The notes below the pieces were generated by a model, which worked only from the letters and a program-made list of their open reading frames with translations, had not been told where the DNA came from and ran no database searches. From positions 499,114 through 563,113 of the forward strand of contig NZ_KQ033920.1 of assembly GCF_000969825.1 (NCBI RefSeq): 64,000 bases of DNA. The letters are read 5' to 3'. This DNA is from Parabacteroides gordonii MS-1 = DSM 23371 (GTDB lineage Bacteria > Bacteroidota > Bacteroidia > Bacteroidales > Tannerellaceae). The position numbers were made by a program, and so were the translations under genes. Numbering within the stretch: position 1 is the stretch's first letter; every line of letters begins with the position of its first letter. Shown here piece after piece: positions 1-64,000 of the stretch.

Positions 1-299
1 ACCTTTCGCCCGCCTATCACCGTCACGATACGCATCAGCTTCTCGTGCGTGGTGCGGCTTACATACAAGGGCTGTCGGTCTGCCAGTTCCACTTTCTGAA
101 AGTAGGTTTCCCGGTAGTCGCCCGAACCGCCCTTGCGCTTGCGGGGTGTCGATTTCTCTACTTGCACCGTTTCTGTTTGTATTTCTTGCGGTACATCATT
201 CGTCTTATTATTATCTTGTTTACTGGGGACACCTTGCGAGATAAGTTCTTTCATGAAATCCTCGTCTATCTTCGGCATCCCGCCGCTTTGCTTTGCCAT
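1..299 (-). CDS. DUF3408 conjugal transfer-region protein (3' end outside window)
   Basis: An ATG at 299 opens a frame that stays open to base 1, giving about 99 N-terminal residues. The protein begins MAKQSGGMPKIDEDFMK, has a polar linker, then a basic stretch (TPRKRKGG) and YRETYFQKVELADRQPLYVS followed by a TTHEKLMRIV segment, which is the look of DUF3408 proteins next to traA in Bacteroides conjugative elements. Its start lies 1 bp past the stop of the ParA-type gene, so the two are translationally coupled members of one leftward operon. The role of DUF3408 is not firmly known; the basic, RHH-like tail suggests DNA binding (inference). Confidence 0.75.
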   Translation of the reverse strand, partial: MAKQSGGMPKIDEDFMKELISQGVPSKQDNNKTNDVPQEIQTETVQVEKSTPRKRKGGSGDYRETYFQKVELADRQPLYVSRTTHEKLMRIVTVIGGRK

Positions 300-300
300 A

Positions 301-1083
301 TCATTGTAATTTGATGTAGTACGTTATTTCGGTTATCAGTTCTTCCAAGTTGCTTCCCCTTACCAGCGGGCGGCTGGCGGGAAAGAGCGTGGAGCGGAAC
401 ACCGCTTTTTTATCCGCCACCAGTTCCTTTTTGTAGCGTTTGGTATCGGGGATAAAGGTTTTCATCAGTGGCAGTTCCAGTTCCTTAATCGTCTTGTCGT
501 AGGCGGTGTAAAGGTCTGTTTTCTCTCGCCCGTCCACCATGTTCCAAAAGAGGTACAGCCCGGCAAGTCGGCAGGCTTCATTCTTCACCAATAGCTTTTG
601 GATAGCCATTGCGAACGACAAGCTGCTTTCCAGCACCACCTTGTCGGCTGAAATGGGGGTGAAGATGTAGTCCATGCCCGCAAGGGAGTTTATCACGCCC
701 TCGCTGTTCACCGTGCCGGGCAGGTCGAAAAAGACAATATCCGGCACGTGTCCGGCGGCTATATATTCGTCAGCCGTTGCAATCGCCTTTTCGGGCGAAC
801 TGCACAGCACCGGGTAGGCTTTCTTCCCCAGCCGGGTAAACTGTTCATACGCCATACGCTTGTAATCTTCATCAGCCCCGACCTGCTCGGCATCCCGCTT
901 TCGCATCCCGGCAATGGAGTGTTGGGGGTAGTCGCAATCGACCACCGCCACATCGTAGCCTTTGAGATAGTAGAGGTAACTCGCCGCCAGCACGGTAAAG
1001 GTTGTTTTGCCGACCCCGCCCTTTTGGGTGGAAAAGGCGACATAAAGGGGTGTTTTCTCGTTTTCCATATTGCTTTCGTTCAT
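301..1083 (-). CDS. traA: ParA/MinD-family ATPase, TraA-like
   Basis: A 260-residue P-loop ATPase. The deviant Walker A motif KGGVGKTT is at residues 21-28, followed by the VVDCDYPQHS switch and IVFFDLPGTVNSEG Walker B region. In CTnDOT-type elements the first gene of the tra operon encodes such a protein, and this one is likewise first in a leftward operon with a DUF3408 gene 1 bp downstream. It probably positions or partitions the element or its transfer complex (inference). The start at 1083 (MNESNMENEK) could instead be the second Met at 1068. The upstream 500 bp holds short repeats and the candidate oriT, so traA and the mob genes diverge. Confidence 0.85.
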   Translation of the reverse strand: MNESNMENEKTPLYVAFSTQKGGVGKTTFTVLAASYLYYLKGYDVAVVDCDYPQHSIAGMRKRDAEQVGADEDYKRMAYEQFTRLGKKAYPVLCSSPEKAIATADEYIAAGHVPDIVFFDLPGTVNSEGVINSLAGMDYIFTPISADKVVLESSLSFAMAIQKLLVKNEACRLAGLYLFWNMVDGREKTDLYTAYDKTIKELELPLMKTFIPDTKRYKKELVADKKAVFRSTLFPASRPLVRGSNLEELITEITYYIKLQ

Positions 1084-1099
1084 TATTGGTTGATTTATT

Positions 1100-1290
1100 T
1101 ATTGCTTCCAATCATTCATTCTTTCCATGTTGCAATCTTGAAATATTGAAAGACTGTTTTATTTCAATCTTGTTTTCTTGCTTTCATTCTTTCTTGGAAT
1201 ATTGAAATAATGCAATCATGCTTTCTTGAAATCATGCTTTCAATCATTCTTTCCTGATTGGAATATTTCTTTCAATCTTGAAATCCGATG
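1100..1290. repeat. AT-rich leader of traA with short iterated motifs
   Basis: This stretch is almost a patchwork of short words. Read on the minus strand, CAAGATTGAAA-like words recur three times, GAAAGCATGATT twice and GAAAGAATGA several times. There is no long ORF, and the spacing is irregular, so it is not a CRISPR or a strict iteron array. It lies just upstream of traA and may be its untranslated leader or a protein-binding region. Confidence 0.5.
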
Positions 1291-1325
1291 CAAAAAAAGG
1301 GAGAAAAAACGTCCCCTGAAAACCT

Positions 1326-1340
1326 TGTCCCGATTTGTCC
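1326..1340 (-). promoter_or_regulatory. GGACA-N5-GGACA motif upstream of mobA
   Basis: On the minus strand this reads GGACAAATCGGGACA, identical over 15 bases to the first unit of the GGACA array at 6515-6550. It lies 35 bp upstream of a -7-like TTACTTTG box (1376-1383). The array at 6515-6550 lies 37 bp upstream of its own -7 box. Shared motif and spacing suggest one regulator or host factor acting on both the mob and topB operons (inference). Confidence 0.45.
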
Positions 1341-1373
1341 ACCAACTACTTATTTTACAGCATTATAAATCAC

Positions 1374-1396
1374 CGTTACTTTGCAGCGGAGTAACG
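1374..1396 (+). promoter_or_regulatory. Palindrome over a candidate mobA promoter
   Basis: CGTTACT (1374-1380) and AGTAACG (1390-1396) form a perfect 7-bp dyad with a 9-bp centre. The left arm and centre contain TTACTTTGCA, one base off the Bacteroidetes -7 consensus TAnnTTTG. A dyad over the -7 region is a typical operator layout. No good -33 box is visible. The next plus-strand gene is mobA at 1612, so the leader would cross the candidate oriT. Confidence 0.4.
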
Positions 1397-1463
1397 AACC
1401 GCCGGGGGCGCAGGTGTAAAAACGGGCTGGTGAATGCAGGGCTTACCGTTCCACACTAACCCC

Positions 1464-1570
1464 AATCCGTCCGTGACGGATTTCGATTTTCGTCAGAAAA
1501 TAGCAAGGTGTGTTTTGTATGCTACAAAACCGTTTTCCGTGCCTGAAAACGCCTTGCCCCTTGCGGGGGT
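1464..1570. other. Candidate origin of transfer (oriT) upstream of mobA/mobB
   Basis: Three dyads are packed just before the mobilization genes: AATCCGTC-CGT-GACGGATT (1464-1482, perfect 8-bp arms), GTTTTGTA-TGC-TACAAAAC (1512-1530, perfect 8-bp arms), and TTGCCCC-TTGCG-GGGGTAA (1554-1572, one mismatch). Relaxase genes of this type usually sit beside their oriT, and the traA and mob operons diverge from here. The nick site cannot be assigned from sequence alone. Confidence 0.5.
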
Positions 1571-1611
1571 AAAAATCACTCCGAAGTCGTAATTTTTTAA
1601 TCCAAAGAAGT

Positions 1612-2034
1612 ATGGAAACAAGAAGAACCAACAAGGGCGGTCGCCCCGCCCTCGCAGACCCGGCGAAGCATCGCCATGTCCTTTACTTGAACGACCGGGA
1701 GAACGCCCGCTTCCTCTCGCAGTGGGAGCAGTCGGGCGTTACGAGCAAGTCCCGTTTCATCGCCGCCCGGCTGTTCGGCGAGCCGTTCCGGGTGGTGAAA
1801 GTGGACAAGTCGGCGGTCGAGTATTGCGCCCGGCTGACCGAATTTTACGCCCAGTTCCGGGCGGTAGCGGTCAATTACAACCAAGTGGTAAAGGTGTTGC
1901 ACGGCAATTTTTCGGAGAAAAAGGCACTGGCTTTTCTCTATAAATTGGAAAAAGCGACCACTGAATTATCTATGTTGAACCGTCAGGTTATCGACCTGAC
2001 AAACGAGTGCAAGGAACTATGGTTGCCAAAATAA
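1612..2034 (+). CDS. mobA: MobA-like mobilization accessory protein
   Basis: A 140-residue basic protein with the N-terminus ETRRTNKGGRPALADPAKH followed by a VLYLNDRENARFLSQWEQSGVTSKSRFIAARLFG segment, the ribbon-helix-helix-like layout of plasmid MobC/Bacteroides MobA relaxosome proteins, and a helical tail (YNQVVKVLHGNFSEKKALAFLYKLEKAT). Such proteins bind oriT and help the relaxase load. The gene starts about 40 bp after the oriT-like dyads and its last 16 bases overlap the start of mobB, which supports coupled translation. Confidence 0.85.
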   Translation: METRRTNKGGRPALADPAKHRHVLYLNDRENARFLSQWEQSGVTSKSRFIAARLFGEPFRVVKVDKSAVEYCARLTEFYAQFRAVAVNYNQVVKVLHGNFSEKKALAFLYKLEKATTELSMLNRQVIDLTNECKELWLPK

Positions 2035-3287
2035 GCACGGGCGGCAATATGTTCGGCGCACTGGCGTACAACCAAAACAAGGTGGACAGCGAGGAAGCAA
2101 AGGTGCTTTTCTCCAACCGGATGCTGTTAAGCGAGGACGGGAATTTCTCTATCGGTGAGTGTATGCGCAGCTTTGAAATGCAGATGCCCGTCCAGCTATC
2201 CACCAAGAAGCCGATACTTCATATTTCCATAAACCCGCACCCGGAAGATAAACTTTCAGACCAGCAACTTGCCGACATTGCAAGGGAATATATGCGGAAA
2301 TTGGGCTATGGCGACCAGCCTTATTTGGTATATAAACATACCGACATTGACCGCCACCATATCCACATCGTGGGCTTGCGGGTGGACGAGAACGGCAGAC
2401 CGCTGAACGACAGATTCGAGCATCGGCGCAGCAAGCAAATCACCCGTGAACTGGAAAAGAAATACAACCTGCACCCGGCAGAGCGAAAGGAGCGTGCCGA
2501 ACGCCCGGAACTTAAAAAGGTGGACTATGCCGCCGGGGACGTGAAGCACCAAATCGGCAATACCGTGAAAGCGGCTTGTTACGGCTACCGCTTCCAGTCG
2601 TTCGGGGAGTACAAGGCTTTGCTTGCCGCTTACAACGTGTGCGCCGAGGAAGTCAAAGGCGAGATAAACGGCAAGCCCTATCAGGGCATTGTCTATTCCG
2701 CCATGAACGACAAGGGCGAAAAGACAGGCAACCCGGTAAAGGCTTCCCGCATCGGCAAGTCGGTGGGTTATGAAGCGGTGCAGCGCAGAATGGAGAAATC
2801 GGGCGAACTGATTAAGGACGGAAAGCTGAAAGAGCGCACCCGGAAGATTGTCGCCACTGCCATGCAGACCGCCCGTAGCCGCAAGGAACTGGAACAGCAG
2901 CTAAGAAAGCAGGGCATTGACGTGGTATTCCGTCAGAACGACAGCGGGCGCATCTATGGCGTTACGTTCATCGACCATGACAGCCGTGTGGTGCTGAACG
3001 GTTCACGCTTGGGCAAGGAGTATTCGGCGAACGTGTTCAACGAACGCTTTTCGGGCGAAACCGGAAAGATGCACCAGCCCGAAGTGTCAGCACCGCAGCA
3101 AGACCAATCCACGCATCAGGAACAGCCGGGCTTCACGCCGAAAGCCGACATCGTTTCGGGCGTGGCTTCCGTGCTGGGTGCTTTCGGTGGATTGTTGGGC
3201 GGCGGTGCATCAGGCGGTGACGAGCCGCAGGACACCGCCCGCCAAAAGAGAAAGAAGAAAAAGAAGCGCACAAGGCGCATCGACTAA
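2019..3287 (+). CDS. mobB: MobB relaxase/mobilization nuclease (MOBP-like)
   Basis: About 422 residues. The relaxase domain fills the first half: GNMFGALAYNQNKV near the N-terminus supplies the likely catalytic tyrosine, and TDIDRHHIHIVGLRVD (histidines about 113, 114, 116) is the metal-binding HxH motif. The C-terminal half is basic and ends in a lysine/arginine run (KRKKKKKRTRR). It would nick oriT and lead the strand into the recipient. I chose ATG 2019 over the GTG at 2007 because AAGGA lies 3 bp before the ATG and the family begins MVAKIS. It overlaps mobA by 16 bp. Confidence 0.9.
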   Translation: MVAKISTGGNMFGALAYNQNKVDSEEAKVLFSNRMLLSEDGNFSIGECMRSFEMQMPVQLSTKKPILHISINPHPEDKLSDQQLADIAREYMRKLGYGDQPYLVYKHTDIDRHHIHIVGLRVDENGRPLNDRFEHRRSKQITRELEKKYNLHPAERKERAERPELKKVDYAAGDVKHQIGNTVKAACYGYRFQSFGEYKALLAAYNVCAEEVKGEINGKPYQGIVYSAMNDKGEKTGNPVKASRIGKSVGYEAVQRRMEKSGELIKDGKLKERTRKIVATAMQTARSRKELEQQLRKQGIDVVFRQNDSGRIYGVTFIDHDSRVVLNGSRLGKEYSANVFNERFSGETGKMHQPEVSAPQQDQSTHQEQPGFTPKADIVSGVASVLGAFGGLLGGGASGGDEPQDTARQKRKKKKKRTRRID

Positions 3288-3306
3288 CTTAAAAAACATT
3301 ACAATC

Positions 3307-5316
3307 ATGCAACAGGAAGATGATTTGAGAGGGCTTGCACGGGTCATGGACTTTATGCGGGCTATCAGTATTCTATTCGTGGGAATAAACGTGTACTGGT
3401 TCTGTTACTCCACCCTGAAAGAATGGGGAGTAACCTTTGAGGTGATAGACAAGATACTGTGGAACTTCCAGCGCACCACCGGGCTGTTCTCGTCCGTCCT
3501 TTGGACGAAACTTTTTGCAGTGGTGTTCCTCGCCCTGTCGTGCATCGGCACTAAGGGCGTGAAAGAGGAAAAGATAACGTGGACGAAGATACATTGCAGC
3601 CTTGCGGCGGGAGTAACTTTGTTCTTTCTGAACTGGTGGTTGCTGGAACTTCCGCTGCCACACACGGCAGATGCCGTGTTTTATATCGTTACGCTATCGG
3701 CGGGCTATATCTGTATGCTCATGGCGGGTACGTGGATGTCCCGGTTGTTGAAAAACAACCTCATGGATGATGTCTTTAATACGGAAAACGAAAGTTTCCA
3801 GCAGGAAACAAGGCTTATCGAGAACGAGTATTCTGTAAATCTGCCTACCCGGTTCTACTATAAGAAGAAATGGAATAATGGCTGGATAAATGTCGTGAAC
3901 CCGTTCCGTGCCAGCCTTGTACTGGGAACGCCGGGCAGCGGTAAGTCGTATGCAGTGGTAAACAGTTACATAAAACAGCAAATCGAGAAAGGTTTTGCGC
4001 TTTACTGCTATGATTATAAGTTTCCCGATTTGTCGGAAATCGCTTACAATCATCTGCTTACCAACTTGGGCGGTTACAAGGTAAAGCCCAAATTCTACAT
4101 TATCAATTTTGACGACCCCCGCAAGAGCCACCGATGCAACCCGATAAACGCCAGCTTCATGTCGGACATTGCGGATGCCTACGAAGCCAGCTATACGATT
4201 ATGCTTAACCTCAATCGCTCTTGGATAAGCAAGCAGGGCGACTTCTTCGTGGAAAGCCCGATTATTCTACTTGCAGCCATTATTTGGTATTTGCGCATCT
4301 ATCAAGGCGGCAGGTATTGCACGTTCCCCCATGCCATTGAACTGTTGAACAAGAAATACGCCGATGTATTCACCATTTTGCGCAGCTACCCCGAACTGGA
4401 AAACTACCTTTCTCCATTCGTGGATGCTTGGGAAAGTTCGGCAGTTGAACAGTTGCAGGGGCAGATTGCCAGTGCGAAAATTCCGCTTTCAAGGATGATT
4501 TCACCCGCCCTTTACTGGGTTATGACAGGTGATGATTTTTCACTGGACATCAACAACCCGAAAGAGCCTAAAATCTTGGTTGTCGGCAACAATCCTGACC
4601 GCCAAAATATCTACTCGGCAGCACTGGGATTATATAATTCCCGTATCGTGAAGCTGATAAACAAGAAAGGTCAGCTTAAAAGTTCGGTGATAATAGATGA
4701 ATTACCGACTATATATTTTCGTGGGCTTGATAATTTGATTGCCACCGCCCGAAGCAACAAGGTTGCGGTTCTGTTAGGCTTTCAGGATTACAGTCAGCTT
4801 ACCCGTGATTACGGGGACAAGGAAAGCCGGGTGATACAAAATACAGTGGGTAACGTGTTCAGCGGTCAGGTAGTTGGTGAAACGGCGAAAATCCTGTCCG
4901 AACGTTTCGGTAAAGTGTTGCAGAAACGGCAGAGTATGACAATCAACCAGCGGGAGAAGTCCACCTCGATAAGCACCCAAATGGACAGCCTGATACCCGC
5001 CAGCAAAATATCCAACCTCACGCAAGGTATGTTCGTGGGTGCGGTAGCAGACAACTTCGATGAACGGATAGAACAGAAGATTTTCCACTGCGAAATCGTG
5101 GTGGACAATGAAAAGGTGAAGCGGGAAACCGCCCGTTACGTGAAGTTGCCGCAGATAATCGACTTCACCGACAAGGACGGCAACGACCGGATGCAGGAGG
5201 AGATACAAGCCAACTATGACCGCATCCGTCAGGAAGTCCGGCAGATAGTCGAGGACGAGATAACCCGGATTAAGAACGACCCGGAGCTATGCCACTTGAT
5301 TAAGGAGGAAGAATAG
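3307..5316 (+). CDS. mobC: Type IV coupling protein, TraG/VirD4 family (MobC)
   Basis: 669 residues. Four hydrophobic segments fill the first 150 residues, so the protein is membrane anchored. A cytoplasmic ATPase follows, with Walker A LGTPGSGKS at about 205-213 and Walker B SSVIIDELP at about 459-467, then a QDYSQL segment typical of TraG/VirD4. It would dock the relaxosome on the mating channel and pump DNA. The frame is open further upstream inside mobB, but ATG 3307, 19 bp after the mobB stop, gives the usual N-terminus. A strong hairpin terminator follows 26 bp after the stop. Confidence 0.92.
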   Translation: MQQEDDLRGLARVMDFMRAISILFVGINVYWFCYSTLKEWGVTFEVIDKILWNFQRTTGLFSSVLWTKLFAVVFLALSCIGTKGVKEEKITWTKIHCSLAAGVTLFFLNWWLLELPLPHTADAVFYIVTLSAGYICMLMAGTWMSRLLKNNLMDDVFNTENESFQQETRLIENEYSVNLPTRFYYKKKWNNGWINVVNPFRASLVLGTPGSGKSYAVVNSYIKQQIEKGFALYCYDYKFPDLSEIAYNHLLTNLGGYKVKPKFYIINFDDPRKSHRCNPINASFMSDIADAYEASYTIMLNLNRSWISKQGDFFVESPIILLAAIIWYLRIYQGGRYCTFPHAIELLNKKYADVFTILRSYPELENYLSPFVDAWESSAVEQLQGQIASAKIPLSRMISPALYWVMTGDDFSLDINNPKEPKILVVGNNPDRQNIYSAALGLYNSRIVKLINKKGQLKSSVIIDELPTIYFRGLDNLIATARSNKVAVLLGFQDYSQLTRDYGDKESRVIQNTVGNVFSGQVVGETAKILSERFGKVLQKRQSMTINQREKSTSISTQMDSLIPASKISNLTQGMFVGAVADNFDERIEQKIFHCEIVVDNEKVKRETARYVKLPQIIDFTDKDGNDRMQEEIQANYDRIRQEVRQIVEDEITRIKNDPELCHLIKEEE

Positions 5317-5342
5317 CCGTATATAATAATGTATAGGAACAT

Positions 5343-5372
5343 CAAAGCCGTAGTTTTTATACTACGGCTTTG
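5343..5372. terminator. Bidirectional hairpin terminator between mobC and DUF1016 gene
   Basis: CAAAGCCGTAGT (5343-5354) pairs perfectly with ACTACGGCTTTG (5361-5372) around a 6-base loop. It lies between the convergent mobC and DUF1016 genes and can serve both. Confidence 0.8.
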
Positions 5373-5380
5373 GCTATTTA

Positions 5381-6418
5381 TTATCGTTCTATCAACAATT
5401 CTATTTTCTTGGCTATTTCTTCCGATGTCGGTAATAGTTTTTTGTAGGCTTCGGGTAATTCGGAAGAAAGGCTGTATGTTGCCACTCCGATGGGCATATT
5501 GGAACTTTTCAAGGCATACTCCACTATCATGCGGCTTTTGGACTTGCAGATGATAATACCGATAGCCGGATTTTCATGCGGTAGTTTTACTGTATCATTC
5601 AAAATGTTCAGATAAAATTCCATTTTCCCTTTATACTCCGGCTGGAACTCTCCGATTTTCAGTTCTATGGCAATCATGGCTTGCAAACGTCTGTTGTATA
5701 ACAGTAAATCTATGAAGTATTCTTTCCCGTCCACTTCCAGCCGATATTGGTTGCCTATAAATGAAAAATCCGTACCGAACTCCATAAGGAACGCACGGAT
5801 ATTCTTAATAATAGCCTGTTCCAATTCATATTCCGAATGTTCCTCTGCAAGCCCTACAAGGTCAAAAGTATATTCATCCTTTAATGCAAGTATGGCTTGA
5901 TTTTTTATGCTATCAGGCAAGGTTTTATCGAAATTACTTTGTCCGAGCAGATAGTTTTCGTAAGTTTTGGCTTCTATCTTATTAAGAAGAACATTATTAG
6001 TCCACCCATATTTCTTTGTTGCCAATATATAAAATTGTCGTTGCTGGGTTTCCTTGCACTTCGTCAGAATGACTATATGTTTTGACCAGCTAATTTCTGC
6101 GAGCAATGTTCGCAGAATTTCATCAGACTGATATTCAGCATAAAAACGTGCCATATCCCATATATTCCGTGCGCTAAAGCCTTTTATTCCCGGAAACTCT
6201 TTCTGTATGTCCCGTGAAAGGTTTTCCACAACGGATTTTCCCCAACCTAATGCCGTCTGTTGCTCGGTAATCCGTTTGCCGACTTCCCAATATAAGGCTA
6301 TCATTTCTTTGTTTACTGCCTTTAATGCTTCATACTGGGCAGACCTGATACGGGCAGTTATCTCATTTTTGAAGTTGAGATATTCGGGGGATAATATAGA
6401 GCTATTTTTCTCTGTCAT
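5381..6418 (-). CDS. DUF1016 / YhcG-family PDDEXK nuclease
   Basis: 345 residues. The N-terminal helical DUF1016 domain includes ALYWEVGKRITEQQ and GFSARNIWDMARFYAEY. The C-terminal PD-(D/E)xK fold includes FIDLLLYNRRLQAMIAIELK, with Asp and the ExK triad, and a later GIIICKSK strand. Members are restriction-like nucleases often carried on mobile elements, and their exact job is unsettled. The gene runs against the flanking transfer genes, has its own -7 box (6444-6451) and terminator, and is more AT-rich than its neighbours. It looks like an inserted cargo gene, possibly defensive (inference). Confidence 0.88.
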   Translation of the reverse strand: MTEKNSSILSPEYLNFKNEITARIRSAQYEALKAVNKEMIALYWEVGKRITEQQTALGWGKSVVENLSRDIQKEFPGIKGFSARNIWDMARFYAEYQSDEILRTLLAEISWSKHIVILTKCKETQQRQFYILATKKYGWTNNVLLNKIEAKTYENYLLGQSNFDKTLPDSIKNQAILALKDEYTFDLVGLAEEHSEYELEQAIIKNIRAFLMEFGTDFSFIGNQYRLEVDGKEYFIDLLLYNRRLQAMIAIELKIGEFQPEYKGKMEFYLNILNDTVKLPHENPAIGIIICKSKSRMIVEYALKSSNMPIGVATYSLSSELPEAYKKLLPTSEEIAKKIELLIER

Positions 6419-6443
6419 ATTCTGTATGTATAATAACTGATTA

Positions 6444-6451
6444 CAAAGTTA
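6444..6451 (-). promoter_or_regulatory. -7 box of the DUF1016 gene
   Basis: Minus strand TAACTTTG matches TAnnTTTG exactly. It sits 26 bp upstream of the ATG at 6418. No clear -33 TTTG is seen. Confidence 0.6.
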
Positions 6452-6514
6452 TGTTTTTCTTTGGATTAAGTAATGGATTGCTCCTACTTTATCACCTCTT
6501 TTTTAATCCCGACC

Positions 6515-6550
6515 GGACAAATCGGGACAGCGCAGGACAAATTCGGACAG
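6515..6550 (+). repeat. Four GGACA pentamers at exact 10-bp spacing
   Basis: GGACA starts at 6515, 6525, 6535 and 6545, written as two 20-bp repeats (GGACAAATCG-GGACAGCGCA and GGACAAATTC-GGACAGCCGT). All copies fall on one face of the helix. The first 15 bases also occur inverted at 1326-1340 upstream of mobA. The array lies 37 bp before the TACCTTTG box of the DUF3945-topB operon and is a good candidate activator or initiator site. Confidence 0.6.
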
Positions 6551-6587
6551 CCGTTGCCGCCCGTCCAAATATAGCATATTTAGTCGC

Positions 6588-6611
6588 TACCTTTGGGCGG
6601 GACTATTCCCG
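6588..6611 (+). promoter_or_regulatory. Promoter -7 box and dyad of the DUF3945-topB operon
   Basis: TACCTTTG (6588-6595) matches TAnnTTTG. A small dyad CGGGA-CTAT-TCCCG (6598-6611) covers the expected start of transcription. No -33 box is seen at the right distance, so an activator at the GGACA array may substitute (inference). Confidence 0.55.
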
Positions 6612-6612
6612 T

Positions 6613-6634
6613 AACCACTAAAATTTCAATTATT
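6613..6634. repeat. 22-nt leader segment complementary to the topB 3' UTR
   Basis: The 22 bases ending 1 bp before the ATG of the DUF3945 gene are the exact reverse complement of 13,630-13,651 downstream of topB. Pairing would cover the ribosome-binding region. G-C, C-G and one G-U pair extend it to 25 positions on the leader's upstream side. Confidence 0.8.
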
Positions 6635-6635
6635 T

Positions 6636-7928
6636 ATGGCAAACAGAATGACCCCGCCCGCAGAGGGGCAGGAAAAAGACGTGCTGCTGGTCTTGGATAA
6701 ACAGCAGGGCAAGGTGAGTGCCGTTAAGGGTATCGACAAGGAGGGCAATTTGCAGACCGTACCGCCGACACAGGGCGGCGAGTTCATGCAGGTGGACAAG
6801 AACAGCGATGTGTTCAGCAACTTCATTTCCAACTTCTACCGCAAGTATCAGGACACTTCCGGGCTGGAACTGTTCAGCGTCAAGGCTTCCCAAGCGGAGC
6901 GGGACGCAAAGGCAATCGAGGACAACCACCGCAACCCCACGCCGGAGGGCGGCAAGCGGGCTGAAATGCTTCGAGTTCCGAAGCCCGACTTCCACGAGTT
7001 CAAGCAGGGCTACCGCTTCGACCCGTCAAAAATCGACTGGGAGAACCTGAAAAAAGTCGGCATCACCGCCGACACTCTGAAAAACACGAAGGACTTCGAC
7101 CGGGTGATGCGTGGCTACAAGTCCCGCAACACCTACACCGTTTCGGGGACAGTGGGCGGCTTCTACCTCAAACCTACCGATGTCAAGCTCTCTTTCTATC
7201 AGGCTAAGGACGGCACGGTAGTACCCAAGCTGCACGGCGTGCAGCAGGACGAGAAACTGTTGCAACGCCCGTTCCACGAACACGGGTTCACCAAGCAGGA
7301 ACAGGGCAACTTGCAAGGCACTGGCAACTTAGGCGGCATCGCTGAAATCAAAGACCCTAAAAGCGGCGGGCAAATCCCCGTGTTCGTCAGCCGGGACAGG
7401 TACACGCACGAACTGGAGTATATGCGGGCTGACAAGTGGAAATGCCCCGACACCATTTGCGGCGTGCAAGTCAGCCCGGAGCAGAAAGCCGCCTTTGAAG
7501 CCGGGCAAGCGGTGAAAATGGAAAACCTGCAATTCAGGGACGGCACGAAGCGCAGTGCCTATTTGCAGGTCAGTGCGGTGGAGCGTGGCTTGGAGTTCCT
7601 GCCGAGGTCTGCCGTCCAGTTCTTGCAGCAGGTAGCCGGGTTAAAGGACGGCAAAGGCGTTGAGTTCAACGGTCATGTGCAGCCCGGCGCACAGGGCAAA
7701 TCCCCTGACAAGGTGCAGCCGAAAGACGTTACCCCCGCCGCCGAGAGCCGGACGCAGGTAGCGGTCAATTCGGAGGGCAAGACCAACGAAGCCACCAAAC
7801 AGGGCAAAGAGCCGCTGAAACAGGGTCAGGACAAGCCCACCGCCAAGCAGAAAGAGAAGCAGGAGAAAGCGCAGGACAAGAGCCTGAAAGCGGACAAACC
7901 CAAGAAGTCCAGAGGAATGAAAATGTAA
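6636..7928 (+). CDS. DUF3945/DUF4099-type conjugative element protein
   Basis: 430 residues, hydrophilic, no membrane segment. Recognisable parts are the N-terminal MTPPAEGQEKDVLLVLDKQQ region, a central LKKVGITADTLKNT...LMRGYKS-like segment (here VMRGYKSRNTYTVSG) and the LQRPFHEHGFTKQEQGNL motif seen in DUF3945 proteins beside topB in Bacteroides elements. The tail (370-430) is a lysine/glutamine-rich disordered stretch. Its function is unknown; neighbourhood suggests a role in handling element DNA with TopB. It starts directly after the 22-nt leader repeat, and topB begins 26 bp downstream. Confidence 0.8.
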   Translation: MANRMTPPAEGQEKDVLLVLDKQQGKVSAVKGIDKEGNLQTVPPTQGGEFMQVDKNSDVFSNFISNFYRKYQDTSGLELFSVKASQAERDAKAIEDNHRNPTPEGGKRAEMLRVPKPDFHEFKQGYRFDPSKIDWENLKKVGITADTLKNTKDFDRVMRGYKSRNTYTVSGTVGGFYLKPTDVKLSFYQAKDGTVVPKLHGVQQDEKLLQRPFHEHGFTKQEQGNLQGTGNLGGIAEIKDPKSGGQIPVFVSRDRYTHELEYMRADKWKCPDTICGVQVSPEQKAAFEAGQAVKMENLQFRDGTKRSAYLQVSAVERGLEFLPRSAVQFLQQVAGLKDGKGVEFNGHVQPGAQGKSPDKVQPKDVTPAAESRTQVAVNSEGKTNEATKQGKEPLKQGQDKPTAKQKEKQEKAQDKSLKADKPKKSRGMKM

Positions 7929-7954
7929 TATCCACCATTAAAAAGTAAAGAATT

Positions 7955-7987
7955 ATGATTGCATTGATAGCAGAAAAGTTATCATAA
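7955..7987 (+). pseudogene. topB: 5' fragment of topB cut off by the RIT insertion
   Basis: ATG 7955 opens MIALIAEK, the start of the TOPRIM domain of DNA topoisomerase III, then runs into element sequence (LS) and a TAA at 7985. Joining codon 8 (AAG, 7976-7978) directly to CCC at 11,519 rebuilds MIALIAEKPSVAKDIARIIG, a standard TopB N-terminus, which shows that this is one gene split by an insertion. Confidence 0.9.
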
Positions 7988-8004
7988 CTCGTGATAACTT
8001 TTCT
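7972..8004. other. Recombinase core-like palindrome at the left RIT junction
   Basis: AGAAAAGTTATCA (7972-7984) and TGATAACTTTTCT (7992-8004) are perfect 13-bp inverted arms around a 7-bp centre TAACTCG. That is the geometry of a tyrosine-recombinase core site. The first 7 bases belong to topB, so the dyad spans the junction. Confidence 0.65.
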
Positions 8005-8031
8005 TATCACAAGTAAATTATTATCCAAAGC
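8003..8031. repeat. RIT left terminal inverted repeat
   Basis: 29 bp starting CTTATCACAAGTAAATTA, the perfect reverse complement of 11,485-11,513. The inner 15 bases occur again inverted at 8087-8101 (GCTTTGGATAATAAT), making a subterminal dyad. Confidence 0.95.
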
Positions 8032-8106
8032 CTTTATTTTTGTCTGTCTGTATATCAGCTATTTAAACACATTACTTTATATTACAGCTTTGGATAATAA
8101 TCATCT

Positions 8107-9132
8107 TCATTTAGATAGATTCCTTAGCCATATCTTAAGTTCCTGGTCTTTTTCCCATGAACGTTCTGTTATATCGTTTGGTATCATATTAACATAAGCT
8201 GATTCCAAAGCCTCTCTTTTTTGTTTAGAATCAGCCCGAGCATATATTTCAGTAGTTTGTATAGATACATGTCCTAAAATATCACGAATATAGACCAAAT
8301 TTACACCAGCTTGTAACAAGTGCATAGCTTTACTGTGTCGTAAAGTATGCGGGCTTATTTTTTCCGGTATAAGTTCCGGATCTTGTATTCGGGCGTGATT
8401 AATATAATTATTCAAGATATAAGATATGCCAGAGTTTGTTAGCTTTCTGCCACAACTGTTAAAGAAAAGAGGTCTTTGATTAAAACCGGACAGGTCTAAA
8501 CGATTCTCTTCCATATAACTGCGTAATAAATTCACTTGTTCGTCTTGTAAAGGGACAATTCTTTTTTTGCGTCCTTTACCAAATAAGGTGACATGACAAG
8601 GCTTTTCCAATTTCAAAGATGCGGGTGTCAAGTCTATTAATTCTTGTACTCTGGCTCCACTATCATAGAGCAGGGATATCAAAGCTAAATCCCGTCGTCC
8701 TTTTTTCGTGTTGATTGGTATTTGTGCCAATAAAAGCTTAATGCCATCTATGCTGAGATAATTGACACTTCTTTTTTCATGTGTTTTTACCTTGATGGAT
8801 AATATCTCTTGCCATTGTTCCAGACGCTTTACATCCTCATATTGCATATATGTACAAAAAGAACGTAATGCCGCCAATCTTTGATTTCTAGTCGCGTTAC
8901 TCGATTTTTTCGTGTCTTGTAACCAATCAAGGAAGTTTAAAACCGTTTTTCTGGTAATATGTTCCAATCTAAGATTATCAGCCTTTATGTTTACCTGTTC
9001 GTCCAGAAAGTTTAACAGCAAGCTAAATGATTCGCTGTATGACCGTATGGTATTAGGGCTTACGCCTCTTTCTCCGATAAGGTACTCTGTGAAAAAAGCC
9101 GTTAAATGCTTCGCAAAGTCAGTCGTTTTCAT
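8107..9132 (-). CDS. RIT tyrosine recombinase, third gene (RitC-like)
   Basis: 341 residues. An N-terminal SAM-like core-binding domain (TEYLIGERGVSPNTIRSYSESF) is followed by the catalytic domain: Arg in LLYDSGARVQELIDL, Lys in the FGKGRKKR hairpin, HTLRHSKAMHLL (HxxR), LGHVSIQTTEIYARAD (second His and the nucleophilic Tyr). All catalytic residues are present. It is last of the trio and its ATG overlaps the stop of the previous gene by 14 bp. Its product likely works with the other two at the element ends; the division of labour is not known. Confidence 0.92.
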   Translation of the reverse strand: MKTTDFAKHLTAFFTEYLIGERGVSPNTIRSYSESFSLLLNFLDEQVNIKADNLRLEHITRKTVLNFLDWLQDTKKSSNATRNQRLAALRSFCTYMQYEDVKRLEQWQEILSIKVKTHEKRSVNYLSIDGIKLLLAQIPINTKKGRRDLALISLLYDSGARVQELIDLTPASLKLEKPCHVTLFGKGRKKRIVPLQDEQVNLLRSYMEENRLDLSGFNQRPLFFNSCGRKLTNSGISYILNNYINHARIQDPELIPEKISPHTLRHSKAMHLLQAGVNLVYIRDILGHVSIQTTEIYARADSKQKREALESAYVNMIPNDITERSWEKDQELKIWLRNLSK

Positions 9133-10144
9133 AAGTATCTACATTTAAATTAGTTATTATGTTTGTTTGAGGGTACACAAACCGTGTTATCGTATTTTGT
9201 TTCAATAGAATATCGGGAAACATATCTTGTGTCAGGCGCACGTAGGTTTCAGTCCCTTTCAACGTCTTATGCCCCAAGAAGACCGACAAAAGAGGAAGCG
9301 CACAATATATGTCCATTCCTTCTTGCACCATCTTTGCAAGGGAATGGACGGCAAAAGTATGTCTGAGACTATGTATGCAGGCTCCTCCGGAACGGTTGCT
9401 CGAACAAGGTATATTGCATTTTTCCAACACTTTCTTGAAACCGCCCAAAACAGTACAAGAAGATAACGGTCGTCCTGATGGGGATATTAACAAGAACTTG
9501 TCCGGGGCATCAACGTCTGGCAAGGGCATCTTGTTGCGATATTCCAAATACTGTTGTAGAACCTTGGACAGGGAGTCGCTTAAAGGAATAAGCCTTTCCA
9601 TCTTGTTCTTTGTCTTCCGAATAATGATGCAATTCCTTCTCAAATCAACATCCCGATTCCTAATGGATATGGCTTCCCCGATTCTAATCCCTGTAGCATA
9701 TAAGATTCTATATAAAGCAGGTAATGCAAAAAGATTACAATATATATTATGACTATGCATCCTTTGCTTGTCGCAAGCTTCAAAGATGTCCTGCATCTGT
9801 CCACGGGTAAACACATAAGGAGTAAAATCCGAATATTCCTTCTTTGGTAACTTGGGTATATAGCATTCTTTTCCTATGTGGCATAAGTATAGGCAAAACT
9901 GTCGGAACATGGACACCTTGTCATAGAGGGTTTTCTTTTTATCATGTATGCGGGTGCACTTCCATGTATCAATCATGCTTTTAGTTATGAACACATCCCT
10001 GATGTTGCTATTAACAAAGAACTTGTCAAACTCCAAGAGCATCCACTTTATCCGTCCAATGTCGGAAACCTGATTTTCTTTCATCGCAAGAAAATCCTTA
10101 AAATAAGGTGCGAACACGCTTTGATATATGAATTGTTCAGACAT
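9119..10144 (-). CDS. RIT tyrosine recombinase, second gene (RitB-like)
   Basis: 341 residues from ATG 10,144 (MSEQFIYQSVF). The frame is open further upstream, but this ATG overlaps the preceding stop as ATGTCTGA, a classic coupling signal. Catalytic-domain landmarks are ATGIRIGEAISI (Arg), RKTKNKMERLIPL (Lys region), IHSLRHTFAVHSL (HxxR) and FLGHKTLKGTETYVRLT (His, Tyr). It carries a longer loop between HxxR and the last helix (AKMVQEGMDIYCALPLLSV) than the other two. Confidence 0.92.
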   Translation of the reverse strand: MSEQFIYQSVFAPYFKDFLAMKENQVSDIGRIKWMLLEFDKFFVNSNIRDVFITKSMIDTWKCTRIHDKKKTLYDKVSMFRQFCLYLCHIGKECYIPKLPKKEYSDFTPYVFTRGQMQDIFEACDKQRMHSHNIYCNLFALPALYRILYATGIRIGEAISIRNRDVDLRRNCIIIRKTKNKMERLIPLSDSLSKVLQQYLEYRNKMPLPDVDAPDKFLLISPSGRPLSSCTVLGGFKKVLEKCNIPCSSNRSGGACIHSLRHTFAVHSLAKMVQEGMDIYCALPLLSVFLGHKTLKGTETYVRLTQDMFPDILLKQNTITRFVYPQTNIITNLNVDTYEND

Positions 10145-11414
10145 AGAACAAACCTCCTTTCTGTGTGTAGAAATCGGATGGGACATCCGGGACTTCAAGG
10201 ACACATTTCATCAAACCATCAATGTCTATCCGAAGATAGCCCATTGTCGTTTGTGTAGTTTTGTGTCCCAATGTCTCAGAAATGACGGGCAGTGATATGC
10301 CATTACGCAATAGCTGGCTGGCTAAAGTATGTCTCATAGCGTGAGGACCTTTTTTTCTATCCCTTGTATCTATTCTTGAATGGCAGATAATCTTTCTGAC
10401 CGACAAGGAAACCACCGCCCCATTCACAGGATTATATGGGGCTAAAGAGGATAGGAATATCTGTTTGGAAGAAGAACTCGGTCTGCCATATTTCACATAA
10501 TTGATGATAGCTTCTCCTACATCCTTTAAGAGTGGCAATTCTATTTCACGTTTAGTCTTGTACTGTATCAGGCGGATAATGTTTCTATCCCAGTCTAAAT
10601 TACTGAATTGTAATCCGGCAATATCGGAGGAACGTAGTCCTAACCGTGTTGCTAATAGGAGCATGGCGTAATCTCGTTTTCCTACAGGAGTGGATTGATT
10701 TACCGAAGATTCTATTTGCAAGACTTCTTCACAAGTGTATGTCGACGGTAGTTTTTCTTTTACAATATAACGGTTTCTTCCTATCACATAATCAATATTC
10801 TTATTGATAAGCTTTTGTTCGTACAGGTAACGACAAAATGCACGCATCGTTGCCAATACTCTTTGTTTACTGTTTTGGCTGGAAGATATAAAAGTTAGCA
10901 CATCATCCTCACCTATATCTGAGATGCGGGATACATTCCTCAAAGACAAATGCCTGAGAAAATAGCTGAACACATGTTCGTAGCCATCTATCGTTTTAGG
11001 AGATAGTCTTTGTTCTTCCAAGAGATGAAGGTATTTTGTCATAATGCCTCCTATTTCTCCTGAGAATTTGCGTATAACGTATCTTACAACTGGTTTTTGG
11101 ATAGTTCTATCCGTAAGATAATTAACGAATAGCAGTAATCGATAATTGGTTCCATGTATCAACCGCGTTTTTTCTTGTGGCATAGTCTTTAAAAACAAAT
11201 CGATGGATTCTACATTACAGTCTTGTATGTAGTTTATATCCATGTAAACGATAAAAAGACGACAGGTCTTTTTATACTGTCGGATAGTCGATTCTGAATA
11301 TCCGGCTTTACGCAACGCTTCTAAAAAATCCGAAACTTTGGATTCAAAATGATTTTTATTGTCCATAATACTATATTTGGAGGGAGCAACATTACTCTCT
11401 CCACAATATAGCAT
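10137..11414 (-). CDS. RIT tyrosine recombinase, first gene (RitA-like)
   Basis: 425 residues from ATG 11,414; ATG 11,366 (MDNKNHFESK) is an equally possible start. The N-terminal half holds two helical DNA-binding segments (ALRKAGYSESTIRQYKKTC and LHLLEEQRLSPKTIDGYEHV). The catalytic half has ATRLGLRSSDIAGL (Arg), YKTKREIELPL (Lys), GPHAMRHTLASQLL (HxxR) and LGHKTTQTTMGYLRID (His, Tyr). It lies next to the right terminal repeat and leads the three-gene operon. All catalytic residues are intact, so the element may still be mobile. Confidence 0.92.
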   Translation of the reverse strand: MLYCGESNVAPSKYSIMDNKNHFESKVSDFLEALRKAGYSESTIRQYKKTCRLFIVYMDINYIQDCNVESIDLFLKTMPQEKTRLIHGTNYRLLLFVNYLTDRTIQKPVVRYVIRKFSGEIGGIMTKYLHLLEEQRLSPKTIDGYEHVFSYFLRHLSLRNVSRISDIGEDDVLTFISSSQNSKQRVLATMRAFCRYLYEQKLINKNIDYVIGRNRYIVKEKLPSTYTCEEVLQIESSVNQSTPVGKRDYAMLLLATRLGLRSSDIAGLQFSNLDWDRNIIRLIQYKTKREIELPLLKDVGEAIINYVKYGRPSSSSKQIFLSSLAPYNPVNGAVVSLSVRKIICHSRIDTRDRKKGPHAMRHTLASQLLRNGISLPVISETLGHKTTQTTMGYLRIDIDGLMKCVLEVPDVPSDFYTQKGGLFYV

Positions 11415-11484
11415 ATTATTATCAGAACATTATTATCACGAGTTTGATTGATTATCTGTCAGTTATTTGGTGTATTAGCTTATA

Positions 11485-11513
11485 GCTTTGGATAATAATT
11501 TACTTGTGATAAG
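11485..11513. repeat. RIT right terminal inverted repeat
   Basis: 29 bp beginning GCTTTGGATAATAATT, the perfect reverse complement of 8003-8031. Two ATTATTATC words lie just inside this end (about 11,415-11,440) and may be accessory recombinase sites. Confidence 0.95.
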
Positions 11514-11518
11514 AGAAG

Positions 11519-13582
11519 CCCAGCGTGGCAAAGGACATCGCCCGCATCATCGGTGCGACCCAGCGTAATGACGGTTATCTTTCCGGCAACGGGTATATGG
11601 TGACATGGGCGTTCGGCCACTTAATCCAGCTTGCCATGCCGGAAGCCTATGGCGTGGCGAACTTCCGCAGGGAGAGCCTGCCCATACTGCCGCCCGATTT
11701 CCAATTAATCCCCCGTCAGGTGAAAGCGGAGAAAGGTTATAAGGCAGACCCCGGCGTGCTGAAACAGTTGAAAGTGATAAAGGAAGTGTTCGACCAGTGC
11801 GACCGGATTATTGTCGCCACCGATGCAGGGCGTGAGGGTGAGTTAATCTTCCGCTATATCTTCCATTACCTGAACTGCCGAAAACCATTTGTGCGCCTGT
11901 GGATAAGCAGCCTTACCGACAAGGCAATCCGTGAGGGGCTGGATAACTTGCAGCCGGGAGAATGTTACGATAACCTCTACCTCTCTGCCAAGTCCCGCAG
12001 CGAAGCAGACTGGCTGATAGGGATAAACGCCACCCAAGCGTTGAGCGTAGCCGCCGGGCAGGGGGTGTTCTCGCTGGGCAGGGTGCAGACACCCACGCTC
12101 GTGATGATATGCAGCCGCTATTTGGAGAACAGGAATTTCGTACCCGCCAAGTTTTGGCAACTCAAAGCGGCAACCGCCAGCGGGGGAATAAGTTTCACCG
12201 CCCAATCGTCCGCCAAGTGGGAGCAACAGTCCGAAGCCATAGCCGCCCTGCAACGGGTTAAGGATGCCGGACAACTTGCCGTGAAATCCGTTGAGAGGAA
12301 AGAAACCAGCCAAGAACCGCCGCTTCTATACGACCTTACCACGCTGCAAAAGGAAGCGAACACGAAGCTGAACTTTTCGGCTGACAAGACGCTTTCCATA
12401 GCGCAAAGCCTGTATGAAAAGAAAGTGATGTCCTATCCCCGAACCGGAAGCCGCTATATATCGGAGGACGTTTTCGATGAAATGCCGGAGCGTGTCGCCC
12501 TGTTAGGGCAATACCCCCGCTTTGCCGGGTATGCCGCCGGGCTGGACGGCACACCCCTGAACCGCCGTAGCGTGAATGACGGCAAAGTGACCGACCATCA
12601 CGCCTTAATCATTACCGAGAACCTGCCCGGCGAACTCACCAAAGACGAGCGGGCGGTTTACGAGCTGGTAGCCGGGCGTATGCTGGAAGCCTTTTCGGGC
12701 AAGTGCGTGAAAGACGTTACCACCGCCATATTGTCGGCTGGAGATACCGACTTCACGGTAAAAGGGTCTGTGATGAAAGAAGCCGGGTGGCGTGCCGTGT
12801 TCGGCGAGCAAGAAACGGGCGGGGACGAAGAAGCCGCCAGCCTGCCGCCGCTCCAAGAGGGCGAAAGCCTGCCGATTTCCAACGTGGATCTGCTCGAAAA
12901 GCAGACCAAGCCGAAACCGCTGCACACGGAAAGCAGCCTGCTTGCCGCAATGGAGAACGCCGGAAAGGAACTGGAAGATGCCGAACTGAAAGCCAGCCTG
13001 AAAGATGCCGGGATAGGTACGCCCGCCACCCGTGCGGCGATTATCGAAACGCTGTTCGCCCGCCAGTACATCGTGCGTGAGAAGAAGAACCTTGTGCCTA
13101 CCGACAAGGGGCTTGCCGTTTACAAGATAGTCAAGGACAAGAAGATTGCCGATGTCGAAATGACGGGTATGTGGGAAACCGCCCTTTCCAAGATAGAAGC
13201 GGGCAGTATGGATGCCGACACATTCCGAAAGGGTATCGAGGTGTACGCAACGCAAATCACCACAGAACTGCTATCGGTGCAGCTATCTGTCGCTACTGGT
13301 GAAACCTGCCCCTGCCCGAAATGCGGTAGCGGGCGCATCCTGTTCTACCCGAAAGTGGCGAAGTGTTCCAACGTGGATTGCACGCTTACCATATTCCGCA
13401 ACAAGTGCGACAAGCAGCTTTCCGACAAGCAGATTGTCGAGCTGGTGACGAAACGCAAGACCGGGCTAATCAAGGGCTTCAAGGGCAAGAACGGCAAGGC
13501 TTTCGATGCTTCGCTGGTACTGGACGAACAATTCAATGTCGGTTTTTCATTCCCCGAAAAGAAAGCGAAACCGAAGAAATAG
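11519..13582 (+). pseudogene. topB: DNA topoisomerase III (TopB), N-terminally truncated by RIT
   Basis: 687 codons remain (with the 5' fragment, 695, the normal length of element-borne TopB). The catalytic domain is intact, with MSYPRTGSRYIS carrying the active-site tyrosine. It ends in a cysteine cluster (CPKCGSGRILFYPKVAKCSNVDC, split zinc-finger type). An in-frame TAA precedes it (11,510-11,512), so it can only restart, for example at GTG 11,525. That product would lack the TOPRIM start including the conserved Glu of AEKPS. Type IA enzymes need that Glu, so activity is unlikely unless the RIT excises. TopB relaxes or decatenates DNA during element replication. Confidence 0.9.
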
Positions 13583-13584
13583 CC

Positions 13585-13592
13585 TATCTTTG
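13585..13592 (+). promoter_or_regulatory. -7-like box at the end of topB
   Basis: TATCTTTG, an exact TAnnTTTG match, begins 3 bp after the topB stop. With the terminator at 13,651-13,680 it would produce a transcript of roughly 80 nt. A -33 box is not evident. Confidence 0.4.
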
Positions 13593-13629
13593 CCGCTGAA
13601 ATTTCATTGTGATAGGTTTTACAACTTAT

Positions 13630-13651
13630 AATAATTGAAATTTTAGTGGTT
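13630..13651. repeat. 22-nt segment complementary to the DUF3945 leader
   Basis: Exact reverse complement of 6613-6634. It lies unpaired just before the terminator stem, sharing only its last base with the stem. Confidence 0.85.
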
Positions 13652-13680
13652 GCGCCCGGCGGGAACCGGGCGCATTTTTT
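13651..13680 (+). terminator. Intrinsic terminator of the topB operon
   Basis: TGCGCCCGG (13,651-13,659) pairs with CCGGGCGCA (13,666-13,674) around CGGGAA, followed by six T. Confidence 0.9.
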
Positions 13681-14197
13681 ATACGCTCCCGCCAAACAGG
13701 TAGGTCGAACAGACCACCCCGTTATCCAGCACCCTGCTTTCCGAGAGTTTCCAATGTGAGCCGAATGTTTCCCCGATAAAGCCGATGCCTTTGCCCGCCA
13801 TGACCGGGACGGTGTATATTGTCAGGCTGTCCAGCAACCCGGCTTTAATCAATGAAGTAAGCAGCTTGCCGCCGCCCACCACCAGCATGGCGGTTTCCTG
13901 TTTCAATTCATAAATTCTTTGCAGCGGTTCTTCGGTCAGGAACTCCACGCCGCAGTCCGGCGTCACGTTGGTGTCGTAGTGTGACACCACAAAAGACCGC
14001 TTGCTTTTGTGCGGCCACCCGCCCCAGTGTTCAAAGATGTAGTTGTAGGTGTTCGCCCCCATAAGCAGGCAGCTTGCGGCGGCGTGTTCCCTTGCCGCCA
14101 GTTCCTTGACCTCACGGGGCATCCAGTCCAGTTCATAGTCCGGCGTGGCGGTATGCCCGTCCAGCGATACGGCGATGTGCGCTTTGATTTGTTCCAT
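13679..14197 (-). CDS. Dihydrofolate reductase family (RibD C-terminal-like) protein
   Basis: 172 residues with the RibD_C/DHFR fold: N-terminal KAHIAVSLDGHTA strand, SCLLMGANTYNYIFE, then the nucleotide-binding LVVGGGKLLTSLIKAGLLDSLTIYTVPVMAGKGIGF, and a closing GVVCSTYLF strand. Family members use NADPH to reduce pterin or pyrimidine substrates; the substrate here is unknown. Such genes are frequent passengers in Bacteroides conjugative elements. The gene is preceded by a long structured leader (14,198-14,492) and its stop codon overlaps the T tract of the opposing topB terminator. Confidence 0.85.
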   Translation of the reverse strand: MEQIKAHIAVSLDGHTATPDYELDWMPREVKELAAREHAAASCLLMGANTYNYIFEHWGGWPHKSKRSFVVSHYDTNVTPDCGVEFLTEEPLQRIYELKQETAMLVVGGGKLLTSLIKAGLLDSLTIYTVPVMAGKGIGFIGETFGSHWKLSESRVLDNGVVCSTYLFGGSV

Positions 14198-14492
14198 ATT
14201 GTCAGGTATTAAAGTGATATAAATCCCTACTGTCTTTGCACGTTAGCCGCCACCCCAAAAAGAAAGCGTGGCATGACGCTGTTTCAAAGTAGAGGTACTG
14301 GCATACCCAAATGTGGAAACAGTGCAGCCACGCTATGACAAACGCATAGCATATCCTGCGCTGAATATCCCCACATTTTGAAAAGTGCCAGTTTTCTACT
14401 TTGGGACGTTCGGCGAACGTATATGTTATATATAAAGGCAATATTCCGGCAACCGCCGTCCAACTGCCGTTACTTTTTTCGTGTAACTTCTG
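14198..14492 (-). other. Long structured leader of the RibD/DHFR-like gene
   Basis: No convincing gene. The stretch has nested inverted repeats: AGCGTGGC (14,265-14,272) with GCCACGCT (14,327-14,334), GCTGTTTC (14,278-14,285) with GAAACAG (14,316-14,322), and CAAAGTAGA (14,285-14,293) with TCTACTTTG (14,395-14,403). The alternatives are partly exclusive, as in an attenuator or riboswitch-like leader. It lies between an exact -7 box (14,493-14,500) and the ATG at 14,197. Confidence 0.45.
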
Positions 14493-14500
14493 CAAAGTTA
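14493..14500 (-). promoter_or_regulatory. -7 box for the RibD/DHFR-like gene
   Basis: Minus strand TAACTTTG matches TAnnTTTG. A TTTG lies 25 bp upstream, somewhat far for a -33 box. It begins just after the primase terminator, so it would be the first promoter of the next leftward transcript. Confidence 0.5.
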
Positions 14501-14531
14501 AGCAAATACCCTGAATTTTCACGTGCAAACA

Positions 14532-14566
14532 GAAAAAATCCTGCCGTGTTTCACAACAGGGCAGGA
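14532..14566 (-). terminator. Intrinsic terminator after the primase gene
   Basis: TCCTGCC (14,539-14,545) pairs with GGCAGGA (14,560-14,566), with an inner TGTT/AACA extension. On the minus strand the stem is followed by a run of six T (14,532-14,538 region). Confidence 0.75.
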
Positions 14567-14604
14567 CACAAGCACCTAAAAATACACAAGTTCAGCCCAT
14601 GCGC

Positions 14605-16677
14605 CTACGGGCAGCTTGTGTTCCTTTGAAGATTATATGAACCGATGACAAAACAGCTTTGGTTCGCCGTGTCTTTGGTGATGATGTCCCTTTCCCGCAT
14701 GAAGCGGATATAGCTCTTTGCGGTGCGTTCCTTGATGTCCAAGACCTGCTGCAACTGCTCGCAAAGGTCTATGTAGGTGATGCGTGTCTGCCGCCCGAAG
14801 ATGTCACGTGCGACATTCACCAGTTCCCTTTCCTTGCGCTTCTCCTTTTCCTCACGGGGCTTCTCGCCCTTGTACACGTGCATCCCCGCTTCCTTGTCCC
14901 ATGCAAAGAGCATCAGCGGCACGTCCAGCGGGCTTCCGTCCCTTACTTTCAGGGCTTTTACCACCGACTGGGCGGGTTCATCGTCTTTCTCTATCGAAAG
15001 GATTGTAGCCGCCTTGCGCTGCAACTCGCTGCCCAAATGTCCCCGCAGTTTCAAACCGTTAGGGACGAAGTGCAGCACGCACAGAATACACGTGTTGTAG
15101 ATGCCCGCCAGCCGATAAAGTTCATCTATCACCGCCACGCTTTCCGCTTCATCGTTGGCACTTTTCACAAGGTCGGCGATGCCGTCAATGACGACCAACT
15201 GGATGCCGCCGTACTGGTAGTAGAACTTATCCATGCTCTGCACAATGGCGTTCAGGCGTTCCTTGCGTGACATACCAGTCAGGCAGAACGCTTTCAGCTC
15301 ATTGGGTTTGTCCTGCTGCCCCGCTCGTGCCAGCAGGTTGCTTACATTCTTGAACAGTTGCACTTCCGACTGTTCGGTGTCATAGAGCAAGACCGCCTTG
15401 TGCCTGCCGTTGGCGGTTATCTGTATGCCCAGCGTATCTATGTCCGCACCAGCGGGGCAGATGCAGCCCGCCACGATTGCGGCTACATAATTGCTCTTGC
15501 CCGTTCCCTCGCCCCCGGTGATGCCGAACAGGTTGCCTTGTGTTCCTAACGGAACGTCACCCGCCGAAATAATCTCTTGCGCTTTGGCGGGCGGGTTGTT
15601 GAAATCTATCTCGCACGATTTTAGCATAATTAGTGTGTCACTATACAGGTTGTCTAAAAATTCGATAAACAGTTTCAGGAAATCTTCACGGGTGTTCCCG
15701 GCTTTGAAGTAGTCGGAAATGTCCTTTTCCTCTTTCGTTCCCGGAAGCGGGAGCAGCAGGCGTTTCACGCCAAATTCTTCCAATAATTTTTCCTGCTTGC
15801 GTGAACTTTCCCTGCCCGTCTTGTCCATGTCAAAGAGCAGGACGATGTGCTTGAAGCGGAACGTCAGCCTATAAACCAGCGTGGGCGGTATCGTCACCGT
15901 TTCGCTGTTGAAGCAGATAGCGTGAAAACCATGCGCCGCCAGTGAAAGTACGTCTTTCTCGCCACCCGTGATAAAGAGCGTGTCACCTTTGGCGGGCAGT
16001 TGCTCCAGCCCGAAACAATAGTTCTCGCCGAAGCTGCCGCCGTAGAGGAAACGGGGTGTGGAGAACGGGCGGTACAGCTTGATGTGCTGTTTGCCCTTGT
16101 AGCCGTACATGGGTTCTGCCACCGATGAAATGTAGGTGTACGGCTTCCCCTCTGCCGTTTCACTGTTGTATTCCCGGAGCGAGCAGACCTTGTAATGTTC
16201 CAGCAGTTCGGGCGTGATGCCGTACTGTTGCCAGTACACTAATTCGGCAAGCGGGAACTTCTGTTCCCGGAACTGGTAGGGCTTGACTGGCTTTTCGGGT
16301 GTTTCTTCGGGTTTGTCCGGCTCTGCCCGGCGGACGGTTGCCGGGGGAATGGAAACCGGAGTGCCGGAAGCCAGCCCCAAGCCCAAATCCCGGTCGATGA
16401 TTTCCAGTATCTCCACGAAGTCAGCCGCCCTATTGCAGTCCAGCCCCTTTAACTGCCCCACGAAGAAGAAACAATCGCCGCTATAATTGTCGTTACCGAA
16501 GTCTTTCATCTTGTACATACCGCTATGGCGGTCGAAATAGATGTTGCAGGAAGCCTTGCTGTCCTCGTACAACGGGTTAAGGAAGTTGCGACCTATGCGC
16601 CAGTTACCGGGCAGGTAGTGTTTGAATACCGCCAGCCCGTTACTTGTTCTTTCTAAGATTTCCTCTTTCCTTAGCAT
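14605..16677 (-). CDS. Bifunctional primase-helicase (TOPRIM + RecA-like ATPase)
   Basis: 690 residues. The N-terminus is a DnaG-like region without a classical zinc finger (NIYFDRHSGMYKMKDFG). The TOPRIM core follows: DTLFITGGEKDVLSLAAHG with the catalytic Glu, and HIVLLFDMDKTGRESS with the acidic pair. The C-terminal third is a RecA/RepA-type ATPase with Walker A GITGGEGTGKSN and Walker B IQLVVIDGIADL. It would prime and unwind the element after transfer or during replication. Its start overlaps the upstream HTH gene by 38 bp, so the two form one leftward operon that ends at the terminator near 14,540. Confidence 0.88.
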   Translation of the reverse strand: MLRKEEILERTSNGLAVFKHYLPGNWRIGRNFLNPLYEDSKASCNIYFDRHSGMYKMKDFGNDNYSGDCFFFVGQLKGLDCNRAADFVEILEIIDRDLGLGLASGTPVSIPPATVRRAEPDKPEETPEKPVKPYQFREQKFPLAELVYWQQYGITPELLEHYKVCSLREYNSETAEGKPYTYISSVAEPMYGYKGKQHIKLYRPFSTPRFLYGGSFGENYCFGLEQLPAKGDTLFITGGEKDVLSLAAHGFHAICFNSETVTIPPTLVYRLTFRFKHIVLLFDMDKTGRESSRKQEKLLEEFGVKRLLLPLPGTKEEKDISDYFKAGNTREDFLKLFIEFLDNLYSDTLIMLKSCEIDFNNPPAKAQEIISAGDVPLGTQGNLFGITGGEGTGKSNYVAAIVAGCICPAGADIDTLGIQITANGRHKAVLLYDTEQSEVQLFKNVSNLLARAGQQDKPNELKAFCLTGMSRKERLNAIVQSMDKFYYQYGGIQLVVIDGIADLVKSANDEAESVAVIDELYRLAGIYNTCILCVLHFVPNGLKLRGHLGSELQRKAATILSIEKDDEPAQSVVKALKVRDGSPLDVPLMLFAWDKEAGMHVYKGEKPREEKEKRKERELVNVARDIFGRQTRITYIDLCEQLQQVLDIKERTAKSYIRFMRERDIITKDTANQSCFVIGSYNLQRNTSCP

Positions 16678-16999
16678 ACAGTTGGTGGTTGGTTATCAGG
16701 TTGTCGATGTTCTCCTTGTTGCTCCTTATCAGGCGTTCTTCCAGCATCCGGCGTATCTCGCTGACCTTGTAGAAATAACGTCCCCTGATGTTGGAATAGG
16801 CGATAGTCCCCGACACTCGCAGGCGTTGCAGGGTCTTTTCGCTTATTTTCAAGAACGTGCAGACCTCGTAGCTGTCCACCCACATATCTTCCTCGCTTTG
16901 TCTTGCCGTTTCCACGTGGTTGAAGATGTAGTCGGCAATGGCGGTAATCTTGTTGTCCAGTTCCTTGTAGGCTTTGGACTCGAATGTTATTATTTCCAT
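16640..16999 (-). CDS. Small helix-turn-helix protein (excisionase/MerR-like fold)
   Basis: 119 residues from ATG 16,999 (MEIITFESKAYKELDNK); an upstream in-frame start at 17,068 is less likely because a -7-like GAACTTTG box (17,023-17,030, minus strand) lies inside that extension. The core EDMWVDSYEVCTFLKISEKTLQRLRVSGTIAYSNIRGRYFY, read in pieces, is a winged HTH of the HTH_17/excisionase type. It may be an Xis-like factor or a regulator of the primase, which it overlaps by 38 bp. Function is inferred from fold and position only. Confidence 0.75.
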   Translation of the reverse strand: MEIITFESKAYKELDNKITAIADYIFNHVETARQSEEDMWVDSYEVCTFLKISEKTLQRLRVSGTIAYSNIRGRYFYKVSEIRRMLEERLIRSNKENIDNLITNHQLYAKERGNLRKNK

Positions 17000-17040
17000 A
17001 ATGGTAACTAATTGATTTGCCGCAAAGTTCGGGTGTCCTG

Positions 17041-17076
17041 AAAAATAAAACGCCACAGGCGAACCCACCTGTGGCG
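17041..17076 (-). terminator. Intrinsic terminator of rteC
   Basis: CGCCACAGG (17,051-17,059) pairs perfectly with CCTGTGGCG (17,068-17,076). On the minus strand the stem is followed by TTTTATTTTT. It ends the rteC transcript before the HTH gene. Confidence 0.85.
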
Positions 17077-17103
17077 AAATAAATTTTGTTAAAGCACGGT
17101 TGC

Positions 17104-17964
17104 CTAATCCTGCTCCCTCATGCGCAGCAGCAACCTGTCTTTCAGGGTGGAGAGGAAGCCCGTGCGGTCTTTGGTCTTGGCTTTTAGTTCCATGTAGGTG
17201 TGGTAGAAGTCGCCGAGGTCGATGTCGAACACATATTCAAAATAGGCTACAATCTCCTTTATATCAACCGTTCCCTTGTTCAGACAGCCGCAGGCGTCCA
17301 GTGCATAGACAAGCTCCACCAACGCCCTTTTCGTCCCCGTCCAGCGCAGCACCTTTCCCGTGAAGCCGTTCTTCACCCGCTTGCGCTGTTCCCGGCGTTC
17401 CAGCTCGTGCAGTCGGTTGGTGAGGTATATTTCCAGCAGTTCGTTGGCTAAAATCTTGGCTACCTTGAAGTCGTGACTGGTGCTGAACTGTGGGTCTGTT
17501 TCGTAATAGAAACTGTCCACAATGATTTGTATGTCAGGCTTCCCACGCATGAAATACTGCCTGTCCAAGTAGGTGGCTTTCGTGCGGTGGTACTGGTAGA
17601 ACGCCAAGTTCCGCTGGAACGACTTTGAAATCCGGTCGGTTTCCGACAGCAGGTAGTCCCGCTGCACGTCCTCGCTGCCGCTGGGGAAGCGCACCTCTAT
17701 CTTGTAAACGGTATTGTAATAGATGATTTTGCTTGCTAAAAGCGGTTTCAGTTCCTTGAAGAAGTGTATTTCTTCCTCCGTGCTGGCGAACGGGTAGGAG
17801 ATTATAAAGGTTTTGAGTTCGCCCAGTATCTCTTGCAGGTAGTCCACGCACAGGCGGCAAAGCGTCAGCGTGTCCGCTGCGGTGTCCTCGTATTCCTGTA
17901 TCTGCCATTCCACTTTTTGAAGCAGTCCGGCGAAGTATGTTTCCAACAGTATCTTATGTTCCAT
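17104..17964 (-). CDS. rteC: RteC-family regulator
   Basis: 286 residues from ATG 17,964 (MEHKILLETYFAG). The signature ELKTFIISYPFASTEEEIHFFK, here quoted in parts as FIISYPFASTEEE and HFFKELKPLL, is diagnostic of RteC. In CTnDOT RteC is the tetracycline-induced activator of excision genes. Here neither tetQ nor rteA/rteB is visible, so its inducer is open. A -7 box (17,992-17,999) lies 28 bp upstream and a strong terminator follows, so it is probably monocistronic. Confidence 0.9.
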   Translation of the reverse strand: MEHKILLETYFAGLLQKVEWQIQEYEDTAADTLTLCRLCVDYLQEILGELKTFIISYPFASTEEEIHFFKELKPLLASKIIYYNTVYKIEVRFPSGSEDVQRDYLLSETDRISKSFQRNLAFYQYHRTKATYLDRQYFMRGKPDIQIIVDSFYYETDPQFSTSHDFKVAKILANELLEIYLTNRLHELERREQRKRVKNGFTGKVLRWTGTKRALVELVYALDACGCLNKGTVDIKEIVAYFEYVFDIDLGDFYHTYMELKAKTKDRTGFLSTLKDRLLLRMREQD

Positions 17965-17991
17965 AACCTTGTGCTTATCTTTTATGAAGCA

Positions 17992-17999
17992 CAAAGTTA
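17992..17999 (-). promoter_or_regulatory. -7 box of rteC
   Basis: Minus strand TAACTTTG, exact TAnnTTTG match, 28 bp upstream of ATG 17,964. Confidence 0.6.
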
Positions 18000-18037
18000 C
18001 GGGCATAAAAAATCTGTTTTATTCTTGATTTTTCACA

Positions 18038-18880
18038 TTACGTTCTTGTAACTGTGCATTTTCTTGTTTCCTGCGCTTTTCTGCGTATTTCTCCGGGGGT
18101 ATCTAAAAGATACGCCTTGCAGAAGTCGTTCAGGTTCGATGTCGATGCGAACCCGGTGGTGAACGCCACTTCGGTAAGCGTGAGGTTTGTGTTCAACAGG
18201 TAGTGTTCCACGTCCTTTACCCGTTCCTTTATCACCCATTCCTTAGCCGTGTACCCGGTCATTTTCTTTACCTTTCGCCGGAACGAGCCGTATTCCATGC
18301 CGCATTTGTCCGCCAGTTGCTCGGCATCATAGACCATGTAGCCTTTCAGACGTACCATTTCGGTGAACGTCTGCCTGCCCAGTTCCGGCAGCATCCGTTC
18401 GGCGTGGCGCAGCTCCTTTTCCGTCACCAGCAGTCGGTTGTCCCTTACCGGGTTTCTCCGCAGCAGGTGGAAAGCGTGGCATACCGTGTTGTACACGTTG
18501 CATAGGTACTGCCGCCCCGGTCGCATCCAGTGGAGCGCATCGCAGTAGGCGGTCAGTTCGGGTATGTCGTCCCGCTTGCGGTGCTGTTCCGCCAGTTCGT
18601 CCAGTATGGCGTAACGGGTGGTGGACATACCCAGCAGGATGATGATTGCCTTGTAGTCCTTGTATGCCGCCAGTGTCGGCGTTTCCGGCAGGCTTTTGAG
18701 CGTGTCGCACACGTGGGCGCACAGCCGCCCGTCCTTGCTGAACGGTTTAAGTTCCAAGTAGTTGTCCATTTTCCGGCTGTTGTGCAGCAGCCATGTTACC
18801 TTTTCGTCCAGTTCCTTGCAGGACGCTTCCAGCTCCGCTTCGGGAGCGGGAAGCAATAGTGATGTAATACGTTGTTCCAT
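18038..18880 (-). CDS. AraC-family transcriptional regulator
   Basis: 280 residues. The C-terminal 100 residues carry both AraC helix-turn-helices: QLADKCGMEYGSFRRKVKK and LTEVAFTTGFASTSNLNDF, followed by DTPGEIRRKAQ. The N-terminal 170 residues are helical and do not resemble a sugar-binding cupin. Similar genes sit next to rteC in Bacteroides elements. It lies 30 bp downstream of the cassette array and may be read through from it. Confidence 0.85.
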   Translation of the reverse strand: MEQRITSLLLPAPEAELEASCKELDEKVTWLLHNSRKMDNYLELKPFSKDGRLCAHVCDTLKSLPETPTLAAYKDYKAIIILLGMSTTRYAILDELAEQHRKRDDIPELTAYCDALHWMRPGRQYLCNVYNTVCHAFHLLRRNPVRDNRLLVTEKELRHAERMLPELGRQTFTEMVRLKGYMVYDAEQLADKCGMEYGSFRRKVKKMTGYTAKEWVIKERVKDVEHYLLNTNLTLTEVAFTTGFASTSNLNDFCKAYLLDTPGEIRRKAQETRKCTVTRT

Positions 18881-18910
18881 ATCTGAATAAATTGATTTGT
18901 TTCCTGTACG

Positions 18911-19462
18911 TTACCCGGTAGCCCATAGCCAGACCTTTTGGATTAGCCGCCAAACCACGTGATAAAGGAACATGGCGGCAAGCATAAGAAAACCTGCCCG
19001 CAGGAAATATTCTTCAATGCGTTGCCAAACGCTCGTTTTTCGTTCGGGCATCAGTATGTCCGCCACTTCCTCAAAGCTCTTGCAGGCGAAAATCACTTGC
19101 CGGAACTCGTCTGCGCTGTTCCAGCATTCTTCCTTGAACCACCGTGTCTTGGGGTATCGTTCCGCTACCAGTTCTTGCAGTTTCCGTAACGGGAACGGTT
19201 CGGGGTCGTCCCCGTACTCGTATTCAATGGAAATCACTCGTCCCTGCATCCTGATGCAATATCCCAATATACCTTGCCACTTCACTTTGTGCGCCCTCTT
19301 TTCAACATATTTCGTCCCGGTTGCATCCACAACAATGTAGTTCTTCCGCTTCTTCAACAACTTGGTATTGGTCGTTGTGTACAGTTCTTCCTTGCGAAAC
19401 ACGTATATCATGTTGCCTTTGGGGGCAAAACTGAATATCGGGTATTTTAACTTCGTTTTCAT
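18911..19462 (-). CDS. Uncharacterised protein, paralogue of the next gene, C-terminal membrane helix
   Basis: 183 residues. It opens MKTKLKYPIFSFAPKGNMIYVF and shares with the adjacent 154-residue protein the same N-terminus, a NIVVD-type strand (here YIVVDATGTKY), KWQGI, a YPKT motif and CKSFEEVADIL. The last 35 residues add a hydrophobic helix (FLMLAAMFLYHVVW). I recognise no named family. Tandem diverged copies of small proteins in a cassette array are typical of immunity genes, so an immunity role is plausible (inference). Confidence 0.7.
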   Translation of the reverse strand: MKTKLKYPIFSFAPKGNMIYVFRKEELYTTTNTKLLKKRKNYIVVDATGTKYVEKRAHKVKWQGILGYCIRMQGRVISIEYEYGDDPEPFPLRKLQELVAERYPKTRWFKEECWNSADEFRQVIFACKSFEEVADILMPERKTSVWQRIEEYFLRAGFLMLAAMFLYHVVWRLIQKVWLWATG

Positions 19463-19465
19463 CTT

Positions 19466-19930
19466 TCAATACCCCCGCCAAATCTTCAATAAAATATTTT
19501 TAGAGGGGCAACATCTGAACAATTCTGCCAGTTCCTCAAAACTCTTGCATCTGAATACGGTCTGTGTGAATTCATCTGCGTTTTCCCAAAGCCCGGAACG
19601 ATATTCTTGTGTTTTTGGGTATCGCTTAACGACAATCTCCTGTAATGTCCGTAAAGTAATGCGGACGGGATTTTCCTCGTATTCATTCTCTATTTCAATA
19701 ATGCCGCACTGCATACCTATAAATCCACGTATGCCTTTCCAGCGGATGAAATGGGCTGATTTTATTGTGTACATCATACCTGAAGCATCTACTACAATGT
19801 TCTTTTCACGTTTGTTCCGCTTGAACCATGTTATACTTGTGGTATTATATGTATTCTCTTCCCAACAAACATATACCACGTTGTTTCGGGGAGAGAATGA
19901 AAATATCGGGTATTTTAGTCGAGCTTTCAT
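19466..19930 (-). CDS. Uncharacterised protein, paralogue of the previous gene
   Basis: 154 residues starting MKARLKYPIFSFSPRNNVVYV, clearly homologous to the 183-residue protein 3 bp downstream (NIVVDASGMMY, RWKGIRGF, RYPKTQEY, CKSFEELAELF) but without the C-terminal membrane helix. The two were probably made by tandem duplication. No catalytic motif is visible. It sits in the last cassette with the 65-residue gene 10 bp upstream. Confidence 0.7.
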   Translation of the reverse strand: MKARLKYPIFSFSPRNNVVYVCWEENTYNTTSITWFKRNKREKNIVVDASGMMYTIKSAHFIRWKGIRGFIGMQCGIIEIENEYEENPVRITLRTLQEIVVKRYPKTQEYRSGLWENADEFTQTVFRCKSFEELAELFRCCPSKNILLKIWRGY

Positions 19931-19940
19931 TGGGAATAGT

Positions 19941-20138
19941 TTACTGTTTTATAAAAGCAAAATAAAGCAGGGTAACACCTACCACAACCCCGAAAAAGAT
20001 ACAACCTGTAATATTGAAAGCCCAATCGGGGTAATGGAAATCAAGTTCTTCATAAGGAATGGCGGCTTTCTTTATACATCTGTTCCATACCCATATCAGA
20101 ACTTTTCCAAATCTCTTTACTGTGATAAGGCTACTCAT
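19941..20138 (-). CDS. Small single-span membrane protein
   Basis: 65 residues with one strong hydrophobic segment near the C-terminus (ITGCIFFGVVVGVTLLYFAF) and a basic N-terminal half. No family is recognised. Its ATG lies 3 bp past the first attC-like hairpin, and it is followed without a hairpin by the two paralogues, so these three genes appear to share a cassette. Confidence 0.6.
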   Translation of the reverse strand: MSSLITVKRFGKVLIWVWNRCIKKAAIPYEELDFHYPDWAFNITGCIFFGVVVGVTLLYFAFIKQ

Positions 20139-20141
20139 ATT

Positions 20142-20193
20142 GTTAATGGTTTGGTGAGGAACAACGTTTAGCTGTTATCTCGACCTTGTTAGC
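20142..20193 (-). other. attC-like cassette boundary hairpin 1
   Basis: Minus-strand ends are GCTAACAAGG and CCATTAAC. The arms fold as GGT-C-GAG-AT-AACA / TGTT-C-CTC-A-CC, with a two-base AT bulge opposite a single C, as in the other two sites. It lies between the stop of the 264-residue gene and the start of the 65-residue gene. Confidence 0.6.
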
Positions 20194-20199
20194 AAAATA

Positions 20200-20994
20200 T
20201 TATACCCATTCTAATATTGGGTTAGGTCTATGAACAAAATACTGTCTATTACCCGGAATTGAAAATGTTATTCCTGTAATGCGATTTCGTTCAAGTTCCT
20301 CTTTTAGTTTGTCAGATATATAAATCATCCATGAAAAGTAGGGTATTTGAAACAAATCCATTGAAAAATCAAAAGAACGATTAAAATATATCCTATCAAC
20401 TTGTTCAAAATTCCAATACTCCTCAGATAAAGTAGATATTTGTTTCTGATTTTTTTCTCTTAGCTTTGCCGTTTCAGACAACTTACTTATCATTTCCGAT
20501 ATAGTTTTGTTATGTATAGGCAAGTTCTCTACATCTTTTCTATCTCTTACTAAGTGATATTCTCCTGCTTTTGTTTTTATCCGAATATTAGATTTTTCAT
20601 AATCAATCATTCCTAATATATCATTTTGAATATAGGTAAAGTCATAATGTAGAGCATAATAGTTGGCATCTACTTTATTCCTTTTTTTAGGCATATAAAC
20701 ATCTACATTAAAAAAACGATGTTCGGGTAAAGAACAAAGTTCTATGATGTTTTTGACCTTTTCGGATATACACAAATGCTCTATCGGGCTGAAAATAAAA
20801 TCATTCAGCCTATTAAATTCCACATCATCATAAATCCTAATTTCAAGATTTAAATCGGGAATTTGTTCAGGATACGCACCGTTTTCTTTGATATATTCTC
20901 TCAAAGAGAATTTCGGCTGCTTTTTCCAATAGTTCTTTGTAAACTCCGCAGAACTTGTGTCCTCTACTTCTAATACATGGTATTCTTTGTTCAT
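20200..20994 (-). CDS. Imm11/DUF1629-like immunity protein
   Basis: 264 residues, AT-rich. The layout matches DUF1629/Imm11 proteins: a SPIEHLCISEKVKNIIEL segment mid-protein, then FFNVDVY, and the characteristic close ISDKLKEELERNRITGITF. Such proteins neutralise polymorphic toxins delivered by neighbouring bacteria. No toxin gene is next to it, which is the pattern of orphan immunity genes in acquired defence clusters. It is bounded by attC-like hairpins on both sides, a complete single-gene cassette. Confidence 0.65.
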   Translation of the reverse strand: MNKEYHVLEVEDTSSAEFTKNYWKKQPKFSLREYIKENGAYPEQIPDLNLEIRIYDDVEFNRLNDFIFSPIEHLCISEKVKNIIELCSLPEHRFFNVDVYMPKKRNKVDANYYALHYDFTYIQNDILGMIDYEKSNIRIKTKAGEYHLVRDRKDVENLPIHNKTISEMISKLSETAKLREKNQKQISTLSEEYWNFEQVDRIYFNRSFDFSMDLFQIPYFSWMIYISDKLKEELERNRITGITFSIPGNRQYFVHRPNPILEWV

Positions 20995-21009
20995 AGACTT
21001 TCTGTTTTT

Positions 21010-21057
21010 GCTAATGGTTAGCAGGGAACGGCTCGTCCGTTATCCTGCGTTGTTAGC
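21010..21057 (-). other. attC-like cassette boundary hairpin 2
   Basis: Minus-strand ends are GCTAACAACG and CCATTAGC. The stem is GCAGG-AT-AACGG / CCGTT-C-CCTGC around ACGAG, again with the AT bulge opposite C. It lies between the 241- and 264-residue genes. Confidence 0.65.
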
Positions 21058-21067
21058 TGTATTTTAG

Positions 21068-21793
21068 TCAAAAGTCATGTAGCACAAACAGACTTTTAAC
21101 AAGATAATTTTCTACTGTCCATACGGCATAATATCCGCCTGCACCGTCACTGTTCTGCGTGCTGATGAACAGTGAGTTTCCTTTACCCAATGCCACGACA
21201 ACATTGTTTCGGCTCGGTTCGTATAGATGTGTTATGTATGCTGTTGGAAATTCCAATATTCCGGCAGGGTGCTTGACGGTGACAGATGCGTATTCTTCAT
21301 GCGGAATATTATCATCTATGCCTGTCAAGTCAGAACAACCGTCAATACTCCGAACAAAACCTGCTTCCAAATCATAAACAATGGCATGTTTTTGTGGATT
21401 AAAATTTTGGAAGTCTATCTTTACAGTTAATGTGTCGTTGGCATATACAAGGCATTTATCTGTGCTTTGCGGCTGTTTCTTCAACTGTGGCAAATCTGCC
21501 AAATAACGGATGCGGCTTTTATGGATTTCTCCTATATGGGTATTTCCATTCGGGCAAGTCTTGGTTATGCCCGTTTCTGCTCCATACTCTACGCTATGCC
21601 ATTCTTTATGGCTCTTTTGTGCATCCCAATCGACAAACACATGATTATCCAATAATTTGCCTATTACTGTTCCACTTGTATCACGTACATTTACATATCC
21701 GTCCGCATCCTGAATGACACCGAAGAAACGCTGTTGTGCTTGTATAGGCAAGCAAAACAGAAGTGCCGATATGTAGAAAATAATCTTTTTCAT
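21068..21793 (-). CDS. Exported protein with SH3-like domain, possible periplasmic immunity protein
   Basis: 241 residues. A clear signal peptide (MKKIIFYISALLFCLPIQAQ) is followed by DADGYVNVRDTSGTVIGKLLDNHVF, a bacterial SH3-type segment, then about 150 residues without a recognised domain. As a secreted single-gene cassette between attC-like hairpins, it could bind a cell-wall-directed toxin in the periplasm (inference). Confidence 0.6.
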   Translation of the reverse strand: MKKIIFYISALLFCLPIQAQQRFFGVIQDADGYVNVRDTSGTVIGKLLDNHVFVDWDAQKSHKEWHSVEYGAETGITKTCPNGNTHIGEIHKSRIRYLADLPQLKKQPQSTDKCLVYANDTLTVKIDFQNFNPQKHAIVYDLEAGFVRSIDGCSDLTGIDDNIPHEEYASVTVKHPAGILEFPTAYITHLYEPSRNNVVVALGKGNSLFISTQNSDGAGGYYAVWTVENYLVKSLFVLHDF

Positions 21794-21805
21794 GCTTCTA
21801 TTACA

Positions 21806-21856
21806 GCTAATGGCTTGACAAGGAGCTGCGTTCAGCAGCTATCTTGGCTTGTTATC
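21806..21856 (-). other. attC-like cassette boundary hairpin 3
   Basis: Minus-strand ends are GATAACAAGC and CCATTAGC. The stem is CAAG-AT-AGCTGC / GCAGCT-C-CTTG around TGAAC. Same bulge rule as sites 1 and 2 but different stem sequence, so structure is conserved rather than sequence. Confidence 0.65.
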
Positions 21857-21871
21857 AACATTTATAATTAC

Positions 21872-22885
21872 TTACTCCCATATTATTTCACAAAGAGCCA
21901 GCTTGTTATCTTCATTACAGATAAATGCCCGGTTATTCCAAACATCTAACACTCGGAAAGCACTATATCCACGAGGCATAACGAGGTCAACTAAAGTACA
22001 ATCAGAAAGGCGTAATAGTTTTTGCTTGCCTTTCCATTCATCTGTTTTGAAAATGGAAGATAAAATTAGCCAAGTTCTATCCCCTGAGAATTTACCTCGC
22101 ATCCCATGTTTTCCGGGCAAACGGCTTAAATTGTCTTTACCCCACAATTTATTTTTAAACAAGCCGTTAAACTCCAACTCTATATACCAATAATATCCCA
22201 TTCCAACCAAACCTGCCGGATTAATTGTGCTGCTTTCCAAAAAAGCATATAAATGTCCAGCCTGTTCTTGCATAGAACCTATCAGAGGATAGTTATAATT
22301 GAAAACTGCTTTGGAGAAATCTCCATTCGCTTTTGTCACCGAATCAAGATGCGCCTGCCGAGTTCCAGCTTTGTTATATACACAAGAACCAATGTCAGAC
22401 CAACGGGCAGTCATTGTTGCAAAATTGACAGTCAAAGTTGTGAAACTATTTGTTGCTTCCAAAACCCTATCCACTCTACATACAATAGGAAATACATCAT
22501 GTTCTCCAGTAACAGCTATTGGCATAGGTATGCCTCCGGCACACCAGTTATCCATAGAAATAGAAGTCCAATCACCATTTATTTCAGATAACCACCAAAG
22601 AGTTTTGCTGGCTCCACAAAGAAATAATATTCCGTTATTACAAGATAAAAGTACGGGGTCTTGCACTTCTTGGGGTTTTGGAGTGGGGATAAATTGGGAA
22701 ATATCTCCTTTTATCCATAGCACTCCTTTCGACTTTTGCTGTGAATGATAAACAGAGAATACAATTTCATCTTCGCTACGAACTATCATCCCTTTGCCGC
22801 CAAGTGGACTATATTTGAAAGAAGTGCCAGACAATTCAATTCCGCCAAACTCCCAATCTTTTATTATTTTCAGTTTCGCTTTCAT
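21872..22885 (-). CDS. Uncharacterised cytoplasmic protein, first cassette of the array
   Basis: 337 residues, no signal peptide or membrane span. The sequence is rich in short strands (GILFLCGASKTLWWLSEING, YYWYIELEFNGLF) and could be a beta-propeller-like or repeat fold, but I recognise no family. It starts 80 bp downstream of the recombinase stop and ends 16 bp before attC-like hairpin 3, so it would be the most recently added cassette if the array works like an integron. An immunity role is a guess from context. Confidence 0.6.
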   Translation of the reverse strand: MKAKLKIIKDWEFGGIELSGTSFKYSPLGGKGMIVRSEDEIVFSVYHSQQKSKGVLWIKGDISQFIPTPKPQEVQDPVLLSCNNGILFLCGASKTLWWLSEINGDWTSISMDNWCAGGIPMPIAVTGEHDVFPIVCRVDRVLEATNSFTTLTVNFATMTARWSDIGSCVYNKAGTRQAHLDSVTKANGDFSKAVFNYNYPLIGSMQEQAGHLYAFLESSTINPAGLVGMGYYWYIELEFNGLFKNKLWGKDNLSRLPGKHGMRGKFSGDRTWLILSSIFKTDEWKGKQKLLRLSDCTLVDLVMPRGYSAFRVLDVWNNRAFICNEDNKLALCEIIWE

Positions 22886-22917
22886 GATTAAAATTCCGTT
22901 TTTGTTGATAATTTATT

Positions 22918-22964
22918 TATAACCGCACCTTATGGTGTCGTTCCTACATTCCTATAACTGCACC
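22918..22964 (-). other. Candidate attI-like site next to the array recombinase
   Basis: TATAACCGCACC (22,918-22,929) and TATAACTGCACC (22,953-22,964) are direct repeats with one mismatch, 35 bp apart, between the recombinase stop and the first cassette. This is where an integron would have its primary insertion site. Confidence 0.4.
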
Positions 22965-24071
22965 TCACGAATTATCCAGTGTATCAAGAGGATTAGGGAT
23001 TTTTGCTTTATGGGCACTTGACACATGAAGATAAATGGTTGTGGTCTTGATGTCGTTGTGTCCCAGCAATTCCTGTATCGTGTGCAGGTCTGTTCCCTGT
23101 TCCAGCAAGTGTGTGGCAAAGGAGTGGCGCAGCATATGTACGTGTACACGGTGTTTGATGCCAGCACGATGTGCGGCTTCTTTCAGCACTTTCACCAATG
23201 CACTTGCCGAATATTGCTCTCCGGGTGTTTCGCCCTCAAACAGCCATTTTTGTGGACGATATTCCCGAAAGTAGTGCCGTAGTTCTTCCAGCAATTTGGG
23301 TGAAAGGAGCGAATAACGGCATTTCTTCCCCTTGCCCATAATGCGAACCGACATTGTTTCACTGTTGATGTCCTGCGGGGTCAGGTTAAGCAATTCGCTT
23401 CTTCTAAGTCCGGCAGAGTAAACCAACGAAATCATGCAGTGATGCTTGATGTTGGAAATTTGTGCAAGGATGCGCTTAATTTCATTCTTGCTCAACACTT
23501 CGGGCAGGCTCTTGTACTCTTTGGCACGGGTGATACCGCCGTAGTATTGCCGTTTGCCGCCTTTCACCTGCTCGTAATAGAACTTGATAGCATTGATGCG
23601 CATATTCTGTTGCGACACCGAGATTTTCTTCTCGTTCACAAGATAGAGTATGTACTTGTTGATGTCCGGCACTTTCAGGCGGTCGATGTTCCGTCCCTTG
23701 TGATATTCCATGAAATCGCTGAAATAGGCACGGTATGTTTTGACTGTCGAGGGGCTGTAACGCTTCTGTTCCAGCAGTTCGAGATAGCCTTTCGGCAGTG
23801 TGTATTCCCTTTTAGGTTTGGGATGCCGCACGTAAATCCGGCTGTAATCAATATAGGCGTGGGGTGAATAGCGGTCGTAGAAATCCGGCAGGCTGAAAGC
23901 GGCTGACGCTATGTATGCAGAACCGTTGCCAGCCATTTCCATGCCCGTGTCTTGGGCGAGCAGTTGGGTTACAGCCTGACTGTTCGCATATTCTATTCGT
24001 ATGTAGTCTGCACCGTCCCTTGTTTCTTTGTGTAGCACGATGCTTCCTCTTTGTTTCTGAACCTTATCCAT
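22965..24071 (-). CDS. IntI/Xer-like tyrosine recombinase of the cassette array
   Basis: 368 residues from ATG 24,071 (MDKVQKQRG); the frame opens at 24,137, but a TATCTTTG -7 box at 24,096-24,103 favours the later start. After a 100-residue N-terminal extension come the core-binding domain (KRYSPSTVKTYRAYFSDF) and catalytic residues: YSAGLRRSELLNL, MGKGKKCR, HVHMLRHSFATHLLEQG, ELLGHNDIKTTTIYLHV. The ending KIPNPLDTL resembles the SPLD tail of integron integrases. It reads in the same direction as the cassettes, as in rAID clusters. It might instead be the integrase of the whole element, since att is 1 kb away. Confidence 0.8.
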   Translation of the reverse strand: MDKVQKQRGSIVLHKETRDGADYIRIEYANSQAVTQLLAQDTGMEMAGNGSAYIASAAFSLPDFYDRYSPHAYIDYSRIYVRHPKPKREYTLPKGYLELLEQKRYSPSTVKTYRAYFSDFMEYHKGRNIDRLKVPDINKYILYLVNEKKISVSQQNMRINAIKFYYEQVKGGKRQYYGGITRAKEYKSLPEVLSKNEIKRILAQISNIKHHCMISLVYSAGLRRSELLNLTPQDINSETMSVRIMGKGKKCRYSLLSPKLLEELRHYFREYRPQKWLFEGETPGEQYSASALVKVLKEAAHRAGIKHRVHVHMLRHSFATHLLEQGTDLHTIQELLGHNDIKTTTIYLHVSSAHKAKIPNPLDTLDNS

Positions 24072-24095
24072 GTCGCTGAATTTTGCTTCATGCTC

Positions 24096-24103
24096 CAAAG
24101 ATA
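24096..24103 (-). promoter_or_regulatory. -7 box of the array recombinase
   Basis: Minus strand TATCTTTG, exact TAnnTTTG match, 24 bp upstream of ATG 24,071. Confidence 0.5.
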
Positions 24104-24168
24104 AAACAAAAACGCCACATTTTGAACATACGTTCAAAAATAATAGAGGTTAAAAAAACAAAACTGTA

Positions 24169-24783
24169 TCAGGCTTTAAGCAGCGAATAGATATAGCGAA
24201 AGTTTTCTGCCAGTTCGTCCACGTTCAAACCGTTCAGAAATGCTTGTTCGTATGACAGTCCTAAAAACATTTGCCGGAACATGGTAGCCGTTTTCCTCAC
24301 GTCCGTGTCACTTCTGATTTCCCCGCTTTCTTTTGCTTTCTGCACGACTTTCGCCCACAGGTCATGGTCATGGCTGAATACTCTTTCGATTTTCTGCCTG
24401 ATGCCCGGATAGTACGTACGCACTTGTGACAGGAAATGAAAGTAGTAGAAGCTGGGGCTACAATCATGTGGGCTGTTATTATCGTCAATCAGTTCAACAA
24501 TCCTTTTCATGGAAGCGGCTACCCCCGCCACGTATTGCCCGATGAACTTCTCCAACGTATCGGCAGGAGTTTCAAACTTGTTTTCCGGTTCGTGCATTTT
24601 TAACACGTATTTGTCTGCCACAGCCATGAATAAATCCAGCTTGTGCGGAAAATAATAAACGATACCCGTTTTTGTCACTCCGCAGGCTTTGGCAAGCGTG
24701 ATGATGCTTGCTTTCTCGTAGTTCATCCTGACAAATACCCCAAATGCTTTATCTATTACTTCTTCACGGTTAGTTATTATCAT
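24169..24783 (-). CDS. TetR/AcrR-family regulator
   Basis: 204 residues. The N-terminal HTH is ITLAKACGVTKTGIVYYFPHK with the usual YYFPHK close; the rest is the helical ligand-binding domain, with YFHFLSQVRTYYP and FRQMFLGLSYEQAFL. No efflux or enzyme gene is adjacent, so its target may be itself, the recombinase, or the large palindrome at 24,854-24,906, 70 bp upstream. Confidence 0.85.
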   Translation of the reverse strand: MIITNREEVIDKAFGVFVRMNYEKASIITLAKACGVTKTGIVYYFPHKLDLFMAVADKYVLKMHEPENKFETPADTLEKFIGQYVAGVAASMKRIVELIDDNNSPHDCSPSFYYFHFLSQVRTYYPGIRQKIERVFSHDHDLWAKVVQKAKESGEIRSDTDVRKTATMFRQMFLGLSYEQAFLNGLNVDELAENFRYIYSLLKA

Positions 24784-24853
24784 ACACGTTTGTTTTTAAT
24801 CGGTTACGAAGATACGGATTTTGTTTTAACCATTTGTACCCCAGTGCTTTTTT

Positions 24854-24906
24854 TTAGTGCAAGGTGCAAGTATATATTTATATATATAGCTTGCACCTTG
24901 CACTAA
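24854..24906. promoter_or_regulatory. 17-bp perfect palindrome made of tandem heptamers
   Basis: TTAGTGCAAGGTGCAAG (24,854-24,870) is repeated inverted at 24,890-24,906 around a 19-bp AT-rich centre. Each arm holds GTGCAAG twice in tandem. No T-run follows on either strand, so it is not an ordinary terminator. It could be a TetR operator or a recombination accessory site near the element end. Confidence 0.55.
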
Positions 24907-24930
24907 TCCAAAAATATTTATTATCAGATG

Positions 24931-24962
24931 TTTGCGAGTTTCAAAAGAAAGCCGTATCTTTG
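24931..24962 (+). promoter_or_regulatory. Consensus promoter pointing out of the element's right end
   Basis: TTTG (24,931-24,934), 20 bp, then TATCTTTG (24,955-24,962): a full Bacteroidetes promoter. No ORF follows inside the element; transcription would run through the att core toward the tRNA terminator. In a circular form it would read into the left end. Confidence 0.7.
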
Positions 24963-24968
24963 AACCCG

Positions 24969-25005
24969 AAAGTTAGGCAGACAAACAGCGGTCAAAGTTG
25001 GACAG
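24969..25005 (+). repeat. Two direct repeats near the att core (candidate arm sites)
   Basis: AAAGTTAGGCAG (24,969-24,980) and AAAGTTGGACAG (24,994-25,005), two mismatches, 25-bp period. Position between the element body and the att core suits integrase arm-type binding sites. Confidence 0.4.
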
Positions 25006-25102
25006 GCTTAACGGTTGAAAATCGTTACTGTTTCGTTACCTATTTGAAATTTTGAAAGCAAAGTAGCTGAAATATAAGCGGTTAGAGTTGTAGGTTCAAA
25101 AC

Positions 25103-25115
25103 CCTGTCTCTCCGC
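25103..25115. other. Right attachment-site core of the element (tRNA-Leu 3'-end type)
   Basis: CCTGTCTCTCCGC is the 3' end of a tRNA gene without the rest of the tRNA. From memory it equals the common core at which NBU1 inserts into a tRNA-Leu gene. A tRNA-style terminator and an intact tRNA-Ser follow. The complete tRNA should lie at the far end of the element, outside the window. Confidence 0.7.
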
Positions 25116-25116
25116 G

Positions 25117-25145
25117 AAGCAGCATAAAAAGCTGCTTTTTTTATT
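25117..25145 (+). terminator. Intrinsic terminator downstream of the former tRNA 3' end
   Basis: AAGCAGC (25,117-25,123) pairs with GCTGCTT (25,131-25,137) around ATAAAAA, followed by a T-rich tract. Confidence 0.8.
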
Positions 25146-25182
25146 TTATGGAGGGCTGTATGTTCTCCCAACCTTCCCAAAA

Positions 25183-25270
25183 GGAGAGATGCTCGAGTGG
25201 TTGAAGAGGCACGCCTGGAAAGCGTGTAAACCCCTAAAGGGTTTCGCGGGTTCGAATCCCGCTCTCTCCG
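25183..25270 (+). tRNA. tRNA-Ser(GGA)
   Basis: 88 nt. Acceptor GGAGAGA (25,183-25,189) pairs with TCTCTCC (25,263-25,269), discriminator G, CA encoded after it. The anticodon stem CACGC/GCGTG frames loop CTGGAAA with anticodon GGA at 25,217-25,219. A long variable arm (CCCCTAAAGGG) and the T-arm GCGGG-TTCGAAT-CCCGC confirm a class II serine tRNA. Confidence 0.97.
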
Positions 25271-25356
25271 CAAAAAATCTTTTTACATAATAATTGTGTA
25301 GACGCGATGAAAATGCTATCTTCGCACCACTGTTAACAAATGACTGGTGTGAAGAA

Positions 25357-27774
25357 ATGAAGAAGTGTTTTTATCTCATTGTGACCTTATTGTGTGTTTC
25401 TCTGTCTGCTGCAGCCACTCCGATATCCCGTATTAAAGGGAAAATTGTGGATGCCGGTACCAATAAGCCATTAGATTTTGCAGACGTTCTCCTTTTTAAG
25501 AAAGGAGATAGTAATCCTGTATTCCATGCCCTGCCTGATATGGATGGGAGTTTCGGAATCGCAGATGTGAAGAACGGAGAGTATAGCCTGATGATCCGGC
25601 TGGTAGGGTACGACCTGTTTACCCGCCCGGATATTGTGCTGGCATCTTCATCGGCTGTGGTCGATCTGGGTACGATCCCCATGAAACCTCTTGAAGTAGG
25701 GCTGGCTGAAGTGGAAGTAGTCGCCCAAAAGAAACAGGTGATCTATAAACTGGATAAGAAGGTGATCGAAGCCTCCTCCAATATGCTGGCTAGTGGCGGA
25801 ACAGCTGTCGATATTCTGGAAAATACCCCGTCGATCCGGGTGGATGCCGAAGGCGAAGTCTCTTTTCGCGGAAGTACCGGATTTACCGTTTATGTGGATG
25901 GCAAACCAAGCGTATTCAGTGGTACACAGGCATTGGAGCAAATCCCTTCCGGCCATATCGAAAATATAGAGATCATAACGACGCCATCTGCCCGTCATGA
26001 TACAGGCGGCGATGTCGGTATCATCAATATCATCACCAAGAAACATGCGCAACATGGTTTCAGCGGGATGGTCAACCTGACCGGAAGCACATTCCTCTCC
26101 AGAGGCGTAGACTTTTTACTTACCCAGCAAAATAAAGCTTCCCGCCTGTATTTTGGTGGAGGCTGGACGGATCGTTTGCGTAAAAGCCATTTCGACCAGG
26201 AAAAGACAACGATCGTTGCCGATACGGCGACTACCTCGCATTCCAATGGCCCACGCGAAAGTAATAACTTCAACTATTCGCTGAAAGCGGGTTGGATGTA
26301 CACATTGCCCCATACCACCTTCAATGCGGATCTGGAAGGCGGTTACGGAGGTCGTACCCGGAAAGGGGATCTGGATTATACCGAGGTGCGTATGGTTGAA
26401 AATAAGCCTTTTGCCAACGGCGATTATTACAGCCGCGACGACTATGACCTGCACGAAACCTATTTCCAGGGAAGCCTGGGCTTCGACCATAAGTTTGATG
26501 ACAAAGGCCACCAGCTTACCGGTAGTTTTTATCTGAAATACGGAGGAGATGCTATGGAGTATTTCCAGAGCGACCTGTTCAACAAAAACAATGAGCGTGA
26601 ACAGGGACACCGTGCCTGGGAAGACGAACATCGCTGGACTGTCCGCGGAAACCTCGATTATAATTACCCGTACAGCAAAACCGGCCATATTGAAGCCGGC
26701 TATCAGTATTTCTCTTATCTGGAGGACGGCGATTACAGTATGCAGTTCTGGAGCCCCGAAAAGCAGGAGTTTTACTGGCGGGATGATATCTACAATACTT
26801 TTTATTTCCAGCACGGAATAAACTCCATCTATGCCATTGTCGGCGACAGCTATAAATCATTCGATTTCCAGGCAGGCGTGAGGGGCGAACATACCCATCG
26901 CGTACTTCGCAGCTCTATCCCCGGAAAGGATCGCGAATATAATAAGTTCGAGTTTTTCCCATCCGTACATCTGGGATATACTTTCCCGAAAGATCATAAA
27001 CTGATGGCTTCCTATTCCCGCCGTATCACCCGCCCGGAACTCTTTTTTATGGAGCCGTATATAACTTACCGCGACTACTATTCTGCAGAGATCGGTAACC
27101 CTGATATCCGTTCGGAGTACATCAACTCCTTTGAACTCAACTACAAAAAGAATATCGGTGAACACACCGTTTCCGCCACTGTTTTCCACCGCAGCCGTAA
27201 AGACAAGATCGAACGCCTGCGTGTCCCTTACGAAGCAGGAGTAACGCTCGATTCTATGGCTAATGTCGGCCACGATTATTCTACGGGATTGGAACTGAGC
27301 GGTCAGGTTCAGCTGACCCATTGGTGGAATATGAACCTGAACGGCAGCCTTTACCATTATAAGGTAAAGAACCAGTATAAGCTGAATGGCACGAACGAGA
27401 AAAGTACCAATTACGATATTATCTGGAATAATGCCTTCGATCTGGGTAAATCGACCCGTATCCAGCTGGACGGTAACTTTGTCGGCCCCTCCGTGACAAC
27501 GCAGGGACGTACCGACGCTTTCTGGTACATGAACCTGGCAGTCCGCCAGCAGCTGATGAAGCGTAAATTGTCGGCCACACTCGCTTTCCGCGATGTGTTC
27601 AACTCGGCCCGTTATGTAAGCAAGATCACTACGGCCGACCTGCAATCGATTACCCGTATCCGTCCGAACTATCCGCTTATCACGTTAACATTGAGCTATA
27701 CGTTTAATAACTTCAAGGCAAAGTCTACCCAGAAGAAAGAGGATCACGACCTGTTTGAAGGTACCAATCATTAA
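25357..27774 (+). CDS. TonB-dependent outer-membrane receptor (OMP_b-brl_3 type)
   Basis: 805 residues from ATG 25,357, which gives a clean signal peptide (MKKCFYLIVTLLCVSLSAAA); the frame is open 63 bp further up. A CarboxypepD_reg-like beta-sandwich (IKGKIVDAGTNKPLDFADVLL) covers about 25-105, then a plug domain (ILENTPSIRVDAEGEVSFRG) and a 22-strand-type barrel ending in a typical aromatic strand (LITLTLSYTFNNF). No SusD partner follows, so it is unlikely to be a glycan utilisation pair; metal or small-molecule uptake is possible. A TATCTTCG -7-like box lies near 25,319. Confidence 0.85.
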   Translation: MKKCFYLIVTLLCVSLSAAATPISRIKGKIVDAGTNKPLDFADVLLFKKGDSNPVFHALPDMDGSFGIADVKNGEYSLMIRLVGYDLFTRPDIVLASSSAVVDLGTIPMKPLEVGLAEVEVVAQKKQVIYKLDKKVIEASSNMLASGGTAVDILENTPSIRVDAEGEVSFRGSTGFTVYVDGKPSVFSGTQALEQIPSGHIENIEIITTPSARHDTGGDVGIINIITKKHAQHGFSGMVNLTGSTFLSRGVDFLLTQQNKASRLYFGGGWTDRLRKSHFDQEKTTIVADTATTSHSNGPRESNNFNYSLKAGWMYTLPHTTFNADLEGGYGGRTRKGDLDYTEVRMVENKPFANGDYYSRDDYDLHETYFQGSLGFDHKFDDKGHQLTGSFYLKYGGDAMEYFQSDLFNKNNEREQGHRAWEDEHRWTVRGNLDYNYPYSKTGHIEAGYQYFSYLEDGDYSMQFWSPEKQEFYWRDDIYNTFYFQHGINSIYAIVGDSYKSFDFQAGVRGEHTHRVLRSSIPGKDREYNKFEFFPSVHLGYTFPKDHKLMASYSRRITRPELFFMEPYITYRDYYSAEIGNPDIRSEYINSFELNYKKNIGEHTVSATVFHRSRKDKIERLRVPYEAGVTLDSMANVGHDYSTGLELSGQVQLTHWWNMNLNGSLYHYKVKNQYKLNGTNEKSTNYDIIWNNAFDLGKSTRIQLDGNFVGPSVTTQGRTDAFWYMNLAVRQQLMKRKLSATLAFRDVFNSARYVSKITTADLQSITRIRPNYPLITLTLSYTFNNFKAKSTQKKEDHDLFEGTNH

Positions 27775-27780
27775 GCAAAC

Positions 27781-27821
27781 CTCCTTTCATTTTGTTATAT
27801 TGGATGATAAAATGAAAGGAG
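27781..27821 (+). promoter_or_regulatory. 13-bp hairpin that includes the invertase ribosome-binding site
   Basis: CTCCTTTCATTTT (27,781-27,793) pairs perfectly with AAAATGAAAGGAG (27,809-27,821). The right arm ends in AAAGGAG, 3 bp before the invertase ATG. In an RNA reading through from the TonB gene the site would be buried. It may also slow or end the upstream transcript. Confidence 0.55.
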
Positions 27822-27824
27822 CCT

Positions 27825-29066
27825 ATGTATAATGTATCAGTAAAGATTAAAAGACGGGAGTCTGCGGAAGCGGGAAAAAGAATGCCGCTGTATGTACAGA
27901 TCATTTACCGTCGTAAAGTCCGGAAGATCCAGTTGCCTTATACTGTTTCCGGGGAAGAATGGAAGAAGGAGAAGGAAAATGTCGAAATACCCGGCAATAC
28001 AGTTCGTGATCGGATGGAAGAACTCTGTTCGATTCGGGAACAGTTGAACCGCGATTGTGGCACGATCCGTTCCGTGATCCGCTCGATGGAGAAGCAAGAA
28101 ATTCTCTCCGTGGATGAAATTGTAGCAACCTGCCGTGAACGTTTTGCCGTTTCCGACTTCCAAAAGTATGCAGAATATCTGATTACCGAATTAACTGCCG
28201 AAGGAAAGCTCGAAACTTCCCGGCATTACCGGAGCACTTTAAACTCGTTCATGCATTTCCGCCGGGAGCAGAGTCTTAGGCTGGACGAGCTCGATCCGGC
28301 TCTGCTGAGGGCTTATGAGTCCTGGCTCTATGCAGCCGGCCTTTGCAATAACACAGTCTCATTTTACTTCCGCATCCTCCGTGCCATTTGGAACCGTGCG
28401 GTAAAGGATGGGCTGGTGGAGCCCGACACGACCTTGTTCAGTAATGTACATACCCGGATCGAGAAAACCCGTAAACGCGCTGTTGAAGAAAAAGTTATTC
28501 AGCAACTTATCGCGTTGGAACTAACCTTGTCGCCCGATCTCTCATTGGCACGCGACCTCTTCCTGTTTTGTTATTATGCCCGTGGCATGGCCTTTGTCGA
28601 TCTCGCCCATTTGAAGCGAGAGAATCTGAAAGGGGATAAGCTTGTCTATTGCCGGCAAAAAACCGGACAGCAGTTGCAGGTTCGTTTACTCCCTGTAATG
28701 AAGAAGCTGATCGCCCGTTATCGTAATATTTCCGGGCCCTATCTGTTTCCTGTATTGAAAAGTCCTAATTCTTCCTATCTGGAATATACAAGTGCACTTC
28801 GTTTACAGAACAAACGTTTGAAAAAGTTGGGCAAATTAGTCGATGCCGATCTCTCTACCTATGTAGCCCGTCATACATGGGCTAGTATAGCTTTACAAAA
28901 AGGAATTTCAGAGGATATAATTTCAAAGGGCATGGGGCATACCTCTGTTAAAACAACCCGTATTTATATAGCTGATTGGGATAATGCTCAACTGGATCGT
29001 GCCAACGAAATCGTGATTTTAGGTAAAGGCCATTATTCAAAGGATAAATACAAGGATGCTTTTTGA
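27825..29066 (+). CDS. Tyrosine DNA invertase for the fimbrial promoter
   Basis: 413 residues in the Bacteroides Tsr/Mpi-type layout: an N-terminal arm-binding beta domain (VKIKRRESAEAGKRMPLYVQI), a SAM-like core-binding domain (ETSRHYRSTLNSFMHF) and the catalytic domain. Landmarks are FCYYARGMAFVDLAHL (Arg), RQKTGQQLQVRLL (Lys), STYVARHTWASIAL (HxxR variant ARHTWA) and MGHTSVKTTRIYIADWD (His, Tyr). It ends 5 bp before a 26-bp inverted repeat bounding a 480-bp segment, so it most likely flips that segment and switches the fimbrial operon. Confidence 0.9.
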   Translation: MYNVSVKIKRRESAEAGKRMPLYVQIIYRRKVRKIQLPYTVSGEEWKKEKENVEIPGNTVRDRMEELCSIREQLNRDCGTIRSVIRSMEKQEILSVDEIVATCRERFAVSDFQKYAEYLITELTAEGKLETSRHYRSTLNSFMHFRREQSLRLDELDPALLRAYESWLYAAGLCNNTVSFYFRILRAIWNRAVKDGLVEPDTTLFSNVHTRIEKTRKRAVEEKVIQQLIALELTLSPDLSLARDLFLFCYYARGMAFVDLAHLKRENLKGDKLVYCRQKTGQQLQVRLLPVMKKLIARYRNISGPYLFPVLKSPNSSYLEYTSALRLQNKRLKKLGKLVDADLSTYVARHTWASIALQKGISEDIISKGMGHTSVKTTRIYIADWDNAQLDRANEIVILGKGHYSKDKYKDAF

Positions 29067-29071
29067 ATGGA

Positions 29072-29097
29072 TTCTGTCTCTTGGTAAGAGACGGAAC
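29072..29097. repeat. Left inverted repeat of the invertible segment
   Basis: 26 bp beginning TTCTGTCTCTTGGTAAGAGA, the exact reverse complement of 29,526-29,551. Confidence 0.97.
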
Positions 29098-29125
29098 GGG
29101 GAGGAACGTTTGTGTTAAAACTTCG

Positions 29126-29156
29126 CAAATGTAGCAACTCTTTTTATATAAAGCAA
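29126..29156 (-). promoter_or_regulatory. Promoter inside the invertible segment, facing away from the fimbrial operon
   Basis: On the minus strand: TTG (29,156-29,154), 20 bp, TACATTTG (29,133-29,126). This is a full -33/-7 match. I find no equally good promoter facing right near the right repeat; the nearest, TACTTCTG near 29,402, has a mismatch and no -33. Confidence 0.75.
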
Positions 29157-29525
29157 TTATAACAAGGCCTTTTTTGACATGAGTAACCTTAGTATTCATG
29201 CCTTTTATGAATATTATTACTATTATTAAGAAAGAAGCATCATCATTTTTACTTCTATCTTATAGCTTCATGCCTGTATTTTGATGCGACTTGTGTACTC
29301 TTTCTTGTTGATAATCCGCTGTTTATGCATTGTTTGCCAATATGAGCCCTCATTCCCAATTTAATAAAACGCGGGACTGACTGATAAACAAGCTTTATTT
29401 ATACTTCTGGTTGTAATTGCAATCTCTTTTGTTTTCTGATTGTTTCCTCTGAAACCGATTATCACATTTAAAATCCTACCTGAAAGCCTGATCATTCAGA
29501 TATTTCTTCTTCTACTGATAACCCT

Positions 29526-29551
29526 GTTCCGTCTCTTACCAAGAGACAGAA
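29526..29551. repeat. Right inverted repeat of the invertible segment
   Basis: 26 bp beginning GTTCCGTCTCTTACCAAGAG, exact reverse complement of the left repeat. Confidence 0.97.
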
Positions 29552-29553
29552 CG

Positions 29554-30153
29554 ATGTCGAAGGTTGCTAAATCTAGTATTAGTATAATGTATAGGGTTCT
29601 CTATCTATCGCTTTTTTGCATGGGTCTTTTGTTCTTTCCTCTTCAAGTGGCGGGACAACAGGTTGCTTTGAAAACAAATGTACTGTTTTGGGCAACAACG
29701 ACTCCTAACGCCGGAGTCGAGTTTGGTGTAGGCCGTCGGTTTACGGTAGACGTCTGGGGAGCCTACAACGCCTGGAAGTTTCCTAATGATATGAAGTTGA
29801 ATTTATATCTCATACAACCCGAAGTGCGCCTCTGGCCCTGCCGTAAGTTCGAAGGGCATTTCTTTGGGGTGCACGGACATTACGGGCATTTCAACTTCGG
29901 GCAAATCCCTTTTCTCTCCGGACTGAAGAACCACGTGCTGCGGGGCGACCTCTACGGTGGCGGTCTCACCTACGGCTATCACTGGGCCCTGGGCGAACGC
30001 TGGGGGATGGAAGCCATGATTGGCGGGGGGTATGCCTATATGAAATACACCAAATACCGTTGTGCCGAATGCGCCGAGCCTGTCGGTGCTTATACCCGTA
30101 GCTATTTCGGGCCTACCCGTATCGGCTTCTCTATTATTTACTTCTTACGCTAA
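29554..30153 (+). CDS. DUF3575 protein, first gene of the fimbrial operon
   Basis: 199 residues from ATG 29,554, or 188 from ATG 29,587 (MYRVLYLSLFCMGLLFF), which gives a neat signal peptide ending near VAGQ. The mature part has the DUF3575 pattern: ALKTNVLFWATTTPNAGVEF, VDVWGAYNAWKF, QPEVRLWPC and GGGLTYGYHWALGERWGMEA. Members are predicted small outer-membrane barrels found at the head of Bacteroidales fimbrial operons and may anchor or assemble the fibre (inference). The gene lies 3 bp beyond the invertible segment. Confidence 0.85.
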   Translation: MSKVAKSSISIMYRVLYLSLFCMGLLFFPLQVAGQQVALKTNVLFWATTTPNAGVEFGVGRRFTVDVWGAYNAWKFPNDMKLNLYLIQPEVRLWPCRKFEGHFFGVHGHYGHFNFGQIPFLSGLKNHVLRGDLYGGGLTYGYHWALGERWGMEAMIGGGYAYMKYTKYRCAECAEPVGAYTRSYFGPTRIGFSIIYFLR

Positions 30154-30166
30154 CAAATCCGGACAA

Positions 30167-31327
30167 ATGAAACATATCCTACATTATATATATGTATTAC
30201 TTGCCGGACTTGCCCTTCTTCCGGCAACGGCACAGGGCATCCGCATTTCTTCGCAGGAATTCTCCATTCGGAACGACAGCCTGCAGATCGTTCTTGAAAT
30301 GGATCTGAACGATGTGCATGTCAATAGCCTGACTGCCGTATCCTTCACGCTTGTTTTGCAGGCGGTGGAACGGCAGGATGTGGCGATGGAGTTGCCGCCT
30401 GTCGTTGTCACCGGCAGCAAACGGTTTCGCTTCGAACGCCGGGAGCGGGCACTGATCTCCGGACAAGCAGCGGCAATCCCTTATCTGGTATTGATAGACA
30501 ACCGTAAGACTGTTTCCAAAAATATAAAGTACCGCCTGTCTATACCCTATGCTCCCTGGATGCAAAAGGCAAGGCTGCTGCTTCGTCAAGAGCTGAAAGA
30601 TTGTTGCGACCTGCAACTACTGGGGGTCGATACGCTGGCGCGTGTTCCCGTGCTTGACACAGGATCGCAAGAGAACAAGCCTCTTCCCGCCGGTAAAAGG
30701 ATGGCCACAGTTGATAGAGGGGATAGTGCCCATGCGGTCCCGTGTCAAGCACGGGAACAGGGCTGTGCTCCAGTTAGTGCTCCGGTAAAGCCCGTTCGGA
30801 AACCACGCGACACCGAGAGCCTGGTGCTCTATTTCGATTATCCGATCGGTAAAGACGATATCCATCCTGATTTAAAGAATAACCGGTATGAGATCGATAA
30901 GATCGACCGGCTGTTTGCCCCGCTCAGGCGGGAGCACTTTGTGTCTGTTCGGAGCATCCGCATCTGCGGGTATAGCTCACCCGATGGCAATTATGGCAAT
31001 AATGAGCGGCTGGCGGGAGCCCGGTCGCGTTTCTTCTCGATCTATCTGCGCAGTGTGTACGGCATTCCCCGCGGGCTGGTGGAGGTATCGTCGGTGGCGG
31101 AAGACTGGGAAGGTCTGGTCGATTTGCTGGATCGCGATCAGCCCCCTTACCGTGAGGCAGCCTTGCGCGTAATCAGCCGTTACGGTGTTTTCAACGGGCG
31201 TGAAAAATATTTGATGGAGTTGCAGGCTGGTATTCCTTATAAAGATATGTTGAAGCATTTCTTTCCCCGGCTGCGTCGTATCGAAGTGATCGTGCGCTAC
31301 GAGGATGATAAAACGGAAGAAGAATGA
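30167..31327 (+). CDS. DUF3868 protein with OmpA-like C-terminal region
   Basis: 386 residues from ATG 30,167, with a signal peptide (MKHILHYIYVLLAGLALLPATAQG). The N-terminal DUF3868 half includes EMDLNDVHVNSLTAVSFTLVL and PPVVVTGSKRFRFERRERAL. The C-terminal half (from about 240) reads VLYFDYPIGKDDIHPDLKNN and IRICGYSSPDGNYGNNERLAGAR, an OmpA-like peptidoglycan-binding layout. It likely ties the fimbrial machinery to the cell wall. The stop overlaps the next start as ATGA. Confidence 0.85.
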   Translation: MKHILHYIYVLLAGLALLPATAQGIRISSQEFSIRNDSLQIVLEMDLNDVHVNSLTAVSFTLVLQAVERQDVAMELPPVVVTGSKRFRFERRERALISGQAAAIPYLVLIDNRKTVSKNIKYRLSIPYAPWMQKARLLLRQELKDCCDLQLLGVDTLARVPVLDTGSQENKPLPAGKRMATVDRGDSAHAVPCQAREQGCAPVSAPVKPVRKPRDTESLVLYFDYPIGKDDIHPDLKNNRYEIDKIDRLFAPLRREHFVSVRSIRICGYSSPDGNYGNNERLAGARSRFFSIYLRSVYGIPRGLVEVSSVAEDWEGLVDLLDRDQPPYREAALRVISRYGVFNGREKYLMELQAGIPYKDMLKHFFPRLRRIEVIVRYEDDKTEEE

Positions 31328-32265
31328 AGAAGATACCGGAGATAGTTTACACGCTGCTGGTGGTAGTTCTGTCCGGCTGTACGTTTGGCGACGAGCCGGG
31401 CGTCTGTCCGTATACGACACGGCTCGACTACTGGTACGCGGGTAGCAGTAGCGACAACCAGTTGTCGGTCTACGTAGATAATCTCCAGCAGTATCTTTTC
31501 GACAGCGAGGGAAAGCTGCTCGGCACCGCTACGTTGCGGGGCGACAGCATCAGCAGCTGGCAAAGCAACCTGAAGGCAGGCGATTACACCGTTGTCCTCT
31601 GGGGCAACCTGGCAGAAGACGGGAGCGACCGTCTGGAGGTGCAACAGGCGGCAGACTGCCGGCTGGGTGATATGACGCTGAGTGCCGCCACCGCCGAAGC
31701 CCCGCCGGGCTATCGCGGCAATACGGGCCGGCTCTACTACGGCTACCTCTCTTTCCATGTGGACGAAGGGGAGATGTTTCGCCGGCGGGTCTATCTCTCG
31801 CACGCCCATGCTTCGCTGCATGTGACGGTGCAGTGGATGGCCGACGCCCCGGCAGAGGGAGGAACTTACCGGATGCGTATGAAAGGGCTGCCTTCGGAGT
31901 ACGGTTTTGGAAAAGGGTGGGAGAGTGAAGTGTTGACGTCGGGGGGTAACTATACGGTGCCTTATATCGGAACCTCGCAGGTCAACCACGAGACGCGTGC
32001 GGCGATGAATTACGATGGCGAAGTGACGGGCGAGTTCGTCACCTTCCGCTACACTTCCGGCACCCACCAGCTATGGAGTCTGTGGCGCAACGACGAGCGG
32101 ATCGTGGGCGACCTCGATCTCTACCGCTTCTTTTCGAAGAAGCCGATGAATATGGATCAGAACATCGAGCAGGAGTTCGAGATACTGGTCACCGTCTATG
32201 AAGACAAAGTGATCGTCTCCGAAGTCACCGGTTCCGACTGGGACGAAGGGGGAGCGATCGGATAA
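31324..32265 (+). CDS. FimB/Mfa2-family fimbrial anchor lipoprotein
   Basis: 313 residues. A lipoprotein signal (VVVLSGC) is followed by YWYAGSSSDNQLSVYVDNLQ and YTVVLWGNL, the strand pattern of the Mfa2/FimB family, whose members cap the base of the fibre and control its length in Porphyromonas. It overlaps the DUF3868 gene by 4 bp and precedes the three fimbrillins, the usual place for the anchor. Confidence 0.85.
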   Translation: MKKIPEIVYTLLVVVLSGCTFGDEPGVCPYTTRLDYWYAGSSSDNQLSVYVDNLQQYLFDSEGKLLGTATLRGDSISSWQSNLKAGDYTVVLWGNLAEDGSDRLEVQQAADCRLGDMTLSAATAEAPPGYRGNTGRLYYGYLSFHVDEGEMFRRRVYLSHAHASLHVTVQWMADAPAEGGTYRMRMKGLPSEYGFGKGWESEVLTSGGNYTVPYIGTSQVNHETRAAMNYDGEVTGEFVTFRYTSGTHQLWSLWRNDERIVGDLDLYRFFSKKPMNMDQNIEQEFEILVTVYEDKVIVSEVTGSDWDEGGAIG

Positions 32266-32314
32266 AGAAGAAACAGATTTTAAAACATATAGTATTCACT
32301 TAAAAAAAGTAGTT

Positions 32315-34789
32315 ATGAAAAAGACGTATGTAATGTTGCTTATGGCCCTGGCAGGGTTTGTAAGCAGTTGTACGAATGAAGACGGCACCGAAGGGCCGAC
32401 CCCTTCCGGCAGCGCCGGCGAGATCCAGCTCGTGTTCAGCGGAAGCGGCGAGAGCACCGAGTACACCAAAGCGATCGCTTCCGATAGCGAGAACAAGATC
32501 GCAAACCTGAAGGTCTACCTGTTTGGCGCAGCCACAGCGGATGCTACAGATGCCGATTATCATTATATGGAAACCTGGACGATGACGGAAGCTACACCGG
32601 CAGGTAACCAGTTTATCCTGCAACCTTCCGGCTCTTCCTGGGCCGCCTCTATCAAGCCGGGCGAACTGAAAGGCTTGCCATATCTGACGCTGGTTTGTGT
32701 GGCTAACCAAGATAATCTGTTCAAGACGGATGGAAGTGCTTTCGATGCTTTGGAAGCCGTTGCAACAGATGCTACTGCAGGAACAATCACGACACCCGGC
32801 ACAAAACTGGATGCTTTCAAAGCCGCCTATACAGCCAAGTTGGGAACTACTGACATCCTCAAAACCCCGCTAGCCATGACAGGCACGGGAACGACGAAGA
32901 TCAGCGGCAGCGTATCGAAAGTAGCCATTACGCTGAAACGTATCGTCGCCCGCTTCGATATCGACAACACGACAGCCACTTCCCAGCTGACCATCGAGAA
33001 TGTAGCGATGGGGCAGGGCCGTCCGAACGGTTCACTTTTCGGAGGGACGCCGACAGCCGATCCGATTACATATGCCGATGTCGCCTTTGCCGGCGAGAAC
33101 GCCAACCAGGGAACCCTTGAAAGCGCCCTCTACGTCTATCCGAATCTGGCTGCTGACGAAAGCTACCTGATCATCAAAGGTAAATATAAGAGCCCGTCCA
33201 CTGGCGAGCAGATCCCCGTTACCTACAACATCCCGGTAGTCAAGACGCCCGAAGATGCTACAGCCGATACTCCCGCCAACTATATCGCCATCAATGCGAA
33301 CAGCCGTTACAAGCTGCGCATTACCGATGTCACCGAGTCGAATATCTATTCCACATTCGAGGTGGAAGACTGGACTTCGGGTGGTGGTGTAATCATCAAA
33401 CCGGATAATGCGAAACCGGAAATGAATAAGATGGATGGCGATAATGTCCCGACTGAGGTAACAGGTATAACTTCCCTCTACCGCACAGCCGATGCCGGAT
33501 CATTCAATATCGTTATGACTTCTACCGGCCCATTGGAATACAGCCGTGGATTGGTAACGAAAACCGACGAAATAGATTGGCTGACAGTTGGCGAGATTAC
33601 TTCAGAACAAAAAGACGGCCTGACGGTAACCACTTATCCCGTAACCATCGCCGACGCTACCGGCAAACGCCCCGTATCGCTCACCTTCACCAATCAGGCG
33701 GCGTCTTACGACCCCGACCTGCAAACAACGCTCACCTTTACCGGCCCGGCTGCAGCTCCGATAGCCGGTGAAGTCGAGAAAGGTAACAGCAAAGGCAATA
33801 CGCTCGACCTGACGGCAGATCCGGCAGCTCCTAAAGCTACCATGGCCAAAGCGGTAGGCAGCTACGTCTCATTTAGTCTGTTCTGTGTAGACGGTTTGGC
33901 TGAAGTTGCTGATGTGGAAGGTTATTCCGTAAAAGCTATCTCAACCGAAGGCTTCACTACAACTTATCGGGTTACAATAACTGATGCCAGCACTGCAGCA
34001 GATAATGCAACCATCGAGTTCAAGAGCAAGGAAAGCGGCGATACTAACAAGGTCACACTAACTATCGAACATAAGAAAGCATCTAAGCCTACGATTGTAG
34101 AAAACGATAAGAAAGAAACTTATGTAGCGAGTGCCTACAACAGTGAAACATTAGGAGGGGATTCTAATGAAGCTACCGCAAATATGTTCCTGATCGATAA
34201 TAGTACTATTTATGTAAAGGCAACTTGTACGGAAAGTGCGGATGCGGGAGCGGTTATAGCAACATCATCGAGCGATAAGTTAACTGTGGTTGAAGAGTCC
34301 GGGACTCCGGGTATATTCAAGATCAACATACCGGATGCTAGCCAATTAACCGCCGGAAGTGCCGTTACCGTCACCTTCAAAAACAAGGCTGAGGAATCCG
34401 TTATCTCTACGCTGGCAATTACTCCGAAGAGTGCGGCTCCGACGGTAGTACTGGGAGATGATTATAGTGCAGTTACAGATAATGGTGACGGAAGCTATAC
34501 GATTGATCTGGCTACTCTTTCTTCGAATACATTCACATTGACTGTTACAGCTCCGACAGGAGCAAGTATTACCAGTTTGGAGACTCCGTTTATAGGTGCC
34601 GGTTGGTTAAAACTGGATGGTACAAATGCCGGTACAACAGCTATTACTGCCGGAGGAAACCAGGTATACACCTTTACTTCCGGTGATACCCCTGATGATA
34701 CAGGAAACATCACCTTAACCTTCACCAACACTGAAGCCGGTGAAGGTGACCTGACAGTAATCTTAAAGAAGAAGTCGGTTGGCCTCTAA
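32315..34789 (+). CDS. Fimbrillin-like lipoprotein 1 with tandem Ig/BACON-like modules
   Basis: 824 residues. Lipobox VSSCTN; the N-terminal 350 residues are a FimA/Mfa1-type double-sandwich with the marker strands NLKVYLFG, LKRIVARFDI, VAMGQG and the closing YKLRITDVTESNIYSTFEVEDW. After it come about five degenerate 80-90-residue modules, each around SLYRTADAGSFNIVMTSTGP or LSSNTFTLTVTAPTG, that look like BACON/Ig-like repeats. The length is double that of a plain fimbrillin, suggesting a tip or accessory subunit. In Bacteroidales fimbriae a trypsin-like protease trims the N-terminus before polymerisation. Confidence 0.8.
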   Translation: MKKTYVMLLMALAGFVSSCTNEDGTEGPTPSGSAGEIQLVFSGSGESTEYTKAIASDSENKIANLKVYLFGAATADATDADYHYMETWTMTEATPAGNQFILQPSGSSWAASIKPGELKGLPYLTLVCVANQDNLFKTDGSAFDALEAVATDATAGTITTPGTKLDAFKAAYTAKLGTTDILKTPLAMTGTGTTKISGSVSKVAITLKRIVARFDIDNTTATSQLTIENVAMGQGRPNGSLFGGTPTADPITYADVAFAGENANQGTLESALYVYPNLAADESYLIIKGKYKSPSTGEQIPVTYNIPVVKTPEDATADTPANYIAINANSRYKLRITDVTESNIYSTFEVEDWTSGGGVIIKPDNAKPEMNKMDGDNVPTEVTGITSLYRTADAGSFNIVMTSTGPLEYSRGLVTKTDEIDWLTVGEITSEQKDGLTVTTYPVTIADATGKRPVSLTFTNQAASYDPDLQTTLTFTGPAAAPIAGEVEKGNSKGNTLDLTADPAAPKATMAKAVGSYVSFSLFCVDGLAEVADVEGYSVKAISTEGFTTTYRVTITDASTAADNATIEFKSKESGDTNKVTLTIEHKKASKPTIVENDKKETYVASAYNSETLGGDSNEATANMFLIDNSTIYVKATCTESADAGAVIATSSSDKLTVVEESGTPGIFKINIPDASQLTAGSAVTVTFKNKAEESVISTLAITPKSAAPTVVLGDDYSAVTDNGDGSYTIDLATLSSNTFTLTVTAPTGASITSLETPFIGAGWLKLDGTNAGTTAITAGGNQVYTFTSGDTPDDTGNITLTFTNTEAGEGDLTVILKKKSVGL

Positions 34790-34799
34790 TAGGTGACGT

Positions 34800-35045
34800 T
34801 ATCGGCCATCTCCACAGAACGCATCGCGTTCTAAGAAAGGCCTCATCGGGTGAGCGTAAAGCGAAGGTGGAAGACGGAGCGTCCGGAGTCTGTGCTGTTT
34901 GAGCGTAGCGAGTTCACAGACGACAGCGTAGTCTTTCACCGGAGTAGCGAAGCCGGTGCAGCCTTGATCTTTTCTTTGCTTCGTTTCTTTTGGATCAAGC
35001 CAAAAGAAATGAAGGCCCGTCCGGTGGCAAACCGGAAAACAACAA
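34800..35045 (+). repeat. Intergenic Bacteroidales repeat with strong hairpin
   Basis: This stretch matches a dispersed sequence type I recognise between Bacteroidales operon genes (phrases GAGCGTAGCGAG and TTTCTTTTGGATCAAGCC). It has a dyad GTCTGTG (34,888-34,894) / CACAGAC (34,915-34,921) and a perfect 10-bp hairpin TTTCTTTTGG (34,983-34,992) / CCAAAAGAAA (34,999-35,008). It lies between two fimbrillin genes and could act as partial terminator or mRNA stabiliser. The short ORF across it is a by-product of the repeat. Confidence 0.6.
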
Positions 35046-35058
35046 ACAATAAAGAATT

Positions 35059-36942
35059 ATGAACATAAAACATAACCTCTCAACCCTCCTGTTAGGCGCC
35101 CTGCTGGTCGCCTGTACCAGCGAGACGACGTTGGAAACCCCGACCCCTCCCGACGGAGGAGCGACATCCGACAACGACAGCCGCGAAGTCCTTCTTACCC
35201 TGAAGAACAAACTGAAAGTAATCCCGGTCGAAACGAAAGCCGGTGATGAAATCGCGACCACCGAGGAGAACCGTATCTACAGTCTCGACGTCTACGTGTT
35301 CGGTTCAAAAACCGAAGAAGGCCTTTACACCTTCCAGGAACAATTCTATTACCGCGAAGATGCCCGCCAGACCCTCGAAGGCGATTACGTCACCAGCTTC
35401 ACCCTGAATACCGGTGCTGACAATTCGACCGCCCTGCTCCGCATGAAGAAAGGCCTCTTTGTTAAGATCTACTGCATTGCCAACAGCACGAAGCTGATCC
35501 AGCCCAATGGAGCTGAATTTACTGACTTCAAAGGACTGCTGCAAAGTGCCCCCGGACAAGCAGGAAATACGATCACTGACGGCGTACCGACCGAGGCTGA
35601 TTTCATCAAGTTCCATACCCCGACCCTGCAAGCCGCAGTGCCAGGAGATATCCTGCTCACCCCGCTACCTATGACCGGCGCCAATACCACGCCGCTCGAC
35701 CTGACCGACTTTTCCGTTTCGGCCCGTACGCAGCTGGGCTTCAAGCTCACCCGTATGGTAGCCCGCTTCGACGTGGTGAACGATGCAGAAAAGTCGAAGT
35801 TTACCGTTCAATCGGTCAGTATGGGTAACGGACGTACCGGAGCAAGCTATTTCCCGGTGAAGGTATTGGGTAACACACCGGCTGATCCTACCGACCTGAT
35901 TACCTATCCGGCCCGCGACTACACAGCTGATCAGACTACGGGCAGCCCTACCGGTAAAGGTATCTTCTACAGCTACCCCAGCCCGGTAGACGATGGCGGC
36001 TACCTGATCCTGAGCGGCAGCTATGCCGTCAACAAGACCCAGAGTATCCCCGTCACCTACAAAGTACCTTTCAAACCGGCAGGCGATGAAACGGGTAACT
36101 ATATCGAAGTGGCCTACAACCACCGCTATACCGTCTCTATCACCAGTGCCGACGAATACCATCTCGACTTCACCCTCAACGTAGCCGACTGGGCCGACGA
36201 GGACAAAGTAGACGACTACAAGCCGGAGAACGACTTCACAAAAGATGCCGTGGCTCTGGCCGCAGCCGGTAGCTCTGCTGATGTCAAACTCCTGTCCGAC
36301 GGTAATATCGTGATGGATGCTGGTGTAGGGAAAACGCTTGCCTTTACCATCGCCGCCAACAACACAGATCCTACGGCATTCACCGAAAAACTCGATTATG
36401 CCGGTGGTGATGAATGGCTGGAGATTGATGGCGAAAGGAAAACGGAAGCCCCAACAAAAGCCTCTATGCTTACCACGTTCAAGTATAAAATGGCTGAAAG
36501 TATCGGTGATATGCACAATTGCCGTCCCGTTACCATCCGTATCACCAACAAGGTAAGCGGCAAGAATCTGGACATCAAAGTAACTCCGACCACCTTGTCA
36601 GGCCCGGAAATCAGCTTGGTGGCAGAGGGAAGCGAGGGATGCACCTACGATGCAGCAACTAAAACGGTCACTATCCCGAATACGGATAGTCGGGCATTCA
36701 AGCTGAAAGCGGTAGCCCCGACTCTGTCCGGCGAAGATGGAACTACGGGAAGCGGCGCAGCAGTAGCTAATGATTGGATAAAAGTTGATCCGGAAAGTGC
36801 AGCAACCGCCGAAGGTACATACACCTTTACGATGGAGACTGCTCAAGGTGATGTGAATTCAACCAACACGCTGACCTTCACCTCTGCGGCAACCACTGGG
36901 ACAACCGTCATAACTGTCAAACTTGAAGCCGCAGACATATAA
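35059..36942 (+). CDS. Fimbrillin-like lipoprotein 2
   Basis: 627 residues. Lipobox LLVACTS, then the same fimbrillin double domain as its neighbour downstream: YSLDVYVFGS, LLRMKKGLFVKIYCIAN, LTPLPMTGANTTPLDLTDFSVSA, LTRMVARFDVVNDAEKS, and YTVSITSADEYHLDF. About 230 residues of Ig/BACON-like modules follow. It and the frameshifted third fimbrillin are close paralogues over the first 400 residues. Its TAA overlaps the HU gene's ATG by one base. Confidence 0.85.
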   Translation: MNIKHNLSTLLLGALLVACTSETTLETPTPPDGGATSDNDSREVLLTLKNKLKVIPVETKAGDEIATTEENRIYSLDVYVFGSKTEEGLYTFQEQFYYREDARQTLEGDYVTSFTLNTGADNSTALLRMKKGLFVKIYCIANSTKLIQPNGAEFTDFKGLLQSAPGQAGNTITDGVPTEADFIKFHTPTLQAAVPGDILLTPLPMTGANTTPLDLTDFSVSARTQLGFKLTRMVARFDVVNDAEKSKFTVQSVSMGNGRTGASYFPVKVLGNTPADPTDLITYPARDYTADQTTGSPTGKGIFYSYPSPVDDGGYLILSGSYAVNKTQSIPVTYKVPFKPAGDETGNYIEVAYNHRYTVSITSADEYHLDFTLNVADWADEDKVDDYKPENDFTKDAVALAAAGSSADVKLLSDGNIVMDAGVGKTLAFTIAANNTDPTAFTEKLDYAGGDEWLEIDGERKTEAPTKASMLTTFKYKMAESIGDMHNCRPVTIRITNKVSGKNLDIKVTPTTLSGPEISLVAEGSEGCTYDAATKTVTIPNTDSRAFKLKAVAPTLSGEDGTTGSGAAVANDWIKVDPESAATAEGTYTFTMETAQGDVNSTNTLTFTSAATTGTTVITVKLEAADI

Positions 36943-37265
36943 TGAACAAACACGATTTAGTAATCGCCCTGTCCGAACGTCTCTCCCTGACTCAGTTACA
37001 GTCTCTCGAGATTGTGAACGCCTGGGAGGGCGTTCTTTTGGATGCTTTGCTGGCCGATCAGAGGCTTATGTTGCAAGGTTTCGGCACTTTTCATGCCTGG
37101 AGTCAGACCGAGCGTATGGGACGTAACCCCCGAACGGGTGAGTCTTGCCGTATCGCGCCGCGTGTCAGTGTGAAGTTCAAACCCGGCAAATTTCTGCTGG
37201 GTGCGTTGAACGAAAAAGAGAATGATTGTCAATCAACAAAAGAAAACAATGATGAAACTATTTAA
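36942..37265 (+). CDS. HU/IHF-like DNA-binding protein within the fimbrial operon
   Basis: 107 residues. NKHDLVIALSERLSLTQLQSLEIV is the HU dimerisation helix pair. LMLQGFGTFHAWSQTERMGRNPRTGE carries the GFGxF and R-NP-TG DNA-bending arm, and VSVKFKPGKFL closes the fold. Both neighbours overlap it (1 bp upstream; the next start lies inside its end). An HU-like protein inside a phase-variable operon could assist inversion or tune operon expression (inference). Confidence 0.88.
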   Translation: MNKHDLVIALSERLSLTQLQSLEIVNAWEGVLLDALLADQRLMLQGFGTFHAWSQTERMGRNPRTGESCRIAPRVSVKFKPGKFLLGALNEKENDCQSTKENNDETI

Positions 37266-40156
37266 TAAGTTATATGGAATTAGCCTGTTTACCCTGCTTC
37301 TCACTGTGGCATCCTGCACCAGTGAGACAGAAGAACAGCTCCAAAAGCCCGCCCCGGAACCATCCGGAGGCGAGACTCGCCGCGAAGTAATGCTAACGCT
37401 GAAAAACAAATTGTCGGTCGCACAGACTAAGGCAGGCGATGAGATTGCCACAGCCGCAGAGAATAAAATCTCGGCACTCGACATATACGTTTTCGGATGC
37501 ACGACCGAGAACGGAACCTACACCTATCAGGAACGTTTTTGCTATCGGGAGAATAGTGCCGATCTTCCAATGGGAGAAACGTCTCTCGACTTGACGGTTG
37601 TCGGTAGCGACGGTAAGCAGACGACGGCTCTTTTATCACTAAAGAAAGGATTGTTTGTCAAACTTTACTGTATAGCCAACCATAGCGAACTGATCGATCC
37701 GGGAACGGGTGCAGCGTTCAATAACTTTTTGCCTTTGCAGCAATCAGCCCCGGGGCAACCCGGAAATACCGTGATAGAAGGTACACCGACAGAGGATAAT
37801 TTCAAACTTCTTCAAAGCACCCGACTCGATCCAGCTTCGGCTACTGACATACTGAAAAACTCCGTTACCCATGACAGGTGCTTATGACACACCTCTCGAC
37901 CTGACTGATTTTTCAGTGTCAGCCCGTTTGCAGTTAGGTTTCCGCCTGACACGTTCGGTGGCACGTTTCGATATCGTGAACGATGCGAAAACCTCTAAAT
38001 TCACCATCCAATCGGTTAGCATGGCGAAGGGACGTAAAGGGGTAAGTTTCTTCCCATTAAAGGTAATAGGCACAACTCCTAACGATCTGATCACTTATCC
38101 GGCCCGTCCGTTTGATGGAGAGAAAGCAAACGAGGGCAATTGTGTCGGAGCTTTCTACACGTGGCCCAGCCCAATGGAAGATGGTGGCTACCTGATCTTA
38201 TCGGGTACCTATGTCGCCAATCTGACTGACAATATCCCGGTCACCTATAAAGTCCCATTCAAACCTGAGGGGGATGGAAATTATATCGAAGTTTCCCGAA
38301 ACCACCGGTATACGGTCAATATCACAAAGGCAGACGAATATCATCTGGATTTCACGCTGGATGTGGCCGATTGGACGGACGAAGGCACAATCGATGAGTA
38401 CGAGCCGGGAGGAGAAACGGATAAGGATGGTATGAAGATAACTATCGATCTTGACAACGGAACGTATGATCCTGTTACCCGTATGGTAACAATGGCAATC
38501 ACGGATGATGCCCAGTTTACGATAGAAGGCAATTCAACATCCGGCTATTATACCAGAATGTATTATGAGAATGAAGATACGGAGCATCAATGGCTAACGA
38601 TAGATCCGGCAGCTGATTATATGCCGTCAACGAAAACAGATGCTATACAAAAAACATATACAATAAAGAAGAATAGTGAGTATAAAGAGGCAAAGTTTCC
38701 TATCGCATTTATACGTTTCACTGATAAGATTTCAGCTAAAGAAACGGTAGTGATTGTTCAGCCGATAGCAGATCCGGTAGTCAAGGAAAAGACTATATCC
38801 AATGGTAGTACAATAGATGTAGATAAAGGAGAAATTATGCTTTATCAATCAGCATCAGTGGCTTCTCCTGCTGTTACATTTAGTGTCTTTGCTTCCGGTG
38901 GAAGTAAACTGGAGTTTCCGGACGATGATACTCCCGGTAATTGGCTGAAAATAACCCCGGCTGCAGAACAGGATTTGTCGCAAAGTGATTATACTTTAGC
39001 TTTTAATACTGATGCAGCTGATTTTCCTAATCCATTCCCGCTTGAAGGGAAAACAGTGAATGTTGTAAATAGAGGGGATGATACGAAAAAGACAATTTTG
39101 ACATTGAAATTGAAATCGGATATAACGGTAACTTCAACAACAGAAGGAAAAGCAGAGTTTGATAATTCCAGCAGTACTTTACGTTTGTATAATAATGGTT
39201 CTGACAGGATTAAACTGACTGCAAATACGATTGGTGGCTCTGAACTAGTGGGTGTTCCCGGTTGGCTAACTGTTACAAAAGAAAATGATAATACAAATCA
39301 AACAACATATACCTTTGCTCCAAATGGTGTAGGAGGGAATGCTAAATTTTCAATTCGTAGTAAAGCTGATAATACAATATTGAAAACGTATACGGTTTAT
39401 TCTATCAGTCCGGATATAACGTATTCTTCGCTTACAACTCCTTCCAGTTATACTACTAGTTCAAATTTGACAGTGCCTACAAACACAAGTCCGGTCATAA
39501 CCTTTTTCCCTTGTTCTAATTCCACAGCAACATTTACCATTACTTCGCCACAAGGGGTAATAGTTAGTAATCCAGATTCATGGGCTGGAACTTCTTCGTC
39601 AGAAACAACGCTTAGTACAACCGGTCAGAAAAAGACTACTGTAACATTATATCGGAATTATTCTGATGCATCTTATAATGGCTTTTATGGTAATATATCT
39701 TTTACTATGAAGGAAAAATATAGTGGCAACACGAGGACGGTCACTATAAAGCAATATCCTGATGGTATAGTGTATCCGGGAAGTAATGTGCCTGCTAATC
39801 AGGTAAATGGTTATAATGTTGCCGGAGAAAATGGATATCAAAATGGAAGGGGTAATGTCTCTTATAGCAATCTGTTGACAATGATAAGTAATAGTACTGC
39901 TTGTCCTCCAGGTTGGAGAATCCCTGTCTTATCAGACTTTATTCTTATGACAAAAATAGACGCTCTTAATACTAATGGTCATATTAATGTACTCCATTCT
40001 TGGAATGGTTATGATCAATTAAGAAAGGCCTTTAATGGTAATTTATATTGGACAAGGGATGGGAATGGACGAGGTTTTCTTGCAACTGACGAAGGCTTTG
40101 GATTGTGGGATTTTGGAACAAGTAATGGAGGTGTCACCTATCGTTGCATAAAATAA
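37249..40156 (+). pseudogene. Fimbrillin-like lipoprotein 3, frameshifted by one extra A
   Basis: Two ORFs (37,249-37,887 and 37,871-40,156) make one protein of about 967 residues. Lipobox TVASCTS; then KISALDIYVFGC, LLSLKKGLFVKLYCIAN, as in fimbrillin 2. The frame breaks at A5 (37,855-37,859): dropping one A gives DILKTPLPMTGAYDTPLDL, matching the paralogue. After the fimbrillin core come Ig-like modules and a C-terminal domain with ACPPGWRIPVLSDF and GGVTYRCIK, as in FISUMP/fibrobacter-type terminal domains. The 3' half is AT-richer than the first part. Break may be a real mutation, slippage variant or sequencing error. ATG 37,252 is an alternative start. Confidence 0.8.
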
Positions 40157-40216
40157 CTAGAAATCAGTTAGCCATTGTAAATGGCTGATAATTTATTCAT
40201 ATAAACAATTAAAATC

Positions 40217-40999
40217 ATGGCAATTTACACCAAATTCTGGAAGGTCTGGCTCCGCCTGAACCTTCTGACGAAAGATGTGGATAACGACTACACGGCCGAA
40301 GTATCCACCATGAAAAACTCCCTGCGTAATGAAGACATTGCGCAGCGGATTGTAAATGAAGGTTCGGAATACAAGTACGACACCTTGTTGTCAATCATTA
40401 ACCAACATGACCGTATCATCCGCGAGGCAGTTATGGATGGTTATAGTGTTCTAACGAAAACCTGCCAGTACACTCCGCGTGTAACAGGCAGTTGGATTGG
40501 TACTAGTGCCAAATTCGATCCGGAGAAACATAAAGTTACTCTCGACATCACTCTCTCATCCGAAATGCGCGAGTCGTTGAGCCATGTAGGGGTGGAAGTA
40601 TTAACCGTTAAGGATAGTGGCGCAGCGATCGGCCTGGTTACCGATACTGCAACCGGCTTGTCCAATGATACCATTACCCCCGGCGATGATATCCGTATCG
40701 ACGGTGAGAAGATCCGTGTAGCCGGTGAGGCTGCCGGTATCGGCGTTTTTTTCATCGATGCCGACGACAAGGAACACCCCGTTACCCGCCGCCTGACAAC
40801 CAACGATCCGAAAACATTGCTGGCCCGTGTTCCTGCCGACCTGACTGACGGCAAGTATACGTTGCGTATCGTCACCCAATTCTCCAACACGACTACCCTG
40901 TTGAAAGAACCCCGTACCATCGAGTACGAACGTCCTCTCATCGTAGGCAACGGCGGTGGAGATAGCGGTGATGACGACGACCGCCCCGTAATCGAATAG
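40217..40999 (+). CDS. DUF4469 protein with HU-like N-terminal domain
   Basis: 260 residues. The first 120 residues form an HU/IHF-related domain (EDIAQRIVNEGSEYKYDTLLSIINQHDRIIREAVMDG), and the rest is the DUF4469 beta-sandwich (PGDDIRIDGEKIRVAG, IGVFFIDADDKE, PADLTDGKYTLRIVTQFS). No signal peptide. Such proteins often end Bacteroidales surface-protein operons; their role is unknown. A C-terminal Asp-rich tail (GDDDDRPVIE) is present. Complex hairpins follow within 20 bp, so it probably closes the operon. Confidence 0.8.
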   Translation: MAIYTKFWKVWLRLNLLTKDVDNDYTAEVSTMKNSLRNEDIAQRIVNEGSEYKYDTLLSIINQHDRIIREAVMDGYSVLTKTCQYTPRVTGSWIGTSAKFDPEKHKVTLDITLSSEMRESLSHVGVEVLTVKDSGAAIGLVTDTATGLSNDTITPGDDIRIDGEKIRVAGEAAGIGVFFIDADDKEHPVTRRLTTNDPKTLLARVPADLTDGKYTLRIVTQFSNTTTLLKEPRTIEYERPLIVGNGGGDSGDDDDRPVIE

Positions 41000-41010
41000 C
41001 ATTCTTTCTC

Positions 41011-41118
41011 CGTCGTATCGAGACGCCGCCTTACGTCTCGCCGCGACGCTTCCCACCGTCTCCCCCCAACGCAACGTTACGTCTCCCTGAGACGCAGCAC
41101 AGTGTTGAGGGGGGACGT
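41011..41118 (+). terminator. Nested hairpins ending the fimbrial operon
   Basis: CGAGACG (41,019-41,025) pairs with CGTCTCG (41,034-41,040). An outer arm CGT-CT-CCCCC-CAAC (about 41,058-41,071) pairs with GTTG-A-GGGGG-G-ACG (about 41,105-41,118) and encloses CGTCTC-CCT-GAGACG (41,080-41,094). The GTCTC/GAGAC word is reused several times, so alternative folds are possible. No long T-run follows. Confidence 0.5.
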
Positions 41119-41171
41119 AAATTATCAGATAAGTAAGGAATAAATTTATAAAAAACTAAATACATATCATA

Positions 41172-41489
41172 ATGTCAACAAGAGCAAGAGTTACAATGAA
41201 AGATTATGATGGTGAAAACTATTCTTATAGTCTGTTTTGCGATGGCTATCCGGAAGGAGTTATACAATATTTACCCAAAGGGAAAGTTAGCTATGAAAAA
41301 TTACGTCAAAATATGCTACTTTCCGATGAGTATGAGAGTACACCTGACTATCTATATGAGATCGATCTCCCGGAAGAACATATCCGAATTTATAACTCAG
41401 ACCGTATTGGATCTATATGGAACAAGGGACAGTTAATCTTTGATGGTACTTTTTATGAAGCCATAGCCAAATATCAAGAGGGCACTTAA
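41172..41489 (+). CDS. Small uncharacterised acidic protein
   Basis: 105 residues (MSTRARVTMKDYDGENYSYSLFCDGYPEGVIQYLPKG, quoted in part as NYSYSLFCDGYPEGV). It has no signal peptide, cysteine cluster or membrane span, and I recognise no family. It is AT-richer than the fimbrial genes and separated from them by the hairpin cluster. It is convergent with the rhamnose regulator, and the two stop codons overlap. Coding is supported by an uninterrupted frame that ends cleanly against the neighbour. Confidence 0.6.
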   Translation: MSTRARVTMKDYDGENYSYSLFCDGYPEGVIQYLPKGKVSYEKLRQNMLLSDEYESTPDYLYEIDLPEEHIRIYNSDRIGSIWNKGQLIFDGTFYEAIAKYQEGT

Positions 41490-42373
41490 TGTGCCCTCTC
41501 CCTGAATTCGGAGGGCGTCACGCCCTCTTTCTTTTTGAAGAAGGTGGAGAACTGGCCTGCGTTTTCGAACTTCAGGTTATAAGCGATTTCCGATATATTC
41601 AGATTACTTCCTGTCAGTAGCTCTTTGGCTCTCAGTAATTTTTGCTGTAACTGGTACTGGGCGGGTGAAACACCGGTATATTCCTTGAACATACGGCGGA
41701 ACCAGGAATAACCTAATCCTAATTGTGAAGCGATCTCTTCCGGTGACATCGGGTTCTCTATCTGCTCTTTCATCAGGATACGGGCTTCGTTGATCTTGTC
41801 TACTACATATGTATTGGTAAAAGAACTGTTTTTCTTCTTATAATAAACCGTCCCTAATATATGAAGTACGATACTGGAAATCATTTGCTGGTAGCCTGAC
41901 TTCTCCTGTGACGCAAACTTTAATACATCTTCGTATAATCCTACTATTGTGGCACTTAATCCGATTTTATGAAGCGGTTCTTCTTTCGTGAAGAAACGTT
42001 TCTCTACCCGTTTATCGATATGTATTCCCCGGAAACCGACCCAGTATTCATCCCACCCGGTTTCTTTATCCGGATAATAACTATGCCATTCGCCGGGAAA
42101 GAGCAGGATCATGGTTCCTGCATTTATTTTCTGCATCTTGCAGGATTGGGAGGAGAAGTAGCCGCTTCCCTTCGTTATATAAACAAGCTGATATTCGTTC
42201 AGGATACGTCCTGTTTGCGGTTTGAAATTATAATTTTCCGGATGGCAGGATAACGGGTATTGACTTTTGGGAGGGATAAATTGATAACCAATGGTGGTAA
42301 CAACAATTCCCCAGTCTTCGTCTGATGCTCCGATGGTTAGATAGCGTAGTTGGTCGCTGATGTGTTTATTCAT
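41486..42373 (-). CDS. rhaR: AraC-family rhamnose regulator
   Basis: 295 residues from ATG 42,373 (MNKHISDQLRYLTIG); the frame opens 78 bp earlier, but a TATATTTG -7 box (42,409-42,416) lies in that extension. The N-terminal cupin (LVYITKGSGYFSSQSCKM, MILLFPGEWHSYYPDKETGWDEYWVGF) binds the effector; the C-terminal pair of HTHs includes PEEIASQLGLGYSWFRRMFKEYTG and NISEIAYNLKFENAGQFSTFFKK, here in part. It is divergent from rhaB, the arrangement of the B. thetaiotaomicron rhamnose locus, so it is the probable activator responding to rhamnose or rhamnulose. Confidence 0.88.
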   Translation of the reverse strand: MNKHISDQLRYLTIGASDEDWGIVVTTIGYQFIPPKSQYPLSCHPENYNFKPQTGRILNEYQLVYITKGSGYFSSQSCKMQKINAGTMILLFPGEWHSYYPDKETGWDEYWVGFRGIHIDKRVEKRFFTKEEPLHKIGLSATIVGLYEDVLKFASQEKSGYQQMISSIVLHILGTVYYKKKNSSFTNTYVVDKINEARILMKEQIENPMSPEEIASQLGLGYSWFRRMFKEYTGVSPAQYQLQQKLLRAKELLTGSNLNISEIAYNLKFENAGQFSTFFKKKEGVTPSEFRERAH

Positions 42374-42408
42374 GTCAGAAATGAAAGGTTTAAAATCATT
42401 TTCGTAAG

Positions 42409-42416
42409 CAAATATA
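42409..42416 (-). promoter_or_regulatory. -7 box of rhaR
   Basis: Minus strand TATATTTG, exact TAnnTTTG match, 35 bp upstream of ATG 42,373. Confidence 0.5.
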
Positions 42417-42452
42417 GTAATTAACCCTTTACTTTTGCTATCAATAAACAAA

Positions 42453-42460
42453 TAACTTTG
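42453..42460 (+). promoter_or_regulatory. -7 box almost touching the rhaB start codon
   Basis: TAACTTTG ends 7 bp before the rhaB ATG (42,468). Transcription from it would begin within a few bases of the ATG, giving a leaderless or near-leaderless mRNA. A TTTG lies 15 bp upstream, shorter than the usual spacing of about 20, which would suit an activator-dependent promoter. Confidence 0.5.
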
Positions 42461-42467
42461 TTATATC

Positions 42468-43943
42468 ATGAAGAAACATACCTTTTTAGCGTTTGACATA
42501 GGTGCTACCAGCGGACGGGCTGTTCTGGTCATACTAATTAATGGCAAATTTGAAATGCGGGAGATACATCGCTTCCCAAATAACCTGCTCGAATTGCATG
42601 GTAAATACTATTGGAATATATACAATTTATATGAAGAACTGAAGAAAAGCCTTTCCCTTTGCACACAACAGCATATTGTACCCGACTCGATCGGTATAGA
42701 TACCTGGGGCGTCGATTTTGGTTATCTGGCTTCGGACGGTTCTTTGCTGGGGTTACCGCGGGCTTACCGTGACCCGTACACGGAAGGGGCGCCGGAGGAA
42801 TATTTCCGTCTTGTTTCACGTGAGGAGGTCTATCGCCTTACCGGCATTCAAATAATGAATTTTAATAGTCTTTTCCAACTCTTTCGTGCCGGGCAAGAGG
42901 GGTTTGCATCGTTGGAAAATGCTGAAGAAATACTTTTTATTCCTGACCTATTGTCTTATCTGTTAACGGGTAACAGGGTCTGTGAATATACAGACGCTTC
43001 CACATCCCAGTTACTTAATCCGGTTACACGGCAGTTTGAAGCATCCCTGCTGGAAGCGGCAGGGGTATCGCCTTCTATTGTGCGGCAGGTGGTAATGCCC
43101 GGAACGCTTGTCGGGGAGCTGACCGATGCGCTGGCAGAAGAAACCGGTGCAGGCAAAGTTCCGGTTATCGCTGTGGCAGGACATGATACGGCCTCGGCTG
43201 TGGCGGCTGTTCCCGCTCAGGATCAGCATTTCGCTTATTTAAGCAGCGGAACCTGGAGTTTGATGGGGATTGAAACGGAAGAGCCACTAATAACACAGGA
43301 ATCATACGAAAACAACTTTACGAACGAAGGAGGTATTGAAGGAACCACCCGTTTTCTGAAGAATATCACCGGTATGTGGCTGTTGGAGCAATGCCGGAAA
43401 GAATGGGAAAAGGCGGGGAGGAGTTATACTTATCCGGAGATTGTACAAATGGCGGAACAAGCCGTTCCTTTTATACGCTTTGTGAATCCGGACGATCCTC
43501 GTTTTGCCAATCCTGCTTGTATGACAAAGGCCATTGCAAGTTATTGTGAAGAGACGGGGCAGCCTGTCCCGGTGACAGATGCCGAGTTTATCCGTTGTAT
43601 TTTTGAAAGTCTCGCCCTGCGTTATAATGAGGTGATCCGGATGTTGAAGGAGATGGCTCCTTTCCGTATCGACCGGTTGCATGTGATAGGGGGAGGTTCA
43701 AAGAATACATTATTGAATCAGTTTACAGCCAATGCAATCGGTATGCCTGTGATAGCCGGCCCGTCGGAAGCGACTGCCATTGGAAATGCGATGATACAGG
43801 CACGCTCGGCAGGTATTGTCTCCACCCGTTGGGAAATGCGCCGGTTGATAGCCGGATCCGTTCATACGGAAACATTCCTGCCACAGGAAGAAATGAGCTG
43901 GAAAGAAGTCTATGAAAGATATATTGAAATAGTAAAACGATAA
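42468..43943 (+). CDS. rhaB: Rhamnulokinase
   Basis: 491 residues, FGGY kinase. It phosphorylates L-rhamnulose at C1 with ATP. The N-terminal phosphate motif is FLAFDIGATSGRAVL; GIDTWGVDFGYL carries the sugar-binding Asp; LSSGTWSLMGIE and LHVIGGGSKNTLLNQ form the ATP-binding C-terminal lobe. Length is normal for the family. It is the first gene of rhaB-rhaA-rhaT-rhaD, with 13 bp to the isomerase. Confidence 0.95.
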   Translation: MKKHTFLAFDIGATSGRAVLVILINGKFEMREIHRFPNNLLELHGKYYWNIYNLYEELKKSLSLCTQQHIVPDSIGIDTWGVDFGYLASDGSLLGLPRAYRDPYTEGAPEEYFRLVSREEVYRLTGIQIMNFNSLFQLFRAGQEGFASLENAEEILFIPDLLSYLLTGNRVCEYTDASTSQLLNPVTRQFEASLLEAAGVSPSIVRQVVMPGTLVGELTDALAEETGAGKVPVIAVAGHDTASAVAAVPAQDQHFAYLSSGTWSLMGIETEEPLITQESYENNFTNEGGIEGTTRFLKNITGMWLLEQCRKEWEKAGRSYTYPEIVQMAEQAVPFIRFVNPDDPRFANPACMTKAIASYCEETGQPVPVTDAEFIRCIFESLALRYNEVIRMLKEMAPFRIDRLHVIGGGSKNTLLNQFTANAIGMPVIAGPSEATAIGNAMIQARSAGIVSTRWEMRRLIAGSVHTETFLPQEEMSWKEVYERYIEIVKR

Positions 43944-43956
43944 AAAGAAGAATATC

Positions 43957-45213
43957 ATGAACACAGAAAAGAATGTAAAGCAAGCTTTTGATTTGGCAGC
44001 AGAACGTTATGCAGCCTTGAATGTCGATGTAAACAGTGCGTTGGAAAAATTGCAACAAATCAGTCTTTCCCTTCATTGCTGGCAGGCGGATGATGTGACA
44101 GGTTTCGAGAATCCGGATGGTTCGTTGTCCGGTGGCATACAGGTGACCGGAAATTATCCCGGAAAAGCCCGCAATATAGATGAGTTACGTGCCGATGTGC
44201 TGAAAGCCAATTCTTTTATTCCCGGTACCCATCGATTGAACCTGCATGAGATATATGGTGACTTTGGCGGAAAGAAAGTAGACCGAGATGAAGTGGAGCC
44301 GGCTCATTTCCAGAGTTGGATGGAATGGGGGAAAGAAAATAATATGAAGCTCGATTTCAACTCGACATCTTTCTCGCATCCCAAGAGCGGTAACCTGACA
44401 TTGGCTAACCCGGATAAGTCGATCCGTGATTTCTGGATCGAACATACCAAGCGTTGCCGTGCTGTCAGTGAAGCGATGGGTGTTTATCAGGATGATCCTT
44501 GTATGATGAATCTGTGGATACATGACGGTTCGAAAGAAGTTCCGGCCAGCCGCATACAATATCGTCAGCTGTTGAAAGACTCGCTGGATGAGATTTTTGC
44601 TACTGATTATAAACATATGAAAGACTGTATTGAAGCCAAACTGTTCGGTATCGGGCTGGAAAGTTATACGGTAGGTTCGTATGATTTCTATCTGGGGTAT
44701 GGCGCGAAGAACAACAAGATCGTAACGTTGGATACCGGCCATTTCCATCTGACGGAAAGTATTGCCGATAAGATCTCGTCGATGCTGTTGTTCACTCCGG
44801 AGATCATGCTTCATGTAAGTCGCCCGATCCGTTGGGATAGTGACCATGTGGTTATTCTGAGTGACGACCTGCTGGATCTTTCCCGTGAAATAATCCGTTG
44901 TAAAGCATTGGATCGTGTACACATCGGTCTCGACTATTTTGATGCGACCATTAACCGCATCGGTGCTTATGTGATCGGATGCCGTGCAACACAAAAAGCA
45001 TTCTTGCAGGCCTTGCTTGAACCGTCTGCCACTTTGCAGCAATATGAAGCTGAAGATAAGTTATTTGAACGTCTGGCTTTACAGGAAGAGTTGAAGAGTC
45101 TCCCGTGGAATGCCGTCTGGGATATGTTCTGTCTGAAAAACGATGTCCCGGTAGGTGAAGATTATATCGGTGAGATAGAAAAATATGAAGCGCAGGTAAC
45201 AAGTAAACGATAA
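43957..45213 (+). CDS. rhaA: L-rhamnose isomerase
   Basis: 418 residues. It converts L-rhamnose to L-rhamnulose using a divalent metal, a TIM-barrel enzyme. LSLHCWQADDVTGFE, NLHEIYGDFGGKKVDRDEVEP, MNLWIHDGSKEVPASR and LDTGHFHLTESIADK are family hallmarks and include the metal ligands. Length matches the E. coli enzyme. Bacteroides literature calls this gene rhaI. Confidence 0.96.
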   Translation: MNTEKNVKQAFDLAAERYAALNVDVNSALEKLQQISLSLHCWQADDVTGFENPDGSLSGGIQVTGNYPGKARNIDELRADVLKANSFIPGTHRLNLHEIYGDFGGKKVDRDEVEPAHFQSWMEWGKENNMKLDFNSTSFSHPKSGNLTLANPDKSIRDFWIEHTKRCRAVSEAMGVYQDDPCMMNLWIHDGSKEVPASRIQYRQLLKDSLDEIFATDYKHMKDCIEAKLFGIGLESYTVGSYDFYLGYGAKNNKIVTLDTGHFHLTESIADKISSMLLFTPEIMLHVSRPIRWDSDHVVILSDDLLDLSREIIRCKALDRVHIGLDYFDATINRIGAYVIGCRATQKAFLQALLEPSATLQQYEAEDKLFERLALQEELKSLPWNAVWDMFCLKNDVPVGEDYIGEIEKYEAQVTSKR

Positions 45214-45217
45214 ATTT

Positions 45218-46246
45218 ATGGATATACTTATCGGTTTACTGATTATCGCCGTCGGTAGTTTCGGACAAAGCAGTTCGTATGTGCCGATCAATAAGGTGAA
45301 GAACTGGAGCTGGGAAAGTTTCTGGCTGATACAGGGGATTTTTGCCTGGCTTGTCTTTCCTTATCTGGGAGCGCTGCTGGCTATCCCCGAGGGACAGAGC
45401 CTGACGGATCTCTGGAGTGCCGGAGGTAGTACCGGTGCGCTGGTCTACGGAATGTTGTGGGGAGTAGGAGGCTTGACCTTCGGCCTTAGTATGCGTTATC
45501 TGGGAATTGCCTTGGGACAAAGCATTGCCCTGGGAACCTGTGCCGGTTTCGGTACGCTTTTCCCGGCAGTATTCGGAGGTACGGATTTGTTTCATGGCGA
45601 CGGATTGATCCTTTTACTGGGTGTTTGCGTAACGTTGGCTGGTATCGCAGTGATCGGTTATGCCGGTAGCCTGCGGGCCCGGAACATGACAGACGAGGAG
45701 AAGAAGGCGGCCGTGAAAGATTTTGCCCTGACAAAAGGATTGCTGGTTGCACTGTTGGCGGGTGTGATGAGCGCCTGTTTTAATCTGGGGCTTGAATCCG
45801 GAACTCCAATACTGGAAAAGGCAATAGCATCCGGAGCCAGCGAACTGTTTGCTCTGAACCCCGTGATCCTGTTGGTTACAATGGGTGGCTTCCTGACAAA
45901 TGCTGTTTACTGTATATATCAGAATATTAAAAATAAATCGGGAAAGGATTATTTCTCCGTTACAGGTAAGATATTACTGAATAATGTCTTATTTTGTGCA
46001 CTGGCCGGTGTCCTGTGGTATTCCCAGTTCTTCGGATTGGGCATGGGAAAGAGCTATTTTGCGGATTCACCCGTTATGCTGGCCTTTTCGTGGAGTATAC
46101 TTATGTCGCTGAATGTTATTTTCAGCAATGTGTGGGGCATAGTATTGAATGAGTGGAAAGGCGTTAGCAGGAAAACGATTATAGTGTTGGTATCCGGTAT
46201 GTGTATCCTGATATTCTCACTGTTATTGCCGAATTTATTAGGTTAA
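45218..46246 (+). CDS. rhaT: L-rhamnose/H+ symporter, RhaT family
   Basis: 342 residues with about ten hydrophobic helices, starting LIGLLIIAVGSFGQSSSYVPINKVKNWSWES, in part. The RhaT/drug-metabolite-transporter landmarks LIQGIFAWLVFPYLGALL and GTCAGFGTLFPAVFGG are present. It starts 4 bp after the isomerase stop and brings rhamnose across the inner membrane (called rhaP in some Bacteroides work). Confidence 0.93.
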   Translation: MDILIGLLIIAVGSFGQSSSYVPINKVKNWSWESFWLIQGIFAWLVFPYLGALLAIPEGQSLTDLWSAGGSTGALVYGMLWGVGGLTFGLSMRYLGIALGQSIALGTCAGFGTLFPAVFGGTDLFHGDGLILLLGVCVTLAGIAVIGYAGSLRARNMTDEEKKAAVKDFALTKGLLVALLAGVMSACFNLGLESGTPILEKAIASGASELFALNPVILLVTMGGFLTNAVYCIYQNIKNKSGKDYFSVTGKILLNNVLFCALAGVLWYSQFFGLGMGKSYFADSPVMLAFSWSILMSLNVIFSNVWGIVLNEWKGVSRKTIIVLVSGMCILIFSLLLPNLLG

Positions 46247-46295
46247 GGATTTTATAAATACAAAAGCAAATAAGTAAAATATTACATTGAGTAAA

Positions 46296-47096
46296 ATGAC
46301 AACAATTAAGAACAACAGCCCCCTGATGGCTGAAATAGGACGTATCGCCGAAGTAGCCGGCTATCTTTGGACAAAAGGATGGGCTGAACGGAATGGCGGA
46401 AATATCTCTGTGAATCTGACGGGTTTGCTGACTGACGAAGAAATGGCATTGCCGGCATTGGCACCGGCGACCGAATTGCAGGAAACCATGACATCCCTCG
46501 GCGGAAATGTATTTTATGTTACGGGTACAGGTAAACGTATGCGCTATGTGGCACAGGATCCGTTTGCTAACGGCGCACTGATCCGTATCGCTCCCGATGG
46601 TAAGAGCTACGATATCATTGCCGAACAGCCGGTCAGGCCGACATCCGAATTGCCTTCGCATCTGTTGATGCATAACTACCTTCGTTCGCTGGGACGCGAT
46701 AACAGGGTCGTGCTGCATACGCATCCGACCGAACTGATCGGGATGACGCATTGCAAGCCTTTCCTCGACTCGAAAGTACTGACCCGTACTTTGTGGAGTA
46801 TGATCCCCGAATGCCGTATCATCGTACCGAAAGGAGTAGGGATTGTCCCTTATGAAATTCCGGGAACGATCGAACTGGCGCATGCCACGATCCGGCAACT
46901 CGAAAAGCATGATGTCGTATTCTGGGAAAAGCATGGTATCCTGGCAGTAGGTGAAGACCTGATCGAATGCTTCGACGCTATCGATACATTGAGCAAATCA
47001 GCCCAAATCTATATCAGTGCCCGTATGGCCGGATATGAACCGGTGGGGATGACCGATCAGCAATTGGACGATCTTGTTCCGGCTTTTGGACTATAA
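46296..47096 (+). CDS. rhaD: Rhamnulose-1-phosphate aldolase
   Basis: 266 residues from ATG 46,296; a TTG nine bases upstream is in frame but less likely. The class II zinc aldolase splits rhamnulose-1-phosphate to dihydroxyacetone phosphate and L-lactaldehyde. VLHTHPTELIGMTH holds the zinc-binding HTH pair and KHGILAVGEDLIECFDAID the third histidine. GGNISVNLTG is the phosphate loop. A lactaldehyde oxidoreductase (rhaO), present in the B. thetaiotaomicron operon, is not seen here. Confidence 0.95.
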   Translation: MTTIKNNSPLMAEIGRIAEVAGYLWTKGWAERNGGNISVNLTGLLTDEEMALPALAPATELQETMTSLGGNVFYVTGTGKRMRYVAQDPFANGALIRIAPDGKSYDIIAEQPVRPTSELPSHLLMHNYLRSLGRDNRVVLHTHPTELIGMTHCKPFLDSKVLTRTLWSMIPECRIIVPKGVGIVPYEIPGTIELAHATIRQLEKHDVVFWEKHGILAVGEDLIECFDAIDTLSKSAQIYISARMAGYEPVGMTDQQLDDLVPAFGL

Positions 47097-47112
47097 TAGA
47101 TGAATTTAATAG

Positions 47113-47134
47113 CCGTCGGCTTCATTGCCGACGG
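47113..47134 (+). terminator. Hairpin between rhaD and the GH78-like genes
   Basis: CCGTCGGC (47,113-47,120) pairs with GCCGACGG (47,127-47,134) around TTCATT. Only a short T-rich tail follows, so it may be a partial terminator that lowers expression of the two downstream enzymes. Confidence 0.55.
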
Positions 47135-47164
47135 TATTTCTAAGACCAGTTTGTGAAGAATACC

Positions 47165-48919
47165 ATGAAAAAGATACTTATACTCTTTACTTTATTTTGT
47201 ACCCTGCCGGCTATCGCCCAACAGCGGGACAGCCGTATACGCGAATATCTTTCTCCCACACGTATTGTATGGCAACAACATAACGAACTTATCCAGGATG
47301 CCGCTAATCTGCTTTTGCCGGGTAACGGGCAAGCCGGACTGGTGGATCGTACTATATGCAAAATGACCAGTACGAAGCAGAAACATCCTGCCATCCTGTT
47401 TGATTTTGGAAAGGAGCTTCAAGGTGGCATTCAGCTTGTGACAGGTGGTTTCCCTGTTCACCGGCCTATCTCCGTACGTATCCGCCTGGGAGAATCCGTA
47501 AGCGAGGCTATGTGTGAGATCGATGGAAAGAACGGGGCAAGCAACGATCATGCCATGCGTGACTGTATCGTTTCACTTCCCTGGATGGGAGTAATGGAAA
47601 TAGGTAACTCCGGCTTCCGTTTTGCCCGAATCGATCTTCTCGACGACTCTACCGAACTGTATTTGAAAGAGGTGCGTGCTATTTCCACTTATCGCGATAT
47701 CCCATACAAAGGATCATTCCGGAGTAGTGACGAGCGACTGAACAAGATTTGGCAGACTGGAGCTTACACCGTCCATCTGAATATGCAGGAATATCTGTGG
47801 GATGGTATCAAACGCGATCGCCTGGTCTGGCTGGGAGATATGCATCCGGAAGTCATGACGATCAATTCTGTTTTCGGTTATAATGAAGTCGTTCCCAAAA
47901 GCCTTGACCTGATCCGTGAAGCTACTCCGCTTCCCGACTGGATGAACGGTATTAGTGCTTATTCGATCTGGTGGTTACTGATTCAGCGCGACTGGTATTA
48001 TTATCAGGGTGACAAGGTATATCTGAAAAAGCAACAGGCTTATCTGACTGGTCTGTTACGCCAGTTACTTTCGAAAGTAGATGCGGACGGGCATGAGAAA
48101 CTGGATGGATGGCGTTTTCTGGACTGGCCTTCGAGCGAGAATCCCGAAGCGATCAACGCCGGTTTGCAGGCATTGGTTTTGCAGTCCATGAAAGCCGGTG
48201 ACGAATTATGTACTGTACTGGAAGATGAAACACTGGCTGCCGAATGCCGGGAAACAGCTAAAAGAATGATTAAAGTGGCTCCGCAGGTAACCAAAACATT
48301 ACTTAAGTCTAAAATAGCACCGGACGCGCCGGGTTCCAAGCAGGCGGCTGCTTTATTGACACTGGCAGGATTAATGAAACCGGAAGAAGCCGATAAAAAA
48401 TATCTTTCGGTAAACGGAGCACAAGGCTTTTCTACCTTCTATGGATATTATATGTTGCGTGCTATGGCTACTGCCGGAAACTATCAGGGAGCAATAGATG
48501 TGATCCGCCAGTATTGGGGAGCGATGATCGATTTGGGAGCTACTACTTTCTGGGAAGATTTCAATATGGCATGGCTTCCGGATGCAGCCGGTATCGATGA
48601 ACTTGTACCGGAAGGGAAGAAAGACATTCACGGAGACTTCGGCGATTACTGCTATAAAGGTTTCCGGCATAGTTTATGTCATGGTTGGGCTTCGGGACCG
48701 ACCGCTTGGTTGAGTGAGTATGTATTGGGCGTACAGGTGGTGGAGCCTGGTTGCCGCGTTGTTCGTATCACGCCACATCTGGGGGATTTGGATTGGGTGG
48801 AAGGAACCTTCCCGACACCTGAAGGGATTATAACTATCCGTCATGAAAAAGGTGCGGATGGCAAAATCAAGAGTGATGTTAAAGCTCCGGAAGGTATACA
48901 GGTGATTCTGGAGAAATAG
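47165..48919 (+). CDS. Exported GH78-related six-hairpin glycosidase, short form
   Basis: 584 residues from ATG 47,165, which begins the signal peptide (MKKILILFTLFCTLPAIAQQ); a GTG four codons upstream is in frame. The protein lacks the N-terminal carbohydrate-binding domains of full rhamnosidases and is mostly the (alpha/alpha)6 barrel: GSFRSSDERLNKIWQTGAYT, then WDGIKRDRLVWLGDMHPEV, and C-terminal HSLCHGWASGPTAWLSEYVL. At the place where GH78 enzymes have ER (general acid), this protein has RDR, with Asp. It may attack a different linkage. It lies behind rhaD and before a full rhamnosidase. Confidence 0.8.
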   Translation: MKKILILFTLFCTLPAIAQQRDSRIREYLSPTRIVWQQHNELIQDAANLLLPGNGQAGLVDRTICKMTSTKQKHPAILFDFGKELQGGIQLVTGGFPVHRPISVRIRLGESVSEAMCEIDGKNGASNDHAMRDCIVSLPWMGVMEIGNSGFRFARIDLLDDSTELYLKEVRAISTYRDIPYKGSFRSSDERLNKIWQTGAYTVHLNMQEYLWDGIKRDRLVWLGDMHPEVMTINSVFGYNEVVPKSLDLIREATPLPDWMNGISAYSIWWLLIQRDWYYYQGDKVYLKKQQAYLTGLLRQLLSKVDADGHEKLDGWRFLDWPSSENPEAINAGLQALVLQSMKAGDELCTVLEDETLAAECRETAKRMIKVAPQVTKTLLKSKIAPDAPGSKQAAALLTLAGLMKPEEADKKYLSVNGAQGFSTFYGYYMLRAMATAGNYQGAIDVIRQYWGAMIDLGATTFWEDFNMAWLPDAAGIDELVPEGKKDIHGDFGDYCYKGFRHSLCHGWASGPTAWLSEYVLGVQVVEPGCRVVRITPHLGDLDWVEGTFPTPEGIITIRHEKGADGKIKSDVKAPEGIQVILEK

Positions 48920-48942
48920 TTAATAACTAAAATAGTAATGAG

Positions 48943-51144
48943 ATGAAAAAGTATCTTCTGTTACTCGCATGTATCGGGACTTTCGCTTCGGCAGAAGTAA
49001 AGACCGACTGGAAAGCACAATGGATCAACACGGAACGATGCCAAAGTGCAAGCAACACCTGGTTAGCTTATCGTAAGACAGTCTCAATAGACGAAGTCCC
49101 GGCAACCCTGACCGCCCATATTGCAGCCGACAGCAAATACTGGTTGTGGATAAACGGGCGGCTGGCCGTCTTTGAAGGAGGGTTGAAGCGTGGCCCTTCT
49201 CCTTATGATACCTATTATGATTCGGTGGAGATTGCTCCTTATCTTGTTTCAGGGGAGAATACCATTGCTGTTTTGGTCTGGCATTTTGGGAGGAATGGCT
49301 TCAGCCATGTGAATAGCGGACTGGCTGCCTTACTGTTTGAAGCGATAGCTCCCGGGATAGAGATCGTTTCGGATAAGAGTTGGAGATGCGGCGTATATGA
49401 TGCATATCAGAATACCGAAGCGCCTTATCCGAATTACCGTTTGTCGGAAAGTAATATCCGTTTTGATGCCCGGCTGGCAGAGGAGGGATGGAACCTGCCG
49501 GGATTTAAGAATACTTTTCCCGGTGCGGAGATCGCTTCAGTGGTGGGGAAGGCGCCGTTGGGACGGTTGGTGAAACGTCCGATTCCGATGTTCAAGGATT
49601 TTGGTTTGCGGGATTATCCGGATATCCGGCAGTCGGCGAAGGGCGATACCTTGTTTTGCCGTTTACCTTACAACTGTCAGTTCACTCCTTATCTGAGAGT
49701 GGAATCCCCTGAAGGCAATACGATCTATATGCAGACGGATAACTATCGGGGAGGTGGGCCAGAAAATGTTCGCGCCGAATACATTACCCGCAAAGGTGTA
49801 CAAGAATATGAAAGTTTTGGCTGGATGAGCGGTCACGAAATGTGGTATATTGTCCCCGAAGGAGTAAATATACTGGAAGTAAAATATCGTGAGACAGGAT
49901 ACGACACCGAGTTTGCCGGTTCTTTCCACTGCAACGATCCTTTCCTGAATGAGTTGTGGAAACGTTCGGCACGTACATTATATATAACGATGCGTGATAA
50001 CTATATGGACTGTCCCGAACGGGAACGAGCCCAGTGGTGGGGCGATGAAGTGAATGAACTGGGGGAAGCTTTCTATGCGCTTTCCACCTCTTCCCATCAG
50101 TTGGCTGTAAAAGGCATCCATGAATTAATGAACTGGCAGCGTGCCGACGGCTCTTTGTTTGCGCCTGTCCCGGCTGGTAACTGGTCGAAGGAATTGCCTT
50201 TGCAAATCCTGGCGTCAGTAGGATGGTACGGTTTTTATACTCAATATTATTATAGTGGCGACAGTACGTTCGTCCCTGCTATCTACGATCGGCTGCACCG
50301 TTATCTGCATGAAACCTGGCAGGTGGATAAAAGCGGTTTCCCGATAGAACGGAGCGGGGAATGGAGTTGGGGCGACTGGGGAGAGCAGATCGACATGGGT
50401 GTCCTGACCAATTGCTGGTATTATCTCGCATTGAAAGCCGAGAAAGAATTTGCTTTGCAACTCGGAAAGAAAGCGGATGCCGAGGAGATCAGCCGTATGA
50501 TGTATAGCATTGAAAAATGTTTCAATACGAAATACTGGACAGGAACGGCTTACCGCTCTCCCGGTTATCGGGGTGAAAATGACGACCGGGCGCAGGCTAT
50601 GGCTGTTCTTTCCGGTCTTGCACCGAAAGATAAATATCCGGCTATCCTGAAACTCCTGAAGAAAGAATATCATGCCAGCCCATATATGGAAAAATACGTA
50701 TTGGAAGCTCTTTTCCATATGGATGCTCCCGATGCAGCCCTGCAACGGATGAAAGACCGCTATGCCGGTATGTTGAGCTATAAAGAATATACCACTTTAT
50801 TTGAAGGTTGGGGAGTAGGAGCCGAAGGTTTTGGCGGTGGCACGATCAACCATGCATGGAGTGGCGGCCCGCTGACATTACTGAGCCAGAAAGTGTGTGG
50901 TATAGAACCTACCTCGCCTGGTTTCAAGACATTCCGGGTGAAACCTCAGATGGGATCCCTGACGGAAGCATCGGCCACTGTTGAGACTCATTACGGTAAA
51001 ATTAAAGTCGATCTGAAGAAGTCCGGCCGTAAGATCCTGATGGAAATTCAGGTACCCGAACAAACCGGTGCTGTTGTGATTTCTCCCAAAGGCAAAGTAC
51101 AGGAAGTGGGCTCCGGAACCCATAAAATAACGTGTCCCTTTTAA
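48943..51144 (+). CDS. Exported alpha-L-rhamnosidase (GH78)
   Basis: 733 residues, signal peptide MKKYLLLLACIGTFASAE. N-terminal beta-sandwiches (WKAQWINTE, YWLWINGRLAVFEGGLKRGP) precede the catalytic barrel with FAGSFHCNDPFLNELWKRSA and NYMDCPERERAQWWGDEVNE, which carries the general-acid Glu and the acidic cluster. C-terminal sheet FRVKPQMGSL ends the fold. It would release rhamnose from pectic or other glycans outside the inner membrane to feed the rha enzymes. It is 23 bp after the short paralogue. Confidence 0.9.
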   Translation: MKKYLLLLACIGTFASAEVKTDWKAQWINTERCQSASNTWLAYRKTVSIDEVPATLTAHIAADSKYWLWINGRLAVFEGGLKRGPSPYDTYYDSVEIAPYLVSGENTIAVLVWHFGRNGFSHVNSGLAALLFEAIAPGIEIVSDKSWRCGVYDAYQNTEAPYPNYRLSESNIRFDARLAEEGWNLPGFKNTFPGAEIASVVGKAPLGRLVKRPIPMFKDFGLRDYPDIRQSAKGDTLFCRLPYNCQFTPYLRVESPEGNTIYMQTDNYRGGGPENVRAEYITRKGVQEYESFGWMSGHEMWYIVPEGVNILEVKYRETGYDTEFAGSFHCNDPFLNELWKRSARTLYITMRDNYMDCPERERAQWWGDEVNELGEAFYALSTSSHQLAVKGIHELMNWQRADGSLFAPVPAGNWSKELPLQILASVGWYGFYTQYYYSGDSTFVPAIYDRLHRYLHETWQVDKSGFPIERSGEWSWGDWGEQIDMGVLTNCWYYLALKAEKEFALQLGKKADAEEISRMMYSIEKCFNTKYWTGTAYRSPGYRGENDDRAQAMAVLSGLAPKDKYPAILKLLKKEYHASPYMEKYVLEALFHMDAPDAALQRMKDRYAGMLSYKEYTTLFEGWGVGAEGFGGGTINHAWSGGPLTLLSQKVCGIEPTSPGFKTFRVKPQMGSLTEASATVETHYGKIKVDLKKSGRKILMEIQVPEQTGAVVISPKGKVQEVGSGTHKITCPF

Positions 51145-51194
51145 TAAATGCACTTTTTATAGTAATATTGACGAATAGATTTAAGGTTTATATA

Positions 51195-51245
51195 TTGTTT
51201 GGTAACCTCACATTATCTACTTTTGCCCGGGATAATGTGAGGTTA
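51195..51245 (+). promoter_or_regulatory. Promoter of the endonuclease gene framed by a 15-bp palindrome
   Basis: TTG (51,195-51,197), 20 bp, TACTTTTG (51,218-51,225). The -7 box begins right after the left arm TAACCTCACATTATC (51,203-51,217), and the right arm GATAATGTGAGGTTA (51,231-51,245) covers the expected transcription start. Perfect 15-bp arms around a 13-bp loop could be an operator for the promoter and a terminator stem for the rhamnosidase transcript. Confidence 0.65.
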
Positions 51246-51252
51246 TTTATCA

Positions 51253-52257
51253 ATGGCAAATAGAAAAAGTAAAACGAAGTCGAAATCGAAGTCGCGAAAG
51301 AAGAAAAAACAGGTATCATCGTTTGTTCTGGCAATCAAACGAATATTTGTGATTGTATCTGTAGTGCTCGCTTGCCTGATTGGCGTCTTATTCATCTACG
51401 ATTATCTGTACCCTGTTACCGGAAAGCAACCGGTAGCAAAGGAACAACAGAAGAAGCCTGTAACAAAAGAGCAGAAGAAACCGGCCACTCAGCCGGAACA
51501 AAAGAAAAAAGAAGAACCTTCCCCTATAAAGCCTTCCCGTTCTAAGACAAAAACCTTCAAGGTACCTGCGAATGCAGAGATACCGAAGCTGCAAGCCAAA
51601 CGGCCTGAGCAGGTAATTCGTCACGAAGGATATACCGTATCATACAATTCTGATTACAAAATAGCAAACTGGGTTGCCTATGAACTGACTCCCGAAGAAG
51701 CAAAAAGTAAAAAGACGGAACGTTCCAACAAGTTCGTTCCTGACCCGATGGTAAAAGGAGCTACTGCTACCAACGAAGATTATACCCGTACCGGTTATGA
51801 CCGTGGACATCTGGCTCCTGCGGGTGATATGAAATGGTCGGCTAAAGCGATGCGCGAATCGTTTTACCTGAGTAATATTTGTCCGCAGAAACCGGCATTG
51901 AACCGGGGAATCTGGAAGGATCTGGAAGAACAGAGCCGGATGTGGGCGAATGATTACGGAGCTTTACTGATTGCTACCGGCCCTGTTATGACAGACGATA
52001 TGAAACGGATGGGAAAGAACAGGATAGGAGTGCCCGAAGCATTCTACAAAGTTATTTGTTATGTCTCGGGAGATAAGTATAAGGCAATCGGATTTATTTT
52101 TGAGAACAGGGATTATAAGAATACTAGTTTGAAATCAATGGCAATCCCTGTGGATAGTGTGGAAAAAGTAACGGGAATAGACTTTTTCCCGGCAGTTCCT
52201 GGTGAGCAGGAAAAAGTAATGGAAGCAAGAATAGACTGGGACAGTTGGTCTTTTTAA
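51253..52257 (+). CDS. DNA/RNA non-specific endonuclease, membrane-anchored
   Basis: 334 residues. A very basic start (KSKTKSKSKSRKKKK) leads to one membrane helix (IFVIVSVVLACLIGVLFIYDYL), then a lysine/proline-rich linker, then the NUC1-type domain from about 110. The active-site motif is YDRGHLAPAGDM with SNICPQKPALNRGIW, the ββα-metal fold. The nuclease domain would face the periplasm. It may degrade incoming or external nucleic acid for scavenging (inference). Confidence 0.9.
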   Translation: MANRKSKTKSKSKSRKKKKQVSSFVLAIKRIFVIVSVVLACLIGVLFIYDYLYPVTGKQPVAKEQQKKPVTKEQKKPATQPEQKKKEEPSPIKPSRSKTKTFKVPANAEIPKLQAKRPEQVIRHEGYTVSYNSDYKIANWVAYELTPEEAKSKKTERSNKFVPDPMVKGATATNEDYTRTGYDRGHLAPAGDMKWSAKAMRESFYLSNICPQKPALNRGIWKDLEEQSRMWANDYGALLIATGPVMTDDMKRMGKNRIGVPEAFYKVICYVSGDKYKAIGFIFENRDYKNTSLKSMAIPVDSVEKVTGIDFFPAVPGEQEKVMEARIDWDSWSF

Positions 52258-52406
52258 GAATGTACAAGCAAATGATATCCCTCAGATAAAAAGGTAGGCG
52301 GTATCCAAACAATTATAAAAAAGTGAATGTTATAATGCTGTGACTTAACGCATAGTATTATATGACTTTGTATTAGCATATAATTAACAAATAACTAAAT
52401 AAGTAA

Positions 52407-53471
52407 ATGCAAGTTATCATGAATGGTAAATTAATTCCCGTTTTTGTATTGGCAGCATTGATGTCTTGTAGTCAACCGCCGGTAAAAGAGCAAGGGCCTC
52501 GTCCGGTAAAGTTGACTGAGGTTACATCTTTAAATGTGGTGGAAAAGTCGTTCAGTGGTGTAGTATCTCCTGACCAGTTCAGCGATCTGGCGTTTAAGAT
52601 GTCAGGGCCATTGATCTCCCTGAACGTGGAAGAAGGACAGAAGGTTCGTACCGGGCAAGTGGTGGCAGAAATGGATCCGCAGGACTTTAAATGGGATTTT
52701 GAAGCGAAGAAAGCTTCTTTTCAAACAGCACAGGCTCAGTTGCAGCGTGCTGAAAGACTATTGGCGAAGCAAGCCATCTCCCAACAGGAATATGAAACGA
52801 CAAAAGCCTCTTATTCCAATGCTCAGGCAGCATTTGAGAACTCTCAGAATACATTGGAACAAACCAAGCTTCGTGCTCCTTTCGATGGCTTTATCCAGAA
52901 GAAGTATGTAGAGAACTATCAGAAAGTACAGATGGGGCAAGGTATCGTTTGTCTGATCAACCCGAATAAACTGCAGGTTCAGTTTACAATGCCGGAAACC
53001 AATATCACCTATTTCTCGACTCCTTATTCGATCTATGTGGAGTTCGATAATTATAAGGGTGTCCGTTTCAAGGCAAAAGTAAAAGAATATGTCGAAGCCT
53101 CTCCTGACGGCTCCGGTGTACCTGTATTCCTTTATATCGATGATCCTGCATTCGATCTTAATAAGTATAAAGTGGCAGTCGGTTTCTCCTGCCGTGTTGT
53201 TCTCAACATCGAAAGTCAGAGCTTCAACGAAGGAGCCGTGTTAATACCTCTGTCTGCTATTGTTGCCGATGAACCTAATAGCAACAATAAGTTTGTATTT
53301 GTATATAACCCTCAGACACAAAAGGTAGAACGCCGTAAGATTACCGAAAAAGAATTGGTCGGTAAAGATGGCGTTGTCATTACAGAAGGTTTGAAAGCCG
53401 GCGAACAGATTGTTACAGCCGGAGTAACCCGCCTGGTAGACGGACAACAAGTAAAAGTATTAACAGATTAA
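52407..53471 (+). CDS. RND efflux periplasmic adaptor lipoprotein
   Basis: 354 residues; ATG 52,419 (MNGKLIPVFVLAALMSC) is an alternative start four codons in. Lipobox ALMSCSQ. The MFP layout is present: FKMSGPLISLNVEEGQKVRTGQVVAEMD lipoyl half, in part, a helical hairpin (FQTAQAQLQRAERLLAKQAISQQEYETTK), LRAPFDGFIQKK second lipoyl half, and beta-barrel. It bridges the inner-membrane pump and TolC. It is 11 bp before the pump gene, first of the three-gene operon. Confidence 0.92.
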   Translation: MQVIMNGKLIPVFVLAALMSCSQPPVKEQGPRPVKLTEVTSLNVVEKSFSGVVSPDQFSDLAFKMSGPLISLNVEEGQKVRTGQVVAEMDPQDFKWDFEAKKASFQTAQAQLQRAERLLAKQAISQQEYETTKASYSNAQAAFENSQNTLEQTKLRAPFDGFIQKKYVENYQKVQMGQGIVCLINPNKLQVQFTMPETNITYFSTPYSIYVEFDNYKGVRFKAKVKEYVEASPDGSGVPVFLYIDDPAFDLNKYKVAVGFSCRVVLNIESQSFNEGAVLIPLSAIVADEPNSNNKFVFVYNPQTQKVERRKITEKELVGKDGVVITEGLKAGEQIVTAGVTRLVDGQQVKVLTD

Positions 53472-53482
53472 GAAGATAAACG

Positions 53483-56400
53483 ATGAATATTCCAAAATAT
53501 TCCTTAGAGAATAGTAAGATTATATACTTCTTCCTGGCTGTGATGCTGATAGGCGGTATATACTCTTTCTTCAAATTGCCGAAGAAGGAGGATGCCCCCT
53601 TTGTAATCAAGCAGGCTGTGCTGGTTACACAATATCCGGGTGCGACTCCTTTTGAAGTGGAGAAACTGATTACCGAACCGATCGAAAGAGAGATACAGTC
53701 TATGTCGGATGTGTTCCAGATCAAGTCGGAGTCTTATTTCGGGATGTCGAAGATATCGATTGAATTGCAGCCGACACTTGATCCCGATTATATGCCTGTC
53801 AAATGGGACGAACTTCGTCGTAAAGTAGCCAATATAGAACCCCGCCTTCCGAGTGGAGCCTCATCTATATCAGTCAGTGATGACTTCGGTGATGTATTCG
53901 GTATCTATTATGCCTTGACAGCCGATGATGGATTTACCTACGACGAACTGCGCGATTGGTCGCAGAAGATTAAAACGGAACTGTCACCCGTGCCTGGTGT
54001 TCAGAAGGTTTACCTGTTCGGTGAACAGACACAGGTGATTAACGTCAGGATATCCGTTCCTAAACTGGCAAACCTGGGAATCGATCCTAACTCGATCCAA
54101 CAGGTACTGCAAACCCAAAACCTTCTGGTCAATACAGGGGATGTTAATACCGGCAGTTACCAGTTGCGTATACGGGCTGAAGGGACATATAAAAACATTC
54201 AGGACATTCGCGATCAGTTGATTGTCACCAAGAGTGGAGGAGAAGTCCGCCTGGGTGATATCGCTATCGTTGAACGTGGTTACATGGATCCCCCTTCCAA
54301 TCTGATGCGTGTAGATGGCAAACGTGCTATCGGTATCGGTGTGGCTACCGGGGCGAATGACGACGTGGTTGCCGTAGGTAATGATGTAGCCAGTCATCTG
54401 ACAGAAATGGAGCAGCTTTTCCCTATCGGTATGGAACTGAAAACAATTTACCCGGAAAATAAGATTGCCGATGAAGCGAACAACGGTTTTATCCTGAACC
54501 TGCTCGAGTCTTTACTGATCGTTATTGTGGTTATCTTCCTTGTGATGGGATCGCGTGCCGGTATGCTGGTCGGTAGTTCATTGCTTTTCTCGGTAGGAGG
54601 AACGTTATTGCTAATGCTTATCTGGGGTGTCGGACTGAACCGAACTTCACTGGCTGCCTTTATCATCGCGATGGGTATGTTGGTGGATAATGCCATTGTG
54701 GTGACGGATAATGCACAGGTCGGTATTAAGCGTGGACTCTCCCGTTATCAGGCATTGATAGACGGAGCAACCAAGCCGCAATGGGCGTTACTGGGAGCAA
54801 CCTTTATCGCTGTCTGCTCTTTCCTACCGATGTATCTGGCTCCTGCTTCAGTGGCAGAGATCGTTAAACCGTTGTTTATCGTATTGGCCGTATCGTTGGG
54901 ATTGAGCTGGGTACTGGCATTGACCCAGACAACTACTTTCGGTAACTTTATCCTGAAAGAAGCCAAGCCGGGTGAATCTAAAGATCCTTATGACACGAAA
55001 CTGTACCATAAGTTCGAGAAAGTATTGGCCCGCCTGATCAAACGCAGATGGGTAACTATCACTTCTGTTGTTGCCACATTATTCCTTTCCCTCTTTATTA
55101 TGGGGATCATGCCGCAGAGTTTCTTCCCGATCATGAATAAGCCGTATTTCCGTGCCGACCTGATCTTCCCGGAAGGTTACAGTATCTACGACGTGGAAAA
55201 GAATGTGAAAGAGATTGAGGAATATCTGAGTAACAATAAGAATATCAAATCATACTCATTTACACTGGGAGGTTCTCCGGTTCGTTACTATCTGGCTAGT
55301 TCGTCCGTAGGCCCGAAACCTAACTTCGCCAATGTGCTGATCGAAACCCAAAAGGCGGAAGATGCACAGGTGGAAGAAGGAAAGTTCTACGATTATATGG
55401 TGGCCAACTATCCGAACATCCTGACCCGTTCCGCTTTGTTCGCCTTGTCTCCCGTGCCCGATGCCGCTATCGAGATCGGTTTTATCGGTGATAACGTGGA
55501 TACATTGGTTGCATTGACAGAGAAGGTAAAAGAGATTGCCCGCAATTACGACCAGGTAATGGAAGTGCGTGACAGCTGGGGAAATAAAGTTCCTGTATGG
55601 AAACCTTTATACTCGCAGGAAAAAGGCTTGCGCCTGGGTATTACCCGTCAACAGGTGGCTTACTCGTTGCGTTCGGCTACGAACGGTGTTCCGTTGGGCG
55701 AATACCGCGAAGGCGATGTCTTTATGCCGATCCTGATGAAAGACGCTGATCGTGACTCTATGAATCTGAACGATATCAAGACCTTGCCGGTTTATAGTGC
55801 CAAAGGACGTTCTGTTAAAGTAGAGCAGGTGATCGACGACTTCTCGCTCGATTATGAATATAATGTGGTGAAGCGCTTTAACCGTCAGCCTTATATGATG
55901 ATGCAATGCGAGCCGAAGCGTGGTGCTAATACAATGGCCGCTTTCAGTCATCTTTGGACGGAAGCTCAAAAACAAATACAGGTTCCCGAAGGTTATAAGA
56001 TGACTTATTTCGGGGAACAAAACGAACAGGACAAAGGTAATAAGGCAATCGCCGCCAATATCCCGTTGATGTTCGGTCTGATCTATATAACCCTGCTGTT
56101 CCTTTTCCCGAAATATTACCGGAAACCGGTTCTGATCATGGCAATGCTTCCATTGATCTTTATCGGTGTGGTATTGGGATTGCTGGTATTCGGAAAGTCG
56201 CTCGACTTCTTTGCCATGCTGGGTCTGTTGGGACTGATCGGTATGAATATCAAGAATGCCATTGTGCTTGTCGATGAGATCGGCCTGCAAATGGATAGCG
56301 GTCTGGCTCCTGTCAATGCCGTAATAGAGGCAACCAAGACACGTATCGTGCCTGTAACGATGGCTTCGGGTACAACGATCCTGGGTATGCTTCCTCTGTT

Positions 56401-56524
56401 GGGAGACGCCATGTTTGCCGGTATGGCAGCTACGATCATGGGAGGTTTGTTTGTTTCAACCATCCTGACCATCTTCGTGCTTCCGGTTACCTATTGTATA
56501 TTCTTTAAGATTAAATCGGAATAA
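53483..56524 (+). CDS. RND-family efflux pump (AcrB/MexF-like permease)
   Basis: 1013 residues, normal length. N-terminal cytoplasmic start and first helix (KIIYFFLAVMLIGGIYSFF), porter domains with LVTQYPGATPFEVEKLITEPIE, then the helix-4 region AAFIIAMGMLVDNAIVVTDNAQ, whose Asp pairs drive proton coupling, and a second membrane half with LGLLGLIGMNIKNAIVLVDEI. Substrates cannot be told from sequence. It lies between adaptor and TolC with short gaps. Confidence 0.95.
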   Translation: MNIPKYSLENSKIIYFFLAVMLIGGIYSFFKLPKKEDAPFVIKQAVLVTQYPGATPFEVEKLITEPIEREIQSMSDVFQIKSESYFGMSKISIELQPTLDPDYMPVKWDELRRKVANIEPRLPSGASSISVSDDFGDVFGIYYALTADDGFTYDELRDWSQKIKTELSPVPGVQKVYLFGEQTQVINVRISVPKLANLGIDPNSIQQVLQTQNLLVNTGDVNTGSYQLRIRAEGTYKNIQDIRDQLIVTKSGGEVRLGDIAIVERGYMDPPSNLMRVDGKRAIGIGVATGANDDVVAVGNDVASHLTEMEQLFPIGMELKTIYPENKIADEANNGFILNLLESLLIVIVVIFLVMGSRAGMLVGSSLLFSVGGTLLLMLIWGVGLNRTSLAAFIIAMGMLVDNAIVVTDNAQVGIKRGLSRYQALIDGATKPQWALLGATFIAVCSFLPMYLAPASVAEIVKPLFIVLAVSLGLSWVLALTQTTTFGNFILKEAKPGESKDPYDTKLYHKFEKVLARLIKRRWVTITSVVATLFLSLFIMGIMPQSFFPIMNKPYFRADLIFPEGYSIYDVEKNVKEIEEYLSNNKNIKSYSFTLGGSPVRYYLASSSVGPKPNFANVLIETQKAEDAQVEEGKFYDYMVANYPNILTRSALFALSPVPDAAIEIGFIGDNVDTLVALTEKVKEIARNYDQVMEVRDSWGNKVPVWKPLYSQEKGLRLGITRQQVAYSLRSATNGVPLGEYREGDVFMPILMKDADRDSMNLNDIKTLPVYSAKGRSVKVEQVIDDFSLDYEYNVVKRFNRQPYMMMQCEPKRGANTMAAFSHLWTEAQKQIQVPEGYKMTYFGEQNEQDKGNKAIAANIPLMFGLIYITLLFLFPKYYRKPVLIMAMLPLIFIGVVLGLLVFGKSLDFFAMLGLLGLIGMNIKNAIVLVDEIGLQMDSGLAPVNAVIEATKTRIVPVTMASGTTILGMLPLLGDAMFAGMAATIMGGLFVSTILTIFVLPVTYCIFFKIKSE

Positions 56525-56529
56525 GTAAT

Positions 56530-57825
56530 ATGAAAAGTAAACTGATAATAGGTTGTATGCTGTTGGGTGCTATATCTGCGAATGCGCAGGTACAGCCCAT
56601 CACGGCAGCCGAATATAAAGAAAAAGTGCTTGAATACAGCCGTCAGATCAAGCAAAGTTCCGAAGAACGTATCGCCATGCAACATGCTATCAAGGCGGCT
56701 AAGACTGCATTCTTCCCGGCTGTGGATTTCTCCGGTAGCTACCAGTACCGTCTTAATAAGTACGAATTGGGCATGGGTGAAGGCATACCCGGTATCGAAA
56801 TGGATCATAATACCTATAGTCTCGGTGCCACAGTAAGCCAGCCTATCTATGCCGGCGGACAAATTTATAACAACTATAAGGCGGCTGAGATACAAGGCCA
56901 GATTGCCACCGAGGCTGAAGAGCTGACGACCGATAACATCGTCTATGCGGCCGATATGAACTATTGGTCTGTTGCCGCCCGCAAAGGTATGTACGGTGTT
57001 ATGACACAGTATGTCGATATCGTACAGGAGTTGGCGAATGTGCTGACCCTTCGTTTTCAGGACGGACAGATCAGTAAAACGGATCTGTTGCAGGTTCAGG
57101 CTCGCTTGAAAGAAGCCGAGCTGAATAAAAGTTCTGCCTATAAGGATTATCAAATCGCTTTGCAGAACCTGAATGTCCTGATGGGTGTTCCGCCGATGGA
57201 ACCGATCACGATCACGGATTCTATTACAATGGTCTTGCCGTTGCCTATGAAAGTCGGTGAATCGGCAGCCCTGGAAAACCGTCCGGATTACCTGATCTCC
57301 AAGCTGAATATCGAGTATCAGAAAAGACAGATCAACCTTTCGAAAGCCAAATATAATCCGACGTTGTCGGTTGGTTTTCAGGGAGCATGGGGAACTTCTA
57401 TGCTGAATGTAAAAGGTTCTGATAACTTATGGACGCCGGCAGTCTTTGCTTCCCTGAAAATTCCATTGTTCCGTTGGGGAGCACGTTTCAAGGAAGTGAA
57501 CTCGCAAAAAGCGATCCTGCGCAGCAAAGAGTATGCAATGGACAACACCCGCGACCAGATCAGCCAGGAAGTAGCTAATGCATGGACTAGCCTGACCGAG
57601 AATACAAAGCAGATCGATGTCGCTGAAGAAGCTTGTAAAATAGCGGAAGAGAACCTCGACCTGAATACATTCAGTTACAACGAAGGTAAACTTCCTATCG
57701 TCGATGTGCTCTCTGCCCAGTTGTCGTGGATACAGTCTTACAGCAGCCTGATCCAGACCTGGTATCAGCAGAAGGCTTCCCTGGCTCAATATAACAAGGC
57801 TATCGGCATTCGCCGGATGCAGTAG
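56530..57825 (+). CDS. TolC-family outer-membrane efflux channel
   Basis: 431 residues with signal peptide (MKSKLIIGCMLLGAISANAQ). Two OEP repeats: ITAAEYKEKVLEYSRQIKQS with GATVSQPIYAGGQIYNNYKAAEI, and DNLWTPAVFASLKIPLFRWGARFKEVNSQKA with SYNEGKLPIVDVLSAQLSWIQSY, in parts. These form the helical barrel and outer-membrane strands. It completes the tripartite pump, 5 bp after the permease. Confidence 0.93.
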   Translation: MKSKLIIGCMLLGAISANAQVQPITAAEYKEKVLEYSRQIKQSSEERIAMQHAIKAAKTAFFPAVDFSGSYQYRLNKYELGMGEGIPGIEMDHNTYSLGATVSQPIYAGGQIYNNYKAAEIQGQIATEAEELTTDNIVYAADMNYWSVAARKGMYGVMTQYVDIVQELANVLTLRFQDGQISKTDLLQVQARLKEAELNKSSAYKDYQIALQNLNVLMGVPPMEPITITDSITMVLPLPMKVGESAALENRPDYLISKLNIEYQKRQINLSKAKYNPTLSVGFQGAWGTSMLNVKGSDNLWTPAVFASLKIPLFRWGARFKEVNSQKAILRSKEYAMDNTRDQISQEVANAWTSLTENTKQIDVAEEACKIAEENLDLNTFSYNEGKLPIVDVLSAQLSWIQSYSSLIQTWYQQKASLAQYNKAIGIRRMQ

Positions 57826-57856
57826 TCTGAAGTATTGAAATATAGTCATGTCGAAA

Positions 57857-57894
57857 ACGGTTACCGGATAACAAGATCCGGTAGCCGTTTTTTT
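57857..57894 (+). terminator. Intrinsic terminator of the RND operon
   Basis: ACGGTTACCGGAT (57,857-57,869) pairs with ATCCGGTAGCCGT (57,876-57,888), one G-U, loop AACAAG, followed by a T tract. Confidence 0.92.
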
Positions 57895-57987
57895 ATTGCC
57901 GGCTTCCTGCTTGTTTGTAGTATGAAAACAGTTGTTTTATAATCCAAAGACTACTTGTCTCTAATCCAAAAGTACCTATCTATTCTA

Positions 57988-58075
57988 TTTTTGACCTAGG
58001 TAGTAAACCTTTTCGACCTAGGTAATAAAGGTTTTCTACCTTGGTGCTAAACGTTTTTGACCTAGGTCAAAAATA
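57988..58075. repeat. Four tandem 22-bp repeats centred on ACCTAGGT
   Basis: Units start at 57,988, 58,010, 58,032 and 58,054, each like TTTTTGACCTAGGTARTAAA. Three centres are the perfect palindrome ACCTAGGT; the third is ACCTTGGT. The 22-bp period is two helical turns, so the palindromes share one face. The block lies in the 410-bp gap between the RND operon terminator and the GNAT gene, 130 bp upstream of the GNAT promoter. It looks like an operator array; no ORF crosses it. Confidence 0.75.
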
Positions 58076-58205
58076 TAGGAAGAAGGTATCTTTATAGTAG
58101 GATACTATTACCTGAGTATTAGAAAGCTATAGTATTTCATTTAAAAGTCATAGGGAAAGAATCGCATAAAAGAGCAGGGGTAACGAATTAGTTTCTTATT
58201 AGTTT

Positions 58206-58213
58206 TATCTTTG
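58206..58213 (+). promoter_or_regulatory. -7 box of the GNAT gene
   Basis: TATCTTTG, exact TAnnTTTG match, 23 bp before ATG 58,237. The -33 region has TTTC rather than TTTG. Confidence 0.6.
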
Positions 58214-58236
58214 TATCCGTTTAAATAAAGAATAAC

Positions 58237-58776
58237 ATGGAAATTATAAGATTGACGGCTACGGATCATCCGTTGTATAATGCTTTCAGAGACATATACG
58301 ATATAAGTTTTCCGATCTACGAACAACGGACTGTGGCACTGCAGCAGGATGCATTTTCAGACAGCCGCTATCATCTGGATTGTTATACAGATACGGTGAA
58401 TGATATTGTTCAGGGCTTTATCGCTTACTGGAGATTTGAGAGTTATACGTACGTAGAGCATTTTGCCATCCATCCCAATGAACGGGGGAAAGGCTTGGGA
58501 GGGATGATCCTTAGAAAGCTGATAGAGCAGGAGAGCGGACGTGTGTTGTTGGAAATAGATCCGGTTAAGGATGATATATCCGCTGCCCGTCTACGTTTCT
58601 ACCGGTCTTATGGATTTATAGAAAATCCATTTCCCCATATTCATCCTGCTTACCGGAGTGAATATCCCGATCATTCATTGGTTGTCCTGTCTACGGGCGG
58701 TGAGATGACCGGCATTGAATACGATATGTTTGCTTCTGACCTGAATACGATAGTAATGAAAAAGGGAATGCAATAA
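58237..58776 (+). CDS. GNAT-family N-acetyltransferase
   Basis: 179 residues. The acetyl-CoA loop is HFAIHPNERGKGLGGMILRKL (R-x-x-G-x-G), followed by RVLLEIDPVKDD and RFYRSYGFIENPFPHIHPAY. The substrate is unknown; the family acetylates amines on small molecules or protein N-termini. A monocistronic gene between its own promoter and a shared hairpin terminator. The 22-bp repeat array upstream may regulate it. Confidence 0.88.
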   Translation: MEIIRLTATDHPLYNAFRDIYDISFPIYEQRTVALQQDAFSDSRYHLDCYTDTVNDIVQGFIAYWRFESYTYVEHFAIHPNERGKGLGGMILRKLIEQESGRVLLEIDPVKDDISAARLRFYRSYGFIENPFPHIHPAYRSEYPDHSLVVLSTGGEMTGIEYDMFASDLNTIVMKKGMQ

Positions 58777-58787
58777 ATGCATTCCCT
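58763..58787. terminator. Bidirectional hairpin between the GNAT and kinase genes
   Basis: AGGGAATGCA (58,763-58,772) pairs perfectly with TGCATTCCCT (58,778-58,787). The left arm overlaps the GNAT stop region. Both strands continue T-rich. Confidence 0.7.
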
Positions 58788-58819
58788 CTTACTTTATAGT
58801 TGCTGCTTAGCGTCGTTTT

Positions 58820-59938
58820 TTATTCTTTATTCAATGCTTTCAGTGAGAACAGGAAGGTCGAACCTTTGCCTTCTTCCGATTCAAACCATAATTTACCGTC
58901 ATGCAACTCCACAAAATCTTTACAGAGCATCAAGCCCAATCCCGACCCTTTTTCATTACTTGTTCCGTAAGAGGTGAAATGCGTATTGGCTTTCAACAGT
59001 TTTTCCTGGTCTTCTTTCTTGATCCCTTTACCGGAGTCTTTCACGCTGACAATAACGTTGTTACCTTCTATACTGGTAGAAACGTCAATTGTTCCTCCTT
59101 CAAAACTGAACTTGATTGCATTTGAAATAAGATTCCTGATAACTGTCTTTATCATATCTATATCGACAGAACCGACTAGTTCTTTCTCTACATCTAACAA
59201 CCGGATACTAATACCTTTCTGGGCAGCCATCGGGATATACATTTCGGCTGTACTGGAAACCAGACTGTTGATGTCGGCATCTTGTTTATATATATTTTGT
59301 TTCTTCAGACGGTTCTTTGCCCATTTCAATAAGTTATCGAGTAGAAGGAAAATCTCTTCAGATGTCTTATTCATCATCTGTAACATCTCGAATACTTCGG
59401 GGCTGACCTGACTTTTATCTACCATCATAAGGATAGCATTATTCATCATCTTCAGAGAGCCGAGTGGAGAACGAAGATCGTGTGCAATAACAGAGTAAAG
59501 CGTATCACGTGATTCGATTGTATTTTCCAGTTCCTGTTTTATGCGTTTAATACTAAATAGTTCATAACGATGGGCAACACGTTTGACCAGTTCTTCTCTT
59601 TGGAAGGGTTTTGTAACGTATTCGGTAGCTCCTAGCTGGTATCCTTTTACTATACTCTGCATATCACTAAGTGCAGACATGATGATTACAGGAATATCAT
59701 TGGTGTCAGGGGCGCTTTTGAGGTGTTGTAATACCTCGTATCCGTCCATTTCCGGCATCATGATATCTAGCAGTATGAGATTGGGATGCTTGTCATGAGC
59801 GATGCGAAGAGCTTTGGCTCCGCTGTCACAGATTAATAGTGTGTATCCTTCCTTTTTTAATATAGCCTGTACTAACATGACGTTGGTTGGAACATCGTCA
59901 ACGATCAATACTGTATATTCTGATGCTAAATTATCCAT
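58820..59938 (-). CDS. Response regulator-histidine kinase fusion (REC-HisKA-HATPase)
   Basis: 372 residues from ATG 59,938. The N-terminal receiver has VLIVDDVPTN, the phospho-acceptor in LILLDIMMPEMDG and the KPF Lys. A HisKA segment (SVIAHDLRSPLGSLKMM) and a HATPase domain (NLISNAIKFSFEGG, KDSGKGIKKED, GSGLGLMLCKDFV) follow. There is no sensor or membrane part, so it is cytoplasmic and must take its signal from a partner. Having the receiver first suggests a relay hub. No cognate regulator gene is adjacent. Confidence 0.92.
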   Translation of the reverse strand: MDNLASEYTVLIVDDVPTNVMLVQAILKKEGYTLLICDSGAKALRIAHDKHPNLILLDIMMPEMDGYEVLQHLKSAPDTNDIPVIIMSALSDMQSIVKGYQLGATEYVTKPFQREELVKRVAHRYELFSIKRIKQELENTIESRDTLYSVIAHDLRSPLGSLKMMNNAILMMVDKSQVSPEVFEMLQMMNKTSEEIFLLLDNLLKWAKNRLKKQNIYKQDADINSLVSSTAEMYIPMAAQKGISIRLLDVEKELVGSVDIDMIKTVIRNLISNAIKFSFEGGTIDVSTSIEGNNVIVSVKDSGKGIKKEDQEKLLKANTHFTSYGTSNEKGSGLGLMLCKDFVELHDGKLWFESEEGKGSTFLFSLKALNKE

Positions 59939-59982
59939 ATTAATTTTACACTTTTCTTGATATTCAATCACTATCAGTACAC

Positions 59983-59990
59983 AAATGTAT
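59983..59990 (-). promoter_or_regulatory. -7 box of the kinase gene
   Basis: Minus strand TACATTTG, exact TAnnTTTG match, 44 bp upstream of ATG 59,938. Confidence 0.55.
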
Positions 59991-60048
59991 TAATAATGTT
60001 TGAATTTACAGATGTTTTCCTTGTAGCAATTTAGAAATATTTTTCTTA

Positions 60049-61233
60049 TTACGTTCTCTTAGCTTTTTCCCAGGCTCCATTCCCCTTATTTCCAGCTAAA
60101 TAGAAAAATCCTCTTATGACATTTATATTCATAAAAGAAAAATAATAAGGTATGAAAAGTAGCTTGTTTCGTATATTTTTCTGTTCCATTGAATAACCTG
60201 TATAGGCCATTACATAAAATATGACTTGTAAAAGTAACAAAAATATATATGTAAACTCACCCGTACATGTTAATATTATATTTAATGGGATCAGCAGGAA
60301 TAAAACGATGGGTGTAATAGTCCATCGTAAGACCCGGTGGCTTACGAACTGAAAACTTAAGGTACCATACCGGAAGATATTGAACAGGCTACGCAGACGC
60401 CATACGGATTGCAAACCACCTGCTGCGATACGTACTTTTCGCTTTTCCTCTTCTTTCATATTCAGGGAGGCAGTCTCTGTGGCATAAGCCTCTTTACAAT
60501 AAGCAATTTTATATCCTTTCTGTGCAATACGGAGTGAGAGGATGAAATCATCGAGAAGCGTATCCGACGGCATTTGTTCAAATAATTCAGTCCGTACGGC
60601 AAACAGTTCTCCGGCAGCACCTACGGCTGAATATAGCCGGTAGTCTAATGCTTTCAGTGTCGATTCATATTTCCAGTAGATCCCTTCCCCGGCGGTTGCT
60701 CCTTGTGCGGTTATTGTTTCCACTCTTTTTTCTCCGGCAACACATCCGACTTTAGGATCGGAGAACTGGCGGACGATCTCTGTGATAGCATCCGTATTCA
60801 GCATCGTATTGGCATCGGTGAAAACTACATAAGGAGTGGTTACATACTGTATACCCCGATTTAATGCAGCTGTCTTTCCTCTGCGTTCCGGTTGAAACAG
60901 GACGGTTACATCTTCATATTTTTTCAGATATTCATTGGTGCGGTCGTTCGAACCATCGGTAACCCATACTATTTTTAGTTTATCGGCAGGATAGGAAAGA
61001 GCATGGCAATTCACCATCTTACTTGCAACGATATCTTCTTCATTATATGCCGCAATAAAGAGGGTGACCTCGGGGAAGGGATCGGGTAAGGCTTTTTTGA
61101 CCGGCTTGATGAAGAGTTCTTTTATTTTTACTAATACATATAATAATATACCGTATCCCAGATAAGTATAGAAAACAATGAAGATACCTATCCAGAATAA
61201 CCATTCTGTAATTGTATAAATTTCGTTTTGCAT
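60049..61233 (-). CDS. Membrane glycosyltransferase, family 2
   Basis: 394 residues. One N-terminal helix (LFWIGIFIVFYTYLGYGILLYVL), then the GT-A domain (LFIAAYNEEDIVASKM, VWVTDGSNDRT, VVFTDANTML with the DxN/DxD site, DDFILSLRIAQKGYKIAYC, GGLQSVWRLRSLF), then three C-terminal helices. The layout resembles poly-sugar synthases such as IcaA/PgaC and other processive GT2 enzymes. It is last of a leftward glycan cluster. Confidence 0.88.
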   Translation of the reverse strand: MQNEIYTITEWLFWIGIFIVFYTYLGYGILLYVLVKIKELFIKPVKKALPDPFPEVTLFIAAYNEEDIVASKMVNCHALSYPADKLKIVWVTDGSNDRTNEYLKKYEDVTVLFQPERRGKTAALNRGIQYVTTPYVVFTDANTMLNTDAITEIVRQFSDPKVGCVAGEKRVETITAQGATAGEGIYWKYESTLKALDYRLYSAVGAAGELFAVRTELFEQMPSDTLLDDFILSLRIAQKGYKIAYCKEAYATETASLNMKEEEKRKVRIAAGGLQSVWRLRSLFNIFRYGTLSFQFVSHRVLRWTITPIVLFLLIPLNIILTCTGEFTYIFLLLLQVIFYVMAYTGYSMEQKNIRNKLLFIPYYFSFMNINVIRGFFYLAGNKGNGAWEKAKRT

Positions 61234-61249
61234 GGTGGTCTGTCAGTAT

Positions 61250-62143
61250 TTACTTGTTAATAATAAAAGCGATTCCGTCTATTCCTCCTTTTATTAAGGG
61301 AGTGATCAGGTTAAATTTCCGGTGGCACAGATAAGTCAGAAAGCGTTTGGGCAAAGCTATGACTATCTGATAAAGATAGGAGCATCTTCTTTCAAAAGAG
61401 TTGGACAGTGTCCTTTGCGCAAATATCAAACGGTTGCGGGTATGGTAATATACCTGCAACGGGCTTTGTAATCCGACACTGGCACTTTCTTTATGTCCGA
61501 CAACCGCCTGAGGTTCATACCAGATACTGAATCCGGCTTTTTGCATGAAAGAGCACCAATCCAGTTCTTCATAATACAAAAAATAATGTTCTGCCATAAG
61601 TCCGTATTTTTGAATATCGGCTGTTCTGATCATCATGGCAGCTCCGTTGGCAAAAGCTGTTTCCTGTGGAGTGTCGAATCTTCCGTCATCTTCCTGCAGA
61701 TATCCTGTGAACTCGTTACGGAGAGTTATATAACTCATCTTTGTAGCTCCGGCATATTGCAGTTTATTGTTTTGTGGCCAGAATGTTGTTTTAGGAGAAA
61801 CGCAACCGATCTTTTCATCACTGTTCAGTCGGTTTACTAATATCTCAAGTATCGGATGGGTGATGATCGTATCGTTATTCAGGAAAAACAGGAAATTACC
61901 GGTTGCCTGTTTGACTCCAATGTTATTTCCACCTGCAAATCCAAGGTTCTTGTCGCTTCGTATGACTTTTACATCCGGATATTTTTCTTTCAGCAAAGTA
62001 TAATCATTCAGGCTGGCCGAACCGTTATCCACAACTATCAGTTCGTATGGATAATTTTCGTGTTGCTTCAATGAGTCAATCATTTCACATGTATCTGCAA
62101 CGCCGTTATAGTTGACGGTTATTATGGAGACCTTGTCATTCAT
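61250..62143 (-). CDS. Glycosyltransferase family 2, WbbL/rhamnosyltransferase-like
   Basis: 297 residues, soluble. VSIITVNYNGVADTCEMIDSL opens the GT-A fold, read here in part as IITVNYNG; FLNNDTIITHPILEIL carries the acidic donor site; FLYYEELDWCSFMQKAGFSIWYEP is the typical ExDW acceptor region, and VVGHKESASVG closes the domain. Related enzymes transfer rhamnose or other deoxy sugars to polysaccharide. It overlaps the upstream glycosyltransferase by 8 bp and precedes the next by 16 bp. Confidence 0.88.
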   Translation of the reverse strand: MNDKVSIITVNYNGVADTCEMIDSLKQHENYPYELIVVDNGSASLNDYTLLKEKYPDVKVIRSDKNLGFAGGNNIGVKQATGNFLFFLNNDTIITHPILEILVNRLNSDEKIGCVSPKTTFWPQNNKLQYAGATKMSYITLRNEFTGYLQEDDGRFDTPQETAFANGAAMMIRTADIQKYGLMAEHYFLYYEELDWCSFMQKAGFSIWYEPQAVVGHKESASVGLQSPLQVYYHTRNRLIFAQRTLSNSFERRCSYLYQIVIALPKRFLTYLCHRKFNLITPLIKGGIDGIAFIINK

Positions 62144-63311
62144 GATTATTGTCCTTGGTTATGTGGTGGGGAGTATTGTTAAATCTCATGTCTTTCTTTT
62201 TAACACGATAGATTGAAGCCGTATAGCTGCGTAACAAGGCAATCATCATCGATGGTAACTGGATTATACTGGCAAAAAAGTCACATGTGTACATCCTTTT
62301 GGGTATAGCTAGCAGGTAGGTCATTATTTTTATGAGTAGTAAACAATACCATTTAATAGCTACCGGAAATGCGACAAAAGACCAGAAAAGTATCATCAGG
62401 AATATTAACAGGAATCTCACCGGTCTGGGGAAAGGAACCCATTGAATAATCTTATCTATATAGGTAAGATTTATTTTCTGCAGACTAAAATCTTTGGTTA
62501 TCAAAGAGAACGCAAGGATTTGGGCATGAAACCATCTTGATCTTTGTCTGATTAATATATCTTGCCGGGCTGTTTTCTCGTCATAGACATATATATCGTC
62601 GCTATAATCGACAAATATATTATCTCTAGCCAAAATAGCTTCCAGTTCTTTGTCTTCAGCAAAAGTTTTACATTCGTGCATATGCTGTTTCAGCCATTCA
62701 AAGTCGAAAACCATTCCGGATCCGATCAATGCCGATGATAACCCTACATTCACCCGTCCTTTTCTGAATATGGTATTATTTATCTCTTCCGAAATGCCAT
62801 CCCATACGGCAACGGACGTATTTTCATTTTTCCGTGTTCTGTGGGCTTGCAATACTTTAACGGTTTGTGTCGCTTGATTTGTGCGAGTCAGGAAGTCTGT
62901 GTCGGTAATGTTGTCAGCGTCCATAATAATAACCCGGTCAAATCCTTCCAGATGATCCAGCGCATAAGATATGGATTTATGTTTCATACTATCCTGAAAG
63001 TCTGGAATGAAAAGAGTTATTGGCAGTTGAGCTAAAGCAAGGTTAGTTGCCTCTTCCATATGATCGGAGACTACTACTACCTGGAATTTATCCAATGGAT
63101 AATCCTGCTTCAGGAAATTTTCAACGGATTCTTTTATTACCCGGTCTTCTTTATAGGCTGCAAAGATTACTGCAAATGTCTGTGTCTTAACATGATCTAC
63201 CTTTTCTTTTTTTCTTTTGAACAGAGAGGCCAAAGTAAAAAAAAGATTGTATCCTGTAAATAGTACAGTGATAACAAACAGTAGAATATCAATTTTTAAA
63301 ATAAGATTCAT
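62136..63311 (-). CDS. Membrane glycosyltransferase, family 2, processive type
   Basis: 391 residues. An N-terminal helix (ILLFVITVLFTGYNLFFTLASLF), GT-A motifs AVIFAAYKEDRVIKES, VVVSDH, IIMDADNITD, FAEDKELEAIL, and RQRSRWFHAQI, which matches the QxxRW motif of processive enzymes. Three or four C-terminal helices follow. It probably extends a surface polysaccharide. Overlaps the next gene by 8 bp, one operon. Confidence 0.88.
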   Translation of the reverse strand: MNLILKIDILLFVITVLFTGYNLFFTLASLFKRKKEKVDHVKTQTFAVIFAAYKEDRVIKESVENFLKQDYPLDKFQVVVVSDHMEEATNLALAQLPITLFIPDFQDSMKHKSISYALDHLEGFDRVIIMDADNITDTDFLTRTNQATQTVKVLQAHRTRKNENTSVAVWDGISEEINNTIFRKGRVNVGLSSALIGSGMVFDFEWLKQHMHECKTFAEDKELEAILARDNIFVDYSDDIYVYDEKTARQDILIRQRSRWFHAQILAFSLITKDFSLQKINLTYIDKIIQWVPFPRPVRFLLIFLMILFWSFVAFPVAIKWYCLLLIKIMTYLLAIPKRMYTCDFFASIIQLPSMMIALLRSYTASIYRVKKKDMRFNNTPHHITKDNNHE

Positions 63312-63492
63312 TTCCTTTTTTTTACAAAAATAGAGATAAATATTGGGAAACTTTGATTTTCAATAAGTTTTTATTGTGTCTGAAACAAAAAACTTTTGGC
63401 CAAAAGGTATCTTGTATTATATATGCAAGCCTTCGGTGAGTAAGATACTTTGCAGAAGGCTCGCTATGAATAACTTATGTCCGTGCAATGTT
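63312..63492. other. Intergenic region between the partial gene and the glycosyltransferases
   Basis: It holds a small perfect palindrome CTTTTGGCCAAAAG near 63,392-63,405 and a dyad AGCCTTC/GAAGGCT (near 63,429 and 63,457). Either could end or attenuate the leftward transcript. No gene is seen. Confidence 0.4.
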
Positions 63493-64000
63493 TTATTTAC
63501 TATTATTATATTCAGCCAGAGAGATTGGTTTGTGAACGAATATCCTCCTTTTTATCATTGTTTTTATCAAATGCATAATGACCTTTATTGATATTGCAAC
63601 ATCTTGTTGTTTAGAACGAGTTGGAAAAATTTTATGTTGCATCTCTTCAGTCCATGTTTTTTCGAAAAAGGATCTGTAATATTCGTCTTGCGGATTGACA
63701 AGTACATCAATTGTATCACTCCATTCATATCTGACAGTATTGACCTGATGGTAGGACAAATAAAATGTTCTTAAGGCCAGACTTTGATAGGGAAGAAAAT
63801 TGAGAAAAGTTCTCCCGTAGTCAGGATATATCCTCGGCAATTTTTCTTTTTCGAATAGTACGAGTTTTCCATCTATTTCCAAACAAACCCATTTGTGAGC
63901 TAATTTAGGAAACAAGGACTCCCCAACCAGACTGGGAAGTTCCAGGTATCCTTTTGATGCAACACGCTGTAACTCTTTTATAAATCCAATAGGATCATCA
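63493..64000 (-). CDS. C-terminal part of a possible SAM-dependent methyltransferase (5' end outside window)
   Basis: The frame is open from the right edge to the stop at 63,493, 169 codons. It reads DDPIGFIKELQRVASKGYLE-LPSLVGESLFPKLAHKWVCLEI, a pattern seen at the end of type-11 methyltransferase domains (ELxRV, KGY, H-W), then about 110 residues without a recognised motif. The Met sometimes taken as a start near 63,915 is an internal TTG leucine. Context is a surface-glycan cluster. Confidence 0.55.
   Translation of the reverse strand, partial: DDPIGFIKELQRVASKGYLELPSLVGESLFPKLAHKWVCLEIDGKLVLFEKEKLPRIYPDYGRTFLNFLPYQSLALRTFYLSYHQVNTVRYEWSDTIDVLVNPQDEYYRSFFEKTWTEEMQHKIFPTRSKQQDVAISIKVIMHLIKTMIKRRIFVHKPISLAEYNNSK

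Follow-up and report, generated by a model that had tools for sequence, protein, structure and literature searches.

A stretch of 64,000 nucleotides from Parabacteroides gordonii MS-1 = DSM 23371 (the window) contains a tyrosine recombinase gene followed by an array of three gene cassettes with hairpin-forming sites at their ends. Sequence comparison makes it very probable that this is an integron-type cassette system in an RteC-bearing platform, and likely the means by which rAID immunity clusters acquire their genes. A true integron-type system in Bacteroidales had already been proposed in a preliminary description of this DNA, and the proposal finds its support in a chain rule between neighbouring sites, in breakpoints and in clusters of cassettes shared between arrays.

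The cassette array and its flanks

The three hairpins noticed earlier between low-GC genes behind the recombinase are real and correctly placed, and so is the Imm11 gene among these genes (Table 1). The three cassette ORFs have a GC content of 38.8, 40.9 and 30.6%, compared with 46.1% for the whole window. On the minus strand all three hairpins share the ends xyTAACAA and CCATTAxy, and in all three AT faces a lone C (G on the plus strand).

Table 1. Features of the cassette array and its flanks (positions in the window)
Feature	Position	Strand	Evidence
Right flank: 65-aa, 154-aa and 183-aa ORFs, AraC-type regulator (18038-18880), RteC (17104-18006), 142-aa ORF	16640..20138	-	
attC-like site 3 with 5-nt arms, last found in the array	20139..20196 (core 20144-20191)	-	CM 60.4 bits
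Cassette 3: TTAGCAAA - 264-aa Imm11-domain ORF (20200-20994) - attC-like site 3	20147..21014	-	Imm11 PF07791 E 5.8e-9
attC-like site 2 with 5-nt arms	21007..21060 (core 21012-21055)	-	CM 48.3 bits
Cassette 2: TTAGCTGT - 241-aa ORF (21068-21793) - attC-like site 2	21015..21810	-	
attC-like site 1 with 5-nt arms	21803..21859 (core 21808-21854)	-	CM 63.3 bits
Cassette 1: TTATCAAC - 337-aa ORF (21872-22885) - attC-like site 1 as far as CCA	21811..22911	-	Chain rule, breakpoint profile
attI-like site; conserved ...GGTTATAAATAAA immediately 5' of TTATCAAC	22909..22971	-	
Recombinase, 368 aa when read from ATG 24071, the frame being open from TTG 24137	22965..24071	-	Phage_integrase 2.5e-39, Phage_int_SAM_4 2.1e-16
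TetR-family regulator, left flank, upstream of the recombinase	24169..24783	-	TetR_N 6.1e-7

Related loci share the sequence that follows the recombinase gene up to the TTA of the attI-like site, beyond which they diverge; in the window this TTA and the next five bases fit the first attC-like site. At site 1 the 5' arm GTTGATAA reads as the reverse complement of TTATCAAC, the start of cassette 1, and in the same way TTAGCTGT of cassette 2 is complementary to the 5' arm ACAGCTAA and TTAGCAAA of cassette 3 to the 5' arm TTTGCTAA. The ORF of cassette 2, which gives a weak match to a lipoprotein signal, is also contained in two other loci (L127 and L128) with 88-96% identity. Homologues of cassette 3 are found in L027, at attI, and in L029, behind an attC.

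Three further ORFs of the stretch first described as an array (19941-20138, 19466-19930 and 18911-19462) come after the last site and are related to a conserved right flank; they are at most putative cassettes. From the AraC-type regulator to the 142-aa ORF, this flank is 96.5-97.3% identical in four loci (L009, L010, L011 and L012) despite their different arrays. Near-identical platforms, 94.8-97.5% on the left and 96.5-97.3% on the right, carry different arrays, also in other genera. The TetR-family regulator has tblastn matches in 49 loci, some of which overlap one another. RteC is recognised by PF09357 (3.4e-78), and its role points to an integrative conjugative element, which the platform probably is.

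Structure and distribution of the sites

A covariance model, R1, was built from 70 seed sites, the three of the window among them, chosen by their end motifs and a weak minimum fold. In these sites 91.9% of the cells are paired, compared with 71.1% after shuffling and 28.5-54.1% in slid controls, a percentage that is partly selected because of the way in which the seed was chosen. Changes on both sides of a pair occur in 204 cells compared with 56.5 in shuffles; the stems vary and stay paired. Double changes are seen in all 11 variable pairs, as they are in 38 of 500 shuffles. The sites run from TAAC to CATTA, followed by free bases, and 10 of the 203 model matches deviate from TAA/TTA, ends which were part of the seed selection. 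The spacer measures 6-7 nt on one arm and 4-5 nt on the other. In the R''-L'' arm two bases face one, a putative counterpart of the two or three extrahelical bases of integron attC, and a lone G lies opposite AT in 40 of the 70 seed sites; the bulge described earlier as fixed is thus present in the window hairpins but is not a constant of the family.

The scan with such a model had been set in advance as a test of whether further hairpins adjoin related recombinases, and they do: 203 sites were found in 28 of 34 sequences, every one in the same orientation relative to the recombinase. In L020 the recombinase has three R1 matches on its upstream side. In the source genome (6.79 Mb), which has four copies of the recombinase, 23 of the 24 matches at E<=1 lie no more than 10 kb from a copy. 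Co-occurrence of recombinase and sites was assessed by Fisher test; sites were present in four of the five recombinase-bearing genomes of one family sample (n=123) and in all eight of a second (n=191). Five genomes have sites and no recombinase match (G041, G398, G761, G810 and G821), and one has a recombinase and no sites (G067). At the level of the order, a recombinase relative at 1e-50 is found in 105 of 344 genomes, three of these being close, and R1 sites in just four of the 344. Among remote loci, a strict link search gave an array in one of 14; remote relatives, L114 among them, seem to have sites of a GTTA type.

Chain rule and cassette boundaries

Taken as the reverse complement, the five bases past the TTA of one site match the five that precede the TAA of the next. 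At five nucleotides and with the attI links included, this chain rule is exact in 170 of 199 links (shuffle mean 5.4, maximum 16 in 5,000), and 181 links agree at 4/5 or better (shuffle mean 19.3, maximum 34). At two nucleotides it holds for 155 of 175 adjacent pairs, the shuffles having a mean of 17.7 and a maximum of 34 in 10,000. In nine stretches unused for the model, 48 of 63 links reach at least 4/5, compared with 5.6 under the null (maximum 15). The exceptions comprise 29 inexact links among the 199 and 20 failures at two nucleotides among the 175; some failed links span gaps big enough to hold an undetected site. An attI-like site where the cassettes start is found beside the recombinase gene, with 21 of 24 links exact and 23 at 4/5 or better, four of the 28 loci with downstream sites being left out of this set for want of a clean first link.

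As in integron attC sites, the outer arms are complementary within one cassette. The chain rule leads to an integron-like cassette, TTAxxxxx–gene–xxxxxTAA…CCA, which is fully paired only as a circle. The breakpoint profile places the boundary at the same point: identity changes abruptly at ATTA in 119 comparisons on the left and 92 on the right. Where attI is compared with attC (24 cases), identity is 1.00 at position -1, 0.25 at -2 and 0.04 at -3, with little in common near the junction beyond ATTA, while position -5 agrees in 0.83. Chain rule and breakpoints within ATTA show that cassette boundaries coincide with the hairpins, a coincidence on which the earlier interpretation had been made to depend.

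Cassette content and mobility

The cassettes are discrete, exchangeable and mostly single-gene units, as in integrons. Of 198 cassettes, 190 carry a single sense ORF of 50 aa or more, the longest ORF lies in the sense direction in 195, and the mean GC is 33.8%. The 198 cassettes form 119 clusters, 44 of them with several members. Among the shared clusters the left neighbours differ in 42 of 43 testable cases; for the right neighbours the figure is 37 of 38. In 12 clusters, cassettes stand directly after attI in some arrays and after an attC in others.

Pfam families of the 119 cluster representatives include PoNi (5), Tdi1_C (5), Imm-NTF2 (5), Imm5 (3), SMI1_KNR4 (3), Imm43 (2) and Imm11 (2), besides others, among the 25 of 44 families listed; by these families a considerable share of cassette genes lacks a recognised immunity domain. 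The hairpins thus flank single genes, as had been expected, but the immunity-like character of these genes is not recognised in all. A recombinase homologous to BF9343_RS08045 of B. fragilis NCTC 9343, orphan immunity genes, and at least two co-directional downstream genes with a GC below 41% are criteria for rAID clusters. Co-directional low-GC genes and candidate orphan immunity genes are both found here, the latter though not for every cassette gene. On the published criteria that were tested (GC, co-direction and immunity families), the suggested context of acquired immunity clusters fits. The gain from such cassettes would be resistance against the T6SS toxins of neighbours.

The recombinase

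The catalytic residues R-H-R-H-Y align in the recombinase, which is presumably the acting enzyme. It belongs to a clade without the I2 insertion of about 42 residues. The spacing from GLR to HxxR is 91 aa, compared with 133 in IntI; it is 91 in 34 of 36 rAID-type rows (the other two being a fragment and a misread ORF), while a motif search for the spacing agrees in all 36, and it is 133 in 18 of 20 IntI, the other two being fragments. The TIGR02249 score of 191.9 bits is below the cut-off of 265. In the tree, rAID recombinases form one clade (100/99) and IntI another (100/100), separate from it. The initial assignment as IntI/Xer-like is right as to the SAM_4 and catalytic domains, but by sequence and tree the enzyme stands outside IntI. 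Its closest solved structures are IntI4 (2a3v), archaeal Xer and XerA.

Folding, proposed mechanism and alternative explanations

In stability predictions the bottom strand folds better in 104 and the top strand in 22 of 135 cores, and in circular forms the figures are 168 and 22 of 195; these energies are predictions on sites that a bottom-strand model had picked out. Between circular and integrated form, the circular one is predicted to be the more stable by 181 to 4 of 195. The bias in wobbles is weaker: they are bottom-type in 29 cases and top-type in 10 (16 and 9 without two family-specific pairs), and arm mismatches point in the bottom direction in 6 and in the top direction in 2 of 11. 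Recombination would use a folded single strand, probably the bottom one, as far as these predictions indicate.

In the proposed mechanism, the I2-less integrase would join attC-like sites to an attI-like site that lies 53-92 bp downstream of the integrase gene. The attC-like sites close the cassettes on their 3' side, and a cassette has the form TTAxxxxx - gene - xxxxxTAACAA...CCA. In the excised circle both cassette ends would pair in an 8-bp outer stem and complete the hairpin; after integration the outer stem would be reduced to TAA/TTA, because the last bases of the site then belong to the next cassette. Homology with G|TT would put the cleavage point at A|TTA.

Cassettes might instead move as units by ordinary double-stranded Xer-type recombination, the hairpins merely holding two inverted binding sites. 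The enzyme lends itself to this reading, as it has no I2 and an Xer-like spacing, stands apart from IntI and has archaeal Xer and XerA among its nearest structures. However, the five variable, complementary end bases would be needless to a protein that reads double strands, the stems vary yet stay paired, and the circular form is predicted to be the more stable, so that we regard it as unlikely. Homologous recombination between near-identical intergenic repeats, with the recombinase as a bystander, is very improbable: several site cores are identical between different cassettes and could offer homology, but cassettes stand behind both attI and attC despite little common sequence, the breakpoints are sharp, and recombinase and sites co-occur. 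Least credible is a role of the hairpins as RNA elements, either terminators or processing sites, in the gaps between immunity genes: although stem-loops are conserved 3' of stop codons and all are gene-oriented, the complementarity runs across the gene to the next site, none of 72 held-out sites closes on itself at 5 nt in the array, the better predicted folding is on the strand opposite the mRNA sense, and Rfam has no family at the window hairpins up to E 5 and, when nine further loci are held to the gathering score, DUF805b in L114 as its sole match.

Relation to known systems

The integron-type system described here resembles known integrons, such as those through which antibiotic resistance spreads and the chromosomal integron of Vibrio cholerae, in having attI by the integrase gene, co-oriented one-gene cassettes, imperfect inverted-repeat sites, outer arms that pair in the circular cassette and a bottom strand that folds better, the last being predicted here. 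For integron attC, passages of PMC2727003 describe bottom-strand recombination, arms reaching 9-11 nt and, within the inner box, a G that stays unpaired. The sites differ in that they lack the RYYYAAC/GTTRRRY core of integrons and have ATTA and five free bases in place of GTTRRRY; unlike integron integrases, which carry I2 and belong to the IntI clade, the recombinase has neither feature. Integron integrases are said to need the I2 helix in order to capture cassettes (PMC7790495, in part). An I2-less recombinase with hairpin sites calls into question the rule that I2 permits single-strand cassette capture: either I2 is dispensable for capture, or these hairpins act in another way.

The recombinase shares fold and spacing with XerCD-type systems, and in CTX phage Xer integrates a single-stranded hairpin, according to a passage of PMC7790495. 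In place of a dif site, the present system has multi-cassette arrays with their own attI, next to which the recombinase is encoded. As to integron carriers in the wider group, sections of the IntegronFinder 2.0 survey (PMC9024848) credit Chlorobi, Ignavibacteriae and Salinibacter ruber with complete integrons; earlier only In0 had been known in Bacteroidetes. Bacteroidales are not named among the carriers in those sections, and the present arrays would place integron-type cassettes in this order.

The rAID clusters of Bacteroidales, as outlined in part of PMC12247911, have a tyrosine recombinase, co-oriented short low-GC orphan immunity genes and conserved intergenic motifs, as does the window array, which is probably the same system. 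They have been credited with "features consistent with active acquisition" (excerpt of PMC12694586), and the mechanism of their biogenesis was an area of active research in 2025 (PMC12247911, in part). The words integron, attC and hairpin do not occur in the main text of PMC12247911. Titles and abstract openings in the open-licence literature yielded no integrons or attC in rAID clusters or Bacteroidales, which is not proof of absence. With respect to the rAID literature, the recognition of the motif as an attC-like site, the attI, the exact cassette unit and the absence of I2 may be new. If borne out, they describe, down to single nucleotides, a mechanism by which gut Bacteroidales may gather immunity genes against T6SS toxins. 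The original rAID description (Ross et al. 2019) may already draw the integron parallel.

Hairpin Sites

The preliminary description had placed three hairpins between genes behind an IntI/Xer-like recombinase, and all three are real (see the table). They separate ORFs of 337, 241 and 264 aa, and the Imm11-like gene reported there corresponds to the 264-aa ORF, in which an Imm11 domain was found (E 5.8e-9).

Features of the array, its surroundings and related loci (window positions unless a contig or locus is named)
Feature	Coordinates	Strand	Remark
Tyrosine recombinase triplet	8107-11414	minus	neighbouring ORFs, 341, 361 and 425 aa
Paralogous ORF after last site	18911-19462		183 aa
Paralogous ORF after last site	19466-19930		154 aa
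Hairpin core	20144-20191	minus (gene sense)	xxxxxTAACAA...CCATTAxxxxx
Hairpin core	21012-21055	minus (gene sense)	xxxxxTAACAA...CCATTAxxxxx
Hairpin core	21808-21854	minus (gene sense)	xxxxxTAACAA...CCATTAxxxxx
Tyrosine recombinase	22965-24071	minus	upstream of the 337-aa, 241-aa and 264-aa ORFs
Inverted repeat	24854-24906		perfect, 17 bp, 19 nt between arms
Direct repeat	25093-25118, 25249-25274		26 nt, 81%
tRNA gene (Rfam)	25183-25270
Recombinase and site series, own genome	C2:1768410-1775136
Recombinase and site series, own genome	C4:619-7345
Second-type array	L117 (own genome C3:88000-104500)		16-17 pattern matches
Second-type array	L118		16-17 pattern matches

Covariance model R1 rests on 70 sites aligned with structure annotation (A2); these seed sites were chosen for their end motifs and with a weak minimum requirement for folding. 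Covariation is strong in this alignment, with 204 cells altered on both sides of a pair versus 56.5 in shuffled data and 91.9% of cells paired versus 71.1%; the stem is shifted in some site families. With the training sites counted in, R1 matched 203 sites, which are spread over 28 of the 34 sources. Their orientation relative to the recombinase is identical in all 203, and 200 lie downstream of it, the other three being upstream, all in one locus (L020). In the 6.79-Mb genome of the strain itself, 23 of the 24 matches at E<=1 fall within 10 kb of a recombinase copy; three of the four copies are 79-100% identical and the fourth 48%. Equal-scoring recombinases with site series occur on two contigs, C2 and C4, the pair being either a duplication or one mobile element in two copies.

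Relatives of the recombinase turned up at 33 loci in a scan. Of these, 31 share 77-99% identity with it and come from Bacteroides, Phocaeicola, Parabacteroides, Mediterranea, Coprobacter, Xylanibacter and others; the remaining two share 48-49%. Among 123 genomes of a first family sample, the recombinase was found in 5, sites in 5 and both in 4 (p 2.7e-6), two of these four carrying the 48% type only; for the 191 genomes of a second sample the figures are 8, 11 and 8 (p 4.4e-12). An order sample of 344 genomes contained sites in 4, three of these with a close recombinase; a recombinase match at 1e-50 was present in 105 of the 344 and was close in 3 of the 105.

Complementary Links between Sites

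Successive sites are related by a chain rule: the five bases after the TTA of one site are the reverse complement of the five before the TAA of the next. Of 175 adjacent pairs, 155 keep the rule at 2 nt, against a mean of 17.7 in 10,000 shuffles (s.d. 3.9, maximum 34), and the bases concerned are not part of the model that detected the sites; link detection requires complete site detection, and 20 pairs fail. Agreement at positions 1 to 5 is 161, 162, 164, 166 and 159 of 175 versus 46, 58, 72, 87 and 78 expected, and it returns near background at position 6 (93 versus 78.5), the complementary arm being evenly five bases long. The two ends of one site in the array match each other at 2 nt for only 15 of the 203 sites. 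When first links from the recombinase are included, the set comprises 199 links, 170 of them exact over 5 nt (5.4 on average in shuffles, maximum 16) and 181 in agreement at 4/5 or better (mean 19.3, maximum 34). The three links of the window, TTATCAAC/GTTGATAA, TTAGCTGT/ACAGCTAA and TTAGCAAA/TTTGCTAA, are all exact.

Nine stretches outside model building, seven of them apparently from genomes that gave other stretches to the model, yielded 42 of 63 exact pairs and 48 at 4/5 (null 5.6, maximum 15); none of their 72 sites closes on itself at 5 nt. Four loci compared earlier, of which one is closely related to training loci, gave 21 of 30 links at 4/5 (null 2.7, maximum 9). One 17-kb contig (L126) carries 19 sites, most of which keep the rule, and the search of its genome reported no recombinase on that contig.

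The cassette unit reads TTAxxxxx - gene - xxxxxTAACAA...CCA, and only in the circle can its ends pair as a single hairpin stem, forming an 8-bp outer stem. R' and R'' of integron attC sites stand in the same end-to-end relation within one cassette. PMC2727003 describes attC pairing as extending to 9-11 nt. In modelled structures the circular form is predicted to be more stable than the integrated one in 181 of 195 cases and less stable in 4. Among circular forms the bottom strand is favoured in 168 and the top strand in 22, a bias which is an energy prediction for sites that came from a bottom-strand model. Alternatively, a protein could read the cassette ends as double-stranded sequence, but complementarity of the variable bases would then not be needed. 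The evidence on function is comparative throughout.

The attI-Like Site and the Exchange Point

In related loci, a conserved stretch 3' of the recombinase stop ends in variants like ...ATAAACAAATTA, ...AAATAACATTA or ...GAATACATTA and diverges abruptly thereafter. First links from this attI-like site are exact in 21 of 24; L015, L020, L023 and L024, 4 of the 28 loci with downstream sites, were left out of the set as having no clean link. In 119 comparisons of homologous cassettes that differ in their defined left neighbour, identity is 0.76-0.93 at +3 to +29 and 0.23-0.66 at -6 to -30, positions -5 to -1 being partly common because CCA ends most sites. In the 24 attI-against-attC comparisons it is 1.00 at -1, 0.25 at -2, 0.04 at -3 and 0.83 at -5. 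At right ends (92 comparisons) it stays at 0.98-1.00 up to the end of TTA and drops to 0.26 one base later. From these steps, the exchange point falls within ATTA; by analogy with integron G|TT, cleavage would occur at A|TTA.

TTCAAGGC stands at the attI boundary in L015, L020 and L023 and also in L018, in place of TTAxxxxx just past the site, and within the array in L038. Since IS91-type transposase domains were found in one cassette representative, an IS91-like element may use these junctions.

A Recombinase without I2

PMC7790495 describes the I2 insertion of IntI as necessary for cassette capture and present in no other protein. Canonical IntI of the same phylum has a longer GLR-to-HxxR stretch containing I2 (133 residues by alignment in 18 of 20, the other two being fragments), whereas the recombinases of the rAID type (recombinase-associated acquired interbacterial defence) lack I2 by this spacing: 91 residues in 34 of 36 rows, the deviating two being a fragment and a misread ORF. 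Remote Bacteroidales relatives have 91 in 21 of 27, with one of 92, one of 111 and four fragments. Direct motif search gave 85 in 36/36 rAID-type and 85-86 in 25/25 remote proteins, versus 127 in the four IntI that fit the pattern. In the tree, 32 rAID recombinases group together (100/99), their sister being the 48%-identical second type (97/98), and 17 IntI are separate (100/100) on a long branch. Among sampled genomes, canonical IntI passing the curated cut-off was counted in 1 of 73 from the window's class and, across the full phylum sample, in 84 of 296; the single pair of sites seen beside one keeps the chain rule over 10 nt. Three recombinases of 546 aa (P0025, P0029, P0047) carry PF15571 as an extra Pfam domain.

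The second type is accompanied by long arrays of its own, in which other hairpin families keep the same chain rule (12/15 and 13/16 links at 4/5 or better). In L114, GTTA-type hairpins recur next to a remote relative that lacks I2, and GTTATAACC and GGTTATAAC form a complementary link. Among the remote-recombinase loci (L099-L116), the contig ends 259-433 bp past the recombinase match in L101, L103, L105 and L109.

Cassette Content and Platform

The 198 cassettes under 3 kb have length quartiles of 485, 591 and 770 bp and a mean GC of 33.8%. A single ORF of at least 50 aa is present in 190, and the longest ORF is in sense orientation in 195. They fall into 119 clusters, 44 with several members; left neighbours differ in 42 of 43 testable clusters, as do right neighbours in 37 of 38. 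Twelve clusters are seen at attI as well as behind an attC. Pfam search of the 119 representatives gave many interbacterial immunity families (PoNi, Tdi1, Imm-NTF2, Imm5, SUKH, Imm43, Imm11, Imm22, Imm68). Judged by the testable ones among the published criteria, the arrays are rAID clusters.

The array is framed by a TetR-recombinase-attI platform and an AraC-RteC flank, which are 94.8-97.5% and 96.5-97.3% identical, respectively, between the window and L009, L010, L011 and L012 (Parabacteroides, Xylanibacter, two Bacteroides). The arrays of these near-identical platforms are almost disjoint: cluster 6 is found in L009 and L010, cluster 8 in L009 and L012, and no cluster is common to the window and any of the four. 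The 154-aa paralogous ORF seems to have been inserted or duplicated locally within the right flank, as judged from L009, L011, L012 and L025, where the 183-aa version directly follows a 65-aa ORF.

Other Features of the Window

The tyrosine recombinase triplet, which resembles 'recombinase in trio' elements, occurs identical-scoring four times in the strain's genome (C1, C2 twice, C3). The inverted repeat just upstream of the TetR gene is a possible operator through which TetR could control the integrase. The second copy of the direct repeat overlaps the 3' end of the tRNA gene, and the repeat is possibly an attachment-site remnant near the platform edge.
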